DNA from: a virus
IMG/VR virus record: IMGVR_UViG_3300037189_022865
Span: 26,597 to 90,596 of that record
Reading direction: 5' to 3' (one strand)
DNA: 64,000 nucleotides
In this document: positions 1 to 64,000 of the stretch, piece after piece
How the letters are laid out: each line of letters begins with the position of its first letter
How positions within the stretch are numbered: position 1 is the first letter of the stretch
Position numbers and translations under genes: made by a program
The notes under the pieces: model-generated
What the model saw: only the letters and a program-made list of their open reading frames with translations
Told to the model about the DNA's origin: nothing
Databases searched by the model: none

Positions 1-2
1 TC

Positions 3-992
3 TTCGTTACGTTCTCCAAGAGTACCCCGGAGTTTGATGAAGAAATTTCCCTTGAAATCGGCGTCACGTACGTACTTATTGATCGTGTGGTAAACCCGGA
101 AGCTGAGTATCAACCCTATACTCTGATGGACACTCTCCCTGTTGCCGAGTCAATGGTGCTCTTCTACAAAAAAGAGTGTCATACAGAGTGCATCATGGGC
201 CTTATGTCGGACACTAAACAGATTCTGAGTAATTTGAAGCGGGTTGAGACAAAGGCACCATCTCGGCAGGGAAAAGTTCTTGTCCATCGCTGGGCTGACG
301 TAGGTCTTTCTTACAGTTACGAAAACTTCGTGGCGGTTCCTGAAGACTTCATCAAGATCGTGTACAATGGTACTCTGAAAGGCGTGAATGGTACATTCAA
401 ACCCAATGTACTGATCACTCGATTGGTAGAGCATTGGGCTGCAGCTGAAACTACAGCAAACCTGTTCATTCACGGCATGGCAGGCACTGGTAAATCAACT
501 CTTCTGAAGATTCTAGCCAATGCATGCTCTTCTTTAGAGAAGAAAGTGCACATAGTTATGATGGCTGGCAATCAGTCAGGCGTGATCACTTCAGCTTCTT
601 TCAGGAATGAGATCAATCGCCTTACCGCAGACGGAACTCCTGTTGTCATCTTTATCGACGAGATGGTTCCGACCAATCACCAAACGCTCGCAGCACTCAG
701 AAACATCCTTGATGGCACTGATCGACTTGACAAAACTGCGTTTGTAGTTTGCAGTAATGCTAAGCCAGAAGATTTCGGTGACGCATTTACCCGTGCGGGC
801 CGTTTCGATGTTGTCATCGAGACTCTGCCCTTCACTGACGAAGCCAGTGCACAAGCCTTGTACAACTATCTCAGGCAGGAAAACCCAAAGAAAGTTTGGG
901 CTCCTTTTGAGTGGAAAGAGAACTTGACTCTCAGCGGAGTAGCTCAGCTCGGTACGTGGAAGTCCTTGGCGGAAACTTTGACAGTACAATAA
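3..992 (+). CDS. AAA+ ATPase (5' end outside window)
   Basis: The frame is open from the first base of the window through GTG 87 to TAA at 990-992, so the gene starts outside the window. It shows a clear AAA+ core: Walker A GMAGTGKST, Walker B VVIFIDEM, sensor-1-like FVVCSNAK and an arginine-finger region RAGRFD, followed by a short lid. The family uses ATP hydrolysis to remodel proteins or nucleic-acid complexes; in phages of this type such ATPases are usually in the replication or early module, but no specific partner is visible here. It contains TGG for Trp and no in-frame TGA. A stem-loop terminator follows within 25 bases. Confidence 0.8.
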   Translation, partial: FVTFSKSTPEFDEEISLEIGVTYVLIDRVVNPEAEYQPYTLMDTLPVAESMVLFYKKECHTECIMGLMSDTKQILSNLKRVETKAPSRQGKVLVHRWADVGLSYSYENFVAVPEDFIKIVYNGTLKGVNGTFKPNVLITRLVEHWAAAETTANLFIHGMAGTGKSTLLKILANACSSLEKKVHIVMMAGNQSGVITSASFRNEINRLTADGTPVVIFIDEMVPTNHQTLAALRNILDGTDRLDKTAFVVCSNAKPEDFGDAFTRAGRFDVVIETLPFTDEASAQALYNYLRQENPKKVWAPFEWKENLTLSGVAQLGTWKSLAETLTVQ

Positions 993-1012
993 ACCTGTAT
1001 TTCTCCAAACCA

Positions 1013-1046
1013 AGAGGGGTGTCGTAAAAGATGCCCCTCTAACTTT
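1013..1046 (+). terminator. Rho-independent terminator after the AAA+ ATPase gene
   Basis: A 7-bp stem AGAGGGG / CCCCTCT encloses a 14-base A-rich loop and is followed by AACTTTT. It lies between the AAA+ ATPase stop and the next start at 1053, so it probably ends the upstream transcript or attenuates read-through. Confidence 0.55.
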
Positions 1047-1052
1047 TAAATT

Positions 1053-1712
1053 ATGAAAAGACTGATACGAGTCGGGGATTCAGTCATTATCGGTGGTGAT
1101 GGCGTAGTTACAAAAACCCGACATTTTAAAGGCTCAAGTGTAACCTACGATAAAGAAGTAGATCTTGTAGTAGGCGAACTTACAATAGTTTCTTATAACA
1201 TGCATTTACAAAGCGTAACAGCAGTTGATACTAACGGTGAGAAAGTAGAAATTCCTTTCAGCATTCAACCCCTTCGCATCGGTCCTTATGGCTTTGAGAG
1301 TTATTTACATCCAAGTATGCTAAAGTTTTCTCATTCAGGTTTTATAGAAGCTTTAAGTGATAATAATTTGTGTATACATAGAGTTACTGGTCAGAAGTGT
1401 AGACTAATCTTAGACTCTGACTTTATTAATACAGGTTCATTTAGACTAGAAGCCATAACTGGTCCTGAAAAAACATCTAGATCTTTTAAATCAGAGAAAT
1501 GGGATAGAAGAACTTTACGAGATTACTTGGATTCTATTAAAGGTAAAGTGATTAAGGGAAAAGCTAAAATAGGGTATTTAATCTACAAAGATGCTTGTCA
1601 TGAAAGCGTTCTAGTGAATCCCGGTGAAGATTTAGTTGTAGTACTCGTATTTGAAGACGGTACCGCAATGAGCCTCCCCTACAAAAACTTTCAATCGGTA
1701 AAATGGAAATAA
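1053..1712 (+). CDS. Hypothetical protein, 219 aa
   Basis: ATG 1053 follows an A/T-rich leader; the gene ends with TAA 1710-1712 and overlaps the next start (ATG 1703) by 10 bases, which suggests translational coupling. The N-terminal part has short beta-rich segments with Val/Gly (VGDSVIIGGDGVV), resembling an SH3-like barrel or KOW-type fold only in composition. No catalytic motif or membrane segment is visible. I do not recognise the family. Confidence 0.7.
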   Translation: MKRLIRVGDSVIIGGDGVVTKTRHFKGSSVTYDKEVDLVVGELTIVSYNMHLQSVTAVDTNGEKVEIPFSIQPLRIGPYGFESYLHPSMLKFSHSGFIEALSDNNLCIHRVTGQKCRLILDSDFINTGSFRLEAITGPEKTSRSFKSEKWDRRTLRDYLDSIKGKVIKGKAKIGYLIYKDACHESVLVNPGEDLVVVLVFEDGTAMSLPYKNFQSVKWK

Positions 1713-2236
1713 CCATCCATCACCCTTCAAGTAGTGGTGAAAAACGAATAAAGCGAATAGTTGGCGTAACGGACGCAATGTTAGACTATGGTCACGAGAT
1801 AAACGAGACAATAGTACCAGCTATTCGCATTGAATCTACTCAAGCGCGTCCGTACTATGTCTCTGGTATAGAGCTCACTGCTCTAGAGACGTTATTTATT
1901 TACATTAAAGCCAATATATCCCTCAATAAAAATACAGTGATACCTCTTGATGTTTTCGATCCGGATACAAATAAAGAGGTAAAGCCCATGAGTATTTCTC
2001 AATATCTTAACGCGATTAAGTGGCAAAGATTTTCTAGAACAGAGGCCTTTGCAATCTTTTGCACTGAAGACATCCGCTCAATGACACACGGTAAATTCAA
2101 TCCCGTTAAAAGAGCGGCTAGAGAAAGAAAAGAAACAATCATTGAACTGTGGAGACACCGTCTCCCAACAACTCAAGCAGATGTGTCTAAAAAAGAGTAT
2201 TTTACTGCTTTGCTCAGTGAGCATATTGTCCTGTAG
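1703..2236 (+). CDS. Hypothetical protein, 177 aa
   Basis: ATG 1703 overlaps the preceding gene; the stop is TAG 2234-2236, one of the genes showing that TAG is still a terminator in this genome. The protein is soluble and mixed-charge with a basic C-terminal third (VKRAARERKETIIELWRHR), which could bind nucleic acid, but no named domain is recognisable. Its last 56 bases overlap the lipoprotein gene that begins at 2181 in another frame. Confidence 0.65.
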   Translation: MEITIHHPSSSGEKRIKRIVGVTDAMLDYGHEINETIVPAIRIESTQARPYYVSGIELTALETLFIYIKANISLNKNTVIPLDVFDPDTNKEVKPMSISQYLNAIKWQRFSRTEAFAIFCTEDIRSMTHGKFNPVKRAARERKETIIELWRHRLPTTQADVSKKEYFTALLSEHIVL

Positions 2237-2597
2237 CGATGACGGAAAAGAATACGACCTAGCGTCGTTTGCCCCAGTACCACTGGATTCCGTTCAAGTC
2301 GCTCCCCAACCTGCGAGCCGCAATTTCACAATCTCTCCTCCAAGTATTGACGGTAAAAGCTGCAAAGAATACACGATGAGCATCCAGCTCTATGTCAAAC
2401 AAGACTCCGTGCGCAGCTACACACTCACCACCAGCTGTGGAAATCCTATCGCTAAGAAGGAATACAAAATTGAGCCTGGCGATACCAAAGAAAAGATCGC
2501 TAAAAGAGTCTCTAAAGACTTAGGCATTACCATCCCACCGTCAAGTATTTCCAACAAACTTCCGCTTAAAAGAGGCGAAAAAATCACATTTCAATGA
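2181..2597 (+). CDS. Predicted lipoprotein with LysM-like C-terminus
   Basis: I chose ATG 2181 because it gives a textbook lipoprotein signal: MCLKKS, a hydrophobic stretch ILLLCSVSIL and a lipobox LSC|S, followed by acidic residues (SDDGKE). A longer start at ATG 2142 would spoil the signal. A Pro-rich linker follows, and the end (EPGDTKEKIAKRVSKDLGI through LKRGEKITF) resembles a LysM peptidoglycan-binding motif. The product should be lipid-anchored in an envelope membrane and contact the cell wall; a role in lysis (outer-membrane spanin-like) or in superinfection exclusion is possible but not shown. The stop is TGA 2595-2597 inside an ATGA overlap with the next gene; read as Trp it would add about 16 residues up to TAG. 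Confidence 0.6.
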   Translation: MCLKKSILLLCSVSILSCSDDGKEYDLASFAPVPLDSVQVAPQPASRNFTISPPSIDGKSCKEYTMSIQLYVKQDSVRSYTLTTSCGNPIAKKEYKIEPGDTKEKIAKRVSKDLGITIPPSSISNKLPLKRGEKITFQ

Positions 2598-3040
2598 TGC
2601 AGTACTGGTTCACAAGTACATCTTCTTCTTGGGAAAAATCTCGCGCTGAGATAGAACTTGAGTTAGAGGACTATAATATCGAATTTAATAACAATAAAAA
2701 TTGCTCCAGAAAACAAACGAAGAAGCGTGACATTTTCAAAAAACGAAAGCACATCACCGACAAAGTAAAACAAAGAGTCGTTCAAGATGACACTATTCAA
2801 GACGTGGATTCTGCTGTTCTGGAAGCAATTATCTGGGGGGATCAATACCTCCGGTATAAACTTTCCCAAACCTATGGAAATAAACGAAAAAACGCTTCTG
2901 AAGTTAGGAGTCGATTCATTAAACAACGCCAGGGCGGAGGCCTTCCCGTTCCGGAATGGAGTTGGGAAGACGTACGTCGAAATCGAACTGTTCCTAACCA
3001 GCAAACTGGGAATAGCGATAGAAGAAGAGTTGTATTATAG
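2594..3040 (+). CDS. Hypothetical basic protein, 148 aa
   Basis: ATG 2594 sits in the ATGA junction with the lipoprotein gene. The first ~95 residues look genuinely coding, with an acidic start and a Lys/Arg-rich middle (KQTKKRDIFKKRKH), suggesting nucleic-acid binding. From 2874 onward the frame overlaps a better-looking gene in another frame, so the C-terminal 55 residues (Arg/Gly/Pro-rich) may be real overlap or a stop-loss extension. Family not recognised. Confidence 0.45.
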   Translation: MMQYWFTSTSSSWEKSRAEIELELEDYNIEFNNNKNCSRKQTKKRDIFKKRKHITDKVKQRVVQDDTIQDVDSAVLEAIIWGDQYLRYKLSQTYGNKRKNASEVRSRFIKQRQGGGLPVPEWSWEDVRRNRTVPNQQTGNSDRRRVVL

Positions 3041-3233
3041 GAAAAATACTCCTAGGTACAAATTCACTTTCTACAAACCAAGTATCTTACACCTCATCCA
3101 AACTGACGGAACTAGGCAAGATGCTTACAAACGTGGAATCAAACGATGTTTTCTCCTTCTAAAAAGAATGCACAAAAAGCATTCATCGCAAACCCATACG
3201 GATTCCACCTCGCAGAGCACGTCTACAAAATAA
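2874..3233 (+). CDS. Hypothetical protein, 119 aa
   Basis: ATG 2874 (MEINEKTLLKLGVDSL) gives a plausible soluble alpha/beta protein with a Tyr-rich middle (EEELYYRKNTPRYKFTFY). An upstream start at 2787 is in frame but lies wholly within the preceding gene. The last ~29 residues (Ser/Thr/His-rich) overlap the start of the amidotransferase-like gene in another frame and look like shadow sequence. Function unknown. Confidence 0.5.
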   Translation: MEINEKTLLKLGVDSLNNARAEAFPFRNGVGKTYVEIELFLTSKLGIAIEEELYYRKNTPRYKFTFYKPSILHLIQTDGTRQDAYKRGIKRCFLLLKRMHKKHSSQTHTDSTSQSTSTK

Positions 3234-3706
3234 GAATGTTGTTTTTGCGTTATGGTTGGCAAGTTCAACTTCTGGAAACAGAGACACGAACGTATCATCC
3301 GAATTGCGTGCTAATAATACCAGATACCGGTGGCATCAATACCAACGTGAGTTACTTCAAAACTCCCGCTCCAGGCATTCCGCCTCAAGATCAGGGCATA
3401 GAGTCCTTCCGGTTAAACAGTTTGCATTACTGGGTAAACAAAAAAGTGCCAATTATTGGCTTAGGTTACTCAGCTTTCCTTACCTTTGCAGAAGTTTGTG
3501 GAGGTAATCTGCTTTGCGGTTCTGACGGTCTATCCTTTATGCACCGAAAAGACGTGGATATTTACGAGACGAAATTCTTTGGCAAAAGAGCTGCTGGCTT
3601 TGTTGATTATCAAATTGACGAGAGTCTCATCAGCCTTGCCGAGTCCCTTCTTCCAAAGGAGGCACCGCCGGAGGACGAAGTATTGGTATCGGTGCCCATT
3701 TTATAA
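3146..3706 (+). CDS. Class I glutamine amidotransferase-like protein, nucleophile missing
   Basis: The 186-residue protein has the layout of a class I (triad) glutamine amidotransferase: a leading strand and helix, a VLIIPDTGGIN segment matching the 'D-x-lilPGG' turn, then VPIIGLGYSAFL followed by AEVCGGNL, which matches the nucleophile elbow PilGiCyGhQ...GG. The elbow Cys is replaced by Gly (GLGYS), so glutamine hydrolysis is unlikely and the domain may be a binding or regulatory relic. Starts at ATG 3146 and ends with TAA 3704-3706. A possible functional partner is the ATP-grasp protein at 18797, but they are 15 kb apart. Assignment rests on motif pattern only. Confidence 0.55.
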   Translation: MFSPSKKNAQKAFIANPYGFHLAEHVYKIRMLFLRYGWQVQLLETETRTYHPNCVLIIPDTGGINTNVSYFKTPAPGIPPQDQGIESFRLNSLHYWVNKKVPIIGLGYSAFLTFAEVCGGNLLCGSDGLSFMHRKDVDIYETKFFGKRAAGFVDYQIDESLISLAESLLPKEAPPEDEVLVSVPIL

Positions 3707-3708
3707 TA

Positions 3709-4020
3709 ATGGAAATTAATAAATCAATAGCTGTTTACGTTCGCGACCGAGTGTGAGTTTTGCGACGTAAAAAAGATCTTTTACCTTTAAATGTGAGTTA
3801 TACTGTTGACGGTCTTAAATGGACCGCAAACAAAATGGGGAAATCCCTGTTTTATAAGAATGCTCGTGTTTTCAAAGGTAGAATAATCTCAGAAGACGGA
3901 CCATTAGTTGAGAATCCAGATGTGTTCTATGAACCATTTGATGCGATAGATCACTATAATCTGGATCTGAGAAAAGCCGAACTAAGGAATTTAGATAAAG
4001 CATTAAAGATGCTATACTAA
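3709..4020 (+). CDS. Hypothetical protein with one TGA-Trp codon, 103 aa
   Basis: Starts at ATG 3709, three bases after the previous stop. TGA at 3754-3756 must be read as Trp (VRDRVWVLRRKK); read as stop it would leave a 15-residue peptide. Ends with TAA 4018-4020. The protein is short and basic, with VDGLKWTANKMGKS in the middle. No family recognised. It is the first gene in the window, reading left to right, that needs TGA recoding. Confidence 0.6.
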
Positions 4021-4078
4021 ATAGGCTGCTTAGCCCCGATCTTAGAGAAGGGGTATTGTTACATTAAATGTATAAATT

Positions 4079-4684
4079 TTGGAAAATAATCGACTATACA
4101 AGGCCTTTATGGTAATCTCAACTATTATCGGGTTAGTTCTTACCTTAGGCTTGTTTCACAAAAACAACGATCTAAAAAAGGACTTTCTTGAAATAAAATC
4201 GCGTACTGATTCTATGGCCATAACCATAGATTCTATGCGGTTTGAGCTTAACAACCTTAGAGAAACCCACCCCTATCAAAACAAACGGTGGAAATCTAAG
4301 AGAACAGGTCTGTGTACCGAGGGCAATTTCTTTGGGTTTTTACTTTATACCCCAGTGGATACTAACATATCCTCTGAGTTCGCTATCGCTCTTTCTGATT
4401 GAAAGGGCCCAGTAGCTAAAGTAAATTCTGTGAGAAGGCACTCGAATTGTAAAAGTCAACATTACCACGGTAAAGCAATTGACTTAGCGTGGGATGAGAC
4501 TGTTATTGCCTTCTTACTATCCGAAGAAGGTAGGTCTTGGCTAAAAGAGCATGGGGTAACCTTCTATATAGAAGGCAAACCCGGGAGCAAAAAAGTACGT
4601 CGTTATCTTTACGATGAGGTTGCTTCTGAGTATGTATTCTTTAACCCCAATGCTAGCGGAGACCACATACATTTAAATATCTAA
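4079..4684 (+). CDS. Membrane-anchored M15-type peptidase (probable endolysin)
   Basis: Two open segments join through TGA 4400-4402 read as Trp. The N-terminus has one hydrophobic segment (FMVISTIIGLVLTLGLF) followed by a short coiled region, giving a signal-anchor. The C-terminal domain carries HSNCKSQHYHGKAIDLAWD and a late GDHIHLNI, the paired metal-binding pattern (HxxGxAxD ... DHxH) of peptidase M15 / VanY-like D,D- or L,D-carboxypeptidases. The product probably cuts peptidoglycan cross-links during lysis from the periplasmic side. The start is uncertain: TTG 4079 or ATG 4109; no ATG lies upstream in frame. A strong hairpin follows the stop. Confidence 0.75.
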
Positions 4685-4692
4685 TACTGATA

Positions 4693-4716
4693 GTGGGGGG
4701 AGAAATCCCCCCTTTA
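4693..4716 (+). terminator. GC-rich hairpin after the peptidase gene
   Basis: GGGGGG at 4695-4700 pairs with CCCCCC at 4707-4712 around a 6-base loop (AGAAAT), followed by TTTAT. It fits a factor-independent terminator between the peptidase and the next gene. Confidence 0.55.
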
Positions 4717-4729
4717 TCCATACTAAAAT

Positions 4730-4975
4730 ATGGAAGCTATCTTTTTTGTCCTCTTATCAACGATCGCAGGTTCGTTGTTTAAGCACTATCTGGAGCCCGT
4801 GGTGTTAAACAAAGCGGCTCATCTTTTCCCTCAATCTAATATCTTTAACACAAAACCAGAAACAAAAGTAGAACCTACGGAGTTTAATAACGTAAGGTTT
4901 AAGCGCACTATCAATGGATATACAACAATCTATGTTTCGAGTCCAACACGGACAGATACAACCTACGTCAGGTAA
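4730..4975 (+). CDS. Small protein with one N-terminal membrane segment
   Basis: 81 residues. The start MEAIFFVLLSTIAGSLF is a likely single membrane segment or signal anchor; the rest is polar. Its place next to the peptidase gene suggests a lysis accessory (holin or spanin-like), but no family motif supports this. The 3' end overlaps the DNA polymerase start (ATG 4914) by 62 bases in another frame. Confidence 0.5.
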   Translation: MEAIFFVLLSTIAGSLFKHYLEPVVLNKAAHLFPQSNIFNTKPETKVEPTEFNNVRFKRTINGYTTIYVSSPTRTDTTYVR

Positions 4976-6794
4976 AGAACTCACCAAAGAGATCAAGTCC
5001 TGAGACATAATAGCTTTAGATACAGAGGTAACTGGAGATTTTGATAATATCTTTGATAGAAGAATTGTCATGCTGCAGTTTGGTAACAAAGAAGTTCAGT
5101 ACATTATAGACACAAGGAAAGCGGACCCTACTAAGCTCCTCAAAGAATTATCCAAGAAAAAGATCATAGGTCACAACATTAAGTTCGACTACCAAGTTAT
5201 AAAGACTAACTATGGGATTGAGCTTGAAGATCTATTCGATACCATGCTTGCAGCACAAATACTGGAGTGTGGGATGGATGAGGAGAAGGGACATTTTACC
5301 CTAGAGCAAACCGCTAGACGCTACACAGGGTATCACTACTACTCCAATCAAGGTAACTTATTTATTCCAGCAGTTACCAAAAAGATAAGGAGTTCTTTTT
5401 CTAGTATAGGAGATAAACCGTTTGAGTTAGAGCAGCTCTATTATGGAGCTCTTGACGTTTCGGTTGCATATCTCTTGTATGAGAAACAGAAGATTCAGCT
5501 TGAGAAAAATGAGCTTGAGTCAACAGCAGAGCTAGAGTTCAACTTCGTGAAAGTTCTTGCTGATATGGAATTGAGTGGTGTATATCTCAACCAAAAACAG
5601 TGGTTAGAGAATTATCGCAACACACTACAACAAACCGAAGAATTGCGAAAGAAACTGGAGGAGTATCAACAACTAAACTGAAACTCCCACAAGCAGGTTT
5701 TACCTGTACTCAAAGAGCTTGGTGTTGACGTGTCGATTATAGACAAGAAAACAGGTGAGATAAAGGAGTCTGTATCTCGCGAAGTCTTAAAGAAGCAAAC
5801 AGCTAAGGCTGGTATTCTGAAGACTTATCTTGACTATAAGCTTTCCCAAAAGGAATCATCTACCTATGGTGAAAAGTTTTTAAGGCACGTCAACCCAACT
5901 TCTCAAAGAGTTCACTCTTCTTATATGCAAATTATGAGAACTGGAAGAACTTCTTCTACTTCCCCTAATTGTCAATCTATTAAGAGGGGATCTATATACC
6001 GATCAGCATTTCAAGCTGAAGAAGGTAATACCTTTGTAGGTGCAGACTTCTCTAATATAGAAGCAAGGATACTCGCTGATAAGTCTAATGACGAAAACTT
6101 TATTAACATCTTTATAAACAATGGTGATTACCATTTAGAAACTGCTAAGCTAGCTTTTGATAATCCTAATCTAACCAAAGGATCTGAAGAAAGACAGTTA
6201 GCAAAGACTATTAACTTCGCAATTGCTTTTGGTGCTGGAGCTAAGAAAGTATCAGAAGGTGCTGGAGTTACTTTACAGAAAGGAAAAGAACTATTAAATA
6301 AAGTTTATACTGCTTTCCCAAAACTTAGTCCTTACTTTATAGAGATGGGTAATCTCACAAGGGAAAGAGGATATGTTGTGTGTAATGAAGTATCAAAAAG
6401 AAGAAGTTATATACCGTTTTATAATGAATACTTAGAAGCTAAGAAACATTATAACTACTTTAAAGCAATGGGTTGGGATCCTCATCCTACTATTGCATCA
6501 GCATATAAAACTTGGGATTCTAAAATACAAAGATGGTCACAAAACTTGCCTGTCCAAGCTACCGCTGCTGACATAGCAAAAGCCACCTGTATAGAACTCA
6601 GAGAGAAGTCTAAAAAAATTCCATTCAATCTCGTTTTATTCGTACATGACGAAGTTGTAGTAGAGTGCGAAAAAGAACGCGCAAACACTATATCTAAGCT
6701 TATTGAAAAAACAGGATTAGAATGCTCGAAAAAATTCCTGAATCATTTAACAGTCCCTGCAGAAGCACACGTATCTTCGCAGTGGGAAAAGTAA
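4914..6794 (+). CDS. polA: Family A DNA polymerase with 3'-5' exonuclease
   Basis: 626 residues, only intact if TGA at 5001-5003 (Trp30) and 5679-5681 (Trp256) are Trp. The N-terminal exonuclease domain starts with IIALDTEVTGDF (Asp36, Glu38: exo I DxE) and continues with a HNIKFDYQV exo II element. The polymerase domain has TGRTSS, motif A FVGADFSNIEAR (Asp ~378), motif B RQLAKTINFAIAFGAG (~428-443) and motif C FVHDEVVVE (~580). There is no 5'-3' exonuclease domain, as in T7-type and crAss-like replicative polymerases. It copies the phage genome with the primase and DnaB-like helicase encoded downstream. Start ATG 4914 is the first in frame; ATG 4932 is an alternative. Ends TAA four bases before the next gene. 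Confidence 0.93.
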
Positions 6795-6798
6795 AACC

Positions 6799-7896
6799 AT
6801 GAACGAAGCAACTTTCTTTTTCGTCGTCAGTATTGCGGCTTTGGTCGCAGCACTAGCGTTCTTCTTTTACCGAGCTAAGAAAGACCCAGAAAATAAAGGT
6901 CTAGAGCCCGGTGCTATTCTTATAAAATTCTTTATAAAGTATCCTCTAACGGTGTTTATTACGATGCAGTTGGTTGCCATGATTTCAGAGGCAGCTCTTC
7001 TTGCATCTATTCCAGAGACACTGCTGAATGTAAGTGCAAGTATGGCAACGCATATGTTTATTGCGTTAGTCGGTGCACTGGGTGCATTTATGTTAACAAA
7101 ATACTTGGGTTCTTTTGTCTCCGCTTTCTTTAGTAAAGAAAAGTTTCCAGTGAAGATTTCTGTTATCATGTTAACTTTATGTTTATCCATGATTTCTTTG
7201 GTCTTTACCTTGGGTTCCCCGGTATACAATCTCTATGCAATGGCATCAAGATTACACCAAGTTCCACAACTTGAACTCTATCTTACCAGTCTTCAAGTAG
7301 AGTATCTGAATATGGACCCAAGAGTACTTGCCAAACTCATGCAGATACACAAAGTTCCGCTAGACTATTCTCCATTTCAGGCACTTCATCCCGGCATTGT
7401 AACTTCACTTGCATTATCTACCGCTCACATTTTTATTACAGTGTGGGAGGTATTGGTATCTCTTTTGTACGCATTGAAGAATGACGGCATTCAGCACGCA
7501 ATTCTCGGCGACTTTGCGAATACTCCGCCTAGAAAAGAAGAGAAGAAAGAGGAAAAGAAGGAAGAGAAGAAGGAAGAGAAGAAGGAAGAAAAGAAAGAGG
7601 AGAAGAAAGAGGAAAACATTGATGCTACCAAAGTTAAGGACAAGGTACAAGAGCTTCTCAAAATTCACGGTATGACCGATCCAAAGAGGATTGAGGATAC
7701 AGCTCAGAAACTTGTTCCTTACATCTACAAACAGGCTGATGCTGGTTCAGTGAAGAAAGTCGCTGACCTTATGAACTTCATTCACAAGTATCGTGAGGCA
7801 GAGAAGAACAAACAAAACACTCAACCTATTAAGGATGAGATTCACGAACTCGTAAAGGGCCTGACTAACGGCAGTTTCACCTTACCAAAAAACTAA
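6799..7896 (+). CDS. Multi-pass membrane protein with Lys/Glu-rich linker
   Basis: 365 residues. About five hydrophobic segments lie in the first 235 residues (for example FFFVVSIAALVAALAFFFY and VIMLTLCLSMISLVF). A highly charged linker of repeated KKEE units (coded by 7531-7614) follows, then a helical soluble tail (DKVQELLKIHGM...). It lies directly after polA, so it might tether replication to the membrane; this is only inferred from position. The last codons are CCA AAA AAC TAA, which form a perfect A_AAA_AAC slippery heptamer in frame; a -1 shift there would fuse this protein to the zinc-ribbon protein. Confidence 0.75.
   Translation: MNEATFFFVVSIAALVAALAFFFYRAKKDPENKGLEPGAILIKFFIKYPLTVFITMQLVAMISEAALLASIPETLLNVSASMATHMFIALVGALGAFMLTKYLGSFVSAFFSKEKFPVKISVIMLTLCLSMISLVFTLGSPVYNLYAMASRLHQVPQLELYLTSLQVEYLNMDPRVLAKLMQIHKVPLDYSPFQALHPGIVTSLALSTAHIFITVWEVLVSLLYALKNDGIQHAILGDFANTPPRKEEKKEEKKEEKKEEKKEEKKEEKKEENIDATKVKDKVQELLKIHGMTDPKRIEDTAQKLVPYIYKQADAGSVKKVADLMNFIHKYREAEKNKQNTQPIKDEIHELVKGLTNGSFTLPKN
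7531..7614 (+). repeat. Purine-only tandem repeat coding KKEE units
   Basis: About 84 bases consisting almost entirely of A and G, built from degenerate 12- and 15-base units such as GAAGGAAGAGAA. It encodes the Lys/Glu linker of the membrane protein. Copy number is likely variable through slippage. Confidence 0.8.
7887..7893 (+). other. Candidate -1 ribosomal frameshift site A_AAA_AAC
   Basis: The heptamer is in the correct zero-frame register (CCA AAA AAC TAA). After a -1 slip the next codons are CTA ACG GGC GTA ACG TGT GAC TAT TGT and run without a stop into the zinc-ribbon gene, which has no ATG, GTG or TTG upstream of its first Cys pair. I see no strong downstream pseudoknot by eye. Confidence 0.5.
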
Positions 7897-8603
7897 CGGG
7901 CGTAACGTGTGACTATTGTAACAACACTAAAGTAAAATCGGTGTACGCTAATACAACTAATCCATGGAAAGATTTTTACCATGGGGACTGTAGAAGCTGC
8001 TTCGAGGTTAGGTGGCTAGACGCTGCGGGGATATGTGAGAAGTGTAATAGAGGCAATTCAAAACTCTCTTTACGTACTGTAAACATTTGCGATAGTTGTA
8101 TTACTGCAAATAAAATATCCCCAATATGCAAAAGATGTGCTTCAATCGTTGAAGAATATGCTGAAGGTACTACTGAATGTATACAGTGTGCTTACGGTAA
8201 AGACTTTAAACCTGATCCACAATACGCCACTGGTGTGTGTATACAATGCAAACGCGTTACGCACTTAGACGGTGATGAAACCTGCTTAAGCTGCCACATA
8301 ATAAATTCGGCGGCTAATGCGCAAAACAACGACTGGGGTAACCTAAAAAGATGCGGCTGTGGAGAAGTAATTCACAAGAAGCAAAAGGTATGTCCCAATT
8401 GTGCAAGCAAACCTGTAAATTTGCGTAAGGACAAGCTGTGTCACGGCTGTCAAACGCACTTCAAACCAATATCTATATACGACACCTTCTGCATACCTTG
8501 TAAAGAAAACATTCATCGAGGTGTGTGTACCTCTTGTAGAGAGCTTTCCAACTCTATGGACTCAAGGGGCTGGTGTTCTAAATGCCAATCATCTAATGGA
8601 TAA
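7893..8603 (+). CDS. Zinc-ribbon array protein, possibly a frameshift extension of the membrane protein
   Basis: The reading frame is open from 7893; the first usual start codon is GTG 7941. After GTG there are 13 CxxC-type knuckles (including one CGC). Adding the upstream CDYC coded at 7908-7919 makes 14, which pair neatly into seven zinc ribbons: CDYC/CRSC, CEKC/CDSC, CKRC/CIQC, CIQC/CLSC, CGC/CPNC, CHGC/CIPC, CTSC/CSKC. This argues that translation enters from upstream, best explained by the -1 slip at 7887-7893. Zinc-ribbon arrays usually bind nucleic acid or proteins; no enzyme domain is present. It ends with TAA 8601-8603, overlapping the helicase start at 8596. Confidence 0.65.
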   Translation, partial: LTGVTCDYCNNTKVKSVYANTTNPWKDFYHGDCRSCFEVRWLDAAGICEKCNRGNSKLSLRTVNICDSCITANKISPICKRCASIVEEYAEGTTECIQCAYGKDFKPDPQYATGVCIQCKRVTHLDGDETCLSCHIINSAANAQNNDWGNLKRCGCGEVIHKKQKVCPNCASKPVNLRKDKLCHGCQTHFKPISIYDTFCIPCKENIHRGVCTSCRELSNSMDSRGWCSKCQSSNG

Positions 8604-9621
8604 AAGAACTCAAATGCAGGAGGAAGCAGTTGCCTCCTGAAAACAAAACAATGGATGGGGTACCCTGTTGATATATACGGGCGGGGGGAAGACACGATGC
8701 GGCTTAATGGCTTACCAAGATTTAGGCAAGCCCAGAACATTAGTAGTCACCTCCCGCCTGCCCATTCTAAACCAATGGAAAGAGGTTATGACAGGAACTA
8801 ATATAAAGTTTATGTGTATCCAATCTGCTTACAAACATAAAGGATATTACGATTTAGTTATAATAGATGAGGTTCATAGATCTTTATCACCTAAATATAG
8901 GGAAGTATTTAGCGGCATAAAAGCTAAGCATTTAATGTGCTTAACAGCCACACTTCCAGAAGAAGCAGAGTATGTAGAGTTCTTAGCTAAAACTTGTCCA
9001 GTAATTTATGAGAAGAAGCTAAAAGATGCTTTAAAGGATGAGATGGTTCCTCAGTTTGAGATATATAACTTTTCAGTACCTCTACACAAAACTATATCTG
9101 GTAAGTACAAACTCTTTGACAATAAGTTTACGCAGTCAATGATAAAACTTACTAGAACTCTAATGGATAATCCTAAACTGAAATCAAAATACAAAAATGT
9201 TTTTGAGTTAGCTCAAGCTGCTCAGTGGGCTTCTTTTGATAAGGAGACACAAGGATTATGTAAATCTTATTGGGCTGGAATGACTATGCGAAAGCAGTTA
9301 GTTTATTCTAATCCGGCGAAGCTAAAAGCAATTCGAGATATACTAAACCACATGGGGATGAGTCGCAAGTGGATAATCTTTACTAAGTCCATCGCATTTG
9401 CTAAAAGTTTGCAAGAGTATTTAGGAGGTAACACTGCTATATACCACTCAAAACTAAAACCAATAGAAAGAGAATTAAACTTAATAGCATTTGAACAAAA
9501 TCAGTTTAATATTCTTATAGCAGTTGACGCTTTAAACGAGGGATTAAATGTCTCCCAAGTAGAAGCAGCTATTTGTGCTGCTGGCGTATCCACAGAGTTA
9601 ACAAATTCCCAGCAGTTGGGT
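8596..9621 (+). CDS. SF2 DNA helicase, exon 1
   Basis: Starts at ATG 8596 (8-base overlap with the zinc-ribbon gene; ATG 8614 is an alternative). TGA 8638-8640 is Trp15 (AVASWKQNNGWG). A Q-motif-like RTQMQEEAV leads into Walker A YTGGGKT (27-33), and motif II is IIDEVHRS (DEVH, ~91-94). The second RecA-like domain carries WIIFTKSIAFAKSL (motif IV) and VDALNEGLNV (motif V). The exon ends after codon 342 in QQLG, inside motif VI. Splicing to CGA at 10473 restores QLGRIIRPEKGK. The protein is a DEAD/H-type ATP-dependent helicase of the phage UvsW/T5-D10 sort, expected to act on forks or recombination intermediates, and lies in the replication cluster between two zinc-finger genes. Confidence 0.88.
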
Positions 9622-9773
9622 CAGTAATTCGGCCCGTACCAAGTTAATTCGGTGAAGCCTAAGTCGAAAGATATGGTAATACCGAGCCAAGCAGGAAGAA
9701 ATTCCGGGCGTGTGTAGAGCACATCCCCTTTGTCGGGGAGTAGTGAAATATCTGATAAATATTTTGCGAAACA

Positions 9774-9805
9774 CTTGGAATTTATCAAAAATTGTTGTAC
9801 ATTTG
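9774..9805 (+). promoter_or_regulatory. Possible Bacteroidota-type promoter for the intron HNH gene
   Basis: TTGG at 9775-9778 and TACATTTG at 9798-9805 are 19 bases apart and fit the Bacteroides -33 TTTG / -7 TAnnTTTG pattern (second element exact, first with a mismatch). The predicted start of transcription falls at about the ATG (9810), implying a leaderless message. Confidence 0.3.
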
Positions 9806-9809
9806 TATA

Positions 9810-10439
9810 ATGGAAAATATAATATGGAAATCTATAGTAGGATCTTTACACTATTCAGTAAGTAATACTGGGTTAGTTAGGAGAGATTCTCATGAGAAAA
9901 TGCACAACATAAATAAAAAACCTTTCTTGACAAAAGAGAAAATATTAGCACCTAGCACAAATAACACTAAAGGGTATAAAAGGTTACTTATAAAATATCC
10001 ACAACGTATTAAAACTAAATCAGTTCACAGATTAGTGGCTGAAGCTTTTGTACCAAACTTGATGGCTAAACCTCAAGTAAATCATATTGATGGGGATATA
10101 TTAAATAATCACTGCTCTAATTTAGAGTGGGTAACTAATGATGAGAATGCTGAACACGCAGCAAGGACCAAAAAACGTAAGCACAAAAAAGGTTCTTCAG
10201 TTGTGTGGAGCAAACTTACTGAAAATGAAGTTGCACAAATACCAGAGTTATTACAAAAATTTAGTGTTGCTGAAATAGCTAAACAATTTAATGTTAGTAA
10301 ATCTCTTATTCACGAGATAATCGCTGGGAGGACTTGGAGGCACTTAAACCTCTTTGAGCCTAAAGCAAGAAAGTGTGAAAAGTATTTTGATAAATTAAGA
10401 TATGTGCCGACCACTGCTGAAAAGCAGGAAACTTCGTAG
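9810..10439 (+). CDS. HNH homing endonuclease within the intron
   Basis: 209 residues from ATG 9810 (IWKSIVGSLHYSVSNTG, a NUMOD4-type motif). The HNH core follows: SVHRLVAEAFVPN, QVNHIDGDILNNHCSNLEWV (His/Asn metal and catalytic residues), then a C-terminal helix-turn-helix (SVAEIAKQFNVSKSLIHEI) that should read the target site. It cuts intronless alleles at the helicase motif VI sequence so that the intron is copied in by repair. All Trp codons are TGG and it has no in-frame TGA, unlike most neighbours, which fits independent acquisition. Its 3' end overlaps the ribozyme P7 and later helices, so sequence there is under double constraint. Confidence 0.9.
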   Translation: MENIIWKSIVGSLHYSVSNTGLVRRDSHEKMHNINKKPFLTKEKILAPSTNNTKGYKRLLIKYPQRIKTKSVHRLVAEAFVPNLMAKPQVNHIDGDILNNHCSNLEWVTNDENAEHAARTKKRKHKKGSSVVWSKLTENEVAQIPELLQKFSVAEIAKQFNVSKSLIHEIIAGRTWRHLNLFEPKARKCEKYFDKLRYVPTTAEKQETS

Positions 10440-10472
10440 TCTAATCAACTACTATAAAGAAGTTTACAAAAG

Positions 10473-10592
10473 CGAATTATACGTCCTGAAAAAGGAAAAA
10501 AGCCCGTGTTTATTAATCTGTACACAGAAGGTACGGTTGAGAAAACTTGGGTAGAAAAGAAACTTAAATCAAGCGGATTAAAAAGCAGATGA
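10473..10592 (+). CDS. SF2 DNA helicase, exon 2
   Basis: Begins CGA and supplies RIIRPEKGKKPVFINLY and TEGTVEKTWVEKKL, the end of motif VI and the usual C-terminal strand and helix of these helicases. The natural end is TGA 10590-10592, which overlaps the next start as ATGA (ATG 10589). If this TGA is also read as Trp the protein gains 27 residues up to TAG 10671-10673. Since codon 15 of the same gene is TGA-Trp, one gene appears to use TGA in both roles unless the tail is made. Confidence 0.8.
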   Translation, partial: RIIRPEKGKKPVFINLYTEGTVEKTWVEKKLKSSGLKSR

Positions 10593-11743
10593 GCAAGCAC
10601 GGTGTACGACCTTCCGAAACAAGCATTACTAAGTTTATCCGAAGCAACAGAGTCTTCCTTCCCCCGAACATAGGTAAACATCTCAGGGGAGCTTCTTTGG
10701 AAGACTTTTGCCCTTTTTGTTTGGCTGAACATAATAACAACACAATATTCTATAGAAAGAAGATAAGCGAGCCTCTGAGCATTCTTCTTAATACATACTC
10801 TTGTGATATGTGCAACGAGGAGATAGAGAAGAAATCTTCTGATAAAAACATGGAGGATATGTTTGAGGAGTTCTCTGTTAGAGCTGGAGTTAAAGCCATA
10901 CAAAGAATAGACGGGGTTGTGCATGAGGCAAGTTTCCCTAATGACACTCATAAATTCTATAATCACTTAAACCCAGATAAAGAGCCTTTTAGGATTACCC
11001 CAGACTGCTGCTTGTTTTGTCAAGTTCATCTAGGCGCAGCAAAGAACGAACAAGTAGATCCACAAAAGAAGTTGTTTGTAGAGTACTTTATACCTGTTGG
11101 TATGGAGATGTATCATCTTGACGGCGGACAAGTAAAAGTCTGCAGATCTTGTGATCTAGTCATGACTTCTAAGCTAAGTGATACATACATTGCTCACCTA
11201 CTAACTTTCTCAGGTATAGATATCTGCAAAAGATGTGGCGATCAGTATTTTGTAAATAATAGCGAGGTAGATAGTCGCAATGCTTCTCAAACTTTTGGGA
11301 AACATATGTGCCCAGAATGTTGTTATAATAATCTACAATCAGAGGATAAGCTCATGTATGAGGGGGAAAACCTAATGGTTCCTTACTCAAATATAGTTAG
11401 AGACGAGTTCCATAAAATACAAAGATTCGTAGATGTTAATTGTTCTTACTGCTCTTCTCCAGTAGCTATTGACTTAACAATGCACCCTGAGGAAGTTATA
11501 AACAAGCATACAGAAACTAACTTAAAGTTTATTTGCGACGATTGTATCTTCAGAGAGACTGCTCCTATAAACGTCTTAGTAAAAGACGACATAATTACTA
11601 GAATCTTTAATATAAACGATAAATTCTACATTAAAAGAGTTACTACTAAAGGCAAGTTCCTAAACTTTGATACCTCTTTAAATGCAGAAGAAGTTTTAAA
11701 GTTTTTATTAGCTGAAGAAAATGAACAACTTACACTATACTAA
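10589..11743 (+). CDS. Zinc-finger protein, 384 aa
   Basis: Starts at ATG 10589 in an ATGA overlap with the helicase and ends with TAA 11741-11743. It has at least five pairs of zinc knuckles spread along its length: CPFC...CDMC, CLFC...CRSC, CKRC...CPEC, CSYC...CDDC. The arrangement resembles HNH-like or zinc-ribbon scaffolds, but I see no catalytic HNH triad. Together with the zinc-ribbon array upstream it flanks the helicase, suggesting a shared nucleoprotein complex. Function not established. Confidence 0.7.
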   Translation: MSKHGVRPSETSITKFIRSNRVFLPPNIGKHLRGASLEDFCPFCLAEHNNNTIFYRKKISEPLSILLNTYSCDMCNEEIEKKSSDKNMEDMFEEFSVRAGVKAIQRIDGVVHEASFPNDTHKFYNHLNPDKEPFRITPDCCLFCQVHLGAAKNEQVDPQKKLFVEYFIPVGMEMYHLDGGQVKVCRSCDLVMTSKLSDTYIAHLLTFSGIDICKRCGDQYFVNNSEVDSRNASQTFGKHMCPECCYNNLQSEDKLMYEGENLMVPYSNIVRDEFHKIQRFVDVNCSYCSSPVAIDLTMHPEEVINKHTETNLKFICDDCIFRETAPINVLVKDDIITRIFNINDKFYIKRVTTKGKFLNFDTSLNAEEVLKFLLAEENEQLTLY

Positions 11744-11976
11744 TGGAGGTATTAATAGAGGAATATGAGCACCATTCTAACGCGTATAGACTTGTCATTA
11801 AGCTCTTTACTAATGGTGAACAATTCTACTATATCTCTACTATCGACAAAAATGGCAAACTAATAATAAAGACAACGTCAAACAGAATGTCAAATATTTG
11901 GACGTTCTTGGAATCTTTTGATACTAGAGTATCAGACTTTTACAGTGCCTATGGTAATGAAGATGAAATCCGATAA
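11743..11976 (+). CDS. Hypothetical protein, 77 aa
   Basis: Starts at ATG 11743 in a TAATG overlap with the preceding stop. Small, acidic, with a beta-strand-rich pattern (NAYRLVIKLFTNGEQFYYISTI) like its two downstream neighbours, which suggests that the small genes 11743-13023 may be related by duplication. No known family. Confidence 0.6.
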   Translation: MEVLIEEYEHHSNAYRLVIKLFTNGEQFYYISTIDKNGKLIIKTTSNRMSNIWTFLESFDTRVSDFYSAYGNEDEIR

Positions 11977-12214
11977 TCAAAATATTTTGGCTACGATTGA
12001 CTTAGAGGACACCTCCAGTAGGAGTCCTGACAAATCCAGAATGGAAGCTGTTCTAATAGTTTATAAAACAAAATCTACAAAACGCACATCTTACGGCTCC
12101 TCAATAAGCTACAAGTATCGCAGATCTCAACACCGTATAAGAAAGAGCTTCGGTCCTTTTGTTACTTTTGTAGAGGCATTAGAAAAAGCTTTAATATACT
12201 GGTATGGCGCATAG
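11963..12214 (+). CDS. Hypothetical basic protein, 83 aa
   Basis: I chose ATG 11963 because it overlaps the previous gene by only 14 bases; ATG 11951 and 11957 are alternatives. Residues include a Ser/Lys/Tyr-rich centre (TKSTKRTSYGSSISYKYRR). Ends with TAG, overlapping the next start by 11 bases. The tight overlaps indicate one operon. Family not recognised. Confidence 0.55.
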   Translation: MKSDNQNILATIDLEDTSSRSPDKSRMEAVLIVYKTKSTKRTSYGSSISYKYRRSQHRIRKSFGPFVTFVEALEKALIYWYGA

Positions 12215-12509
12215 AATCATTCAAATGTACTACGAGACTACTCATGGATTTTTAAATCTTTATATAGAGCTAAATAGTTACACTGAAGAGGACAAAATAA
12301 AGTCTAAATTTAAAGCTTCTATTGTCGTAAGAAATGACGAGAGAGTTGCCGAAGAAATTACTCTTAACCAAACTACTTGGAATTCTTCCTTTATGTCTAC
12401 TCTAGATGAGGGCATTCAACTTGCTTTTAAAGAAGGTGCGATAAAGCTACTCTTCTATAAAGAGCTAGAAGACTCTAACTACATTAACAGTCTTTTTTAT
12501 GAAAAATAA
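12204..12509 (+). CDS. Hypothetical protein, 101 aa
   Basis: ATG 12204 overlaps the previous gene; the stop overlaps the next start at 12499. The predicted fold is beta-sheet then helix (FLNLYIELNSYTEEDKIK, then TLDEGIQLAFKEGAIKLLF), similar in rhythm to the gene at 11743. No recognisable domain. Confidence 0.6.
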   Translation: MAHRIIQMYYETTHGFLNLYIELNSYTEEDKIKSKFKASIVVRNDERVAEEITLNQTTWNSSFMSTLDEGIQLAFKEGAIKLLFYKELEDSNYINSLFYEK

Positions 12510-13023
12510 AATGAGATTGCTTCACACGGAGGAATACGACGATTTCTATCTTCAAATATATTCCTATAAAGGCTTAGGCGCTCCAGAAGTGTTTACCTTT
12601 CACATAAGCTTCCAAAAGAGTAAGGGCAGAAGATTTATTCTACTCACATCTCTAAGATATAAATATGTAACTGATACCGTTGAACATGGTATTTATTTCT
12701 TTAAACAAATAGTGTCCTTCTTTGTCTCTTCAGAATTTAAGTCTATAGGCAAGTATGGTTACTTTCAATACGATGACTTTCATTTAAAATATATAAATGT
12801 TGCTATTAACTTCAAATACTGTGAGTGCCTTAGATTCGATGAAGTTTCCAATGAGGTGTTTAGTGGAGATGTATCTTATCTATACAAGCCAGAGGAACTA
12901 CCCTCAAGAAGTTCCAGAGCAAGATCTGAGTTTACTCAAAAGAATGGACCTAATTCAGATAGACGCTACAAACAAGATCCAGTTGTCAAATACTGGGCAA
13001 GCGTTTCTTTTGAACTACCTTAA
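12499..13023 (+). CDS. Hypothetical protein, 174 aa
   Basis: Starts ATG 12499. The first ~130 residues are rich in Phe and Tyr with alternating strands (EYDDFYLQIYSYKGLG, GYFQYDDFHLKYINVAINF). The last ~50 residues overlap the replication-initiator-like gene in another frame and are Ser/Arg/Pro-rich, so the real C-terminus of the ancestral protein was probably shorter. No family recognised. Confidence 0.5.
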   Translation: MKNKMRLLHTEEYDDFYLQIYSYKGLGAPEVFTFHISFQKSKGRRFILLTSLRYKYVTDTVEHGIYFFKQIVSFFVSSEFKSIGKYGYFQYDDFHLKYINVAINFKYCECLRFDEVSNEVFSGDVSYLYKPEELPSRSSRARSEFTQKNGPNSDRRYKQDPVVKYWASVSFELP

Positions 13024-13360
13024 AGAAGATTTCGATTCAGACCTAAAGTATACCTCTGGGTTTGAGAAATTCTGGAAAACTTTTCCTGCTTCAGATAAGT
13101 GGGATAGGTTTCAAGAAAGCAGAAAGCTAAGGGTGAATAAGAAAGAGACGTTTGTCCAGTATCTAAAGGCTTTAAATAATGTAACTGAAGAGTATCTACA
13201 AAAATCAATAGAGACAGAGATTGCTAATAAGAAAGCTTCGTCTCCATTAGAGAATCCTTTTAAGTACATGAAGGCTTCTTATAACTGGCTAGCTAACGAA
13301 GAGTACAACAATGTTTCTTTTGAACAACAAAAAATAGTTTCAGACGACGACTTATTATAA
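12869..13360 (+). CDS. Replication-initiator or helicase-loader-like protein with winged helix
   Basis: 163 residues from ATG 12869. The N-terminal part reads as a winged helix (EQDLSLLKRMDLIQID then IQLSNTGQAFLLNYL). The C-terminal part has FEKFWKTFPASDKW, RKLRVNKKETFVQYLKAL and a final NWLANEEY, a pattern seen in phage replication proteins that end in a DnaT-like domain and load DnaB helicase. It overlaps the helicase start (TAATG at 13358-13362), supporting a joint role at the origin. An earlier in-frame start at 12797 would increase overlap with the preceding gene. Confidence 0.6.
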   Translation: MYLIYTSQRNYPQEVPEQDLSLLKRMDLIQIDATNKIQLSNTGQAFLLNYLKEDFDSDLKYTSGFEKFWKTFPASDKWDRFQESRKLRVNKKETFVQYLKALNNVTEEYLQKSIETEIANKKASSPLENPFKYMKASYNWLANEEYNNVSFEQQKIVSDDDLL

Positions 13361-14337
13361 TGGAATATAGACACATATCCTATGGGGTTGATTCGGCCCT
13401 TAACTATATAGACAAGAGGAGAAAGGGCGAAATTGTGTCGCTTAAAACTTCCTTTAAAAAACTAAACAAAGCTCTAATGGCTGGCATTGACTGGGGTAGA
13501 ATAATGACTATTGCAGGTCAGTCAGGAGCAGGTAAATCTACCATACTAGAACAATTTAAAAAAGATTTCTTAGACCTTAACGAAACTAAATTTGAGATTT
13601 TATCGTTTGACTTCGAGATGTTAGTAGAGGATCAGATAGCTAGGTATCTAGCGTCTGTAAGAAACAAAACTCTTAAAGATATTTATTCAGCAAATACTCC
13701 TTTAGAAGATATAGAGTATGAAGCTATCAAGAATGTACTTGACGAAAGAAAGAAATCACCTATATTCTATGTAGATAATGCTGGTACTTCTGAGCAGATA
13801 CAAAAAACTATTCTTACCTTTGCGCAAGAAAGAGATTTATTAAACAAAAACTATGGTTTGGTTGTTACTATTGACCACGTTCTATTGACTAAAGGAAAGA
13901 CGGGAGAACAAGAGAAAGCAACAGTAGACTCTCTAATGGAGATGTTGAATGATGTGAAGAAATACTTTGCGCATATTGGCCTTAAATGTTTGATCATTTG
14001 TCTAGGTCAGTTAAATAGAGAGATTGAAAAAATGGATAGGGTAGACAACCCTTTGTATCACTTCCCAAATAGGAATGATATCTTTGCTGCCTCATCAATA
14101 TATCACACATCAGATTACGTTATAATAACACATAGACCATCAACCGTATCTGGAATAAAAGAAGGTTACGGTCCCCCAAGAAAAAACCACCCCAAAGGAT
14201 TACCACTAAAGTATCCGGGGGATGAAACAAGAGACATGATTTACTGGCATATTATTAAGGAAAGATTTGGTAAGCCGGGGATTATAGCATTAGCCGAAGA
14301 CTTTAAATTTTCTAAACTAGAAGAAGTAGAACTATAA
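13360..14337 (+). CDS. dnaB: DnaB-like replicative helicase (RecA-type core)
   Basis: 325 residues. Walker A is AGQSGAGKST (~49-58); ILSFDFEMLVEDQIARYLAS matches the DnaB H1a-type 'slEM' segment, and LVVTIDHVLLTKG is the Walker B region; later CLIICLGQLNREIE and DIFAASSIYHTSDYVI match motifs H3 and H4. The N-terminal primase-interacting domain of cellular DnaB is missing or very short, as in many phage versions. It should unwind DNA ahead of the PolA-type polymerase. Start TAATG-coupled to the upstream loader-like gene and stop TAATG-coupled to the Sak4 gene. Confidence 0.88.
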   Translation: MEYRHISYGVDSALNYIDKRRKGEIVSLKTSFKKLNKALMAGIDWGRIMTIAGQSGAGKSTILEQFKKDFLDLNETKFEILSFDFEMLVEDQIARYLASVRNKTLKDIYSANTPLEDIEYEAIKNVLDERKKSPIFYVDNAGTSEQIQKTILTFAQERDLLNKNYGLVVTIDHVLLTKGKTGEQEKATVDSLMEMLNDVKKYFAHIGLKCLIICLGQLNREIEKMDRVDNPLYHFPNRNDIFAASSIYHTSDYVIITHRPSTVSGIKEGYGPPRKNHPKGLPLKYPGDETRDMIYWHIIKERFGKPGIIALAEDFKFSKLEEVEL

Positions 14338-14651
14338 TGAACTTAGTACAAATCTCCGGAATGCCTGCTACCGGAAAAACAACAGGCGCTAGATTCTTAG
14401 ACCCTAAGAAAACTTATTACATAGATGCAGACGGTAAGGGACTATCTTGGAAAGGATGAAAGTCAGACTATAATTCTGAGAATAAGAATTATGCCAAGAC
14501 AACAGACATACCAACTATCTACAAACTTATCAAAACAATTTCAGAGAGCAAGCCAGATATTAACTGTATTGTTATAGATACTATTAACGCCATTATGACC
14601 ACCGAAGAAATGGAGATCTTAGAGAATCCATCTAGAGATCAGTGGAAGGAT
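14337..14651 (+). CDS. Sak4-like RecA-fold ATPase, exon 1
   Basis: 105 residues from ATG 14337. Walker A is SGMPATGKTT (7-16), Walker B CIVIDT (77-82). TGA 14457-14459 codes Trp41 (GLSWKGWKSDY), a position where this family usually has Trp. The exon ends after GAT in SRDQWKD; an in-frame TAG follows six bases into the intron. Joined to exon 2 it gives DQWKDLATSVWNL, the region between Walker B and sensor found in Sak4/AAA_24 proteins. The complete 220-residue product is expected to be a phage single-strand annealing or recombination ATPase, working with the ssDNA-binding protein next to it. Confidence 0.82.
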
Positions 14652-15521
14652 CAATAGCTAGGTCCTGTACCTGTCTAATTGCTGGAAACTCCTTAGAGTT
14701 TATTATACTACAAAGCAGCTTTGAAATATAGGCAAACTTGAATGTTAAAAAATAATAAAATTGGACAATCAGCAGCGAAGCTCCGAACAGGAGAACGTTC
14801 AGAGATCATCCCTCCGAAGGGGAGTAGGGAAATTATTTATTCCCGAAATGGCAGGACTTCGTAGATGTGTATATTGTTTAATAGACAGTTCTAATAATAG
14901 AATTAGATATATTGGTAAAACAGAATGCGCGTTATCAAAAAGATTAAGAGAGCATTTGCAAGACTCTAGAAGACATAATACTAAAGTCAGTAGGTGAGTG
15001 CACAATAGAGTAGATAACGGATATGATATAATAATGCGCCCATTAATATGTGATGTAGATTTAAATGTGTGAGAAAAAAGATTTATAAAAATCTTTAAAC
15101 ATAAGAACTTTAAACTATTAAATATGACTGATGGGGGCGGCGGTGTTTTAGGCACAAAGCAAACTGAGGAAACAAAGATTAAAAAGTCTTTAGCTCTTTC
15201 GGGTAAAAAGAAAAGCCCAGAACACATAGACAAAATGAGAAAAGCTTTTTCAAAAACAGCATTTGTTTACAACGCTGTAAATGGTAAGTTTGTAGGGGAG
15301 TATAGCTCATTTAAGCAAGCCAGCAAAGATTTGATAGTTAATCATACAGGACTACTTCTTTCCGCTAAATACGGAAGACATGTAAAAAACTACAGAGCTT
15401 TTTATACATATCAAGGAAATGTAATTCCAGTAAAACCAAAATACTATAAGAAAACATCTATTGAGAAATATATAAACGAAGAAGATATGATCCAAGCCCC
15501 GTAGAAATATGGGGATTCTTG
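14652..15521 (+). ncRNA. Group I self-splicing intron in the Sak4-like gene
   Basis: 870 bases. P1: the exon end GGAT|C pairs with GGTCC at 14671-14675, giving the U-G wobble at the splice site. Core elements are clear: P AATTGCTGGAAACTCC, Q GACAATCAGCAGCGAAGC (14764-14781) and R GTTCAGAGATCAT, whose GATCAT (14814-14819) pairs with ATGATC (15487-15492) to form P7. The intron ends in G 15521. Splicing joins GAT to TTA in frame. The core motifs look like subgroup IA as in T4- and SPO1-type phage introns. A GIY-YIG gene fills the region between the P7 strands. Confidence 0.88.
14848..15504 (+). CDS. GIY-YIG homing endonuclease within the intron
   Basis: 218 residues with TGA-Trp at 14995-14997 and 15070-15072. 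The N-terminal catalytic domain has CVYCLIDSSNNRIRYIGKT (GIY-YIG variant) and RLREHLQD with the conserved Arg. Downstream are a NUMOD3-type repeat (KKSLALSGKKKSPEHIDKM) and a NUMOD1-type helix-turn-helix (GEYSSFKQASKDL). It should cut intronless Sak4 genes near the insertion site. Start ATG 14848 is chosen because it immediately precedes the catalytic domain; the frame is open upstream to TTG 14761 through ribozyme core. The stop TAG lies inside the ribozyme, after the P7 3' strand. Confidence 0.85.
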
Positions 15522-15869
15522 TTAGCGACCTCAGTGTGGAATCTTTACAAAATGATGCGCGAAATTAAGCGAGACGATCTTGTCGTATTCGTTATGGCGC
15601 ACTGTGAACCATACGATGTCAATGGCATCACGCATTACCGAACAATGACAAACGGTAAGAAGCTTTCTAAAATTAATCTAAATGCTTTTCTAGCATACAA
15701 TCTATATACTAAAGTAACTAAAACCCCTGATAATAAATTTACCTACGATCTAATAACACAGTCTGATGGGACAACTGAGGCGAGAAGTGTTATGGGTGTT
15801 TTTGATCCTAAGATTGAGAACAACCTTGAGGTAATAAGAAAATCAGTCCTTGAGGCTGAAATTGGTTAA
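15522..15869 (+). CDS. Sak4-like RecA-fold ATPase, exon 2
   Basis: 115 residues starting LATSVWNLYKMMREI and continuing DLVVFVMAHCEP (sensor-1-like strand) and THYRTMTNGKKL, ending TAA. Matches the second half of the RecA-fold ATPase begun at 14337. No start codon is needed because splicing supplies the N-terminus; a TTG at 15519 spans the splice site. Confidence 0.82.
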   Translation, partial: LATSVWNLYKMMREIKRDDLVVFVMAHCEPYDVNGITHYRTMTNGKKLSKINLNAFLAYNLYTKVTKTPDNKFTYDLITQSDGTTEARSVMGVFDPKIENNLEVIRKSVLEAEIG

Positions 15870-15888
15870 CTAAAACAATATAATCACT

Positions 15889-16467
15889 ATGTATCAAGCA
15901 ACTATGTTCAAAGAAGAGTCTTACTCTGGTGGAGGCTCCAAAATCCCCGTAGGAATTCACACGGGAAATATCGTGTTTAACGGTCTATCCACTGACTCTA
16001 CATGAACTGATATAAACTTTTCGGAAGTAGCCACCGGAAAGGTAATTCATAAACGTCTCTTTGTACCAACTGGAGCTAATCCAAAAGAGGGAGAAAGCAT
16101 TCAGGATGCGTACAACAGGGAAGTAACTAAAAACCTCAAGCATATTGTGCACGTAATGACTGCACTGCTTGGAGATGAGGCTGTTGCCTCTTTCAGCGCC
16201 GAAGACTATAAGACCTTTGTTGCTAATGCCGCATCACTGCTTAATGAGCAAAAGGGTACCGCAGTAAACCTCAAAGTCGTTCCTGATTATAAGGAAAAGA
16301 TGTATCCAGAGCTCCCCTCATATGGTAATTATGTGGAGAAAGCAGGAGGAGTATCTCGTCTTTCCTTTTCCAAGAAAGAATTGGAGGCAATCAGCGAAAT
16401 GTCAGCAAATCGCGCTAAGAAAGATGACGGAGCAATGTCGCAAGAAGACGTAGACTCTCTCATTTAA
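15889..16467 (+). CDS. Possible ssDNA-binding protein
   Basis: 192 residues; TGA 16003-16005 is Trp39 (STDSTWTDINF). The N-terminal half is beta-rich with Gly turns (GIHTGNIVFNGLS, VIHKRLFVPTG), compatible with an OB-fold, and the C-terminus is acidic (DDGAMSQEDVDSLI), a feature of SSB proteins that recruit partners. The gene lies between Sak4 and primase, as expected for a replication/recombination SSB. The assignment is inferred from pattern and context; no diagnostic motif is present. A strong terminator follows immediately. Confidence 0.55.
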
Positions 16468-16472
16468 TGATT

Positions 16473-16506
16473 AGGGCGATAGGAGAAATCTTATCGCCCT
16501 TTTCTA
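16473..16506 (+). terminator. Rho-independent terminator after the SSB-like gene
   Basis: GGGCGATA (16474-16481) pairs with TATCGCCC (16492-16499), an 8-bp stem with a 10-base loop, followed by TTTTCT. It separates the SSB-like gene from the primase group. Confidence 0.75.
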
Positions 16507-16515
16507 TTTTACCTG

Positions 16516-16818
16516 GTGGGTAAAGAGTGGTTCGATTCCACTCATAAAAGCATGAAGACTTTATCTGAATTCATTAACGGTGATCCAAAGAAGCTCGAAG
16601 AACTTCTGAAGGTCAACCCCACTATTGGGGATTCCATTATAATAGGAACCTTTAGCTGTACTTTTATAGACAGCTTAGGAGAGACTATAAAACTAACTAA
16701 ACACTGGTTTATGTTCACTCGCTACTTCCACTTAAATATGGAGTCTCAGGCAGAGTGTTTTGTTATAGACAAGTATAAGGCTGAAAAAATAATAAGAATA
16801 AGAGTACATAAAAAATGA
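16516..16818 (+). CDS. Hypothetical protein, about 100 aa
   Basis: GTG 16516 or ATG 16552 may start it; the first 36 bases form two small hairpins, so the later ATG is plausible. Contains GDSIIIGTFSCTFIDSLGE and a Lys-rich end. The stop is TGA 16816-16818 in an ATGA overlap with the primase start; as Trp it would add 15 residues to TAA. Function unknown. Confidence 0.55.
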   Translation: MGKEWFDSTHKSMKTLSEFINGDPKKLEELLKVNPTIGDSIIIGTFSCTFIDSLGETIKLTKHWFMFTRYFHLNMESQAECFVIDKYKAEKIIRIRVHKK

Positions 16819-17783
16819 AGGCAATCTACTACACTGCTGATTGAAAAACCTCAGTAAACCAAGAGGCAGCGTTTGAATACTACATGGGGCAAAAGATAGT
16901 TCTTGGCAAGCTATACAAATCCCCATTACGAGAGGACAAGAATCCAACAGCAGCATTCTTCTATTCAGAGAGAGGCACACTCTACTTTAATGATTTTGGT
17001 ATAGCGAAGATGTACTCCGTTATAGACTTTGTTAAAGCCAAATTCAATTTAAATTACGAGCAGGCGCTAACTAAGATGATTGCAGATCTTCCGTTAATGA
17101 AAGACGGAGAGGTTACTGTTAAGGAAAAGGAACAAGTGTCTTACTCATTTACAAGACTTCCTATTGAGGATGGCATGTATTACTGGGATAAGTACAAAAT
17201 TCCTAAGCATATAGTCGCAAAATACAGCTTTTTTGCTAAAAATATTTATAGAAACGAAGAGTATTGGGCACGCTCAACAAAGAACAATCCGATTTTTGTT
17301 TACAAATTTCCTTCGGGGAATATCAAAATCTATCGTCCGCTAAGTGTGGACAAGTCCAAAAAGTGGGGAGGAAATGCGAACACTAAAGATATAGGTGGTC
17401 TATTTCAACTTCCTCAAAAGGGAAGTGTTTTGTTTATAACATCTTCTATCAAGGACATAATGGTCTTAAGACAACATGGGTTTAATGCTGTTTGCTTTAA
17501 CGGAGAAGGATATGGGACCTCTGATAAAAGTTACTCAGAATTACAACCGTTCATCGTTGGGCTTAAGAAAAGATTTAAACATATAATACTGTTTCTAGAC
17601 AGTGACGACGCTGGCGTAAGTTATGCGATGAAACTGTCCAATAAAATTAAATGTAAATGAGTTTCTCTCCCCAGAGAAAAGGACATCTCCGACTTCCAAA
17701 AGAAGTACGGCGTGCACAAGACCTTCAAACAGATCAAGAAATTGATCAAAAAAACAACCACACATGATAATCTCCCATTTTAA
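16815..17783 (+). CDS. DNA primase (Toprim type)
   Basis: 322 residues requiring TGA-Trp at 16842-16844 and 17658-17660. The N-terminal part has YKSPLREDKNPTAAFF and GTLYFNDFG, the usual start of phage DnaG-type primase after the zinc region, but the four-Cys zinc finger itself is absent. The Toprim core shows VLFITSSIKDIMVLRQHGF (with Glu replaced around SSIKD) and ILFLDSDDAGVSYA, the DxD metal site. It makes primers for the PolA-type polymerase. Starts in an ATGA overlap; ends 20 bases into the next gene. Confidence 0.82.
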
Positions 17784-18141
17784 ACGACTAGAGCTCGTTC
17801 TTATCTTCGGATTCTTTCTGATGCTCTCGTCTATCGCAATGTCCGTCGCAGTGATGGTAGATTTCTTCCAAGGAACTTCAGATAAACTGGATGTCCTCGT
17901 AAAAGACGCTTACTCTTCTAACACTACCTACGATGTGAATCTCATCGAGTATACCGATGGAAACGCGTACCACTACTGCATTCCAGCGGATCGTCAAACG
18001 GTTAAAGCGGGTATAGAAGAATTCAATATGCAGTGCGCGCTTGAATGCACAGAAAGCTGCCCAGATTCTATCAAGGTGATGCTGCTTGAAACAGTATTTG
18101 ATCAGCAACAAGTTCTAAAAGACACGATGATTTACAAATGA
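17764..18141 (+). CDS. Small membrane-anchored protein, 125 aa
   Basis: One membrane segment near the N-terminus (LVLIFGFFLMLSSIAMSVAVMV) is followed by a polar ~90-residue domain with four Cys (YHYCIP, MQCALECTESCP), which suggests an extracytoplasmic disulfide-stabilised domain. The stop is TGA 18139-18141 in an ATGA overlap with the UDG gene; read-through would add nine residues. Family not recognised. Confidence 0.6.
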   Translation: MIISHFKRLELVLIFGFFLMLSSIAMSVAVMVDFFQGTSDKLDVLVKDAYSSNTTYDVNLIEYTDGNAYHYCIPADRQTVKAGIEEFNMQCALECTESCPDSIKVMLLETVFDQQQVLKDTMIYK

Positions 18142-18797
18142 ACCACAGGAATATGTCACCCCTAACTGGGGAAAGCTGGGTATGGCCATTAGGAGAGGCT
18201 TTCGATGTCTTCAAAAAAGACATCATCCCTTTTATAGTGGAGGAAGAGAAAACCAAAACAATCTACCCTGCAACACACACCGTTTTTCGGGCTTTTAAAG
18301 AGATCCCATTCGAAGATGTGCGTGTAGTTATACTAGGCATGGACCCCTATCATGACGGAAGTGCGACTGGAATTGCTTTTGATAACCCTAAGAATGGAAA
18401 AATCTCACCATCGCTGAGAAACATTCTTAAGGAAATCGAAGAAGATACCGGCAAACCTTCCATTGGGTTTGACAATTCCTCATCGTATCTCGAGCACCTG
18501 CCATCTCAAGGAGTACTTCTCCTCAATACCGCCCTAACAGTAGAAAAGGGCAACCCAGGAAGCCATTTGGATACTTGGAAATCATTTACCTATAATGTAA
18601 TCAAAGCTCTCTCTAAAAAGGAAAAACTAATTTGGGTACTTTGGGGCAAAAAAGCTCAGAAGTTTAAACCAAATATTAATCCTAAGCATATTATAATAGA
18701 GAGTGCGCATCCCTCTCCATTCAGTTATCGACTGTTTAAAGGATGTAAATGTTTCACCCAAGTCAACGATAAGCTGGCTAAACCCATTATTTGGTAA
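18138..18797 (+). CDS. ung: Uracil-DNA glycosylase
   Basis: 219 residues, the usual length of family 1 UDG. The catalytic water-activating motif is LGMDPYHDG (Asp69; GQDPYH in most members), the Phe stacking and Asn region is QGVLLLNTALTVEKG, and the DNA-intercalation loop is HPSPFS (~194). It removes uracil from DNA, probably limiting dUTP misincorporation or cytosine deamination during replication. Starts in ATGA overlap; ends TAA overlapping the next ATG. It needs no TGA recoding. Confidence 0.92.
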   Translation: MNHRNMSPLTGESWVWPLGEAFDVFKKDIIPFIVEEEKTKTIYPATHTVFRAFKEIPFEDVRVVILGMDPYHDGSATGIAFDNPKNGKISPSLRNILKEIEEDTGKPSIGFDNSSSYLEHLPSQGVLLLNTALTVEKGNPGSHLDTWKSFTYNVIKALSKKEKLIWVLWGKKAQKFKPNINPKHIIIESAHPSPFSYRLFKGCKCFTQVNDKLAKPIIW

Positions 18798-19549
18798 TGA
18801 ACTTCTTCTTAGATCCAACGACCCGCAACCAAGTCAAATCCGCTGGCAGCCGTTTCCTCACTCCACCGTATCCATGTTCAGCCTGCTTCAATGGCGTTAT
18901 GGAGACAAGGTTGATAAAGCCCGTGCACGTGAATCCTCCTGCAGCAGTTAAGCTGACTCAGGACAAGACACGGCTCATGCAGGCTCTCAACAGGAATGAG
19001 ATCCCAGTCCCCGATTTCTTCAGCGCCGATAAGTACTACAACAAGAAGACTGGCGATTTCCTTGCCGGTGTATTCCTTGACGACTTTTCGTTCGATGACT
19101 TCATGGCTGTGGTAGTGAATCACGGTTTCCAGATGGAAATTGATGATTTGGTAAGCGCAGTCCAAGCAATGACCGGAATGCAAAACAGCCTGCCCAGCGC
19201 AGTAGTTCAGCGGAGAAACAAAGGAGAAGTGACCGGCACCGTCACTGCAATCCCAAATGGCGGAAACAAACTGTTTGATGGTAAGAACACCATCACCAAT
19301 GGAATCCTTCGCGAAAATCTGCCCTCCTTCCTGAAGGATGATTACCGTGAAGAGATCCTCGACACAGTGAACAGGGCGATTGATCTTCTCGATCTGGATT
19401 ACGCAACTGCCACAGTGTCCATCAATACCGACAGCCATGAAGTGCTTGTTGTGGACATCAGCACCAACTTCGTGCCAGATGATGCCATCGCAATCCGATA
19501 TTACATGGATGAGCTGAACAAGGCCCAGTCAAACAAAAAGAAGAAATGA
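18797..19549 (+). CDS. ATP-grasp-like protein
   Basis: 250 residues from ATG 18797 (TAATG overlap). The segment VNPPAAVKLTQDKTRLMQAL followed by NEIPVPDFF is the standard entry into an ATP-grasp domain (Asn-Pro, then dK, then 'gIPvP'), and AIDLLDLDYATATVSINTD plus LVVDISTNF resembles the catalytic strand with its metal-binding acid/Asn pair. Related enzymes join carboxylates to amines using ATP (RimK or YheC/D-like). The N-terminus has a CxxC (PYPCSACF). Base composition is noticeably more GC-rich than the A/T-rich genes just upstream of 15500. Substrate unknown. The end is TGA 19547-19549 in an ATGA overlap. Confidence 0.6.
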   Translation: MNFFLDPTTRNQVKSAGSRFLTPPYPCSACFNGVMETRLIKPVHVNPPAAVKLTQDKTRLMQALNRNEIPVPDFFSADKYYNKKTGDFLAGVFLDDFSFDDFMAVVVNHGFQMEIDDLVSAVQAMTGMQNSLPSAVVQRRNKGEVTGTVTAIPNGGNKLFDGKNTITNGILRENLPSFLKDDYREEILDTVNRAIDLLDLDYATATVSINTDSHEVLVVDISTNFVPDDAIAIRYYMDELNKAQSNKKKK

Positions 19550-20013
19550 GAACCCGCAATAACCTCGAGGAATTCGCTTGAGAACAACTAACGAAGGAGG
19601 GGATAACTTTTGAGTACGAAAAGGAAATTGAGTTATTCCCTTCCTTTGTTTTTAAAGGAATTGACATCGAAAAGAGAAACAAACAACTTAAAGTAAAGAA
19701 CAACAAGTATCAAAATATTGTATATTCTCCAGACTTTAGCGGAAAGAATTGAGTAATTGAGACAAAGGGTCTTAGGAGGCCCGCATTTGACCTGAGATGA
19801 AAGATCTTTAAGTATACGATAAAGAATAAGGGGTGATTACTATTAATGCCTACAAACCAAAAAGAGGTGTTAGTATGTATAGATATATTAAAAAAGTGAA
19901 TAAAGAATGATAGAGAATGATCCGATAACAGAATATTACAAATCTCCGAGAATATCCAACTCCCTGCTAAAAGCAATCGCAAATCCAAGAATACTAAAAC
20001 TAAAGAAGGATAA
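19546..20013 (+). CDS. PD-(D/E)XK endonuclease (DUF1064-like), six TGA-Trp codons
   Basis: Hidden under the standard code, because TGA occurs after 11 codons. Read with TGA as Trp the protein contains FEYEKEIELFPSF, VYSPDFSGKNWVIETKG and LRWKIFKYTIKNKGW. The D...ExK pattern (PDF, IETK) matches phage DUF1064-type endonucleases of the PD-(D/E)XK superfamily, often Holliday-junction or recombination nucleases. All six Trp positions use TGA and none uses TGG. The 3' end is uncertain: the frame runs to TAA 20011-20013, but the last ~30 codons overlap the exonuclease gene and TGA 19918-19920 could be the true end, giving 124 residues. Confidence 0.7.
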
Positions 20014-20920
20014 CCCAGAACTATTTGAAGATGACTCGGCTTCTTTAAGAATAGGCTCAGCAGTAGACTGTTTATTAACAGATCCTAAAGCCTGAGTTAG
20101 TAAGTTTAAAGTACTCGAAGTAAATAAGCCTTATGGCTTTATGGGCACATTTGTTTCTAACTTACCTAAGGGAATAACTAAAGACTCTCCTAAGGAAGAT
20201 TACATGAGTGCTTACTGAATGAGTGGTTATAAGATGAGTGCTGATTGGGTGATTAATAAGTTCTGAACTTCACCAGACGCTGTTGAATACTATAATACTT
20301 ATAAAGAAGATGGGTATACAATTTTATCTAAAGATGAATACGACTCAGCTAAAAAGGCTGTATCTTTAGTTATGGATTCACCCTACGCATTTTCATACTT
20401 TCAAAGAAATAAAATACATGAAGAATTACTTCACCAAGTACCTATATATTTTACTCTTAAAGATCATGAGTTTAAAGCTCTCTTGGATGGGATTAAGATC
20501 GACCACCAAGAAAAAACTATAGAGCCTTTTGATCTAAAAACAATAGGGAAATCTGTTTATGAATTCCCACTTAACTATATTCTATATGGCTACTACACAC
20601 AAGCTGCTTTATATGAGTATGCTTTAAAGACAAAAGAGTCTCCAGTGTATGATCTACTTCAAGAAGGTTATACTCTAAAGGACTTTATCTTTATAGTAGC
20701 TGAGACTAAAACCTCATCTTTTAATCCCGCTTTAATCTACACTACCTCTAAGGAGGAGAGAGAAGCTGGGTTTACTGGAGGTAACTTTAATAACAAATAC
20801 CATAAAGGGATTTACCAACTTCTTGAGGATTATCTTTGGCATGTGGAAACTGACCAATGAATATACCCTAGAGAAATCTATCAAAATGAAGGGAGGATAC
20901 CCCTTAAAGTATTCACCTAA
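19907..20920 (+). CDS. RecB/Exo VIII-like PD-(D/E)XK exonuclease
   Basis: 337 residues joined through four TGA-Trp codons (20093-20095 and three more, the last at 20858-20860, shortly before TAA 20918-20920). The start ISNSLLKAIANPRIL and LRIGSAVDCLLTDP are typical of YqaJ/Exo VIII-like nucleases, and the catalytic site is FKALLDGIKID...EPFDLKTIG (Asp, Asp-x-Lys), followed by YTQAALYEYAL with the conserved Gln-Tyr helix. It should resect double-strand ends for recombination with the Sak4-like and SSB-like proteins. Confidence 0.8.
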
Positions 20921-20950
20921 TAAAACTTAAACAGTCTAAAAGGTAACTAT

Positions 20951-21568
20951 ATGACACATAATCACGCAGTAAGCACCTACTTTATTTCTCCAATCTTTGA
21001 ACTGCGCAAGAACGAACCCCTCAGCGTTTTTGATAAAGCCTTCTATACACAGACATATCTTGGTGACCATCAGCGTCCCGAGTATCGTAACTGAAAGGAA
21101 GGTAAGTATTTCATAATGGAGTACAACTCTAACATTCCTCAGGAACTTGTGGAGCACCTTAAATCAAATCCACATTTTAAAGAGCAGTATTCACCGCAGG
21201 ATGGAAGAATACTCTTTGTGTTCTCTACACCGGAAGAGGTAAGAGAGAACTTTGTCCTTAAAGTTATTGAGGGCAAATATTCTGAGGCAGATCGGAAAGT
21301 GGTAGACAAATACTTCCCTGATAATCCATCACACTCCCGCTACGGAAATAGGCTAGTTTTCCTAAAGAGCGATTTGTGGAAGCAAAGATGGGAGCGAGAG
21401 ATAGGAGTTGTGTTGCCTGATGGTGCGGAAGTATATAGCAAACCATTTCCACGTAATGAAGTATATGGATACTATAACGACAGTGTCGAACTGAATGAGA
21501 AGGTCGCAGATCAAACTACGATCGAATTGGACCTTTCTCACGAGGATTACGAACTGAAATCGGCTTAA
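20951..21568 (+). CDS. Hypothetical protein, 205 aa
   Basis: ATG 20951 follows an A-rich leader; TGA 21091-21093 is Trp48 (RPEYRNWKEGKYF), so the shorter frame starting at 21116 is not the full gene. Charged and soluble, with two Trp-rich turns (FLKSDLWKQRWEREIG). No domain recognised. Ends TAA, overlapping the following gene. Confidence 0.65.
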
Positions 21569-21914
21569 GCTGATCGGGCGGTATGATAATCTCAAAGATC
21601 TATCGCTAAATGAACTCGGGTTAAGTGAAAAAGACCTCTATGAATTAGAGGAAGTAAGGAGGGATAAGAAGACGTTTATACTTAAATCAATTGAACGCTC
21701 TTCCCCTTCTTTCGGAAGATTCATGTCCCAGGCTTACATTTATTATGAGACCGCAAAAAGCAAGAATAAGAAAGCTTTTGAGTCGGAGACTAAGAGTACG
21801 GTTGTGAAAAGACTGACTAAAAAGATCCACAAACTAAACGCCGAAACGTCACGAGTGCAGGACATTATGTCCATAGTTGTCGATCTTTACTTATTCTCAA
21901 GGGCTAAAAATTAG
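21495..21914 (+). CDS. Hypothetical basic helical protein
   Basis: A frame open through TGA-Trp at about 21558 to TAG 21912-21914. The part that looks coding starts near RYDNLKDLSLNELGL and is strongly helical and Lys-rich (SKNKKAFESETKSTVVKRL). The only ATG that reaches it upstream is 21495, which overlaps the previous gene by 74 bases; a nonstandard start such as CTG near 21573 is possible. ATG 21723 would give just 63 residues. Function unknown. Confidence 0.5.
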
Positions 21915-21946
21915 CCTGAAGCAAAAGTAGACTTATGAAAACAAAG

Positions 21947-21990
21947 AACCCCCACTCTCCATTACGGAGGGATGGGGGTTTTCTTTTTTA
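21947..21990 (+). terminator. Rho-independent terminator
   Basis: AACCCCCAC-TCTCC pairs with GGAGG-GATGGGGGTT around ATTAC and is followed by TTCTTTTTTATT. It ends the group of genes upstream of 22016. Confidence 0.8.
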
Positions 21991-22015
21991 TTAACATTCA
22001 CCAAACAAATTAACA

Positions 22016-22621
22016 ATGACCAAAAAGAAATTTCTTCTGGTTCCACTGGAGCAACTCCGCCCACTATTCTCCACAGAAGATGGCATCGACAACCGTCCCA
22101 TTGAAGAAACTGAGGACATGATTGACTGCTTTCCAATGCAGTATGATGATCAGGATTTCCTTCTGGTAGCAGAGCCTCTGTTCATCGAAATGCGCCGTCA
22201 ACTCACAGACATGAGGATCCCATACCAAATAGAGGGGTATTACCCAAAGTCTGTTGATCCGGCCAAATTCTCCGGCGCTACCCTCGCTTCAGACGAAACA
22301 AGGAAAAAGATCATCAAGTGCTGCTTTTCGTACCATGAAGAAACGCCTCAATCCCTGGCAGAGAAACTCATTGATCCGGGCTACTGCGCCTGCAAAGGGG
22401 AGTGCAACAACTGCAAGAATAAACCCATAGCTGAGCAGGAGATTGATAAGTTTATCGACGACTCTATCCTGACCATTATGACCATCACCGGTAAGAAGTC
22501 TCTCACCAAAGACGAGCAAGAACTGCTCAAGATCTTCTACAGTATCCTGCCGATCCGCTGGCAAGACAAGTACAACCAAAAAGTAACTGATCTACTGAAA
22601 GCCCTTAAAGGAGTTCAGTAA
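22016..22621 (+). CDS. Hypothetical protein, 201 aa, last plus-strand gene
   Basis: ATG 22016 follows an A-rich leader typical of Bacteroidota genes. The protein has a Cys cluster (CACKGECNNCKN) that could bind zinc, and helical ends. It stands alone between two terminators, so it is probably transcribed from its own promoter in the short gap upstream. Codon use is more GC-rich than the recoded genes and it has no TGA. Family not recognised. Confidence 0.65.
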   Translation: MTKKKFLLVPLEQLRPLFSTEDGIDNRPIEETEDMIDCFPMQYDDQDFLLVAEPLFIEMRRQLTDMRIPYQIEGYYPKSVDPAKFSGATLASDETRKKIIKCCFSYHEETPQSLAEKLIDPGYCACKGECNNCKNKPIAEQEIDKFIDDSILTIMTITGKKSLTKDEQELLKIFYSILPIRWQDKYNQKVTDLLKALKGVQ

Positions 22622-22625
22622 AAAC

Positions 22626-22672
22626 AAAAACCCCCTGTCTTCTCTTGCGAGAGGGCAGGGGGATGTTTTTTG
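22626..22672. terminator. Bidirectional terminator between convergent gene blocks
   Basis: CCCCCTG (22631-22637) pairs with CAGGGGG (22656-22662), with an inner TCTC/GAGA stem. A-rich sequence precedes it and GTTTTTTG follows, so both strands carry a U-tract. It lies exactly where the plus-strand early block meets the minus-strand virion block. Confidence 0.85.
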
Positions 22673-22683
22673 AGTGACGCCCA

Positions 22684-25600
22684 CTATTTAAGTGGGTAGA
22701 TGCCATAAAGAAAACTTGGGTCTTCATCATTACCAAGTATCTGTTCTATTTGTGATCTAGAAGAATAACCGGGTGTGAGAGTTAAAAATCCTCTAAGGCC
22801 CTTAGGCCAACCTTGTTTATCCACTTCTCCAGACATACCTTCAGTAAGAAGCGCCCAAGTAGATTTACCTATTTTGTTTGCTACCTCCAAAGATACTACT
22901 GGTTTATCTGTTGCATCAAGAATATCTTTTAACGAAAGGAATCGAGACATATCTGTTACAATTCTTGCAGCAGATTTTCCTAATGGAGTCTTTTCTTCTT
23001 CATCATCAAATGCCCAAGAGTAAATGGCTAACATTGTTAACCACCATATAAGCGTGTTTATTAATGAAGACATAGCTCTAATTCTTGCATTTTTCAAAGT
23101 AGCTTCTCCAAGATCTCCTCCAGTCATGTAATCCATATGCTTTCCCTGAATAGCAGCAAACAAAGCAGCAAAGAATATCTTTATTTGTCCCTGAAGTATT
23201 TCGGAATGCCATTCATACATAGGCATACCATCTGGCTTCTTTCCAACTAAAACATATTTACCAATACTGCGATCTCTATACTTAGACCCGAATAAAACTT
23301 TAACATATTGGAATGCGTGTTTTTGAAATTGAGCTAAGAAGTCTCCCCATACAGAAGCTTCCATAGCGATTTTTTCATCTTTTCTGTAAGAGCCAGATAC
23401 TCTTTCGTGAGTTCTTTTAAGAGCCTTTATCTCCATTGCCGTAAGCTCTTTAAGTTCGGTAGTTGTTCCGTCGGAGTTTTCTACTACGCCGCGAACACCC
23501 ATGTTCCACCCACCTTTATCATCATGAGCATCCCAAAGGGATATTTTGTTTCCATCTTTATCTAATACTTTAGTTGATTTTAATAATCCAGCCAAATGCC
23601 AAAGGGATGAAAAATTTTCAAATAATGAATAAGCAGCATAAGCATTTTCTCCAAGACCTATTTTAGAGACAGCTTCCATTTTTTTAATATCCTCGTCGCT
23701 TATTACGTAGTTATCTGGCAACCAATTAATCGCTTTAGCAATATTCCATAATTTAGATTCCTCTGGTTTTCCCATAATTGCCTTAGCAATATAATCATTA
23801 AAAACTATTTTACCACCAACTAAATCTATTTGTCCTAGTTCTTCTACATCGACTCCATATATTTTAGACAGACCTTTTGTTACTATATTTTTAGTTGACT
23901 GGGATATTGTTTGTAATGTTACATATATACCATTTCTTATTGGGGAAATAACTTTAAATCCAAGTGTTAAAAAAGATACAGAAGTTCTTAGCCAACGAAC
24001 TATTTCGATTTCAGAGATTCTTACGTCGGTGCCTTCTTTTATACCTGTTACTTTTTCAGTTAACTTACCAGCTTTCCATCTTACTGCTCTGGTTAAAACT
24101 TTTTCAGTTTTTTGTCTTCCTAATATTTGAGTATATATTTCATCATCTAACCATTGAACTGTATTAGAATACCTAGCTTCTTCACCACTTTCCATAAGCT
24201 CTTCATCTAAAGCATTACGAACGCCCCTAGCTAGATCATAAAGAGGGTCCATTTCTTGCTTAGTTTTCATGGACATCATGAACATTTTGAAAGCGATTTG
24301 GCCGTTAAAGCTGTGGTTTTCTGCATCTACTATACCAGGAGAATCTGTATGTTTAAAGTATCTAAATTGTATTCCCTCAGATCCTCTACCATATTTATCT
24401 TCAAAGAAACCATTTAAGCTTCTTTTAAATTCTTCTCCAACAGTGGTTTTAAGACCCATTAATCCTGCTCCATAACCAGAAGTTTTTATTTCTTCCTCTC
24501 TAATTTCATTTATACTTTTAGGTATTCTAGGCATGAAATCTAGAGGCATTTCTTCTGGTAAACCTAAAGAACTGTATCTATAAATAGGTTGCCTAGTTAC
24601 TTCATCAAAACCAACTATTTCTTTAGCAAATTTATTATACTCCTCCTTCATTGTTTTATGAACGTAGTTTCTATAATCTTGCTCAGCTTTTGTCATTGGA
24701 ACTTCTTTACCATTCTTCACATAAGTATTCTTTGTGTTAAGGTAGTAACCAGTTCCGCCTATCTCATCTGACTTTCTCCACATAAACGCGTAAAAATCTC
24801 TAGTATCCATTTGTGTTTTAGAGGCAATAGCATTATGTGCGGCAACAACACCAGCAGCAAGAATTGGATTCCAAGTAGCCATAGAGGCGAAGTGAACCAT
24901 TTCAAGTCCTTTCAAAGCTGCTTTATTCATTTTGTCGTTAGGACCAACCCTTTCATTCACTAGCTTTAAAAACAAATTATCATGGTTTTCTTCCAAATTT
25001 TTTGAAAAAATATTGAGCCTTTGTTTTGCTTCTAATAATACTTTATGTAAAACTTGTATTCTTGGGTTATCTACATCAGAAAAGTTTTTAATTTTCCAGA
25101 AAAAACCTAAGTCTGGAGTTTTAGATTTAAGATCTATAGTGGGTTCTTTTTCTATCTCCAGTATTGCCTGTGAGTATTTTATACTTAAAGCTTTTTTTCT
25201 TGGGTCTCTTTCTACTTGTTCCTTAGAAGATCTTAAATAAAGATCTGACAATTTGTTTTTTAAATAAATAAGTTTTTCGTCTCTAGACAAATGAGATATT
25301 TCAGAATGTAAATCTATAAGTGATTGAGTTACTCCTTTGTAATTAGACAATTTAAACAATCCCTTTTTTTCCATTTCGTCATGGATTTTAGGGTGATTTG
25401 TTTTATAATAATTTTGTATGGTAAAAAGATATGGTTCTAAGTCTAGTTCCATGGCCGTAGGATTACCCATAGCATCTATAACCAACAATTTAATTGATCT
25501 AAATTTTAAATCTGGAAATTTTTCTTTAAGCATTACAGTTCTCAAAGCTTTTTCCAAATAAGCTCTGGATAATCTAGAGTCATTTATACCAAACTCTTCT

Positions 25601-27987
25601 CCATACTTTATCATTTGGTTGGTATTAGAATCTCTAGTTAACCAACCGGTTTTAAAATCTACAAAAGTAGCTTCCCCGTTTTGATGCACAAAAAGTCCGT
25701 CATATGTTGTAGCAAGTTTATTACCATCCTTATCTACCATTAAATCAGAAACTATTACACCTTCTGAAGAAACTTTGTCTCTTAGTCCTGGGGGTAGAGT
25801 ATTATCCAAGTCTACTATAACTCCCGCAGCTTCAAAAATTTTATCTAAATTATTTTTTATTCTTTTAATGCTGGGATGAGACTCTAATGAAATAAAATCT
25901 GCCTTAGTTGCTTTGGCATACTTAATAGCGTTTTGCTTAGCTTCTTCTTTCTTTTGTGGGTTTTGTTCTAAAACATATTGAAAATAAGCGTGAATTAACT
26001 TACCTTTATTTTTAAACTCATTTAATCTGGCTTCAATAGTTCTATACACATCTTGAAAAGTCAACCTTTCACCTTGTATAGTTATTGTTTCTTTTATTTC
26101 ATCTTCGTTTTTATCATAGATATTTACACCATTTCTAGCAAAAACTTTTTTCGCTTCATATTCAGCATCACTGTTAGAATAGCGTTTTTGCTTAGAAGAA
26201 AATTCTCCAACTTCCACATCCCCAACAAATGAAGTAATACGTTTAGCTTTTTCTCCAGTACTAATGTTTTCATAATATACAGAATTATCAAAAGAAGACC
26301 AGCCCTGTGCTTGTTTTTCTAACTCATTAATATAATCTATTTTAGGTTTCTTTTTAGCTCCAAGTCCATTGGCTACAGCTTCCTCGGCTTCATCTAATCT
26401 TTGATAAGCAGTTCTTATTACGTTATCAGAAATAGTCATACCCCTTTCAAAAGTATTTAAAACTTCTATTAGCGTTGAGGTAGCTGTCAAGGAATTTTTT
26501 AATCCTAAAAAGTTTCTAATATAATTTAAAAAGTATTTTAGATATAGATTATATTTATTACTTATAGCTTGCTCTCCTAAATACTGAACAACACTCTCTT
26601 CTCTATCCTCTATCCCATTGTTAACATAAGATTCTTTATAAAGAATTTCAAATGTTTGTGGAGAAGTTTGCATTAATGTAGATACAAATGGGTGATAATA
26701 TTCGTGAAGCGGAGTATCTTCGGTCGCATAAGCAACGTTAATTACTACTATCTTTTCTTTACCCCTGTTTACGTATTTACCTCTAAATTTTTGGTTTGGG
26801 TCATCTATTATTTGATACGGTATTGAAAATCTAGCAGAAAGCTCTTCTAATAAATTAGTTAACTTTGTACTAGCTTTTACCGGTAAGAAAACATTTTCAT
26901 TTGTTTCTGGAAATAAAGTAATTGTTTTTGGTGTAGAAACATTATTTTTTACATTGTTTTTTACAAATTCTTTAAAACCTGCGATGTCTTTATTAGAGCC
27001 AAGTATATGTATTTGATTTTTGTTTTTTACTATAAAGTTTCTACCTTCTTCAAATTCTTCTCCCCCAGGTCCAGCATCTTCAACTTGCGGCAATATAACA
27101 GAATCTCCTCCTAAAGAGTTTATGTACTCTAAAGCTACATCACCTTCACCACGAGTTCCTCCAGCAAATAGTTTAGTGTCTCCTACAACAGGATTTTCCA
27201 TATTAAGTATTACGGGAATATTTACACTAGCTCCTGTTTGAAAATATTTTTCTTTTTTAAGTAAACCTTCTAATTCTGGAAAACTTAAAACATACTCAAC
27301 TAACTTAACTACTTCTGAGTCAGTTAAATTAAACGATTTTTGTATATTATCTAGTAATTTATCTAAAAGAGTGTCGTCAGAACTTTTAGCAGCTACCCAA
27401 AGATTTGCTAAATCAATTGAAGAAAAAATATTAGCGACGTTAAAATCCCCAAAAAAGTAACCAGCTTGATTACTTTTATTATCTGTTATTTTTGTGGCTT
27501 TGTTTTTATCAAAATCTTGTGTTTTATACCAGTCCCCCAAAGTGCCATGGTACACCACATCCTGCATTTTACTTTGTGGAAAAATAGTATTTAGATATTG
27601 AGAGTACTGTTCTTTAGTTCCTACAGAAGCTAACTCCGGTGTTGTTTTAAATACATAATCTACACCTTCTTTTTTTTCTTGAGTAGCCATCATAGGACTT
27701 TCTACAATTACACTATCTCCTTCTAACCTAACGTTTAAACCATCAAATCTAGAATAAAAAATTCTAGCCATTAGTTCTTCTGAAAAAGTTGAACCCCCTA
27801 AAAAATCTGCATATTTAGTTCTAAAGAATACTGGGTTTCTTCGTATTGCAGTTAATATAGCATTGTAGACGGGTTCGTTAAACGAAGGAGTTACTGCTTC
27901 AGTATTATACAATACCAAAGCAGCTTCTTCTCCGTGCATTTCTACAAGCCTTCTCCACTCTTCTGAGTTTTTATTTGGACAGACCAT
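22684..27987 (-). CDS. Polyvalent-type virion protein: ART, zincin and nuclease domains
   Basis: 1767 residues from the ATG at 27987 (TAATG overlap with the preceding gene; a GTG at 27993 is two codons upstream). An N-terminal region with VVYHGTLGDWY (~146) and GYFFGDFNVANIF resembles ADP-ribosyltransferase folds of polyvalent proteins. At ~429 EDTPLHEYYHPF carries HExxH for a zincin-like metallopeptidase. At ~767 TYDGLFVHQNGEATFVDFKTG is a PD-(D/E)XK nuclease site. A hydrophobic segment (LIWWLTMLAIYSWAF) is near the C-terminus. Such multi-domain proteins are packaged and ejected to protect incoming DNA or reprogram the host. It ends with TAG. Individual domain calls are by motif and need profile searches. 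Confidence 0.7.
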   Translation of the reverse strand: MVCPNKNSEEWRRLVEMHGEEAALVLYNTEAVTPSFNEPVYNAILTAIRRNPVFFRTKYADFLGGSTFSEELMARIFYSRFDGLNVRLEGDSVIVESPMMATQEKKEGVDYVFKTTPELASVGTKEQYSQYLNTIFPQSKMQDVVYHGTLGDWYKTQDFDKNKATKITDNKSNQAGYFFGDFNVANIFSSIDLANLWVAAKSSDDTLLDKLLDNIQKSFNLTDSEVVKLVEYVLSFPELEGLLKKEKYFQTGASVNIPVILNMENPVVGDTKLFAGGTRGEGDVALEYINSLGGDSVILPQVEDAGPGGEEFEEGRNFIVKNKNQIHILGSNKDIAGFKEFVKNNVKNNVSTPKTITLFPETNENVFLPVKASTKLTNLLEELSARFSIPYQIIDDPNQKFRGKYVNRGKEKIVVINVAYATEDTPLHEYYHPFVSTLMQTSPQTFEILYKESYVNNGIEDREESVVQYLGEQAISNKYNLYLKYFLNYIRNFLGLKNSLTATSTLIEVLNTFERGMTISDNVIRTAYQRLDEAEEAVANGLGAKKKPKIDYINELEKQAQGWSSFDNSVYYENISTGEKAKRITSFVGDVEVGEFSSKQKRYSNSDAEYEAKKVFARNGVNIYDKNEDEIKETITIQGERLTFQDVYRTIEARLNEFKNKGKLIHAYFQYVLEQNPQKKEEAKQNAIKYAKATKADFISLESHPSIKRIKNNLDKIFEAAGVIVDLDNTLPPGLRDKVSSEGVIVSDLMVDKDGNKLATTYDGLFVHQNGEATFVDFKTGWLTRDSNTNQMIKYGEEFGINDSRLSRAYLEKALRTVMLKEKFPDLKFRSIKLLVIDAMGNPTAMELDLEPYLFTIQNYYKTNHPKIHDEMEKKGLFKLSNYKGVTQSLIDLHSEISHLSRDEKLIYLKNKLSDLYLRSSKEQVERDPRKKALSIKYSQAILEIEKEPTIDLKSKTPDLGFFWKIKNFSDVDNPRIQVLHKVLLEAKQRLNIFSKNLEENHDNLFLKLVNERVGPNDKMNKAALKGLEMVHFASMATWNPILAAGVVAAHNAIASKTQMDTRDFYAFMWRKSDEIGGTGYYLNTKNTYVKNGKEVPMTKAEQDYRNYVHKTMKEEYNKFAKEIVGFDEVTRQPIYRYSSLGLPEEMPLDFMPRIPKSINEIREEEIKTSGYGAGLMGLKTTVGEEFKRSLNGFFEDKYGRGSEGIQFRYFKHTDSPGIVDAENHSFNGQIAFKMFMMSMKTKQEMDPLYDLARGVRNALDEELMESGEEARYSNTVQWLDDEIYTQILGRQKTEKVLTRAVRWKAGKLTEKVTGIKEGTDVRISEIEIVRWLRTSVSFLTLGFKVISPIRNGIYVTLQTISQSTKNIVTKGLSKIYGVDVEELGQIDLVGGKIVFNDYIAKAIMGKPEESKLWNIAKAINWLPDNYVISDEDIKKMEAVSKIGLGENAYAAYSLFENFSSLWHLAGLLKSTKVLDKDGNKISLWDAHDDKGGWNMGVRGVVENSDGTTTELKELTAMEIKALKRTHERVSGSYRKDEKIAMEASVWGDFLAQFQKHAFQYVKVLFGSKYRDRSIGKYVLVGKKPDGMPMYEWHSEILQGQIKIFFAALFAAIQGKHMDYMTGGDLGEATLKNARIRAMSSLINTLIWWLTMLAIYSWAFDDEEEKTPLGKSAARIVTDMSRFLSLKDILDATDKPVVSLEVANKIGKSTWALLTEGMSGEVDKQGWPKGLRGFLTLTPGYSSRSQIEQILGNDEDPSFLYGIYPLK

Positions 27988-30900
27988 TAGCACTTATTTT
28001 TTTGATTATAGACTTCTATAAAGTCTGCTGTTTTCATTCCTTTTTCTAATTCTTGTAAAAAGGTTTTGTCAAAAGTAAACATAGTTAAATTAGTTCCAGT
28101 ATTAGCCGATACAAAAGCATACAGCCCATTACCAAAATAAAGTATATCTCCCTCTTTCTTTTTAGCAAGCGGTCCTTGTGCAGGGGTATAAACTAAACCA
28201 CTTGCATCTTTAGTTAAACTAATATTTCCAACCATTTCAACGTCTAATTCGTTTTCTTTAATTGCTATAGTTAGCTCTGGCGATTTTTGTTGAACATTAG
28301 TTGGCGGAAGTATTCTGTCTATATAATTCAATTTATTATAAAATAAATCTACAAGACCTCTATTTAATATTTTATACCGTCTAACCGAATCAAAAACATC
28401 TTTAGTTATAACTATTGTTGCTCCATCTTTTACTTTTTCATTTAATATCACGGCAGTTTCATCTAGTATATCTTGTTGTTGCTGCTCAGTTAAATCTTTT
28501 GGTATGTTAAAAAATGGTAACTTTATAGAACGTTCTTCTTTAGGAGAAATAACAATAGTAGATGCTTCTAAATCTTTACTTGTTCTTTCTTTTCTAAAAT
28601 ATTCTGATACCGTATCAACTACAACGGTAGCGTTAACATCGGTGTTAAGAAACTTTTTAAAACCTTTTCTAACCCTTTCAATTAATTGAGTCGAGTACAT
28701 AGGTCTTTGTTCAGTTGCTCCTAAAATATAAGTAGTTACTCCCTCAGATTCTTGTATATCTTTAACGTAATAAGCAGTGGCTGTTGTTGGATCTACAGAA
28801 TATAAATCAATTGCTAACACACGATCAAATTTTTGTAAAGATAGTTTTTTCTTTTTTAATCTTATTTTACCCCCTTGAATAATGCTACTATTAACAAGTT
28901 TATAATCTCCAAGATTAAACAAGGCTTTTAAATCAAACGATTTATCTAAATCGAAAAGAGAAAAATTATAAGCACTAGGAGTTTTATCCCCTATTTTTAC
29001 ATAGTAGGACATACCACTTCCAGGAGTATCTACAAGCATAAACACACCTTGATCATAATAACTTATAAATCTAGGGGTAGATGCGTTCGGCGCTACCGGG
29101 AAAACTAAATCATAGTGTACAGTAGAAACAGTATCTTCTTCTTGAGATGATTGGTAGTTTGTACTTCCAGCATAAATAGTTTTTTTGATTTTAGTTTGCG
29201 GCACTGGAACTTTAACTGTAACTGGTTTTGCTTTTGGAAATCTACCAATAAGATCTGGTCTGGCCCTAACTAACTGATACAAAAACTTGTCTTTTATACT
29301 CAATAGGTTTGCGTCAGTAGTGTAAGAATCTTTTGGAATAACAGATTCCATGCGAGCAGCAAAAGCTTTAGCAAAAGCAAATCCCCATTCGGGAGGAAAT
29401 ATTAATGAAAAACCGGTTTTTTCATAGTACATACTATCGGTCATCAAAGAGTATTTAAATAAATCTAATGCCAATTGCTTGCCACTAATAAATTTTCCAT
29501 CTCCAATTGGAACTTCTTCTGTATTATACAACTTTTCAAATCCGTCCCTAATTCTTTCTATTACTTCATCATCATCTAATTTGTCAGCTACTATCATAGC
29601 TCTATTAACGCCATTATAACTACTAAATTCTAGTGAGTTTACAAATGAGTTGTCATCTAATTCATTGTGTACTTTAAATAAAGTGTTTACAAATTCTCTT
29701 TGCCAAGCTCTAGCATTTTCAGCGTTTCCTTCAACATAATTTGAAACTTCGACATCCCCTATTTTAAATTTAAGATTGGAAGTTAAAAACTTAATTAATT
29801 CTTTCGAAACTTCTCCAGCCTTGTCCATAGAGTCATACGCACTAAATAAGTTTGCTTCTTTAGTTATATTTTCTACAAATCTTTGAACTGTTGGTGAATA
29901 TATATTAAATATTTGCTCCAAAACATTTCTAAAAGTTATTGCTGTTCTGTAAAGCGCCTTAACGTGTGGCAAATTTAATATGGCGACATTAGAAAAAGCC
30001 GAAGAATTAGAAGGCTCAACTTTTCTGGATGTTGTTTTTCTTATTACGCGGTTAACATAGTTAGCTCTAATTTGATTGTTAGCTGTGTACATCATAGAGC
30101 TGAATTCTTTAACAAACTCTAAAGCTTCTTCTTTTTCTATACCAGTGATTCTGCCAACTATTCTTTCTGCAATGCTCTTGATTTCTCCTCTAGTTCCAGT
30201 GGCCTCCCCTTTAAAGTGAGCTAAACTTTCTATGTTATCTATAAGCGAAGTTATCTGCCACATTTTATTCGGCAAATAACGAAGGCCTTTGTATATCATT
30301 GATTGTTTAAATGTCTCTTGACCAAGAGGTATCATTGCTCGCATAGTTTCTAAAAGAAACAAATTGGCAATAAGAGTTTCAGCTTCTGACGCTTGTCCAG
30401 TGTAAACTTTTTCTAGAAGTTCATCAGTTAAACCTTTAGTACTTTTACCTTGTTGGCCGTACAAACCAAATAATATACTATTAAGAGGTAAAAAGCTTTG
30501 TCCAGATATTTTTGTTTCGGAGATTTGTACGTTATACTCATCTTTTAATATTCTAGCCACTTCAGGCCACAAGTCTTCATTACTTGCGTAAGTTTTATGC
30601 AAGTCTTTACTTATCTCCTCAATACTTTCTTGTGTCCATCTTTTTCCTTCACTGATCTTAGCTATTACTGGAGATTTAAACATCAAAGATACTGAATTAA
30701 GAGGTACCCCACTAGCAAGAAGCGTCAAAAATATATTAGCATTTGTGTTTGTAATGCCCAGCAAGTGAAGCTTTTGCATTTTAACGTTGTCAATAGCAAG
30801 GTTAATTAATGTATCTATGTCTTCGAACACATTAGTACCATCAAAAGCTATGCGTCTAAATGCATTTAAAGCTTTTCCATTTCATTTTATAAAAGAAGAA

Positions 30901-31496
30901 GAAACAACTTCATTAGCTCCCTTACCAGAAAAGATTTTCATATCCGAAAATTTTGGATTCTCCCTTCCTGTTATTCTTAAGTGAGGCATCTTTTCGATGA
31001 GCCTTTCGATAGTTGGAGCATCATTTTCTTGCATTAAAGTTTTTATCTCCGCACTATTAACAGACATTACAGTTTTAGTTCTGGTGTCTAATATTTCTGT
31101 TGGAGGAGTAGCGTCAAATATATAACCAAACACTTTAGAGAAGTTAGCTACTATACCAGTAAGAGCAATACCGGAATAAGTGTTGTATCTTATTTTTTCT
31201 TGTGTGGAGTAATCGGTAAGATTTCCTTTTGGATTAAGTGCTTCGTCAGCTTGTTTTTTAGTTACATAACCACTTACTTCCTTACCATTTTTCTTTATTT
31301 CTAACCGAGTTCACAACTCCATTATAGACTCGGTTTTATTTATAAAATCATACCTCTCAACTATCACAGAAGCTAGTGGAGAAGGGGATTCTACTCCTTC
31401 AAGTAAAACCCCCATTCCTTTTTCCAATAACATTTGCTTAAGTTCTTCTTTGGTATATTCTACATCATTTATTATATATTTACAAGTTACTGGCAT
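27987..31496 (-). CDS. Large virion protein, probably the C-terminal part of the crAss virion RNA polymerase
   Basis: 1169 residues; TGA-Trp at 31311-31313 and 30882-30884 join three open segments. It starts 10 bases before the stop of the giant polymerase-containing gene, in another frame, so translation is probably coupled. The N-terminal ~200 residues (QEKIRYNTYSGIALTGIVANF and SAEIKTLMQEND) resemble the part of crAss virion RNA polymerases that follows the DxDxD barrel; in cellular enzymes that part carries bridge helix and trigger loop. The remainder is helical with no enzyme motif visible. The polymerase assignment is inference from order and pattern. Confidence 0.55.
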
Positions 31497-34400
31497 ATCT
31501 GTTTAATTAAACCACTTTCTTCAAGAGTTTGTAGGAACTTATCATCATCTAATTTTTCGCTAAGTTCTTTTTTAAGCTCAGATCTAAGAGTTATTATTTT
31601 ATCAAATGAAATAGGTGTAAGAAGATCTTTTCTATTTTTCATGTTCCTCATATTCGTAGAGAAATTATGAACAATAAAGTTTTTAGCAGCGTACTCAGCT
31701 ATATCGGAAAGACTTTGTAATATTTTTTCTTTATCTTCAATAGCATTTTCAATTGCTTCTTTTTGAAGTTCTGATGCTCCTTGTAACTGTTTAGTTAATG
31801 ATTCTAATTGTTTATTTACCTTTAATATGTGTTTATCTAAATACTCATATAGTTTGTAACCATCAAAATCAATTAATTCGTTATTTTTAAATCCATAAGG
31901 CTCATTAGCCTCAACTATTAATTTAGGATCATCTTGATGTTCTGGATCTATTCCTTTAATAAGTTCGTTTAAGTTTATAGTTTCATTTGGGTAATCTTTT
32001 CTAGCTACAAATAATGTATCAATATCGTAGTCAGATCCATGATAATAAACTATTAACGATGGGGCAATAATAACGTTTCCTTTAGAACCTGGTGGAACTG
32101 GATAAAAACCAACAACTTTAAGTGGAACTAAAGAGTGGTAGTTTGATGTGGGGATACGGAAACCAATTATACCGTCTTTAATTTGTTCCATATATGGTCT
32201 ATATGTTTCAGGTAGTATAACTTCGCAAAATCCGTTTTCGTCGCGCCATTTAAGATTACGCATTACCCCATCAATTTCTACCGGTCCCAAATCTGCTTGA
32301 AGAACAAGTTTAGAACCTGGGAATCTAAAGCCGGTAGTTGCTTTTGTAAATATTGAAGATAAATTGGAAAGTACTCTATCTCCAATCAAAGGCATGTCTA
32401 ATGGAACCTTATTTTTTCCTGTTCCTAAACTGAGCATTTCGTATACATCTCTTGCTCCCGGAAGTCCCTGAAGTAACGAGGTAAGCATCCTGCGTATTTT
32501 GTTTTCAGTGCCTTTTGTAACACCACCTTTTCTAGTAAGCCTTAGTTTTCTAGATAAACCTCTTAATCCATTTTCTATTATAAATGCGTTTGCTTTGTGC
32601 ATTTCAAAAGTTTCTGCTGTATTTTTACCATTGGTATTCATCATAGCAGTACCTTGAGACTTATTAGCAACGCTACCTTCAACGCTCTTTGCCGGATTTA
32701 ACTGGAAACGTAAGTTCTCATTATTAATATTAACAATAGCTTTCTCGTCTAAACTTGAAGCAATAATTCTACCAGTTTCGTCTAATTTAGCTTTTACAGC
32801 AGGGCTACCAATTTTAACAGCAGAAGCGAAAACCATTTGGTCTACCCCTTTTGCTCTCATGGCATCTGCATAAGAAGCTAGGTGAGGATATTGTTTTATT
32901 AACTCCGGAGTTAATACTTTAACAGAATATTTAATAGCTCTAGGAACTCCATTTTCTATGGAGAAATAAACAGGTTTTAATATGACGTCCGCTTTAGCGT
33001 CAAAACCATAAGCAGAGGCAAGTTTCTCGTAAAACTCCGGCAGCATAAATCCTTCAGCATCTGAAGCTTCATACTCTTGGTCATAAGAAGAAGCCAGCAT
33101 ATCGTGAAGTGTTGGGTCTACTACTCTCTTAAGATCTTCTACAACTAAAACTTTAGAGGTTTTTGGCATACCAAATTTCTCATCCACCAAAAGAGTATCT
33201 CCAGTAGCTGTTGCTATCTGGATACGTTTGGTTTGATCTTCTTTAGATTTATAAAAAGTTTCGTCTCCGTAAACTATTTGGGATAAAGAATATTGGTTGA
33301 TTACATAGTTGTAATAAAAATACTCTAGTCCTTTTTTTACAGCAGCATTTTTCTGTTTAAAAAATCTTTCTTTTTCTTGATCAGTTAAATTGTTATCCCA
33401 TTTAGGTATTGTTGCTAGTCCAAGCAAAGAAGATGCTTTACTAATTGCCCAAGTAGGTATCTGAACTTCTGGAGGAGAATTTAATTCTTCTTTAAAAGCT
33501 TCAAACAAACCGTTTTCCCCATTTACCATGTTAGCTACATGTTGTTTAACTGCTTTTAAAGCTTGCTGCTCGGTCATACTATCTACATTCCCACTTAATC
33601 CTGCAAATGTAAATTCTTTCCAACGCTCTCTATAAGTTTTAGAGTTATTAAGTTCGGGATGAACTAAACTTCCATCAGGATTTTTTGCATCTGGATCAGG
33701 TCTATTTTTTTGAGCTCGTATTATTTGTAATATGGCTTCATCAATAGTCTCTTGAGTTCTAAAGCTATTAACTAAAACAGCTTGAACGCTCGTACGGTTA
33801 GACGGAATTGGAAGAGCTTGATAATACTTACCTCCTCTATTTGCTAAAGTAACAAAAAAGTTTCCAGCAATATTTCTTTCTCTAAACTCTTTAAGATTTT
33901 CTTTTCTAAGAGTTTTAGCAAATTTAGAACCGTCTTTCCATTTAATAGAATCATGGTCCACAGTTTCAAATATGTCGTTCTTTTTTGTAAAGAAAATATT
34001 GTCTTTCAAAAACACATCATTACTAGAAATTTTACCATCTTTAAGTTCAAAAATAGATAACTTTTTAAATGGTAACTTTTCTTTAATTCTTTGGAATATA
34101 TTGAATACATCTGTTTGCCAAGATGCGTCTATCCAACCATATGCTTTTTTACCATCGCCTCTAGTGTAACTTCCGGATTCGGCTAACGTATAATGTGAAT
34201 TAATCATGTTAGCTATTTCGTCCAAAAGTCCGTATTCATTTTCAAGCAATTCTGTTCCCGTAATTCTATCTTCAGGATTATCGGATTCACTTTTTTGAGC
34301 TGCGTCTAAGGCTGCATTATATCTAGAAGATATGCCATCTATACTTTTACTAAGTCGTTCAAATACAGCTTCTTTTGAACTAACTGAAGCATCACCTAAT

Positions 34401-37400
34401 TTTTTAGTTACGCCTATGTCCTTTAAAAATGTATTAACAGCTTTAGTTTTATCCTCAATATTTTGACTGGCTTTTGCTTTTGCTATTTTTGTTTTTAAAT
34501 CCTGCGTAAATAAATCTCTTCTATTTTCATTAACGGCTTTTTGCACGTAATCATTAAAAGCAAACTCCACATTAGCTACAAAAGTTCTTTGTCCACCGCC
34601 ACTTCTTGCGATGTATCCAGACATTTTATAGACATACTTAAATCCTTTTTGCCAAACATATGGTTTAGATTTTCTAAGGGAACCAACAGAAGAAAGCAAT
34701 GATTTAATAAAATCTATGTCTTCGTACAAATAATAAACTTTAGCAACATTTTCTTTAGGTAAAGAAGTTATTTCTGCTATTTCATTAATTACATCATCTA
34801 CCTTTTTACCAGCCTCAATAACGAATTCTCTGTATCTAGTTGGATTACTTTCTAAATCATTTCTAGTTACTTGTGAAACATCTTCATTAAGGGTATCTAC
34901 TACTGCATAAATAAATTTATGGCTAGCGTCTTTTCTGAAAGAAATATTTTTGGGTAAATTTGGATCATTAAGCTTTTTCAAAATGTCAACAGCCATATTA
35001 GACATATAGTTATTAACAGCAACCTTAATGTTTGGTTTGTCTTTAATGTTGTAAGTAAAGGTTCTAGCCATTGCTTCTAGAGATTCTTTAAGGCTTCCCT
35101 TAGGTATTGAAGCAACTTTAGAAACAATGATTGTAAAAGCTGTGGATAAATCGGCGTAGTGTTTCTCGTTTTTAACAAAATACTCTATAGAAATCAAGCG
35201 TTGTTTAATAGATCCAGTAAGTTTAGTTTTAGGATCTACCAACATGCTGTCGTAAGTTTCATCAGAAATTCCAGCCATTTCATCATCTTCTTCCAATTCA
35301 GACATTTCATCTGCTGAAACTTCTTCTCCTCTTTCTAATCTAGCTGTTATGTCTTCCCTTAATATTCTAATTTCTTCTAACTTTCTATCTCTAATGTCTT
35401 TAAGAAACTCTATAAAATCAACCCTGTTATTTGCATCAGAAAAATAATCATTATTAAAATTATTTAAGAAATCTTTATTGTTAAGTGCTTTTGTTACGGC
35501 TCTTTTAACAGTATTAATTTGATCTGGAGTATAACCTTCTGGAAAATCTACAGCGTCCATATCTTTTACTGTTTGCAAATAAGCCATGGCGTCTACAGTT
35601 ATTTCAGCAAAAGATTTTACAGGAACATTTCCATTTTGCTCCGCCTTTCTTCTTTCTACTTGATCTCTAACTACTTTTTCTAATATAATATCTTTAACTA
35701 TTTTAAATTCATCATAGTTATCAAATACCGCTCTAACATTAACCGAAGATCTTTCTACAGATTCAAACCCCCTAACAGATTTATAAAACGTTTTATTTTC
35801 TATTAAGTTAAAAAATTCTTCTATAGAATTCATGTGGTTATAACTAAAGCCTAACAAACGCTTTAATTTTTCCCAAAGCCTAGACAATAATGACTTACGT
35901 TTGGTGACAACAAAATCTTCAAATTCTTCAGCAAGTGCTTCTTCTAAAGCCTCTGGACTTAGGTTTCCATACTTTTCTTGAGCTAAAGCTAAAGCTGCTA
36001 TTTGTTCAGAAGGTTTTAGGTATTCCCAAAATATTTTGTGAAATAATTCGTGCCTAACTACTTTTGAAGAAACGCCTCCAGAAGCAAGTTTAGCAAAGTG
36101 CAGTACGCCATTTTTATATAACCCCCAAACTTGTTTGCCTTGGTTATTAACAAGTTTACCATATTCAACTATATTAAAAAGTTCTCTTGGAGCATTTCCG
36201 GAAACAATTTCTCTTAACATAGAGAAAAAACTTCTAGGCGTATATCTATCTACAAGATTTTCCACTTCTTTCATACTAAGTGGGGTTCCTATATCTTCTG
36301 TTAAAAAACTTTTAGATCTACTCAGAGTTCCTTGTTTAATAACGTCTTTTAAAAATGATACCCAGTTATCATACGCGTCTTGGTTATTTATAAAGTCAAT
36401 TGCTAAATCGTCATCAATATTATACGCCTCTTGCATAATATCTGCAGCCTCAGCGTCTGCGTTATTGTTAATCCATTCTAACAAATTTTCAGCAAATCTA
36501 ACTACTTTATTTTCAGCAGCCGCCACTACTTGTTCTACTTTTTGTTCAATCTTATCGTCAGGAGTTTCTTCTATTACTGTATTAATATCTTCTGTTTTTA
36601 CAACTGTGTTATCAACTATATTAGTAAAAGCTGCGGCTAAGTTTATTTGATTATCCAAATGCTTTTGCCTAGCTTCTCTACCAAATTCACTTACACCTTT
36701 TAAATATTGACCATTTATGTTGCCGCCTTCTAAAAATGTGAAAATTAAACCATCAACAATCATTTGATAAATAATATCTTGCGGTAAACTTTCGTCAATT
36801 AAAAGAGGTCTATATGGTATCCCTAATTCGTCTGCAACTTCTTTATAAGCCGCGCTAATTTCGTTTATTCTAGGAATTATTTTAGAGACGTCTGTATTAT
36901 ATTTAACTACTAGTTGTAAAAATTCTTCTGCAAATCCAACCCCTCTATAATTATTTGCCCCGTAATTTTTTCTAACAAAACTTAGCAATGGAAACAAATC
37001 TTTGGGAGAAACAGCTGTAACTCCTAAAAGCTTAATTAAAACGGAAGCCCTTAAAAAAGGTGTTGGTATTGAAGCGTAAGGTTTAAGGTTATCTATTACA
37101 CCTACGGAATCAATTAAATCTTGTTTAACCATTTCCTTAGTAGTAGTTTTTATTCCTAGCCTACTTTGTACAGCTGAAAGTATTTTATTATTTACTTCCG
37201 TTTCGTAATACAACTTTTCTTTAGCGTTCTTTCTAAACTTTTCAAGAGCCTCTTCTAAAGTGTTACTTTTTAATGTGGATATAAATTCTGCTATTTCTTC
37301 CTGTGGAAACATTTCTTCTATAGTGTCGGCAGAAATAGTGTCTATTCCAGCAGCAACTAATAAAGCGTATTTTCTACTTCTTACAGTTTCAACTTGTTCA

Positions 37401-40400
37401 GTCGGAACAGCGTTTTTATTTTTAGCTACTATTATTCTAGTTTTATCTATTCTAGATAAATGACTCACAAATTGATTTACGGGTTGATTCTCAATGTTAG
37501 TATCCTTATTATTTACACTGTTAGGAGATGGGGTTCTTAATCCAAATCCTCCAGATATTTTGGTAAGATTACCATCGCTATCTTTAGACCCTATGAAAAT
37601 ATCAGATAAATCTTCACTAGTTAAAATATTAGAGTGAGGTATTTTTGTTGGATCAGATATAACATTAAGATAATTAACAATAGCTTTATATCTAGCTGAT
37701 TGCTCTAAGCCTCTTTGTTCTAAAGACGCCGCGTAAGTTCTTAATCTAGATTTCAAATCCTCTGAAATTAAAGGATTATTTGCTCCTCTGTTATCTCTTC
37801 TAATAAAAGTTATTGGCCCTAGTAATGTGGCAGCTTCAATACTTGTATTTGATTGTGTACCATTAGCTGTAGTTGTATAGTTGACTTTATAATTTCTAAG
37901 TAAAACTAGCTTACCAGCTCTCTCCCCTTGATCTATAGAAGCTACTAAGTTTTGAGATCCTATATCATTAAAAACACTTTGAGCAGCACCTTTAAAAGCC
38001 CTTGTGTCATGCTTCCATTTTCCTTTGTCGTCTTTAACTCTATTTAAATCGCCATGAATTAAAAAGTCAAGTTCTGAAGCAAGTTCTAATAGTTTTGGAT
38101 CAATGCTTTCTCTTTTTAAATCTGGAAAAAGATTTTTAAAACCTGCTTGTTTATTACTTAACAAAGTTATTGTTTTCATAGATTCATCGTGATGAGCATC
38201 TGAAAAAACTTTAACTAAAGTATGCATAGGAAAAAACTGCATGTTTTGATAAACAACAGGTTCCCCAGCTTTTATCTTTCTATAAACATCCGGTAAATAA
38301 GCGGATTTAAGTAAAAGATCTTCAAACTGTTTTAACTTATCTATAAAGTCGTAAAGCGGTTTGTATTTCTCGTCATTACTGTTAACTGGTTTTGTTGCTA
38401 ATTGTATGAACTGAGGTTTAACAACATTCCCAGTTTTTAACTTGATGTTTTGTATTATTAAATAAGGTACTCCAGGTCTAGGTAATTTACTTGCAGGTAT
38501 GTCTTTTCCAAATACTTTTCTTGCATCGTTTATACTTTTAAAAGCTATTATTTTACAATACCTAGAAAAGTTTTTAATAACTTCTTCAGCGTTTTCTAAA
38601 GCATCTCTCCCCCAAACTTGGTCTATATATTTTTCAAGTAGTGGTGCTCTAGAAATTTTACCGTCAGAATCTAGCATATCTGCTAAGTCTTCTTGTGGTT
38701 TACCATCGTATGTGTATTTTATACTTTGACTTCCTTCTTGTACGTACAATGTTTCGTGACCAGTAACTTGTCCATTTATTTTATAAATGTTATACAAGTT
38801 TGTATTTTGTAACGTAAATTCTGGAAGTTTCGAAGTATTTATACCAACATTTCTCTCGAAATCTCCAAGTTCTTTGTCGTTAATAACTCCAACAATTTGA
38901 TAGTAAGTGTTCCCGCTATCACTCCCTGTTATTTTTTTTACCAAAACAACACGCTTTGCCTCTTCTCCAGTAGCCTTTCTAGAATTATCTATAAACACCA
39001 TTAACTCATCTCCAATACTTAGTGGAGGTATACCGGAATCTTCGTTTCCTTCAAATATAGTAAAAGCTGGATTTTCTAAATTATACGGTTGAGACTTTTG
39101 AGAAACCCCTGTAGGTGGAGTACTGGGTGGTAAATTATTGTCAAAATTAATAACGACTGGTTCATTTATTACATGGAGTCCAGATTCTTCTTGTGGTTGT
39201 TGATCAAAACCCACTGAAGTTCCTTCGTTATCTGTGGCAGTTTTATTTTCTCCCGGAGCGTCTGGAGTTTCGTCTGGAGTTCTTTCTTCACTAGGTTTAA
39301 CTGACTCTTCTTTAGAGGCTGGTCTAGTAATATCAACAGAAACATTTCCAGTTATTTCTGAGAGTACTTTTATTTGCTCATCTAAGTTTTTTATAGCTTC
39401 TTCCGATAAATTATCTTTTTTAGGATAGGGGGCTACTTTAGGATCTACAAAATGTGTTGCTCCTTTAGTGTTAGCAAGCTGCGCATATGATGTTGCTCTT
39501 GAGGTTGCTGCATACATCCATTGGTTGTATATTGTTGGATTAGAAAAGTTTTTATTATCTTCAACAGATATATCAACGTATACCTCATCAACCGTGATTC
39601 CCATAGCACTTGGTGCTAAAAGAACGTCAGCGTCAGGTAATGCTTTTTTATACTGCTGTAATTTTTCTTCGTTACCAACAATAATAACTCTACTTCTTTG
39701 TGGATTAGCTGCCTTAGATTCTGCAAACTTTTTTACAATGCTTGTACCTGCTTCTGCATAAGTACCAAATATATTAATCATACTAACCGATGGGTCTAAA
39801 GAAGACGCAGTTGGTATTTGACTAATTGGCGTGTCAGATTTAAATGCATTTTGTAAATCAACAACTTCAGAAACACCAGAACGATACGTAGTAGATAGGG
39901 GTGTTATTTGTTTTAAATTTTGCGATAATGCTACAGAATGTCCTAAGGGATCTCCTTTAGGAGTTCTTTGTCCTTTTCTATATTCAGCTTTAACCTCTTC
40001 AGTTCCTTCATAATATTCTTGTTCAGTAGTAACAAAGTTTGCTATATAGTTATCATCTAAAGCTGGCTTAGATATATTTCCAGAAACAGGTTGATTAGGG
40101 TCGTATAAAAATAGATATTTAACTCTGTTACCTTTAGTTGTATTATTATACTTATTTACAGCTCTAACAAAATTGTTTATGTCCCCCCTATTTAAAGCCC
40201 CAGCTTCATCTACTATAATAAATTTTACTTTTGGGGACAATGTTCCGTTTTCTAATTCAGTGGTTAAATCCGTTATTTTCTTTGGATTATCTGGATGTCC
40301 CAATGATTCCGCAATATTTTTTGCAGCTTTATCATAAGCAGCCGCACTTGCAATTTCTTCATTAGCATACCCCATTACATATTTAAATAGTTTGGAAACT

Positions 40401-43400
40401 ACTAAAGATTTTCCAGCTCCAGCTGGAGCTTTTAAAGCTGCTCCATTTTGAAATATTTCTGCATCGGAAATAACGCTAGAAGAAGCAAAAGTGACAAGCT
40501 CTCGAACTACTCTAATTTGAGAAGATGAAGGAACTGGAGCAGTCGGATTAGCTTTTAAATATTCTCTAATCTTTGTTAAAAATCCTACGTGACTAAATCC
40601 AGATTCTTGAGCATCTTGTATTTGTGCTATTCCAACAAAAGCAGCATGAAGATTTATAAGGGCCAGTAAAGTTTCCTGAGGAACTTTTCCGTTATAGTTT
40701 TTAATGTTCTCTTTAAACTTAATAACATCATAATCTTTATTAAATTCTATTAGCGGTCCTAATACACTTTTATCAGGTTCCTTTTTTTCTATAACATTTA
40801 AAACTTGAAAAATACCTCTTAATGGGTTCTTTACAGCTTCCGATTTTATATAGTCGTCGTACACAGCTGGAGTAGCTGAAAGTGTTCCTGCTATATCATT
40901 GATAAAATCTAAACCATTTAAAAGCTTTGACAAGGTTCCTCTTAAAGCTTCAGCTATTTCATCAGCTCTTTCATCTTCGGTTAATAAATCCATAACCGCC
41001 ATAGAGCCAAGGATAGGACCTGATTCTATAAGTTGCGCTAAAGAAACATCTTTAATTACTTTAGTTTTGGTTTCCTTAGTTTCTATATCTGCTTCTTCTG
41101 CTGCGGTATCTGCTGTTTGTTCAGAAGTAATAACTATTTCATTAGTATTAAGCGAATCGGCAAAAGATAACACAGCTTCAGCATAGTGAAGATCTTCTTT
41201 CTTATTCTTAAGTTCTATATTTCTTACATTTTCTTTTGTAAGTTCGAGCAATATCTCTAAATCTTTAATTATATCTTCAAGTTCTTTAGCAGTTTCCTTA
41301 TAAGGTTTTTCTTCTATTTTAGATAATGCTTTTTCGTGTAGAGCTTTAGCAAAATTTAATTGTTTTTCAACAGCAGAAACATCGTCATAAAATTGAGAAA
41401 TACTTCCATCTTCGTACTCAGCAATTTCAAAAAGCCTTTTTGGACCTTGAAGAAGCTCATCTAATACATCTTGTACATAGTCAGAGTCAGATTTAGATAT
41501 ATCATAAATTGATATTTGAGAGTCTATTTTAGATTGCATTTCTTTAAAATCTCTCATTTTATTTTTTGCTCTTCTAAAACTTATAAGTTCAGAATACAAT
41601 TTTGCATCTTCTTCTGTTATAGTATTTTCTGCTTTTTCATTTACTAGCATATCTTCAAGATCCAATAAAGAATCTTGTTCAGTCATACCTCCCCTTACAA
41701 GAAGTTCTTTTTCCTTTTGTTCTATAAGAGAAAGAGTTGTGCTAATCGCATCTTTTAATTTTAAAGCTTGATCTGGATATATAAAGGTACCTTCTTTAGT
41801 AACTTTATCATAAACATCCATAACCGACTCTATTACATCTTCTAATCTATTTTCATTTAGTTTGATATAATTTATTAAATCGTTTAAGTGATCAGCATAA
41901 AACATAGTTCTTGCTGTATCCAGTTTATTTTTTTGCCTAAGCATGTTAGAACGCTTTGCAACAAAAGATTTAAAACTTTGCGGTGTAGTTTGATCGTTAG
42001 CTAAAAAAGTTTTTGGGCCGTCTCTAAGTGTTTTATATTCAGAAAGTTTATTAGCTGATACTAATTTATTGTACTCTTTAAGCCCTTCTCTCGGATTAGT
42101 TAATCTATCATAAACTTTACCCAAGTCTTCAATTGCATCATTGAGGTCTTTTTTCTTAGTAACTAATTCTGCAAGTCTAGCTTCTTCAGGAGATGTTTTT
42201 GGACTTTGTTGTTCTCTACCTTCTAAATTATCTGTAGAAAAAGCATTCATTATCCAACCAGCTTTTTGTTTATTAGGTATTTTCGAAGATACATCTAATA
42301 TCTGCCTATCTAAATCTTCAACTAAAGAATAAAGATTTACTAATCTATTTCCAATTCCTCCAGCATAATTTTTAAGCATTTGAAATCTTGCTTCATCTTT
42401 TTCTCCATAAACTGGAGCAACCATGCCGTTTGTAGTCTGTAAGTAATTAGCTTCAAGTTTAGCTACATGTTCCTTATAAAACTCTATCCTATCATTTACT
42501 TCTTGTGGAGAATCTATTCCAAATCTTTTAAGTGAGGCTTCGCCCATGTCTTTAAAAGATTCGAGTTTTTTCATAAGCAAATCAGTGCTTCCACTCTTAA
42601 AAGCAGTTTGAGCTAAATTAGAAAGTTTCTCTAATTCGTACAACTTTAACTTAATTGGATCTGGTTCTTGTTTCATAGCTTCCAAATCTATTAAATTATC
42701 TAACTCTCCTTGAACTCTCATGTTAGCTGTGAACTCAGCAGCTTTTACCATGTCTTTCATGACATTTCCTTGATCATCAAGTTTTACTCCCCCACGTATT
42801 ACATAATTACCATCTTCATCTAAAGACACTTGCTCAGCAATAGTATTATACTGCTCTTCATTTATTTCAGTATTTGTGTCGCCGACTTGATGAGTGTATT
42901 TAACAGTGCCATCAGGTTGTTCTTCCCTTGTAAGTTTTCCTTTCGTATCGTCTTCGTTTTGTACTAAAGAAGTGTTCACAAAATCTGTGTAAGCTTTGTT
43001 GAGGTCTTCTTTAGCTTTTTGTTTTTGAAGTCTTTCGTTTTTTGCTTCTCCCAAAACACCTCCCCCAAATGGTCTTCCAACAACAGGTAAAGAAGTGGCA
43101 ATAGCAGATCCACCACCAATAAGTGCACCGGCACCTACTGCTTTTATGCGATCTTCATCCGTCATGTATATACCTTCAGACACTAAATTATTAAGTGCGG
43201 AGTAAGCGTTTTCTAACCAGCTTTGTTTAAAGTTGTTACCCTCATTTACTTTTTGATTGGAATACTGTATGTTTTCTTCCATACCTTCAGAGAAAGCTTG
43301 GATAGCGAGTTCTTTACCCAACTTCATATAATCTCCTCCTCGTCCTTCCATGTATTTTTTAAAGCCCGTTGCTTTTGAAGGAGCTGCTTCTATAAAATTA

Positions 43401-44347
43401 TCTAATGTTGGGGAGTCTGCTAACTTTAATCCAAACTTGTTAGCTCTGCTAGCAACAGCCCCTTTAGATAATAAAGGTCTAAATAGTCTAATAAAAGCTG
43501 TGTCTGTAATTGCCCCCAACACCATGTCAGAGGCAAATACATTACCAAAATTTTTATCTGCTATTTGAGCTATTTGCTCGTCAGTGTAATCATTTTTACC
43601 AGCGTCCCTATCTGCCTTTAGTTTAGAAACAGTAGCTTTTCAAGCGTCATGAGCTTCAGCACCAGATTCATGTGTCCTTAACAAAGTTGATGCAATTCTT
43701 TCATCTAAGACACTAACAATTTTAGCGTAATTATTTGGACGTAGTGTTTGAAAAAGTTTTGTATAACTAAGTGGTTTAGCTAAAGATGAAACTATTCTTG
43801 CTCCGAATCCTACTTTTCCTAACCAAGCTCCTCCAACAAGACTTTCAAATGAAATGCCTATAGTTTCTCTTAAAGAAGTGCCCAATTGCCCAGGATCACT
43901 GAGCTGTTGCATAAATGTTCTTTCGTCAAAACCCATTTCTCTAAAAGTTGGAAAAGCGTCATCTATAGAATAACCTAAAGATTCATTAAGATCTCTTAAT
44001 AAATTTGCATCGTATCCTTCTGAAAAAGTAGTTTTAGGATTTCCATCTAATAAATTCATTGCTCCATGACCTAAAGAACTTACCCCAGTAGCTAAAGCGA
44101 CTGGAGCTTTTAAAGTTCTTAAACCTAGATTTCCTGCAAAGTTAAAAAATGTATTTAATCCTGTTTGATTATTAAACCTAAGATTTTGTTGGTCTTCGTA
44201 ATCTCTAAGACCTGAGTCATAGTAATTTCCAAATAGATTATTTAAAAATGTATTTGCAGAGTTCATTCTTTCACCTTTTTCTAAGTAAGCCGGTTCTTTA
44301 AAAGCAGCTGACGTAGCAGGTGATATAAAATCGCTAATTTTTGGCAT
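31487..44347 (-). CDS. Giant virion protein: SF1 helicase, zincin and DxDxD RNA polymerase regions
   Basis: 4286 residues, with one TGA-Trp at 43640-43642 joining the first 235 codons to the rest. The N-terminal ~330 residues are Gly/Ala-rich and amphipathic (VGAGALIGGGSAIATSLPVVG), as in phage ejection proteins. An SF1 helicase follows: Walker A KAPAGAGKS (~1309), IIVDEAGAL (~1379), and MGITVDEVYVD with YAATSRAT (~1600-1620). KVVRHELFHKIFW (~2767) is an HExxH zincin. Near the end, FASAVKIGSPAV (~3840) and YYHGSDYDIDTLFVARKD (~4106) match the two-barrel crAss virion RNA polymerase, DYDID being the metal-binding DxDxD. This protein is expected inside the virion and to be injected to transcribe early genes. 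Confidence 0.85.
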
Positions 44348-44362
44348 ATATAATTTTATTTA

Positions 44363-46330
44363 TTAGTCTGATTGTGCTTGCAAAGCTTCGGCAGTTAACA
44401 TCCATTTAGTGTCTCTAGGTAGTATGTTCATAAAAAGATCTTTCATAATAAACATCTCCATTGCATTTGGTCCAAGAACTGAACCATCGTCTGCCAATAT
44501 TGGCTCCGCCTCTATTTCAGGTTGTCCTTTTTCATTTCACCTAGCTTGGTGAAAACTCACTACTTCTCTACCATTAACATAAGATTTTTTTGAAACAACG
44601 TACGCTGGCGTACCATCAACTTTTTTACCAAAAGGAATTGGCGTACTACCTTTTCCATTTATTAATGGTCTAAATAATTGATCTAATAATTTTTCTTGAG
44701 CGTTTTCGAAATCATTTCTAGCAGGAGCTATAGCATAAACATCTGCAGAACTTCCATCAAATCATCCTGATGCAGCTGGGTTTGGAATGATTACTGAACC
44801 ACTGGGAAGATGTGTTGTATATCCCATAGCAAAGCCTAAAGCTGGTTGTTTAGCTTTAATAACTCCTTTTTTCTCTTGTTCTGGAACTACTAAATTTTTG
44901 TATATAGTTTCTTTATCTGGACCGGTGTACTCTGTTATTTCTCCAGTATCAGCTGAAATTTTAAATACTTTTGATGTTCCTGCTTTTAACCCTGGAAGTA
45001 ATCTATCTGCAGCTTCTTGTGCAGCGCTAGTAGTGTTAAACGCCACATAATGTACATTAGACATTAAATTATTTTCCTTTTCCTCTTTATTATAAAGATT
45101 AATCAAATCTTTATCTGACATATTTGGATTAGCTTCTTTTATAGATTTTAACCTGTCTCTATTAACAGAGTTTGCATATTTTGGAGAAGTCATTATTTCG
45201 GAATAACTTAATTGTGTTTTTAAATCTTTATTCATAATGTCTACATCTCCAGGGGTTATATAACTGCCTGAAGGATACAAAGACATTAAACCGTATCCAA
45301 TTTTTCCAAGTAAAGATGCATTTTCATAATTAGTCTGTCCTATAATTTTAGGAGATTCCGCTCCATTACCCGCAACTTTTAACTTACTAGTAACAAATCC
45401 ACCATTATTGTCCATATCTACACCAAAGCCTTGTGTTTTAGCTTTAGTTGCTGCTTTAAAAGCTTCTTCAGCTTTGTAGTCTCTAACAAATTCATAATCC
45501 TTTCCAACTTCAGTAAACCCAGTTCTACCGGGTATAATATTTTGTTCATAGTCAGATGTAATAGCTTCTGAAAAAGCATTTGGATCTTGATCTGTCAATT
45601 TAGCCAGCATTTGAATATATGATTGATAAGCAAAATCACTGTTTAACATTGCCTTCCAACCTGTACTAGCCTCCTTATAATCCTTGCCTTTTAACTTAAC
45701 TTTTTCAAATACATGATAACCATCTAAAGTAACGTCTTGAGTAGCACGCATTTCTTCGGTAGTTCTTTCTGGAACTTTTGTCATGTACTCTTCAAAGTTT
45801 TTAGGAAGATCATAAGCATTTGGAAGATCAATTGCTTCTAAGGTGCTTCAAGTGCCGCTGTCTTTATCTAGTGTGGTTGCTCCTTGTCTATTATAAAAAG
45901 ATTTTAGAGCATTAAGTTGCAAAGTATCTACCCCATTTTCTTTTGCTCCCAATCTTTTTCTAGCATTTTGTATAGCAGCGACTTCTGTATTATAGTTATT
46001 CTGTATTGCATACATTTCTCCATTTGGAGAGAAATCAGTTTTTATTTTTCTTTCTAACTCCCTACGATCTTTAGTGGCTTGAGAATAGTCCCCATTGTAT
46101 TTACTTACAATTGCATCTACCGCATCGCTATACTCCTTCATTTTTTCAGCTGCTCTGGGCTTATCAGGATTTCTAGCATTAATGTAAGTATCTTTTAGTT
46201 TAGAAAGAGCTTCGTAGTTAACATCATATTGCTTTTGCGCAGCTTCTAAAGCTGTAGCAATAAATTCCACAGGCGGAGTGTAAAGGGACGCTTGGTAAGG
46301 CGTCCCCTTGTAAAATCTATTAACGGCCAT
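44363..46330 (-). CDS. Virion (cargo) protein with three TGA-Trp codons
   Basis: 655 residues joined through TGA at 45848-45850, 44762-44764 and 44537-44539; only the joined frame gives a full-length protein. The N-terminus is NRFYKGTPYQASLYTPPVEFI followed by a long helical region with many Gln/Lys (YDVNYEALSKLKDTYINAR), a pattern seen at the start of crAss-like internal virion proteins. It lies between the peptidoglycan hydrolase and the giant polymerase protein, the cargo position in crAss-like genomes. No enzyme motif is visible. The start overlaps the upstream stop by 11 bases. Confidence 0.7.
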
Positions 46331-49300
46331 ATCTTCCTCCTTTTCTTATCTTACCTCCTGAATAATATCCTTTTAATATTCCTCCAAGATATTTAGTAGC
46401 TGGGGTAGTTTCAGTTTTAACTGCTTCCGGAGCTTCTTCTGCTAAATTAACTTTTTCTCCGTTCATAATTCTTCTATAAACATCTGGGTACATTGTTTTT
46501 AAAATATTTAATACGTCTGTACCCTGCTGCTTCTGATTTAACGCTGTTCCGAATCCTCCAAGAGAAGTCATTGCATTATCTATTGCTTCTTTATATGCAG
46601 CTCTGTTCTGAGCATTCATTTGATTAGTAGCAAGATCTTGTGCAATATTATATCTACGCTGAGTAGCAACTCTATTCTCGTAGTCTAACAAAGCCTGACG
46701 ATTCATTGTATCGTATTGAGATCTTATCTGAGACTCTTGATTCAATCTTTGACCGAGCATATTATTAGCAAGAGCTGTTCTTGCATTTATAGAGGGAACA
46801 TCTGCTCTATTTAGCATTGCAGAGGTTTGTCTATTAGCTTGATAAAGTTGGCTAGCAGGATCGTAGTTGGCTCTAGATATTTGAGTCATATCATAAATAG
46901 GTTTCTCTACTTCTGGACCGCCTATTAACTGACCAAATCTTCCAAGTACCGTCGCTGCATTTAAGTAATCTCCAGTAGTCCAATTAGAAGCAAATCCTTT
47001 TCCACGCCCACCTTCGGGGTTAGTAACTTTGCTTGCCATAGTTAGATTGCTATCCATTCCATCATTTTGTACGTTGGGCATAAAATTTGGATCTTCAGTT
47101 GCGTACATCTTACCAAGCATATCTGCTCTTTGATTAGGAGTGGTGAAGCCTAAATCTGTTTGCGGTCCTTCAGGGCTTAGCTCATAAGCTTGGTTAAAAT
47201 CAGCCATCATATTTGAATACTCCTTATCATCCTTTATTTTTTGAAGAGTCTCCTCGTCTTTCAAATAGTTTAACCAACTTGAGCTTGTTTTAAACTTGTC
47301 ACTGGCATATTTTTGCTCATAAGCGTTTCTATACTCCGCAGTAGCTATAGCTTGCTTTTCATCTGGGGTTAACTCTTTCATACTCCAATTAGGATTTATC
47401 TTTGGAGGCATTGGTCCTTTTGGTGTATAAACAGTTGATGGTATAAAGTCCGGTAAATTACTGGATGCTTTTGGCGGTGTAAATCCTCCAACTATAGGAG
47501 TACCTTTTTGTTGAGTTGTAGAAGTAGTTGTTGGGTAGTATTGATTTTTAAAGCTGTCAATGTTACCTTGATTTCCTCTTATCCAATCTTGTGCTGTTGG
47601 GTATTGTGCTCTAACACTCTTAGGCGCCATCACATTATAATCTGCAAGCATATAATCTCCAGTAACACCACGCATTTTAAATTTAGAGGACACTGGGTCG
47701 AAGTAAAGAGTATTACTTATGCCCATATACATTGGATCTGGGCCACCTATTTGACTCCCAGTAGCGTAACCTTTAACCATTCCTCCATAAGCCATTCCTT
47801 GAGCCTCTTGATCTCGCATTCCCATAGAAGTAGCTAAGTCTTCCTGTTGATTTTTCAAGAACTCTAAATACTTATTATTTAACCCAACAGTTTTATTAGT
47901 TATAGGGTCGTTAGGAAATTTTCTAAGATAGTTCTCAGATTTACCTGTAGACTTTTCTATCGGTTTAGCTAAGTTAGCAAAAGTAATATTAGTATTTGGG
48001 TCTTTAAGTTTGTTAGAGTATACAAAGTTATCTTTTACTACTTCACCGTGGTCTAACTTTACATTAAGTTGCGGATAGTAGTTACCATCTGTAATTGACG
48101 GATTACCATCTACTACAAATGAAGAGTCAGATATTTTCATGTCTCCTCCAGTTGCATACGAGTTCATAGAAGAGCCAATGTTTCCTCCCATAGCAAATGA
48201 ATTATCTTTCATTGGCATAGAAGTGTTTCCTGTAAGAAGGGCTCTAACAGTTGGGGGTTGGTTAAGTAAATCTGGACCTGCTGTTGGATTAAACATTCCA
48301 GCTATCATTCCTCCTTCAGCTTTTCTAGTAGCCATATAACCAAAGAATCTACGCTGCTTTTCTGTTATTGGTTTTCCGTGTACAGTACCATCATGGAGTA
48401 TTTCCCTTGCTTTAGATCTAGAAATCATTCCTCCTTTAGCGTAATTACCTGGAGAAGCTCCCATAACATAATTACTTCTTTCTTTATCCATAGACATTTT
48501 CTTAGCAAGCTCTAAAAGGATTCCCCCTTTAGTAGGATTTAATGCGTCGCCCCAATTAAACTTATAATCTCCTTGAGTTGGGTCTGCAGTTGGATTAGCT
48601 ATATCTTGAACTCTACCTGCCAAGTTTCCTAATTGTTGGCCAGCAGCCATAGCAATATCTAAATAACCGCCACCAGCATAACTCATAGGTTCTATTTGTC
48701 CTCCCATAGCTTTGCCTTGGTAAAGAAGTTTATAAACATCGCCATCTTCTATTCTAGCCATATTCTTCATGATAAGATTAAGATCATCTTCATTCATTTC
48801 AGACATACGTTTGTTAGCTAGTTTAGGAGCAATCCTATCTGCACCGTAACCCCCTCTTTGTTGACCAGGTTTAGGTTCTACATAGTAACCAGACCAGCGT
48901 TTCATGGCCTCATCAAGAGTTAAGTTTTTATAATTTCTACTAGTAAGAAGATCTTTTTTGGCTTTCATTCCAGATTCCCAATCTGGGAATATTGCAAAGT
49001 AACCACCATCAGTAGCTTTTCTTCCTTGAACAGCTCCGTATTGAGAAGCAAACTTACCGTACTTTATGTTACCGGGATTGTGGTGTGCTATTCTTCTTTC
49101 TTTATAAGGAAGTTTTAATATAGCATTAACATCTTGTTGCCCTTGTGAAATAGGTTGTTGAGGTGTTAATGGTCTATCAGGTTGCATTGGGGTTTCTGTT
49201 ACAAAATCAAAATTAGCTGCAGGAGATGGGGCAGCAGAAGCTACCCCTGGGTTATTATAAGCATTTAGTATTCTATCTCTACTAGCGCTAAACGCTGCAG

Positions 49301-50438
49301 ATTCTGCCATTCTTTTTTCTATAAGACCTCCTTCAGCATAGGAATTTTCGGGGCGGTAAGGCGTGTTACCGTAAATGCCATTAAAGGCATCTCCACTACC
49401 AATTTCTGCGGTAGTACCCCCCATAGGAAAAGGGAGCATTCCTCCACCATAAAGTCCAGCAGCTTTTGCGGCATTTAATGCGTTTGCAGCTGCTTGTCTT
49501 CCTACCAAAGCTTCTGCAGCCCCTAACTCAGCACCTGCTCCAGAAACAACTGGTCCAAGAGCACTTCCGAGCATAAGAGAAGAAAGTGCGACAGAAGCAG
49601 GCGCATTAAAATAATCACCAGCTCCCATAACTCTATTATCAGTTACGTTATATCCTCTGCTGTATGGAGTGACCATTGGTTCAATTGGACCGTATTGAGT
49701 TTTAGGTCTTGGTCCAATATCTTTAGCCATGAGAGCAGCTCTTGTTTGATCACCTACTATACCATCAACATCTACACGACGTTTTGCAAGACGATCTCTA
49801 TCCCAAGAATTTCCAATTCTAACTTCTTTGTTATCTTGCCAATATGAACCCATCATATTGTCTTGTTTATTAAAGTTTCTTTGAAAGGATTTTACTGCTT
49901 CTTTAGTTTTAGCTCCATAAACTCCATCAATAGCTCCGCTATATAAACCTCTTTTTTTAAGTTCTTTTTGAAGTTCTATTACTTCTTTTCCTCTAGAGCC
50001 CATAGACATAATAGTTTTGCCCGACTCTTCGTATCCTCTTGGAGATGTTGTAGCAGAAGGTCTTCCCAAACCTATGTAATCTTCTCCTACCGTATCACTG
50101 TCGCCACGAAGTCCGTATGTGTTTAAGTAGTTCATAGATTGAGGAGCCCAATCATAATTTGTGTTTCCTTGCATTTGGGGGAATTGAGCCATACCAGTAC
50201 TTTCACGTGGAACGTTTGCAAATACAGGTCTCCCCATAGTTGTTTGGTTATACTGATTAGTTTGTCTTGGTTGCTCATTAGACACTCTTGTGTTGTAGCT
50301 ACTTATTGCTCTTGCGGTAAGTGGGCCATAAATACCATCTATTCTTCCAGTGTATAAGCCCTTGCTTTTCAGATCTAACTGAATAGCTTTTAGTTTGTTT
50401 TTATCAGCAGCTTTAACTGCCATTGGATCAATATACAT
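46320..50438 (-). CDS. Virion peptidoglycan-hydrolase protein with PG-binding repeats
   Basis: 1372 residues. Two or three PG_binding_1-type repeats occur near the N-terminus (LKSKGLYTGRIDGIYGPLT at ~22-40; LKKRGLYSGAIDGVYGAKT at ~155-175; VDVDGIVGDQT after it). At ~454 the segment IAHHNPGNIKYG, with GGYFAIFPDWESGMKA and LTLDEAMKRWSGYY, is the P5-like muralytic domain found in many phage virions. About nine short YAxGG-type motifs are scattered over the rest (YAKGGMI, YAEGGLI, FAMGGNI, YATGGD), ending with a basic Gly-rich tail KIRKGGRYGR. It probably locally opens the cell wall during DNA entry. No TGA codon. Confidence 0.75.
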   Translation of the reverse strand: MYIDPMAVKAADKNKLKAIQLDLKSKGLYTGRIDGIYGPLTARAISSYNTRVSNEQPRQTNQYNQTTMGRPVFANVPRESTGMAQFPQMQGNTNYDWAPQSMNYLNTYGLRGDSDTVGEDYIGLGRPSATTSPRGYEESGKTIMSMGSRGKEVIELQKELKKRGLYSGAIDGVYGAKTKEAVKSFQRNFNKQDNMMGSYWQDNKEVRIGNSWDRDRLAKRRVDVDGIVGDQTRAALMAKDIGPRPKTQYGPIEPMVTPYSRGYNVTDNRVMGAGDYFNAPASVALSSLMLGSALGPVVSGAGAELGAAEALVGRQAAANALNAAKAAGLYGGGMLPFPMGGTTAEIGSGDAFNGIYGNTPYRPENSYAEGGLIEKRMAESAAFSASRDRILNAYNNPGVASAAPSPAANFDFVTETPMQPDRPLTPQQPISQGQQDVNAILKLPYKERRIAHHNPGNIKYGKFASQYGAVQGRKATDGGYFAIFPDWESGMKAKKDLLTSRNYKNLTLDEAMKRWSGYYVEPKPGQQRGGYGADRIAPKLANKRMSEMNEDDLNLIMKNMARIEDGDVYKLLYQGKAMGGQIEPMSYAGGGYLDIAMAAGQQLGNLAGRVQDIANPTADPTQGDYKFNWGDALNPTKGGILLELAKKMSMDKERSNYVMGASPGNYAKGGMISRSKAREILHDGTVHGKPITEKQRRFFGYMATRKAEGGMIAGMFNPTAGPDLLNQPPTVRALLTGNTSMPMKDNSFAMGGNIGSSMNSYATGGDMKISDSSFVVDGNPSITDGNYYPQLNVKLDHGEVVKDNFVYSNKLKDPNTNITFANLAKPIEKSTGKSENYLRKFPNDPITNKTVGLNNKYLEFLKNQQEDLATSMGMRDQEAQGMAYGGMVKGYATGSQIGGPDPMYMGISNTLYFDPVSSKFKMRGVTGDYMLADYNVMAPKSVRAQYPTAQDWIRGNQGNIDSFKNQYYPTTTSTTQQKGTPIVGGFTPPKASSNLPDFIPSTVYTPKGPMPPKINPNWSMKELTPDEKQAIATAEYRNAYEQKYASDKFKTSSSWLNYLKDEETLQKIKDDKEYSNMMADFNQAYELSPEGPQTDLGFTTPNQRADMLGKMYATEDPNFMPNVQNDGMDSNLTMASKVTNPEGGRGKGFASNWTTGDYLNAATVLGRFGQLIGGPEVEKPIYDMTQISRANYDPASQLYQANRQTSAMLNRADVPSINARTALANNMLGQRLNQESQIRSQYDTMNRQALLDYENRVATQRRYNIAQDLATNQMNAQNRAAYKEAIDNAMTSLGGFGTALNQKQQGTDVLNILKTMYPDVYRRIMNGEKVNLAEEAPEAVKTETTPATKYLGGILKGYYSGGKIRKGGRYGR

Positions 50439-50456
50439 AATATTTGTTTTTTGGGT

Positions 50457-53400
50457 TTATCGTTGTTTATTTTGGGTAGTAGTCATGAGCAAATCTAAAG
50501 AAACTTTAACATCGGTAGATGGCTCAAAGAAAAATCTTCCTCCTAAATAATAGTCTTTTAATCTGCTAGAATTAAAGAAAGATTTACTATAATTTATATT
50601 TGCTAAATTGGGTATTTTATCTATATAAGAAAATGGTGAGCTTTGAATAGAATTCCAATCAGATGCCCAAATAGGTTGGTTATTAGATACAGTTAAATCT
50701 CTAATGTTATTTATTCTCCACTGTCTATCCGTAAGTTTAGTAAAAGCTACTCCATTAGAAACATCTAGTTGAAAAGGAGATGGCGCAACTAAAGACTGAA
50801 CTCCAGATGATTGAGAGGAATTATAAAATATTACTTTACTATAAGGTGTTTCTGTTTGGAAAGTATTTGAGTTTACATCTACAGATGAACTGTATGCGCA
50901 AAGTACAACTGCTCCTGCTGTTTTTATAATTGGAGGCGACGTTGTTAATATTACATCAACAATGTGCGGGTATTTAATATCGTAATACTTTTGGTAATTT
51001 AACTCTCCATGCTTATAGATATTAGTATAATATTTTTGAGAGTAAAATGAATTGGAATCTGAAAAAGAATACGTAGGTATATAAGAGTGGAAAGATACCC
51101 AATGTTTACTTAAGAAAGAGTAGGATAATGTAAAAGATTTATTCTCAAAGAAATAAGAATCCTCTAATGATACTTTATTGTTAGTTCCTGTTTTATCTTT
51201 ATAGTAAAATGAATGGTTATTAAACCAAAGTCTATCGTTTGCAACAGAAACAGATCCGGGATTATCAGTTGTAGTTGGGTAATAAAGAAACTTAGAAATC
51301 CAGTTAGCTTTTATTTTATGATCTTTCTTAGTAAGAATTAATCTTTTATACCTAGGATCGTAAACACTTTTATATCCAAATCCAACTGGGGATACATGAG
51401 ATATAAATGGATATTCTTGGTTTGTTAATAACTTAAACTGCTTAGGTAAATTAAACTCCCCATTTTCTTGGAAGAAATTTCTCATACCAGACATTGATAT
51501 ATCCTCTATTGATCCTCCGAGCATAATAGGACTTCCTGAAAAAGAATCCATATAAAATGCACCGTATTCGGTAAGTAATCTAGAAGACCAATGCTGTTGA
51601 CCACCAAATCCGTTCATTGAGTTTTTCATTTCCTGTGGAGGAACTCCCAAGACTTCTCCAGTTCCAAGGTAAATAGTGCTAACATCAGTCTCTATATTTT
51701 GAGGTCTAGTCGGTATATAGAAAATAGACTTTGGAGTAGTTGCGTATAGTTTATTAAAGCTAACAAACAAATCTGTTACAGGTCCTGAATTACCTCCTAA
51801 CTCGTCTGTATAATTATTAGGAAGTATTATCCTACTTTTATCTTCTAAAGAAGTGTTATCGTCTTTTTGAGAATACCATATTCTATATGGGTGATCTTCT
51901 ATACAAAGATTACAAAACTTATAATTAAACGCTATTGGGTACTTTATTTCTAGTCCATCTAAGAATGAAAAAGAATTATTATAATTATATATCTCTGGAT
52001 TTATAATTACATCTTTTACGTCTGGAGAATATAACTTTCTTAAAACGTAAGAAAACATATCCTCTAAGTTATCAGCGGTAGTAGATGCATTCTTGTTTTT
52101 AAAGTAATCTAACTTCTGATCTTTAGCACTACTTCTGAATTCTGGATTAAAGTATGTATCTTGAGTTGGGAAAGAAAAGAAAACGCTATAAGCATCTAAA
52201 GTAGTTGGTGTGGTATCAGAAACAATTCCAGTTTGCTTAAAAGAGGATTCCATTAATGAAAGTCTGGATACAGAAGTATCACCTCCTAGTACGATAAAAC
52301 TAGTATTTAAGTTTGTGGCGTAAAGAGTTTTGTTCTGAAGCTTTTTATACTGAATAGTATATAAGTTTGAGAATACATCTTTAAACTGTCTTATACTTCC
52401 AAAGAAAGCTTTGTTTCTCCAGTCTCCTAATGGGGCAAGTGCTTCAGTACCGCTTTGTAACTTTAGTAAGTGAAGGGGTATGCTAACACTATTATTAACA
52501 AACGTCCAATCTTTTACATGCTCGTAAGCAGAGTTTCCTTCTACAGCGCCTTGATAAGTTTTATTAATAAATAAATTATTCTGAATATTATGGTTTATAC
52601 CACTAACAGTTGGAAGATTGTATTTATTAAAATACCTATAAGTTCTTCGACTGTGGACATTTACATCATAACTTTCTTTAGAGTTAAACTCTTTTAACTT
52701 AGTAGCATCGTTGTAAATATCAGAGTTTGCACTTACCCAGTTTTTATCTAAATAGATTTTCTCAAATTTAACGTAAGCTCCATCAAAAGACTTTTCTTTA
52801 AATACACCTTCTGAAGAAATGAAGGCAAACTCATTAGCTCTAATACCTATACCATTATTTATAGTTCAATTAAAATCAGCAGGAGCTAAAGACCCCCCAT
52901 TATAGTTTCCATTATAATTATTTGGGTAAACAGTAAATTCGTACCTTCTAGTAACACCTTCTCCTTCTTGAACTTCAAGAGGAACAAAAGCTCCTTTAGC
53001 CAAAACTGTTCTTTCAAATGTTCTATCTCCATAAACAAAATAGTGCCCGACTATATTTTCATTAGCTGGGTAACTTACATTTGAAAACAAAAGCCCCACT
53101 TTAAAATTAGTAACATTATTTAAAGAGTCTCTTATTTCAGCTCCAGGCATTCTATGATGTCTTATCGCAGTATTGTAGGGTTCTATTAAGTTATTCCAAT
53201 AATCTCTTCCCCAATATCCATCTGCATTGTTATCGCAAGTTTCTACATAAGGATAAGTAGTTTGAGTTTGATGATAACCCATATAACCTCTAATATAAGA
53301 GAAACCTGCATGTGGTTGTGCTGCTGCAGTAGATATTTGTTTCCATCTAAGGTTGGTAGAGATATTATCACCATAAACAGTTGTTGTTCCAGTGTCCCAG

Positions 53401-54029
53401 CTAGCTCCATCTGTAGTAACACCGTTCGTTCCTATTAACGGATTAGAACCAGTAATAGTTATATTAGCAGGTCTACCGGGAATGTGAAATACTGGAGATT
53501 CCGTTCCATCTCTAAAAACGTATACTATTCCTAAAGAATAAACTTCATCTTCCATTAAAGAGCCTTCGTCAAAGTAATAAACACCTTGCCTAGTTTTATT
53601 ATCTACTTCATCATATCCTGAAAGAGGTTTATAAAACTCTGTTTTTATCTTAGAAGCGTATCTTTGATACTTTGAGTAATCTCTATAATCTCCAGAAGTA
53701 TTTGCTAAAAACAGTCTATTAGTTTCAAACGTATGAGCTAATACCTTTTTAATCTTTATCTTGTCATTTAGTATATCATCTAACGCTGATTGATAAACAA
53801 CATCATTTGGATTACCAGTGTAAACAAAACTTTCTGTAGAACCATTCCAAGGCTGTGGTTGAAGAACATCTACAGCTGAGATATTACCTTCATCTGTTGT
53901 TCTTTTAATAACTGCTATTTGGTAGTAGTCAAATATATTATCAGTAGAACTTACTGTAAACTTTATTTGCTTTTGCTGAGGCTTAACGTAATAATCAGAG
54001 TTAATATCGTTTGAACCACCATCGTACAT
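50457..54029 (-). CDS. Muzzle-like tail protein, main part
   Basis: 1190 residues from ATG 54029, with TGA-Trp at 52866-52868 (ADFNWTINN). The segment QIKFTVSSTDNIFDYYQIAVI and long beta-rich domains with Tyr/Asn/Ser fit the large tail protein that follows the ring proteins and precedes cargo genes in crAss-like phages (the muzzle position). The same frame is open upstream for about ten codons to TAA 54060-54062 and, beyond that, for the entire 216-residue open frame at 54060-54710, so this is probably the C-terminal 84% of one ancestral gene. Product assignment is by order and composition. Confidence 0.65.
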
Positions 54030-54059
54030 ATTAACAGTACTATCGTCATCTAAGTAAGA

Positions 54060-54710
54060 TTAAGTACCGTTTCCTATAACCACAGGTCTGGTAACATTTG
54101 TCCAGTTAGTGGAGTTATTATACTTATCTAAAAACCTAACTGCAAAGTAATACACACCTACTTCTAAAGCTCCAGCACTATTAGATTCTATAGCATCTAA
54201 AGTAATGTTAGGAATTGTATAATCTCTAGAGAATTCTATCTTTGGGCAAATTAAAGCCCCGTCTCCTAAATACTGGAATACATCAGTTATATTCATTACT
54301 CGATAATCATTGTAGTTATCTGTAAAGTATATATAACCATCACATCCGTTTCTTACTTTATATAAAGCGTTTATAGGATATTTATCAGAAAAGTTTAAGC
54401 AAGAAGCAATTACTATACTGGTGTATTGACAGTTAGAACCTGAATACTTTCCTATTTCATGTTGTCCTGCAGGATCGTATAAGAACACTATAACCTCATC
54501 AGTTTCAGTTAAAGCGTGTCCAATTACTTTTTTATTTACTGGAAAGTTTATACTGCAAGCAGAATTTCCAGCTTCGTTTGATATGGAAGGAAGTTCTCCA
54601 TCTTTAGTTTCTAATACAGCATTTAAGGCGAATCGGTAAGTTCCCTCTTCTTGAAACTTTGGATGAAGATCCGTATTTATACCTTTTGTAAATGTATTAG
54701 AATCCGACAT
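54060..54710 (-). CDS. Muzzle-like tail protein, N-terminal part, ended by an in-frame TAA
   Basis: 216 residues starting SDSNTFTKGINTDLHPKFQ, with VYYFAVRFLDKYNNSTNW before the stop. It is in the same frame as the next gene with no indel, and the sequence flows through the TAA (GNGT-stop-SYLDDDSTVN). This looks like one tail protein of about 1417 residues interrupted by a single nonsense codon, either a real split, a read-through stop or a sequence error. Its start overlaps the ring protein gene by 14 bases. Confidence 0.65.
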   Translation of the reverse strand: MSDSNTFTKGINTDLHPKFQEEGTYRFALNAVLETKDGELPSISNEAGNSACSINFPVNKKVIGHALTETDEVIVFLYDPAGQHEIGKYSGSNCQYTSIVIASCLNFSDKYPINALYKVRNGCDGYIYFTDNYNDYRVMNITDVFQYLGDGALICPKIEFSRDYTIPNITLDAIESNSAGALEVGVYYFAVRFLDKYNNSTNWTNVTRPVVIGNGT

Positions 54711-55398
54711 TTTCTTGATTGTTTAATGTTTGGAAAAGCTGTGAGTATCTATTACTTCTTGGAACTAAATGGTTATTGATATTCTTTATATTCTCAAGAC
54801 CATCTATTGTGGGAAGATTAAGATTCATAGACTTCTTAGATAATGTAGACCACATCTTTAAGTGAAATTGCATTCTACTTTCAGATCCTTCTTCCTTCAT
54901 CATGTACTTAGTCATCCAGTATTTATAAAGAACATAGTGTGTAAGAGCTTCTTTTAAAGTCTCATCATCAGGAATTAATAGATCCCCGTTCTCATCTACT
55001 GGATTAGCTAGATATGAAATAACAATAGTTCCTGTGCCCATGTTGGTAGTAACTACTCCAGAAGGAGATATAGAATACTCGTATTTACAAGTTGGACAAG
55101 GAACTAGCAATTTAAGATCACAAACACCATTATGGTAGGGGTTTGTTGTGGCACGCATTGGGTAGTATTTATTATCTATTTCTACTACTATTTGCGTTAT
55201 ATATTTTAAGTCGTTTGGTAGTGTGGTTTTATGTTCTTCAACTTCAAGTTTAGCGGTCTTCTGCTCAAACTTATTCTCTAAATTCATTTGTAAAAATCCT
55301 TTAGCGATATGCTCAAGCATTGTTGCTTCATCTCAATACTTTTCATCGAGTATCATTGCCAAACTAGCCAAGACTGATTTAATTGAAATAGTTTTCAT
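54697..55398 (-). CDS. Predicted neck/ring protein, 233 aa
   Basis: The frame joins through TGA-Trp at 55333-55335 (LDEKYWDEATMLEHIAKGF), so the start is ATG 55398, not the internal ATG 55320. It has a helical N-terminus, a beta domain with YYPMRATTNPYHNG and a helical C-terminus (EALTHYVLYKYWMTKYMMKE). The set of three proteins here, between the tail fibres and the muzzle-like gene, corresponds in position to the crAss-like ring proteins. Assignment by synteny. Confidence 0.55.
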
Positions 55399-55819
55399 TT
55401 TCTTCTCTATATTTATAAATATACCCTTCGTGCTTGATTAGTTGAGCTAGCTGTCTAGCTTTTTGTCTTTGTAGTTTAAACTTAAAAGTTCTTTTTAAAA
55501 AGAGTGGGGGGTTATTTCTAATCCATAAACTTTTAACAGTGTATCCTTCTGAATGATGGTTTCTATATTCATGTACAGATTGCGTATCATTAAAAGAAGT
55601 ATAGTCTACTTGTTTTCTTTTTTGTTGTCTTTTTATTAAACCAAGTACTCCTGCAGCAAAAGGAAACTTAAATACTTTTCCCTCAAATATTGCATTACAT
55701 AATAGGTTATGAAAAACTTTTAAAATCAGTCTAAATTCAGCAGCGGTAACTAAATCTTTATTTGGGTATTCATCGTATAAACTACGCCAGTTGGCCAGAT
55801 ACTTGATCGTCTTGGGCAT
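55379..55819 (-). CDS. Predicted ring protein, 146 aa
   Basis: Contains FEGKVFKFPFAAGVLGLIKRQQ and HEYRNHHSEGYTVKSLWIRN, a pattern of conserved aromatic and basic residues I associate with a small connector/ring protein of crAss-like phages. It overlaps both neighbours (20 and 38 bases), indicating coupled translation and fixed stoichiometry. No TGA codon. Confidence 0.55.
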   Translation of the reverse strand: MPKTIKYLANWRSLYDEYPNKDLVTAAEFRLILKVFHNLLCNAIFEGKVFKFPFAAGVLGLIKRQQKRKQVDYTSFNDTQSVHEYRNHHSEGYTVKSLWIRNNPPLFLKRTFKFKLQRQKARQLAQLIKHEGYIYKYREENENYFN

Positions 55820-56489
55820 TATTCTCTCTATCTTTTGGTGGAAGTGAAATCGAAAATCTAATCAAATCTAAAGTCTTTCTGTAAACACCCTCTACCAAAT
55901 CTGGCTCAATTGGATATTCGTTATCAAATATATCTGAGCAAGTTGTAGAGGAAGTAGAAGTGCCGTTAGTAGAGTTACTACAATTAAGCTTATCTATTTC
56001 TGAGGGGTTTTCAAATAAAGAGTTTAGCAAAACTACTTCTAAATCAGTATTATTAATAATATACAAGTAATCGTTAAGTATAAACCAACCGGGCTTATCT
56101 GCTTTATTAGTAATAGAGTATTTAGAAAGTTTGTTTTTTAGTATGGATGTTTTCGGGATTACTTCACCGTTTAGAGTGGTTACTTTAATAAAGTCCCCAG
56201 AACGAGTGGTAAGGAATTTTGGTATTTTAATTTTGGATTTTAGCAGGGTACATCCTGCATTTGGGTAATCGCAACAGTTTGCGATAGAACCTTTTTCTAG
56301 TGGTACACAAAGTGTTTGAAAGCTTTGCTCAGATAAATATCTATACCGATCTGACTTTTGTTCTGTCAGGATAGCTCTTGATACATTAAGGAAATGAGCT
56401 ATTAATCTCAATGAGTATTGACTGTCATCTGATGCCACTCCTTTAGACAAAAGGTTGCGAATTGCATATGTATGTTCTAGTAGAGTCAT
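55782..56489 (-). CDS. Predicted crAss-like ring/portal-proximal protein, 235 aa
   Basis: The N-terminal half (IRNLLSKGVASDDSQYSLRLI and ILTEQKSDRYRYLSEQSFQTL) is a recognisable signature of a conserved crAss-like structural protein found beside the ring genes. Two Cys pairs (NCCDYPNAGC) lie in the middle. The C-terminal region is Ser/Thr/Asn-rich. It ends overlapping the next ring gene. Confidence 0.6.
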   Translation of the reverse strand: MTLLEHTYAIRNLLSKGVASDDSQYSLRLIAHFLNVSRAILTEQKSDRYRYLSEQSFQTLCVPLEKGSIANCCDYPNAGCTLLKSKIKIPKFLTTRSGDFIKVTTLNGEVIPKTSILKNKLSKYSITNKADKPGWFILNDYLYIINNTDLEVVLLNSLFENPSEIDKLNCSNSTNGTSTSSTTCSDIFDNEYPIEPDLVEGVYRKTLDLIRFSISLPPKDRENNAQDDQVSGQLA

Positions 56490-56541
56490 GGCAGTAAAAT
56501 TACAAAATATTTGTATGCACTCGCATCTTTAAAATAAGAGG

Positions 56542-56976
56542 TTAGTTACTCTGTACAATAGATATAAATACCTTTTCTTTCTTTAATGCGTCTTGTATAA
56601 TTTTAATTAATTTACTAGTAGTACTTCTGGAATTTATGACCTTATTTCCTGACTTTTGTCCGGGAAGTAAACAGCCTGAAGAATCAGCTTCTGTATTTCC
56701 AGCATGGATTCTAATGCCTTCATACCCAGGCACATTTGTAAGTAGGGGTAATAACATTTTAAATCTTTCAGAAAAAGACATAACCACTTCATATCTTCCG
56801 TATGGTATTGCTGTTTCGTGTTTTACTTTCTTTGCTTTAACTTCTTCTACATTAGATTGGTGTAGGTTTCTGTCTCTGTCTTCCATTACATTTGAAAAGA
56901 AAACATTATTTACATAAAGATCAGAAATAGTGTACGGTGTATCCGCAATTTTAGGTCTAATTACTTTTATTTCCAT
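56542..56976 (-). CDS. DUF5675-like protein
   Basis: 144 residues from ATG 56976 (MEIKVIRPKIADTPYTIS); the longer frame starting at 57042 would run through the terminator hairpin, so I reject it. It carries IPYGRYEVVMSFSERFK, VPGYEGIRIHAGNTEADSSG and CLLPGQK, the His...Ser-x-Gly-Cys pattern of DUF5675, which is related in layout to YkuD-type L,D-transpeptidase domains. Cell-wall modification or lysis is plausible but unproven. It stands between tail and ring genes. Confidence 0.7.
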   Translation of the reverse strand: MEIKVIRPKIADTPYTISDLYVNNVFFSNVMEDRDRNLHQSNVEEVKAKKVKHETAIPYGRYEVVMSFSERFKMLLPLLTNVPGYEGIRIHAGNTEADSSGCLLPGQKSGNKVINSRSTTSKLIKIIQDALKKEKVFISIVQSN

Positions 56977-56985
56977 AGCGTTTAA

Positions 56986-57028
56986 AATTAAAAAGGCCCG
57001 AAGGACACTGTGGTCTCTCCGAGCCTTG
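56986..57028 (-). terminator. Rho-independent terminator on the minus strand
   Basis: On the minus strand, AAGGCTCGGAG pairs with CTTCGGGCCTT, enclosing a smaller GACCAC/GTGTC stem, followed by TTTAA. It sits directly after the stop of the tail protein gene (57032) and before the DUF5675-like start. Confidence 0.7.
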
Positions 57029-57031
57029 TTA

Positions 57032-58417
57032 TTATATTTCAATAGTTTTTTCTAAAACACATCCAGTATTAACTAATGTGAGTTTTGCTGTATATGTTCC
57101 TTGTACAGGGTTTGTTAGCGTAACAGATCCAGAACCAACTAAAGTTCCAGAAGGACTATACCAGCTAACAGAGTTAGTATAAGTGCTATTAACTGTGGGT
57201 ATTAAAGTGGTTTTGTAACAAGATAATATATTCTCTGTAAGTAGATTTTCATTCGTGGTAAAGACATCGTCTACTTTAGAGCTGTATTGTTGGGTTGGTT
57301 GCTGAAGAGTAATTTTATTCAAATCAGTTTCCCAATAATTAACATAAGGAGTTATGTAACCTTCTACTACAACATTAGATGTTTGAGCACAATTGTTAGT
57401 AAACGCATGAGAATCATATACTTTTGTAGAAGAGTGTCTCATATAAGTTGTGTGCCAAAGATCTTTATAGTAATCTCCGGGGAAAACTAACCTTACACTA
57501 CTTAAATCGTAAGGACTGTTTTGTGCCCAAGCTACAGATCTTAATCCCCACCAACTTGAAGTTGGGTTATGTTTAAATACAGTTTTAATGTACAAAACAT
57601 CTCCTACAACAGATACATCAAGTTTTATATTTAATTGGTTATTAAATCCTACAGAAGAACTATCAATTGCCCAAACAAAGTTCTCTATTTGCTTTTTTAA
57701 AGCGCTAGCTAAATTTGGACTACTTAAAAGTAGGTCTGCAGGAAGAGCAGCTGTACTACCAGGTCTAGCTGGCCATATGTTACTTGGAGAAATATCTACA
57801 TCTTGGTATTGAAGCGGTCCACCAAAAGCAGTTCCAGTAGCAGTTCCAACATTCCAAAGCCTAATAGATTGTATTGCCCAAGAACTTGTAGCACTATAGA
57901 AGTTGGATAATGGTGCACTTTGCAGTATACAATAAACTTCTGTTTTGTAAATATCCGAGCATACAGAAACACCATTAACTAATTTGCAACCACCAGCTAT
58001 CGAGTAACTATCCAAAACTTCACCATATCCATTTGATATAACAACATTGGCGGTAGAACTTAAAAGAGTAGAATTGTTATTAGTGTTAAAAACAAATTTA
58101 TTAGAGTAGTCATATTCGTTTTCTAAAATTACTGAATAATCTCCTCCAACATTTATTTGCTTTATACTCCAATCTGCCATCTCTTCACAAGTAGGATCTT
58201 GAGTACAATCTACTATAGTAACATTAAGATGATCTAACTGACAGATAAGATCATAATCAAGATCGCATCCAGATTCAGCAAGTTTCTTAAGATAAAACGC
58301 TTCTACTACTTTAGTTGAACAGCAATCTATATTGTATTTTTTACAGTTGTTATAGGCTACCAGCTCATTTACAAAGTTACACTGTGCAGCAGCAATTTGA
58401 GCAGGTGTTGGTGTCAT
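57032..58417 (-). CDS. Tail/baseplate-type protein, Cys-rich N-terminus, 461 aa
   Basis: The N-terminal ~90 residues are helical with many Cys (YNNCKKYNIDCCST, LICQLDHL); the centre is beta-rich with Trp/Tyr (SSWWGLRSVAWAQNSPYDL); the last ~70 residues look like an Ig-like or BACON-like beta-sandwich (VSWYSPSGTLVGSGSVTL). Likely an adsorption or tail-fibre accessory protein. It overlaps the upstream Cys-rich protein gene by 41 bases. Confidence 0.6.
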   Translation of the reverse strand: MTPTPAQIAAAQCNFVNELVAYNNCKKYNIDCCSTKVVEAFYLKKLAESGCDLDYDLICQLDHLNVTIVDCTQDPTCEEMADWSIKQINVGGDYSVILENEYDYSNKFVFNTNNNSTLLSSTANVVISNGYGEVLDSYSIAGGCKLVNGVSVCSDIYKTEVYCILQSAPLSNFYSATSSWAIQSIRLWNVGTATGTAFGGPLQYQDVDISPSNIWPARPGSTAALPADLLLSSPNLASALKKQIENFVWAIDSSSVGFNNQLNIKLDVSVVGDVLYIKTVFKHNPTSSWWGLRSVAWAQNSPYDLSSVRLVFPGDYYKDLWHTTYMRHSSTKVYDSHAFTNNCAQTSNVVVEGYITPYVNYWETDLNKITLQQPTQQYSSKVDDVFTTNENLLTENILSCYKTTLIPTVNSTYTNSVSWYSPSGTLVGSGSVTLTNPVQGTYTAKLTLVNTGCVLEKTIEI

Positions 58418-58835
58418 TTTCTTGTAGGTCGTTAAAGAGTGTTTCTAAAGTAGAGCAGTTGCAACTAACGCAATCTTGTCCTACCTTCAGAGCTTCGTAA
58501 GTAAGTACTTTATCTAAGTTCTTAGATGTATACCATGAAATCATATCGTCTGAGCACTTAGTGCTACAAAGACTTACCGCACAACCTCTATCTTCTTTAA
58601 CAGCACCGCCTAGTAGTGTGTTCCTAAAAAATATAGTATAAACACCATCTGTAAAAGTACCTGTCATGCCCACGTGCGTAGGAAGTATGTTAAAGGTAGA
58701 TATGTTAGTTGGTACGGTAACAGTGTGCTCAGTTCCTTTATAAATAACTTTTAATGTATTGGCTACATTTGTAATTAAAAGAATATCTGAGGTTACTGTT
58801 ATTTGTGAACAAGTACTGTTTAAAGTTATATTCAT
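58377..58835 (-). CDS. Cys-rich virion protein, 152 aa
   Basis: The first half is a beta domain (ITVTSDILLITNVANTLKVIY). The second half has about 12 Cys, ending CSCNCSTLETL and CSNCCCTV. The Cys-rich C-terminus resembles the N-terminus of the next protein, so the two may interact or share disulfides/metal. Function unknown. Confidence 0.6.
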   Translation of the reverse strand: MNITLNSTCSQITVTSDILLITNVANTLKVIYKGTEHTVTVPTNISTFNILPTHVGMTGTFTDGVYTIFFRNTLLGGAVKEDRGCAVSLCSTKCSDDMISWYTSKNLDKVLTYEALKVGQDCVSCNCSTLETLFNDLQENDTNTCSNCCCTV

Positions 58836-58836
58836 A

Positions 58837-59520
58837 TTAAATTATGTAATCGCTTATAGGCTTACCAAACAACTTAATTGTTTTAGCCCAAACTATTCCA
58901 TCTTCAGTAAGAGATCCGTCATTGTTAAAGTACTGGAGAACATCTGAATATTTGTTCACATACTCATAAACTGGTTGAGGTCTTACCAAAGAGTTTATTT
59001 CATTTTGTTTATTAGTAATCTCGTTGTTTTTGTAAACAATGCTATCTTCAACAATTGCTATTTCAGTATTCTTTTCAGTTATTTGTTGAAGCAGTGCAGT
59101 AGCTTCAGGAGTAGTTTTATCTTCTAATGCATCATATTGAGCTTGTAAAGCATTTACTTCATCTTGCAATAATACCTTTTGATTCTGAAGTCCAGTAAGC
59201 TCATCATTAAGAATAGCTAACTCATTAGTAAGTGTCTGCAAAGTTACTTCATATTGATTAATCTCATCTTGATTAATAACTACATCTGTTGGAAATCCTT
59301 GATCTGTAATAAGCCAAGTGTAAACATCCCATACAATACGTTGTGTAGCAAGATCAACTGTACTAACATTTACAGTCATTGTCTTTTCTCTAGGATTTGG
59401 TTTGATACTGTAAGTAAGTCCAAATACATCTTTTGAGAATTTCAAATAAGCTCCTGCTGGAAAATAAGATACGGAGGGCATTTCAAAATCCTCCTTAAAG
59501 TTAAATGTATATTCTGTCAT
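58837..59520 (-). CDS. Coiled-coil tail protein, 227 aa
   Basis: An N-terminal beta domain (residues 1-90) is followed by a long heptad-patterned coiled coil (LQTLTNELAILNDELTGLQN and onward, ~110-185) and a short C-terminal domain with YEYVNKYSDVLQYF. The trimeric coiled coil is typical of fibre stalks. It ends one base before the Cys-rich protein start. Confidence 0.65.
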   Translation of the reverse strand: MTEYTFNFKEDFEMPSVSYFPAGAYLKFSKDVFGLTYSIKPNPREKTMTVNVSTVDLATQRIVWDVYTWLITDQGFPTDVVINQDEINQYEVTLQTLTNELAILNDELTGLQNQKVLLQDEVNALQAQYDALEDKTTPEATALLQQITEKNTEIAIVEDSIVYKNNEITNKQNEINSLVRPQPVYEYVNKYSDVLQYFNNDGSLTEDGIVWAKTIKLFGKPISDYII

Positions 59521-59535
59521 TTTGTTTAATTTTTG

Positions 59536-60222
59536 TTATAATCCAAATCTTGATTTTGTTGCGTTGTAATTTTGGAGGACTTCTGCGTCGGATAATGCGC
59601 GGTTGTAAAATAATGTTGTAAAAATTTTTCCACTAAAAAATTCTAAAGATTGTGCAGTACTTCCTACGTAAGCGTAAGTAGCTGAATTAAGGTTTCCAGT
59701 TTTAGAAGTACTTGTGCCAATACTACTTCCATTTACATACATTGATGTCACCGAACCATTGTAAGTTATTGTTAAATTATATGTTAGGTTGTTTGTTAGG
59801 CCGCCTAAATTTATAGCTGTTCCATTATAATTAATTCTTAAAGCAGCTGGCGCACTACCCAAAGTACCTATAAAAATTTTATATGGAGTTATTGATTGCC
59901 CAACAGCATTACCAATAAAAAAGAAACATCTATTTAAAGAATAGGCAGCATTAACCCAAGCAGACCATGTAAATGTATTTACATTTAAAGCATTTGATTG
60001 GACAATATTTACACTATCATTAGTCCCATCAAAAACAATACTCCCTCCATTTCCACTATCAAATGTTGGTCCATTAGTCAAAGTACCATTATTTCCATTA
60101 CCACTAAGGTCAGTCCAAACAGTTCCAGTACCGGGGTAAGATCTTTTCTGAGCAGCATCTAAATGTAAAACTAATCCATTAGTTATAATCTTGGGTGCGC
60201 TATCTATAATTCCTATATTCAT
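59536..60222 (-). CDS. LamG/ConA-like lectin tail protein
   Basis: 228 residues with LVLHLDAAQKRSYPGTGTVW, TDLSGNGNNGTLTNGP, GGSIVFDGTNDSVNI, FTWSAWVN and FFSGKIFTTLFYNRALSDAEV. This is the concanavalin A-like LamG_3 fold seen in phage tail receptor-binding proteins and probably binds surface glycans. It lies among fibre genes. Confidence 0.85.
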   Translation of the reverse strand: MNIGIIDSAPKIITNGLVLHLDAAQKRSYPGTGTVWTDLSGNGNNGTLTNGPTFDSGNGGSIVFDGTNDSVNIVQSNALNVNTFTWSAWVNAAYSLNRCFFFIGNAVGQSITPYKIFIGTLGSAPAALRINYNGTAINLGGLTNNLTYNLTITYNGSVTSMYVNGSSIGTSTSKTGNLNSATYAYVGSTAQSLEFFSGKIFTTLFYNRALSDAEVLQNYNATKSRFGL

Positions 60223-60226
60223 AATT

Positions 60227-61627
60227 TTAAGCGTTTAAGTTTCCAAATAGATACCACGTATTAGCATCTTTTTTAACTAATGTAACAGCACCATATTGAG
60301 TATTAATTTTAGTCCAACCATTTGCACTTTGTATTACAACAGTTCCATTGACAGGCGTAATAGTTGTTTGACCAGCATTTGCTTGTATGATAGTAATATT
60401 AGTACCTATTGGAAAGTTAGCTGTAGTATTTTCTGGAACAGTTAATGTGTTAGTAGTAGCTACATTCATCTCTACTATTTTATTAGCATCGGATAAAGCT
60501 AAAGTATAAGAAGCTGTTTTAACGTTTATTTCATTTATTAAGTTTCCTGTTATTGCACCATCATTTTTAATTCTAAACAATTCCGCAGAATCACTATTTT
60601 GTACCAAAACTGCACTAGTAGTACTTGAATTACCAGAACCTCTTACGTGTAAACGTGCGGTTGCGGCAACAACCCCGATAGAGAAATTACCATCGGAATT
60701 TATTCTCGCCCTTTCTGATTGCGCTCCACTTTTAAAAGTTGAGAACACAATTGCGCCTGAATTATCAACTCCATCGCGAGCAGCGCCAAAAGACGCTATG
60801 TCGTTTACTGTTGATCCAGACTTTATCTGAAATGAAAAAGATGGCCCTGCTCCATCACTGGGACTTGATGAATAAGATGCCCTTAATATGGCAGATCCAG
60901 CCAAAGAGGTTGTAAATGATGGGCTTCTCTCTAAAATAGCAACATCAGAAAAGTTTGAATAAGTCACATGGATTCTTCCTTCTGGAGTAGCAGTACCAAT
61001 ACCAACTTTACCATCATCACGAATCATTAATGTATTGCTATTTCCAGCTGAGTTTTGAAATTGGGCTGTCCATGTTGTAGATGTTGACCCGGCGCTCAAA
61101 ACCATTAAACGAGCATTTGATGTCGGTGATCCAATTAGTACGTTGCCATCTTGATTTATTCGCATTCTCTCCAATCGAGAAATCGTGCCATTTGCAACTG
61201 TTTCAAAAGTTAAATAAGATCCAGCGGCAGTTTGCGACCAGTTCTCTGATGCAAATCCGGCTATCAATGCTGAAAAGTTGCTCGTGCTTGATGCCCTAAG
61301 CCCTGCAAATAAAAATCCGCCAAGCCTTAAATTTGTAGTTGCGGTTATTCCAGCATTTTCAAGTGCGGCGAAAGCGCCATCTGTAATGCCCGTATTTGTA
61401 CCTCTAAAAAAAATAGCACCAGATGTCGAGGCTCCGTTATTTAATCCAGATATAGGTGCTGATGGTGTTGATGTTCCAACGCCAAGTCTTGAATTTGTAT
61501 TATCCCAAAATAAATTACTGCTCGCTCCAAATGCCCCGGCATTATTAAACTGCACTTCGCCAGCCGCCCCCGACCCGGAAATGCCCCCGCCCGATGACGA
61601 GGTGAAGTATGTGGTTATTTGTGCCAT
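60227..61627 (-). CDS. Tail fibre protein, 466 aa
   Basis: Low-complexity Gly/Ser/Asn fibre sequence with the N-terminal module GEVQFNNAGAFGASSNLFW followed by RLGVGTSTPSAPIS, which recurs in the next fibre gene. Repeated elements such as ERMRINQDGNVLIGSP and ERARINSDGNFSIGV form beta-helix-like units, and the C-terminus (IGTNITIIQANAGQTTITPV) resembles tips used for adsorption. The gene is locally more GC-rich than its neighbours. Confidence 0.75.
   Translation of the reverse strand: MAQITTYFTSSSGGGISGSGAAGEVQFNNAGAFGASSNLFWDNTNSRLGVGTSTPSAPISGLNNGASTSGAIFFRGTNTGITDGAFAALENAGITATTNLRLGGFLFAGLRASSTSNFSALIAGFASENWSQTAAGSYLTFETVANGTISRLERMRINQDGNVLIGSPTSNARLMVLSAGSTSTTWTAQFQNSAGNSNTLMIRDDGKVGIGTATPEGRIHVTYSNFSDVAILERSPSFTTSLAGSAILRASYSSSPSDGAGPSFSFQIKSGSTVNDIASFGAARDGVDNSGAIVFSTFKSGAQSERARINSDGNFSIGVVAATARLHVRGSGNSSTTSAVLVQNSDSAELFRIKNDGAITGNLINEINVKTASYTLALSDANKIVEMNVATTNTLTVPENTTANFPIGTNITIIQANAGQTTITPVNGTVVIQSANGWTKINTQYGAVTLVKKDANTWYLFGNLNA
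61470..61570. repeat. Direct repeat, copy 1 (fibre module)
   Basis: DNA around 61480-61565 is closely similar to 62410-62500 in the adjacent fibre gene (shared TATTATCCCAAAATAAAT and GCATTATTAAACTG-type stretches). It codes the EVQFNNAGAFGASSNLFW module and can act as a homology block for fibre recombination. Confidence 0.75.
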
Positions 61628-61638
61628 TTGAATTAGTT

Positions 61639-64000
61639 TTAGTTTATGATGAAAAAGCCGACCGACGTTTCAGCAGTCGCGGCGGAGCCCAGATTGATTG
61701 TGAAAGAGCCAGCGCCCGGAACTACGTTCTTTATGTATGCCGTTGTGTCGTTTGTGCGCACAGTCGCGAACACGATAGATGAAGTTGTACATAGTGCGTT
61801 AGTAACAGTTAGCTCCGAGGCCGCAGCCGCAAAGTTTACCGTTCCTGATGGCCTGTCTATTGTTACGGCTCCTGTTGTACCGGCGGGGGTATTGGTAGCA
61901 AAAAAATTGACCTTTGTATTATCCAGGATTTTTATTATTTCATTACCAGCGCTATTTCTAACAAGAAGTGCATTTGTTCCGGCCGTAGAACCCGATGATG
62001 TAACCCTAAGGCCGCCGGCGGTTGCCCCTGCGCTTTGAATGTCAAGCCTGTAATTTGTATCTGTTGGCGGATTGGTAGAGCCGGATATTAGCAGGTTTCT
62101 GGAGCTAAAATAGATAAGTCCATATGATGCTGCGTCATATTCAAGATTAAAGAATGTTCCATGATTGATAAGGTTAAGCCTGTTTAATCCGGTTGACCCG
62201 GTTCTGATAATTATACCTGGATTTCCTCCTGGAGTTTCATAGGCCACCGATCCGATAATCGTTGATGGAAGCGTACCAACATACCATGTCTGCTTTCCGG
62301 TTCTCTCAAGCCTTGTCCTTAATACGGAGTTATGCGTTACGTCAAGTAAATTTGATGTATTTGATAATGGAGTTTTTATATCAATATTTGCCGCTGGGAC
62401 TGATGTACTAACTCCAAGCCTTGCGTTGGCATTATCCCAAAATAAATTTGAACTTGCCCCAAATGCCCCCGCATTGTTAAACTGAACTTCGCCAGTAGAA
62501 CCAGCAGGTGTTCCACCGCCTCCACCACCAGAACCAAAGTCTACCCAAGTAGCGGCAGGAGTTTTACCTTGAAACGTACCTGTAGTAGGATTATATATAA
62601 TAATACCAGAAGAAGGGGATATCATAGCATCTCTATCGGTAGTATTAACAGCGGGTAACAACAAACCTTTAGTTGTACTATTAAGAGATAGAATAGCATT
62701 AGCATTAATAGAGTTAGTACCTATAGCAGTAGAACTTGTTGTATAAACACCAGTATTATCTACTGTCAATGTTTTAAGACCATCTAGACTTCCTAATACA
62801 CTATAACCACTATTGCTTACAAGTAAACCAGAATTAGTATTAGAATAATTTATAGCAATATTTTGTGAACCACTTAATTGTGCTTGGCCAGCGGTTATCT
62901 TGTTAAACGGTAATGTACTTACATCAAGTGTTCCAGTACTAGATAACGTTAAAGAAGATACTGTTAATGAAACTTTAAATAAATCCCCTTCATTTGTTAT
63001 TCCTAAAATACCACTTGCTGTAGTTGTAGTTGTGGGTATATTAGCTATTTTTAAAGTTCCATTTACAGTAACTATTGAACTAGTTAAAACAGTTGAGCTT
63101 GATGAAACAGCTAATCTATTTGCTATTTTTAAAGGTGTGTTTATATAATTATTATTAGCATAACTATTAAAATTTAGTTCACTAAGAAGATTATAACTAG
63201 TACCACCACCACCAAGAGATCCTTTTAGAGTATATTGTGTAATATTATATTGTCCTGTAGCATCTATATCAGTTGCTTTAAGTGACAAACTTGGGCTTGC
63301 ATTTCCAACAGGCGTAATTAAATTTAATGTTTGATTTAAATTATCCCAAGTAAAGTTAGAAGAAGCTCCTAAAGATCCACTGTTATTGTATTGTACTTCT
63401 GTATTATTTCCAGCAGCAGGAGTAGTTGCATTAATCCATTTAGTACCATCATACTTAATAACTTGATTGGGTTGTATGTTGGATATTGCTACATTGTGCA
63501 GCTCTTCTAACTCATAGCCATTTTGTATTCTATAAATTATGCGTCCATTTGTAGGACTAGTTCTAGCTACAATACCTATAAATACAGCGTGATTAGGTGC
63601 AGTTGGTTTTACTCTAGTAACATAACCAGCAGTAGTTGGGGATAACCAAATAGCATCACCATCTAATAATGTATCAGAAGTAAATGGGTATGTAGCACCG
63701 CCCGCTGCAGTTCTTGTATCTAAATCATGTAACGTACCTAAAGCAGCTACGCGACCGTCAGTGTTTAATCCTATATCAGCAACAACTACACCAAAAGTTC
63801 CAGATGATGTTGCTTCTGCATCTGCTTGTGCTTTATAAGCATTAGGTCTATTACCAGTAGAACCATTTAAGTAAACTATAGTACCTTTTCTTAGTATATC
63901 TGAAGTTGAAGGGTTCCTAACATCTACAGCGATTGTTTCAGCGTAATCTACAACACCATCATCATCTGTATCGTACGTAGTTTTTTGCATGTCGCCATTA
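61639..64000 (-). CDS. Tail fibre protein (5' end outside window)
   Basis: At least 786 residues; the frame is open to the window edge with NGDMQKTTYDTDDDGVVDYAE, so ATG 63990 is probably internal and the gene starts outside the window. It has three copies of the module '(T/G)EVQ(F/Y)NN.G..GASSN', separated by beta-repeat sequence, and a C-terminal part more GC-rich (61640-62530) than the A/T-rich upstream part. The mosaic composition fits recombination among fibre genes that determine host range. Confidence 0.8.
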   Translation of the reverse strand, partial: NGDMQKTTYDTDDDGVVDYAETIAVDVRNPSTSDILRKGTIVYLNGSTGNRPNAYKAQADAEATSSGTFGVVVADIGLNTDGRVAALGTLHDLDTRTAAGGATYPFTSDTLLDGDAIWLSPTTAGYVTRVKPTAPNHAVFIGIVARTSPTNGRIIYRIQNGYELEELHNVAISNIQPNQVIKYDGTKWINATTPAAGNNTEVQYNNSGSLGASSNFTWDNLNQTLNLITPVGNASPSLSLKATDIDATGQYNITQYTLKGSLGGGGTSYNLLSELNFNSYANNNYINTPLKIANRLAVSSSSTVLTSSIVTVNGTLKIANIPTTTTTASGILGITNEGDLFKVSLTVSSLTLSSTGTLDVSTLPFNKITAGQAQLSGSQNIAINYSNTNSGLLVSNSGYSVLGSLDGLKTLTVDNTGVYTTSSTAIGTNSINANAILSLNSTTKGLLLPAVNTTDRDAMISPSSGIIIYNPTTGTFQGKTPAATWVDFGSGGGGGGTPAGSTGEVQFNNAGAFGASSNLFWDNANARLGVSTSVPAANIDIKTPLSNTSNLLDVTHNSVLRTRLERTGKQTWYVGTLPSTIIGSVAYETPGGNPGIIIRTGSTGLNRLNLINHGTFFNLEYDAASYGLIYFSSRNLLISGSTNPPTDTNYRLDIQSAGATAGGLRVTSSGSTAGTNALLVRNSAGNEIIKILDNTKVNFFATNTPAGTTGAVTIDRPSGTVNFAAAASELTVTNALCTTSSIVFATVRTNDTTAYIKNVVPGAGSFTINLGSAATAETSVGFFIIN
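62405..62510. repeat. Direct repeat, copy 2 (fibre module)
   Basis: Second copy of the module at 61470-61570, in the same orientation, about 930 bases away. A more diverged third copy at about 63330-63410 encodes NTEVQYNNSGSLGASSNF. Confidence 0.75.

Follow-up and report, generated by a model that had tools for sequence, protein, structure and literature searches.

The well-known frameshifts of phages lie in structural genes, such as the tail-assembly and capsid genes. In the tail-assembly pair G/G-T, a frameshift adds a C-terminal extension that has no start codon of its own, and in the haloarchaeal virus HCTV-2 the G-T site is the heptamer A_AAA_AAC (PMC5009743). In the insertion sequence IS1, an A6C motif fuses InsA to InsB', and frameshifting has been reported in about 2% of transcripts (PMC12428005). 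One analysis found no established stimulator for the IS1 A_AAA_AAC cluster (PMC4066793), whereas a pseudoknot has been reported elsewhere (PMC12428005). Phage proteins that organize DNA replication at the membrane are also known, namely, the membrane-bound p16.7 and p1 of phi29, for which the cited paper describes no frameshift or zinc array (PMC4974454).

Here we analyzed a 64,000-nucleotide stretch of phage DNA (the window; bases 26597 to 90596 of a 90.6-kb virus record) in which a membrane protein gene is overlapped at its end by a start-less frame encoding an array of cysteine knuckles, which we infer to bind zinc. The two frames are very probably one gene that is expressed through programmed -1 ribosomal frameshifting. 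That mechanism is already known; in the open-licence literature, we found no described case with this gene pair, module, or architecture. Like insA-insB', the pair has A_AAA_AAC close to where the first gene ends and a second frame that would be made only as a fusion, and the window site resembles the proven A6C site of IS1 in having a weak or no established stimulator (PMC4066793, PMC12428005). However, IS1 uses its site for transposase control in an insertion sequence, whereas here a phage membrane protein would gain a zinc array, and one of the phage lineages examined here has a strong hairpin. The likeness to G/G-T is that a start-less C-terminal extension would be added by a frameshift in a phage gene pair. 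Unlike G/G-T, this pair lies in a replication module, beside a family A DNA polymerase gene (polA) and a superfamily 2 (SF2) helicase gene, and neither the membrane protein nor the zinc array matches a PHROG profile; on these grounds, we rejected a tail-assembly chaperone identity.

A start-less frame at the end of a membrane protein gene

The features of the locus are collected in Table 1. The initial annotation had placed a slippery heptamer at the end of the membrane protein gene in the correct phase, and this placement is exact: the motif is of the X_XXY_YYZ type and is split in phase with the 0 frame as A7887, AAA 7888-7890, and AAC 7891-7893. The -1 frame is uninterrupted from the TAA that closes it upstream to its own TAA stop at 8601-8603, and at the shift site it reads CTA ACG GGC GTA ACG TGT GAC TAT TGT, ending in CDYC. 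The first ATG, GTG, or TTG in this frame is GTG 7941, downstream of the first knuckle. The earlier statement that no such codon precedes the first CxxC is thus true and can be extended, because neither CTG nor ATH occurs ahead of the first knuckle or of GTG 7941. The 16 start-less codons in the window are unremarkable by themselves, being expected by chance about 55% of the time. Counted from the shift site, the frame encodes 14 knuckles (CxxC type, with one CxC), compared with 13 from GTG 7941, and the even number does need the upstream-extended frame, as originally noted.

Table 1. Positions of features at the frameshift locus, counted from the first base of the window
Feature	Position	Strand	Description
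polA (family A DNA polymerase)	4914..6794	+	exonuclease + polymerase; upstream neighbour; in-frame TGA 5001, 5679
Membrane ORF	6799..7896	+	365 aa; last codons CCA AAA AAC TAA
KEEKK repeat linker	7534..7614	+	within membrane ORF
TAA closing zinc (-1) frame upstream	7866..7868	+	21 nt before heptamer
Slippery heptamer A_AAA_AAC	7887..7893	+	phased with membrane ORF; kept in near relative (L008/L012-L014) and distant relative (L011)
Zinc array, start-less -1 frame	7893..8603	+	236 codons; 14 knuckles = 7 pairs
0-frame stop TAA abutting heptamer	7894..7896	+	TAG in distant relative
Possible weak stem, GGCGUA (7899-7904) / UACGCU (7943-7948)	7899..7948	+	not more stable than chance
SF2 helicase, first exon	8596..9620	+	downstream neighbour; in-frame TGA 8638-8640

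We also asked how often such a site would arise by chance. In this genome, the probability of an in-phase A_AAA_AAC is about 4e-4 per given codon pair, and within the long genes of the window phage it occurs 8 times, compared with 8.6 expected from codon usage. Because the motif is not enriched there, the presence of the heptamer by itself is weak evidence. We scanned three genomes for X_XXY_YYZ motifs that were in phase, lay no more than 12 codons from a stop, and led into a -1 extension of 60 codons or more. In each phage (3/3), the membrane-zinc junction was the only site that combined an open frame of >200 codons abutting the motif with a -1 extension of >200 codons. A second apparent heptamer, at position 83364 of genome G002, was discarded as a chance site within an open gene of the other frame.

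By hydropathy, the membrane protein has about five hydrophobic segments (residues ~5-23, 44-62, 82-100, 120-138, and 204-222), which are followed by a Lys/Glu repeat linker and a C-terminal helical domain (~276-355). Positive residues follow the first segment; by the positive-inside rule, the C terminus, and hence the zinc array, would be cytoplasmic. AlphaFold models built from three-sequence alignments were poor (pLDDT 57.9 and 46.8); that of the membrane protein has a low-confidence mean of 57.9, with the helical domain mostly at ~70-80. Pfam matches of the two proteins were weak or inconsistent. Serinc (PF03348) matched the window membrane protein at 26.5 bits against a cut-off of 24 and gave no match in the homologue from the distant relative. 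The zinc array resembles the double zinc ribbon (DZR, PF12773) in its paired CxxC knuckles, but membership was rejected, as the array of the distant relative scored 15.5 bits (E 0.02), below the cut-off of 27.3, and the window array gave no match. No homologue of either protein was found in 50,697 phage records, neither had a PDB match by sequence, and a scan of GTDB genome contigs with polA and with the zinc array returned no relative.

Conservation in near and distant relatives

The initial annotation suggested a search of related phages for the same heptamer or a natural fusion. The heptamer was found in a near relative, whose membrane protein is 75% identical to that of the window, and in a distant one (36%), which supports the frameshift reading; a natural in-frame fusion was not found. 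In the near relative, the heptamer, the stop, and the -1 frame are unchanged, and three of its contigs are identical to one another across the compared region. Substitutions in the zinc frame number 2/0/8 by codon position. Upstream of the Lys/Glu linker, the window and the near relative are 60 to 78% identical, and downstream of it, zinc array included, they are 96 to 100% identical. Recombination within the linker would be expected to produce this pattern, by exchanging the N-terminal part and keeping the C-terminal domain joined to the array.

The distant relative, an 85-kb contig, carries the most weight. Its gene order is that of the window (polA, membrane protein, zinc array, helicase), and its polA, membrane protein, and zinc array are 56%, 36%, and 33% identical, respectively, to their window counterparts. 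The membrane ORF ends TCA AAA AAC TAG, that is, A_AAA_AAC and then a stop; upstream, a TAA 12 nt ahead of the heptamer bounds the -1 frame. From the shift site, this frame continues for 89 codons without ATG, GTG, or TTG, and these codons contain five knuckles; counted from the upstream stop, the 92 start-less codons would occur by chance about 2% of the time. Reading from the shift site gives 16 knuckles, compared with 11 from the first GTG. The shift would be needed even more clearly here than in the window, and in both lineages only the frameshifted reading yields an even knuckle count (14 and 16). The knuckle before the window GTG aligns with one in the distant relative (CDYCNNT / CSNCKNT), and some of the latter's five can be aligned with the window. 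Because of this alignment, the stretch ahead of the window GTG is coding. The arrangement is thus preserved at 33 to 36% protein identity, although viral sequence scans identified only two independent lineages that have it. A further point counts against the frameshift reading: the last residues of the membrane protein, KN, are conserved, which could reflect a constraint on the protein, and given K and N, codon bias would repeat AAA and AAC about a quarter of the time.

The two genes occur together in these phages and are absent together from others. In two cousins (G003/L015 and L059), the helicase follows polA at once or after one 95-aa ORF, and neither the membrane protein nor the zinc array is present in their available sequence. 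Because of this joint absence, the membrane and zinc genes behave as one inserted unit.

The closest competing explanation is that the zinc array is a separate protein, made by re-initiation after the membrane protein stop, either from GTG 7941 or from a non-standard codon. A close overlap of this kind is seen in coupled genes, and the zinc frame offers ACG 7896 and ACG 7905 in addition to GTG 7941. However, a start at GTG 7941 loses a conserved knuckle and leaves 13, and in the distant relative a start at the first GTG, 89 codons beyond the shift site, loses five. Nor is any non-standard start shared: the window lacks CTG and ATH before 7941, and the distant relative has only ATC 10162, which lies before its heptamer, and ATA 10372/10417. 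Homologues starting at the GTG, which the initial annotation had named as evidence against a frameshift, were not seen. We consider re-initiation unlikely.

RNA signals near the heptamer

The two lineages differ in their RNA signals. In the distant relative, a stem of 12 unbroken base pairs (AGUGAAAGCAGG/CUUGCUUUCACU, the innermost being G-U pairs) begins five bases past the heptamer, and 0 of 200 shuffled sequences were as stable. A second stem that would complete an H-type pseudoknot there has only 4 bp and is not convincing. Downstream of the heptamer, no structure beyond chance was detected in the window (111/200 shuffles as stable) or in the near relative (136/200), so the suggested check of RNA structure found a strong hairpin in the distant relative and no stimulator above chance in the window. 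The possible weak stem listed in Table 1 has a G-U pair that becomes G-C in the near relative. A simple search found no H-type pseudoknot in the window, and by eye there was no clear Shine-Dalgarno-like stimulator upstream of the window heptamer. In E. coli, ribosomes shift far less on A_AAA_AAC than on A_AAA_AAG (PMC5009743), and a low yield is therefore to be expected in the window.

The A6 run within the heptamer would also allow transcriptional slippage, in which RNA polymerase adds an A in some transcripts. A run of six A's is short for this process, and the exactly phased heptamer of the distant relative, with its hairpin at a 5-nt spacer, has the layout of a ribosomal site; we regard transcriptional slippage as still less probable than re-initiation. 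The contigs are metagenomic and there is a homopolymer at the junction, but it is hardly credible that one continuous gene was split by a recent frameshift mutation or by an error of assembly or sequencing, because the six A's and the stop recur in three distinct sequence types on several contigs, one with a membrane protein only 36% identical. Sequencing error is very unlikely, since the slippery run is shared but is followed by TAA in one lineage and by TAG in the other.

Proposed mechanism and role

If programmed frameshifting operates at this locus, the majority of ribosomes would decode CCA AAA AAC and stop at TAA, giving the 365-aa membrane protein. A minority would instead slip one base back on A_AAA_AAC while tRNA-Lys occupies the P site and tRNA-Asn the A site; these ribosomes would bypass the stop and continue in the -1 frame, adding 236 zinc-knuckle residues. 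In the predicted product of about 601 aa (365 + 236), the zinc array would hang from the membrane via the Lys/Glu linker and the helical domain. Ribosomes on the distant relative's mRNA should pause at the 12-bp hairpin, five bases downstream, which should increase the yield. For the window, a low yield is probable, with only the heptamer and the stop next to it to determine it.

The gene pair belongs to a replication module with polA, the SF2 helicase, and a DnaB-like helicase. Because of this position and the analogy with the membrane anchors of phi29 (PMC4974454), our leading guess is a role in replication tethering; the analogy is one of how the proteins work, and no sequence relation to p16.7 or p1 is claimed. 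Tentatively, the protein may serve as a membrane anchor at which replication proteins or DNA are gathered, and frameshifting would then fix the proportion of bare to zinc-bearing anchors. Somewhat more doubtful is the idea that the locus represents an undescribed tethering device of phages that read TGA as tryptophan: a multi-pass anchor, a frameshift-set fraction of which carries a seven- or eight-ribbon array. In such a device, the array would gather DNA or replisome proteins at the membrane. A conserved frameshift that lies in a replication module and determines whether or not a membrane protein bears a zinc array would widen the known uses of frameshifting and would reveal a protein pair matching no PHROGs profile. 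Gene callers will misannotate the pair because its second part has no start codon.

Genetic code of the window phage

In this clade, TGA acts as a sense codon, and the window phage reads it as tryptophan throughout, replication genes and TerL included. Among code-4 ORFs of at least 150 aa, those with TGA number 27 of 53 in the window genome, 26/49 in G001, and 33/61 in G002, as against 8/48 in G003. In relatives, tryptophan is by far the commonest standard residue opposite TGA (12 and 21 alignments), and many of the other residues found there probably come from antisense frames. The window genome and G002 each encode a tRNA with anticodon UCA plus a tmRNA; crAss-like phages are already known to read through UGA by means of suppressor tRNAs (PMC7886860). 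TAA and TAG are still stops. The recoding splits polA and the helicase in standard-code annotation, but as the stops that bound the frames are TAA and TAG, it was rejected as the cause of the start-less frame.

In the UCA tRNA of the window phage (L002 7643-7736, minus strand), the variable arm is long and the acceptor stem has 7 bp, a shape that by eye is unlike the usual Trp or Sec tRNA; that of G002 is 77 nt long. The tmRNA (L002 8560-8808, minus strand; Rfam RF00023, 62.9 bits) has a long tag, DNSYADALIVPENSTSYVSQEVEILELVYA, and the distant relative also has a tmRNA (L048 8478-8758).

Phage group and neighbouring genes

The phages form a group of uncultured, crAss-related viruses. TerL is 35% identical over 97% of its length to that of Cellulophaga phage phi14:2 (Steigviridae), which relates it to the TerL of crAss-like phages (order Crassvirales). 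A profile search of phi14:2 gave nothing significant, and three of the four giant late ORFs scanned had no PHROG match.

The helicase gene starts at an ATG (8596) that overlaps the stop of the zinc array. An 851-bp insertion (9621-10471), absent from the near relative, interrupts the helicase gene of the window at the conserved QQLGR motif. The insertion encodes an HNH/NUMOD4 endonuclease (9810-10439) and weakly matches the group I intron family (RF00028, 20.1 bits, under threshold), and a group I intron is its likely identity. Immediately after the helicase, at 10589-11743, is a second cysteine-rich protein of 384 aa with many CxxC pairs and no PHROG match. It has a counterpart in the same place in the distant relative (12124-13272) and is a possible partner of the zinc array. 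One or more GIY-YIG-like ORFs, recognized by eye after the DnaB-like helicase (14761-15504), are likely another mobile element. Additionally, a Type-P3 twister ribozyme (RF03154, 48.1 bits) lies at L002 16463-16526 on the plus strand.

Follow-up and report, generated by a model that had tools for sequence, protein, structure and literature searches.

TGA codons read as tryptophan, probably through into an overlap with the exonuclease gene, in a nuclease gene of a crAss-like phage

The gene at positions 19546-20013 of the window (the whole 64,000-nucleotide stretch analyzed, i.e., bases 26597-90596 of a 90,596-b virus record, hereafter G000) is best explained as encoding a live PD-(D/E)XK-type nuclease, all six in-frame TGA codons of which would be read as tryptophan, with translation probably passing through those at residues 118 and 125 to reach the TAA at 20011-20013, a reading to which, judging from the sequence comparisons laid out below, a probability of roughly 0.8 can be given. 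The code-4 translation has TGA at residues 12, 69, 85, 97, 118 and 125 and lacks TGG altogether, exactly as had been counted in an earlier, sequence-only reading of this DNA, and the claim made there that a DUF1064-like nuclease lies hidden under the standard code is likewise borne out, no code-11 ORF of at least 100 aa being present over 19546-20013 and the code-4 ORF being 19546..20013. Annotation under the standard code would miss the nuclease altogether and would cut the polymerase, the primase and the terminase. The use of TGA for Trp in crAss-like phages is already known, the usual account being that recoding delays late genes (phage stop-codon recoding was reportedly also studied by Borges in 2022); what seems to be new is that the nuclease gene overlaps that of the exonuclease and that TGA sits on the replication side.

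As crAss-type homologues were found for TerL (phrog_6681), portal (phrog_6547), DNA polymerase A, primase and exonuclease VIII, and Crassvirales records are among the best matches of the exonuclease and PolA, G000 is, judging by its gene homologues, a crAss-like phage (Crassvirales); a near-exact DNA match of window positions 1-25000 was not found in “phages”. The relatives compared for the nuclease are G001, which holds a near-identical locus (L002), G005 and G007, with ~60% and 46% nuclease identity to G000, respectively, G003, G017, and G018, a contig from a Dependentiae MAG whose nuclease gene has 0 TGA and 2 TGG. L005, a weak fourth hit, was set aside as a match by chance, since the frames open in it encode other proteins. 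TGA shares were calculated over code-4 ORFs having a relative among G000, G005, G007 and G017 (all others were dropped), and the record-wide TGA:TGG count of G000 over 49 hand-listed genes. Starts were left uncurated, except that in the hand list the start of the uracil-DNA glycosylase-like (UDG) gene was moved to 18138, which removes the 3 TGA of an N-terminal extension, and the gene starting at 18791 was ended at its own TGA; the frame 21408-21914 is absent from the hand list and present in the relative-based comparisons. Coordinates of the features are given in Table 1.

Table 1. Nuclease locus, replication-block genes, UCA tRNAs and tmRNAs (plain numbers are window positions; Trp codons are counted as TGA and TGG).
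Feature	Genome	Coordinates	Strand	Remarks
DNA polymerase A	G000	4914..6794	+	replication block; 2 TGA, 5 TGG
DNA primase-like	G000	16815..17783	+	replication block; 2 TGA, 3 TGG
Uracil-DNA glycosylase-like (UDG)	G000	18138..18797	+	same block; 0 TGA, 6 TGG from assumed start
Gene upstream of nuclease	G000	18791..19549	+	homologue-supported end TGA 19547-19549; ATGA junction with nuclease start
Nuclease	G000	19546..20013	+	DUF1064 / Crassvirales Holliday-junction-resolvase-like; 155 aa with TGA = Trp; stop TAA 20011-20013
TGA, W12	G000	19579..19581	+	Tyr in 80/81 homologue rows; W in G007, Ala in G005
TGA, W69	G000	19750..19752	+	W 39, F 40, gap 2 of 81 homologue rows
TGA, W85	G000	19798..19800	+	W 76, E 3, gap 2 of 81 rows; TGG in G005
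TGA, W97	G000	19834..19836	+	Tyr in 69/81 rows; TGG in near-identical L002
TGA, W118	G000	19897..19899	+	at end of helix 105-119; Leu in 62/81 rows; TGA in G005 also
TGA, W125	G000	19918..19920	+	within exonuclease overlap; beyond 79/81 rows; TGA in G005 also
Overlap, 107 b	G000	19907..20013	+	nuclease tail and exonuclease N-terminus in different frames; looks doubly constrained
Exonuclease VIII-like	G000	19907..20920	+	337 aa; phrog_412; DUF3799 below cut-off; 4 TGA, 2 TGG
UCA (opal) tRNA	G000	about L006:7643-7737	-	long variable arm, G73, mismatch atop anticodon stem (ARAGORN)
tmRNA	G000	L006:8560-8808	-	outside window; Rfam 62.9 bits, cut-off 47; 30-residue tag ending ELVYA
tmRNA	G005	L143:8478-8758	+	Rfam 54.6 bits, cut-off 47; 33-residue tag ending YQYA
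UCA tRNA	G005	L143:9099-9175	+	ordinary shape, short variable arm; ~0.3 kb from tmRNA, structural strand

The D...ExK motif that had been said to be retained is indeed there, D63, E72 and K74 each occurring in 79 of the 81 aligned homologue rows, with gaps in the other 2 (the family rows were drawn from searches giving the best 80 of 525 and the best 80 of 223, plus ten phage records, and in the 81-row alignment L154, which is G003, and L158, which is G017, are cut at their own TGA). Since the match to PF06356 (DUF1064; E 6.2e-4, 20.6 bits) falls under the curated cut-off of 24.7, the protein is filed as a homologue and not as a curated DUF1064 member. It also matches phrog_190, “Holliday junction resolvase” (E 0.0066), and, by tblastn, annotated Crassvirales Holliday junction resolvases with E down to 1e-12, as in the case of cr115_1 YP_010113055.1 (37% identity over residues 1-116, E 1e-12); the D, E and K residues are common to the G000 nuclease and the Crassvirales resolvases, and, as here, a primase is found just upstream of the cr115_1 gene and an exonuclease close by in other Crassvirales. 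The AlphaFold model (mean pLDDT 85.6) shows the order helix-strands-helix-strand, block means being 91-97 for residues 11-120, except for 82 in 71-80. As for T7 endonuclease I (PDB 1m0d, 3cae), short stretches of it match the family profile (4 sequences; E 4e-6 to 4e-5); Foldseek with the nuclease model gave 0 PDB matches at E <= 0.001, with 3cae at E 0.3. The predicted activity would be the cleavage of Holliday junctions or branched DNA in replication/recombination.

That TGA is read as Trp in G000, as the sequence-only reading had assumed, seems to be a well-supported recoding of a known kind, for four of the six nuclease TGA stand in aromatic family columns (Y at residue 12, W/F at 69, W at 85, Y at 97), and an identical 155-aa protein is encoded by L002 using five TGA and, at residue 97, a TGG. 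The nuclease genes of G000 and G003 differ in 4 codons, all of them synonymous when TGA is translated as Trp and one of them TGA/TGG, and the same exchange is also seen between these two genomes in the primase, in 70959-72926 and in 83628-85013; two structural-strand TGA differences from G003 involve codons other than TGG, namely GCA (70959-72926) and GGA (85433-86116), and two TGA in the N-terminal extension of the UDG gene, which is taken to be false, align with GCG and CAA there. Aligned with G005, G007 and G017, the TGA codons of G000 give 83 cells (up to three per codon, one per relative, and therefore not independent), which hold W 25, TGA 20, Y 11, G 5, L 4, F 3, gap 3, S 2, D 2, I 2 and six others once each, 24/83 being neither W, TGA, Y nor F; the profile of the TGG codons is close to this one (392 cells: W 158, F 39, Y 36, L 29, TGA 25, and others). 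Reading TGA as Gly (code 25) was rejected, Gly occupying 5/83 of the aligned cells vs W 25 and TGA 20. Nuclease TGA codons are also present in G005, G007 and G017, which fits the long-standing recoding that had been proposed.

The 107-b overlap with the exonuclease gene and the position of codon 125 at 19918-19920 had been noted correctly, whereas the suggestion that the end of the gene is ambiguous, with TGA 19918 as the sole alternative stop, does not hold up as well: TGA 19897 (codon 118) had gone unmentioned, and both codons are, as far as the comparisons go, most likely sense, given that relatives have overlapping tails and that the tail frame shows more conservation than the exonuclease alone would impose (an argument that is weak against G018). 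Overlaps in the same phase are found in G000 (107 b), G005 (149 b), G007 (131 b) and G018 (125 b), G007 and G018 having no stop at the place of codons 118/125 in any code. When the exonuclease protein was held fixed and its synonymous codons were redrawn, the chance of an open tail frame (no TAA/TAG) was 0.013 in G000, 0.017 in G005 and 0.023 in G007, and that of a frame without a stop of any kind was 0.0054 in G018. For the pairs G000/G005, G000/G007 and G005/G007, in this order, the tail frames were more alike than the redraws both in similarity (P 0.0004, 0/5000 and 0/5000) and in identity (P 0.0068, 0/5000 and 0.0008). In sliding windows along the exonuclease, the z of the tail frame reached 4.8, 5.2 and 4.5 in the overlap and was mostly within +/-2 elsewhere (max 3.2), the third frame being raised in the overlap too (z 2.4, 2.5 and 3.8). 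Where the exonuclease residue was identical, so was its codon in 12/20, 6/15 and 5/13 cases in the overlap vs 66/161, 60/135 and 52/135 outside it, which is no clear excess of plain synonymous conservation; against G018 the overlap z was only 1.6-2.2, with a peak of 3.2 elsewhere in G005/G018. By these comparisons, the signal of selection on the tail frame is strong among G000, G005 and G007 but unclear outside this trio.

The alternative that survives best, and still an unlikely one, is that TGA is read both ways, codons 12-97 being suppressed to Trp and 118 or 125 acting mainly as a stop, which would give a 117- or 124-aa nuclease and an occasional longer product. It would be in line with the family habit: residue 118 is the last one in 62/81 rows, and a 117-aa product would retain the catalytic body. 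The model block means also fall from 92 (111-120) to 70, 75, 59 and 53; TGA 118 and TGA 125 are common to G000 and G005, as would be expected of retained stops; the nuclease/exonuclease overlap is absent from G017; and a TGA stands at the homologue-supported end of the gene upstream, where it is a candidate residual TGA stop (the hand list has TAA 39, TAG 9 and TGA 1 as stop codons, a biased count, since code-4 ORFs cannot end in TGA). The usual family stop, however, is codon 119, TGA 118 lying one codon before it, and the two-way reading is at odds both with G007 and G018, which carry a tail whatever the code, and with the open tail frame conserved in G000, G005 and G007. In the Crassvirales resolvase family at large, 76/81 rows stop at residues 117-126 without the overlapping tail of G000, and a TGA precedes the first TAA/TAG in 12/88 unique rows (the three of the G000 group included), some of these being plain stops. 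If, as we prefer, both codons are read as Trp, translation would add a ~37-residue C-terminal tail overlapping the exonuclease start, any role of which would be putative, and the nuclease would illustrate how a recoded codon can lie in a stretch that codes for two proteins.

The complete replacement of TGG had also been ascribed to selection that loads the gene with TGA and thereby blocks its expression until suppression is available, which we consider improbable. The per-gene count that had been called for gives 40:185 TGA:TGG over the 49 hand-listed genes of G000 and 6:0 for the nuclease, and a gene with at least 5 Trp codons, all TGA, arises in just 0.085% of 20,000 Trp-codon shuffles with the whole pool and in 0.6% with the + strand pool (P 0.0009 to 0.006). 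Codon 125 is not free to vary, its third base also serving as the middle one of a GAT codon of the exonuclease, which makes 5/5 free codons the fair count. Nor does base bias explain the all-TGA Trp codons, since the other third positions of the nuclease are not A-rich (in five further codon pairs ending in A/G, the A-ending share is 0.51). Among genes with at least 3 Trp, ties included, the nuclease has the highest TGA share in G000 (of 29) and in G005 (of 27), but it ranks only 7/18 in G007 and 4/34 in G017, its TGA:TGG being 4:1 in G005, 1:3 in G007 and 1:2 in G017. TGG at the same sites in relatives, which together with an unchanged expression pattern had been named as telling against the idea, is found in part: at residue 97 in L002, at 85 in G005 and at the positions corresponding to 69 and 85 in G007. 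Moreover, the polymerase, the primase, the exonuclease and TerL (4 TGA, 5 TGG) carry TGA as well and, therefore, also need UGA decoding. The nuclease heads a broad TGA distribution, and a block specific to this gene is not indicated.

The comparison of early and late genes that had been proposed could be made by strand, the replication and structural roles of the strands being putative assignments from annotated homologues and synteny. The TGA fraction of Trp codons on the replication vs the structural strand is 23/79 vs 13/133 in G000 (P 0.012), 18/59 vs 0/66 in G007 (P <1e-4), 14/80 vs 9/140 in G017 (P 0.007) and 16/76 vs 23/120 in G005 (P 0.41; one-sided permutations of gene labels, 20,000 shuffles each), so that a TGA-richer replication block is seen in 3/4 genomes and the two strands of G005 are about equal. 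The enrichment in G000 persists without the nuclease (Fisher P 0.013); in G007, TGA is carried by 13/19 replication-strand and 0/12 structural-strand genes with Trp codons, and the structural genes of G000, G005 and G017 still hold some TGA. Base composition was rejected as the cause of this gradient, TGA share and A-ending share being poorly correlated (Spearman -0.002 over 14 + strand genes and -0.25 over 13 - strand genes) and the structural strand of G000 being more A-ending (0.78 vs 0.62) yet less TGA-bearing.

In the portions consulted of the reports on crAss-like phages with TGA=Trp (PMC7886860, Yutin 2021; PMC12386605, Lera phage), recoding is placed mostly in late or structural genes, whereas in G000, G007 and G017 the TGA share is higher in the replication block; opal tRNAs are described there for some genomes and not for others. 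Judged by titles and abstract openings, none of the open PubMed Central papers among the matches listed reports the reverse, replication-side pattern. If TGA is commonest in the replication block, UGA would have to be decodable already when the replication proteins are made. It is, thus, tentatively suggested, the odds still leaning somewhat against it, that in the crAss-like group of G000 TGA=Trp is mainly a feature of replication genes, opposite to the late-gene model, with UGA decoded from the start of infection (by the host, or by an early or packaged phage tRNA), in which case UGA would gate genome replication and not lysis/assembly. TGA in replication genes, together with an opal tRNA that lies on the structural strand or is not detected, is a misfit with the late-gene account and makes that account testable.

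UGA would be read either by a tRNA-Trp of the host or by the opal tRNA that the phage itself encodes, which in G000 is ~0.8 kb from the tmRNA, both being on the structural strand. A UCA tRNA is present in G000, G002 and G005 (the G001 and G003 records are without that stretch) and was not recognized in the G007 or G017 records, which may be fragments; in one G007 tRNA the anticodon loop is enlarged. The opal tRNA of G000 lacks the typical Trp shape and is labeled tRNA-SeC(tca) by ARAGORN, and it is from this label, the long variable arm and a 38.9-bit match to Rfam tRNA-Sec that a decoding of TGA as serine or selenocysteine could be argued. Such a decoding is very improbable, however: the score falls short of the cut-off (47), all 14 control genomes give matches to this model as well (above the cut-off in only 5), the UCA tRNA near the tmRNA in G005 has a short variable arm, and the residues aligned with TGA are mostly W, Y and F, with Ser in just 2/83. 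The blastn matches of the long-arm tRNA against phages were partial and weak, including Arg, Trp and Ser tRNAs among the best 10 of 38. Two related phages, G000 and G005, thus have differently built opal tRNAs, both near a tmRNA. The tmRNA tags of G000 and G005, of 30 and 33 residues, are long, whereas the usual tag is short, with an LAA-type end. Neither a TrpRS-type synthetase (PF00579) nor a release factor (PF00472) was found in any of the 4 records (0/4 each; controls positive in 14/14 and 10/14, respectively); these are named as accessory parts in the part of PMC10746230 consulted and are not required of a TGA=Trp phage. A bacterial route of reading UGA by a tRNA-Trp with a 4-bp stem appears in the part consulted of PMC13092985.

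A hairpin around GTCGTAAGAT recurs at G000 7772 (-), 17146 (+) and 17245 (+), G005 49075 (+) and G017 44482 (-), the stem of each copy being complementary in its own way; in both G000 and G005, one copy immediately precedes the opal tRNA. The motif search gave five further matches without such a stem.

That the gene is a decaying pseudogene, open only by code 4, is scarcely credible: its six interruptions in the standard code would suit such a view, but the motif residues are intact, all the differences from G003 are synonymous, and an orthologue with a TGA/TGG exchange is retained in G005.

Several further features of these records deserve mention. The MAG Candidatus Dependentiae AWTP1-30 (L228, L229) holds a contig with a crAss-like TerL and a separate contig with the nuclease/exonuclease overlap, which may possibly be either a host lead or misbinning; assigning a host by the bin was rejected: one TerL relative is in a Dependentiae MAG, a bin is no proof, and no host is claimed. 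About 850 b of the G000 window (9620-10472) are without a counterpart in G001, G002 and G003, where the flanks are adjacent. Within 14337-15869 of the window, a single 219-aa gene of G005 is matched, one half each, by two ORFs, and what separates these, the TGA-containing ORF 14761-15504, has the look of an inserted element. A Pistol match below the cut-off (30.7 bits vs 34.5) is seen at L006:13376-13434 (+) of G000, and a type-P3 twister ribozyme (48.1 bits vs a cut-off of 39.9) at L006:16463-16526 (+).

Follow-up and report, generated by a model that had tools for sequence, protein, structure and literature searches.

The window, meaning the whole 64,000-nt stretch of viral DNA analysed, carries a giant gene within a block of long late genes (Table 1). 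The giant gene runs from 44347 to 31487 on the minus strand; a preceding sequence-only reading had stated no strand. It had described one gene of 4286 residues there, and a single frame does span the interval, but only with TGA read as Trp. With the standard code, a stop at codon 236 interrupts it, giving 235 aa and an open remainder of 4050 codons.

Table 1. Coordinates of the features in the window, with the evidence or remarks for each
Feature	Position	Strand	Basis or remark
Giant ORF, 4286 aa (code 4)	31487..44347	-	Reading frame and homology: cargo N-terminus, SF1 helicase, zincin, first part of virion RNAP
gp67/gp47-type virion cargo N-terminus, residues 18-413	43109..44296	-	hhalign
SF1 helicase core, residues ~1231-1660	39368..40657	-	Pfam; motifs conserved in four phages
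Helicase Walker A APAGAGKS, residues 1307-1314	40406-40429	-	
Helicase Walker B FIIVDEA, residues 1376-1382	40202-40222	-	
Zincin-type metallopeptidase domain, residues ~2735-2830	35858..36145	-	HELFH at 36038-36052, downstream EE..A
First part of two-barrel virion RNAP, residues 3677-4286	31490..33319	-	Catalytic DYDID at 32018-32032
10-nt stop/start overlap ATGCCAGTAA	31487..31496	-	Divides the RNAP; L043 counterpart ATGTCAATAA
Next ORF, 1169 aa (code 4)	27987..31496	-	Remainder of RNAP core (from gp66 residue ~1527) plus C-terminal region
In-frame TGAs of next ORF	31311-31313 and 30882-30884	-	
In-frame TGA, codon 236, read as Trp	43640..43642	-	Phe in relative G004
gp65-like RNAP-associated protein, 1769 aa	22684..27993	-	tblastn to Crassvirales 'RNA-polymerase subunit' proteins
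Second zincin-like motif HEYYH, in gp65-like protein	26692-26706	-	
14-bp hairpin, T-runs on both sides	22631..22662	.	Likely bidirectional terminator
655-aa protein, three in-frame TGAs	44363..46330	-	Syntenic with 661-aa ORF of G004
Upstream protein, 1372 aa	46320..50438	-	Peptidoglycan-binding/endolysin-like segment

The 1769-aa protein matched the gp65 group (hhalign 97.8%), and its HExxH is also found in L043, G004, L045 and gp65. The hairpin likely closes the late block. The 1372-aa protein scored 74.8 bits for PG_binding_1 and matched PHROG endolysins, with a C-terminal part resembling DAC15 gp080 (hhalign 90.5%); it is probably an ejection or wall-penetration protein. The 655-aa protein had no match in the family search and is possibly a second cargo protein.

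All motifs named in the sequence-only reading were located in the giant protein (Walker A at 1307-1314, Walker B at 1376-1382, HELFH at 2766, DYDID at 4106). Such motifs alone are weak evidence because the shuffled protein yields them as well (on average 1.27 DxDxD, 0.35 Walker A and 0.03 HExxH), and the domains were established by homology instead. Profile searches by segment, as that reading had proposed, recognised the cargo N-terminus, the helicase and the RNAP; the zincin was without a Pfam match. The whole protein matched no PHROG family, and a single-sequence search of the PDB returned nothing. The N-terminal 2783 residues had no tblastn match in phages, and their homology emerged with profiles. 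No relatives were found in the bacterial genomes searched.

Residues 18-413 matched the group of phi14:2 gp67, PhiCrAssBcn24_75 and DAC15 (hhalign 98.6%, E 9e-16) and the Intestiviridae gp32/gp45 group (97.6%, E 3e-12). The SF1 helicase was confirmed by three Pfam families above their cut-offs (AAA_30, 39.5 bits vs 27; SLFN-g3_helicase, 29.6 vs 24; Viral_helicase1, 23.5 vs 21). Motifs I-VI were present in order (among them YDPNQ at residue 1414, YRS at ~1488, DEVYVD at 1587 and YAATSRA at 1612) and conserved in all four lineages compared. The C-terminal 610 residues matched phi14:2 gp66 (tblastn, E 4e-12) and PDB 6vr4_A (profile E 2.2e-28, chain residues 870-1567), with DYDID aligned to DFDID. 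Hence the proposed virion RNAP holds as to homology and catalytic motif but not as to completeness, since part of its core is encoded by the next ORF. The same applies to the claim of helicase, zincin and virion RNAP in one polypeptide: all three are there by homology, the RNAP in part. Structure prediction was less helpful, with low AF2 confidence for zincin and RNAP, and Foldseek was informative for the RNAP only: an unsplit RNAP homologue was modelled poorly (pLDDT 42), and its top match was still 6vr4.

The suggested assignment to crAss-like phages fits all three markers considered. TerL matched phrog_6681 (1.6e-100; 35% over 97% to phi14:2 TerL), the portal matched phrog_6547 (3.9e-106), and the transcription block consists of several giant proteins, one with a DxDxD RNAP, as in Crassvirales. 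By TerL, portal and RNAP sequences, the phage belongs with this order.

The zincin called from HExxH also stands at the level of sequence. HExxHK and EE..A were invariant in four phages at 19-30% identity, and the region matched the zincin region of cr50_1 (hhalign 94.5%). The low-confidence AF2 model (mean pLDDT 49, core 55-80) agreed in secondary structure, with strands, the HELFH helix and a further helix in order; neither Pfam nor PDB folds gave a match. In all four lineages showing both helicase and RNAP, the zincin lies between them. Among the genomes surveyed, it was present in each of the five that have the cargo protein fused to the RNAP (the window, G004, L045, L046 and cr50_1) and near the cargo C-terminus in five of seven separate-gene phages (crAssphage gp45, crAss002 gp32, Rudgehvirus, cr107_1 and PhiCrAssBcn24_75). 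The PhiCrAssBcn24_75 gene lies on the strand opposite to its RNAP. HExxH was absent from the cargo protein of the other two (phi14:2 gp67 and DAC15_78). Because the zincin also occurs on cargo proteins encoded apart from the RNAP, it does not serve solely for cutting this fusion.

What happens to the chain can be read in two ways. It may stay intact, with helicase and RNAP jointly pulling in or opening the genome during transcription and the zincin acting on host proteins or playing a structural role in packaging; taken together, we rate this a little short of an even chance. For crAss-like and N4 phages, fusing vRNAPs to large proteins has been proposed to couple DNA translocation to transcription (PMC10770324), and encapsidation of N4 vRNAP depends on its MPTase-containing region (PMC5512222). 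Moreover, two arrangements keep the helicase on the RNAP chain, on the N-terminal side here and on the C-terminal side in cr50_1. An intact chain of 4286 residues would, however, need extensive unfolding to pass a narrow tail, and a motif search of the Steigviridae and Intestiviridae examined showed RNAP blocks with no helicase, which means that the coupling is not general.

The other way is that of the sequence-only reading, a polyprotein cut by the zincin in the capsid or after entry into a cargo/helicase fragment and a separately working RNAP fragment. The position of the zincin, its conserved ligands, its presence in every fused genome and its absence from two separate-gene cargo proteins favour this. 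Release by the zincin has been proposed before for polyvalent proteins of phages, N4 vRNAP among them, and P1 DdrB is processed, with autoproteolysis by this domain class proposed (PMC5512222). Yet most of the separate-gene phages retain the domain, once on the strand opposite to the RNAP, and the zincin-bearing N4 vRNAP is packaged unprocessed (PMC5512222) and reported as an intact chain in the full-length structure of 2025 (PMC12633501). The zincin here is a candidate without an assigned cleavage site. Release of the polymerase is possible, and we judge the polyprotein model as a whole less likely than not.

The giant chain terminates 180 residues past DYDID, just after the DYDID barrel. In the gp66 family, one chain holds the two barrels together with the bridge helix/trigger loop, which the giant protein does not; the RNAP complex as a whole still fits the family. 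Residues 93-283 of the next ORF matched gp66 residues ~1527-1659 (hhalign 97.9%, E 5.7e-13), and the ORF shows 26.7% identity to the unsplit homologue of 5264 aa in G004, over residues 4154-5046 of the latter. The match to gp66 needed profiles; tblastn in phages gave none. From their place after the second barrel, we infer that the bridge helix and trigger loop lie in this second ORF. The split could reflect an error of assembly or sequencing, or a gene that has been inactivated, the true product being one protein of ~5450 aa: a long gene that changes frame usually points to an indel error, and G004 is unsplit. The identical junction in a second strain (98.9% DNA identity), a 10-nt ATG...TAA overlap at the same place in L043 (~50% protein identity) and more than 1100 open codons in both downstream frames make this highly improbable. 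An intron was also rejected, as Rfam was empty for 30400-31900 and for the window and the frames overlap by 10 nt, leaving no insert. A -1 frameshift at the junction was disfavoured after inspection of the window and L043 sequences showed no shared slippery heptamer, though rare frameshifting may still join the halves.

Reading TGA as Trp is supported because two of the four TGA positions in TerL align with conserved TGG of relatives, the late block has seven in-frame TGAs, none of its 17 genes terminates with TGA, and the virus record encodes a tRNA with a UCA anticodon. In TerL, TGA and TGG interchange between close relatives. That codon 236 is a true stop, leaving genes of 235 aa and ~4000 aa, is barely credible: the host's standard code would terminate there and the giant gene has one TGA vs 19 TGG, but the evidence just listed speaks against it and homology is unbroken across the codon. 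Recoding of TAG to Gln was dropped, as it did not extend the late genes, whereas TGA=Trp does. Because the variable arm of the record's UCA tRNA is long, decoding of TGA as selenocysteine or serine was considered; it was rejected for the TerL TGAs, which align with Trp.

Relatives place the same domain order over one gene (L045), two (G004) or three (the window and L043). The 5264-aa ORF of G004 is colinear with the giant ORF plus the next ORF. L045 has all blocks in one 6063-aa ORF, so the domains keep their order even where the boundaries between genes shift. Further IMG/VR scans yielded only the same five lineages. It had been noted that polymerase and ejected proteins are separate in the best-studied crAss-like phages; this is true of phi14:2 and phiCrAss001, but fusions are not rare elsewhere in the order. 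RNAP genes of up to ~6000 aa have been described (PMC10136315), crAss002 gp33 has 4245 aa, and crAssphage gp44 is annotated as an RNAP fused to another RNAP subunit. Such fusions are therefore already known, and what sets the window apart is the cut of the polymerase core into two overlapping genes.

Taken together, these genes are probably the late block for ejected proteins and transcription in an environmental crAss-like phage, with an RNAP that is both fused and split. Three ancestral genes (gp67/gp47-type cargo, gp66-type virion RNAP and gp65-type RNAP-associated protein) would have been given new boundaries. The cargo protein would have gained the SF1 helicase, and its C-terminal zincin would join to the first RNAP part with the DYDID barrel. 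The rest of the core would be a second chain, probably made by coupled termination-reinitiation at the overlap. Both chains and the gp65-like protein would be packaged and ejected with the DNA, as suggested by proteomics of phi14:2, whose gp67, gp66 and gp65 are all annotated as virion proteins by MS, and of phiCrAss001, whose homologues are virion proteins by MS and form an ejected cargo set (PMC10172136). The two RNAP pieces would then associate and transcribe the early genes, and the helicase would probably act on the entering genome as a translocase or as a strand opener for the polymerase. Before or after entry, the zincin may cut between the cargo/helicase part and the RNAP part, although we incline against this step. 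The fullest version, in which a virion RNAP split by the conserved overlap, between the metal-binding barrel and the catalytic elements behind it, has its polymerase half freed from the helicase-bearing cargo protein by the zincin after entry and becomes active only once the ejected pieces meet in the host, is unlikely.

The series of one, two and three genes, beside relatives with separate genes, offers a way to test if vRNAP fusions have to be cut when ejected and if a two-barrel RNAP is functional when made as two chains. An active split enzyme would mean smaller pieces to thread through the tail and would provide a practical design for a split RNAP. Should the zincin prove inactive or irrelevant, a standing proposal on giant ejected proteins would fall.

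Among known systems, N4-like vRNAPs and polyvalent proteins share a giant ejected RNAP with an HExxH zincin and proposed autoprocessing (Iyer et al. 2017, PMC5512222), but the N4 enzyme is a T7-like single-subunit RNAP, unrelated to the two-barrel RNAP here, and is packaged uncut. The ejected set of phiCrAss001 (gp47/gp49/gp50; PhiCrAssBcn24_75/77/78) includes a gp47-type zincin protein (PMC10172136); there, the genes are separate and the gp47-type gene lies opposite to the RNAP. In phi14:2 (Steigviridae), gp67/gp66/gp65 are three homologous blocks in the same order, with DFDID at gp66 residue 1361; they differ in being three genes with an unsplit RNAP, gp67 lacks HExxH, and a helicase of the SF1 type was not found. 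In crAssphage (Carjivirus communis; gp45/gp44) and crAss002 (gp32/gp33), a cargo protein ending in a zincin, which the gp45 annotation includes, lies directly upstream of the giant RNAP fusion. Unlike here, cargo and zincin form a separate gene, the RNAP is fused to the gp65-like part, and no helicase was found. The cr50_1 gp059 (Suoliviridae, 4774 aa, annotated 'DNA helicase'; with gp060) combines a zincin, an RNAP (DFDID) and an SF1 helicase homologous to the one here within a single polypeptide, but in the order zincin-RNAP-helicase, with an unsplit RNAP chain and an N-terminus without detectable similarity. The split itself would resemble rpoC1/rpoC2 of cyanobacteria and plastids, where the break in the largest subunit falls between the catalytic Asp barrel and the bridge helix with the trigger loop, though in a cellular multisubunit RNAP and as an independent event.

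In translation table 11, the giant gene was broken by a single TGA at codon 236 (43640–43642). Late genes of the window contained seven in-frame TGAs, and TGA was the terminator in 0 of 17 late genes checked. The TerL gene carried four TGAs: two of the four faced TGG codons in almost every relative, and at other positions TGA and TGG were swapped among relatives ~88% identical. Moreover, the phage record (90,596 b; window at 26597–90596) encodes a tRNA with a UCA anticodon. Together with the published reassignment of TGA to Trp in crAss-like phages, chiefly in late genes (PMC7886860; PMC12386605), these observations led us to accept the 4286-residue length put forward by the sequence-only reading.

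The UCA tRNA lies outside the window (sequence handle L002:7643–7736, −, record G000), and its variable arm is long (class II/SeC-like). Which amino acid it is charged with is a puzzle, as the arm is SeC-like and TGA is read as Trp in the TerL alignments. A phage tmRNA nearby (L002:8560–8808, −; Rfam 62.9 bits, above gathering) is odd given the stop-codon reassignment. The DNA polymerase A gene (window 4914–6794, +) contains two TGAs that must be read as sense; therefore, recoding is not confined to late genes. A 1190-aa virion structural protein (window 50457–54029, −) was broken by one TGA (codon 388) in the standard code.

The crAss families contain the TerL (phrog_6681) and portal (phrog_6547) of the phage. 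The closest named phage by TerL was Cellulophaga phage phi14:2 (35% over 97%), and nearer relatives were environmental IMG/VR contigs only. A GroEL-type chaperonin gene adjoins TerL (L002:5357–6967, −; Cpn60 208.8 bits, PHROG 437 bits); its product might aid the folding of giant cargo proteins. The record also holds a type-P3 twister ribozyme (sequence handle L003:3163–3226, +; Rfam score above gathering) and a sub-threshold pistol ribozyme match (L003:76–134).

Features of the giant chain and the following ORF
Feature	Position	Strand	Basis
Giant gene	44347 to 31487	minus	4286 aa under code 4
Cargo N-terminus	residues 18–413		98.6% to phi14:2 gp67/phiCrAss001 gp47-type group (profile comparison)
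SF1 helicase	residues ~1231–1660		three Pfam helicase/AAA families over cut-offs
Zincin-like region	residues ~2735–2830		HExxHK and downstream EE..A invariant in four phages
Two-barrel virion RNAP, first part	residues 3677–4286		tblastn to phi14:2 gp66, E 4e-12
Next ORF	31496–27987	minus	1169 aa; start within last codons of giant ORF

The cargo N-terminus also matched the Intestiviridae gp32/gp45 group (97.6%, profile comparison). A fusion of helicase, zincin and virion RNAP had been proposed from motifs, which alone are weak evidence for such domains. The helicase was borne out by the Pfam cut-offs and by motifs I–VI, kept across four phages at 22–31% identity. The zincin-type domain held at the sequence level through its invariant motifs, and the region resembled the zincin of the Suoliviridae phage cr50_1 (94.5%, profile comparison). 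Its AlphaFold core showed the expected strands, then the HELFH helix, then a Glu-bearing helix, at low overall confidence; no fold match was found with this low-confidence model as query.

The RNAP stood in part: homology to gp66 was confirmed, but the giant chain has only the first part of the enzyme, the remainder being in the next ORF. The RNAP part matched the gp66 structure (PDB 6VR4) over chain residues 870–1567 (profile search, E 2.2e-28). Foldseek with a low-confidence model of an unsplit homologue gave 6VR4 as top hit (E 1e-8), followed by designed double-psi barrels. The giant chain stops 180 residues past DYDID. The next ORF starts inside its last codons (ATGCCAGTAA; 10-nt overlap), and residues 93–283 of that ORF matched gp66 ~1527–1659 (97.9%, E 5.7e-13). 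In the relative G004, one 5264-aa ORF is colinear with both. A sequencing or assembly error was ruled out because the split recurs in a strain at 98.9% DNA identity and because L043, a relative with an RNAP part ~50% identical, has an ATG...TAA overlap of equal length in the corresponding position. In cyanobacteria (rpoC1/rpoC2), the largest subunit is divided at a comparable point. In another relative, one 6063-aa ORF (L045:434–18625, +) comprises cargo, helicase, zincin, RNAP, a second zincin and a part like gp65, the RNAP-associated protein of phi14:2; its last codons cross one TGA. Conserved elements of single-chain RNAPs such as gp66 include the bridge helix and the trigger loop (PMC10770324); given the order in which the elements follow one another, both would be located in the second ORF.

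Among the surveyed genomes, each of the five that encode cargo and RNAP as a single chain had a zincin. Where the two were separate, the cargo protein had it in five of seven (PhiCrAssBcn24_75, crAss002 gp32, cr107_1 gp40, crAssphage gp45, Rudgehvirus); it was not found in phi14:2 gp67 and DAC15_78. PhiCrAssBcn24_75 and its RNAP are encoded on opposite strands. As most of the separate-gene cargo proteins have the zincin, once opposite the RNAP strand, we conclude from these genomes that it belongs to the cargo protein and came along when the fusion arose. Release of the parts by zincin cleavage, the model of the sequence-only reading and one idea already published (PMC5512222), seems somewhat doubtful; the zincin-bearing N4 vRNAP is packaged intact (PMC5512222). 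The gp65-like protein (1769 aa) carries a second HExxH with downstream Glu (HEYYH at window 26692–26706, −; HEYYHPF), kept in L043, G004, L045 (HEVVH) and phi14:2 gp65 (HEIMH).

Domain content, RNAP split and conservation are established by sequence. Because the homologues are virion proteins in phi14:2 and phiCrAss001 (PMC10172136), the giant protein and RNAP pieces would be packaged and then ejected. The two RNAP chains would assemble together and carry out early transcription, and the helicase may work on the entering DNA.

Fusion of the RNAP into giant proteins is known as a hallmark of crAss-like phages (PMC10136315). CrAssphage gp45 is annotated as 'RNAP associated protein fused to zincin protease' and gp44 as 'RNAP catalytic subunit fused to unknown RNAP subunit'. 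In cr50_1 gp059 (4774 aa), a zincin, an RNAP and a helicase, the last homologous to the one described here, are already combined in one protein. Disrupted RNAP ORFs were reported in the Zeta group and ascribed to unknown expression mechanisms (PMC7886860). As far as found in open-licence papers, two features are new: that helicase, zincin and RNAP follow one another in this order in the environmental clade, and that the RNAP core is divided, in a conserved way, between two genes overlapping by 10 nt.
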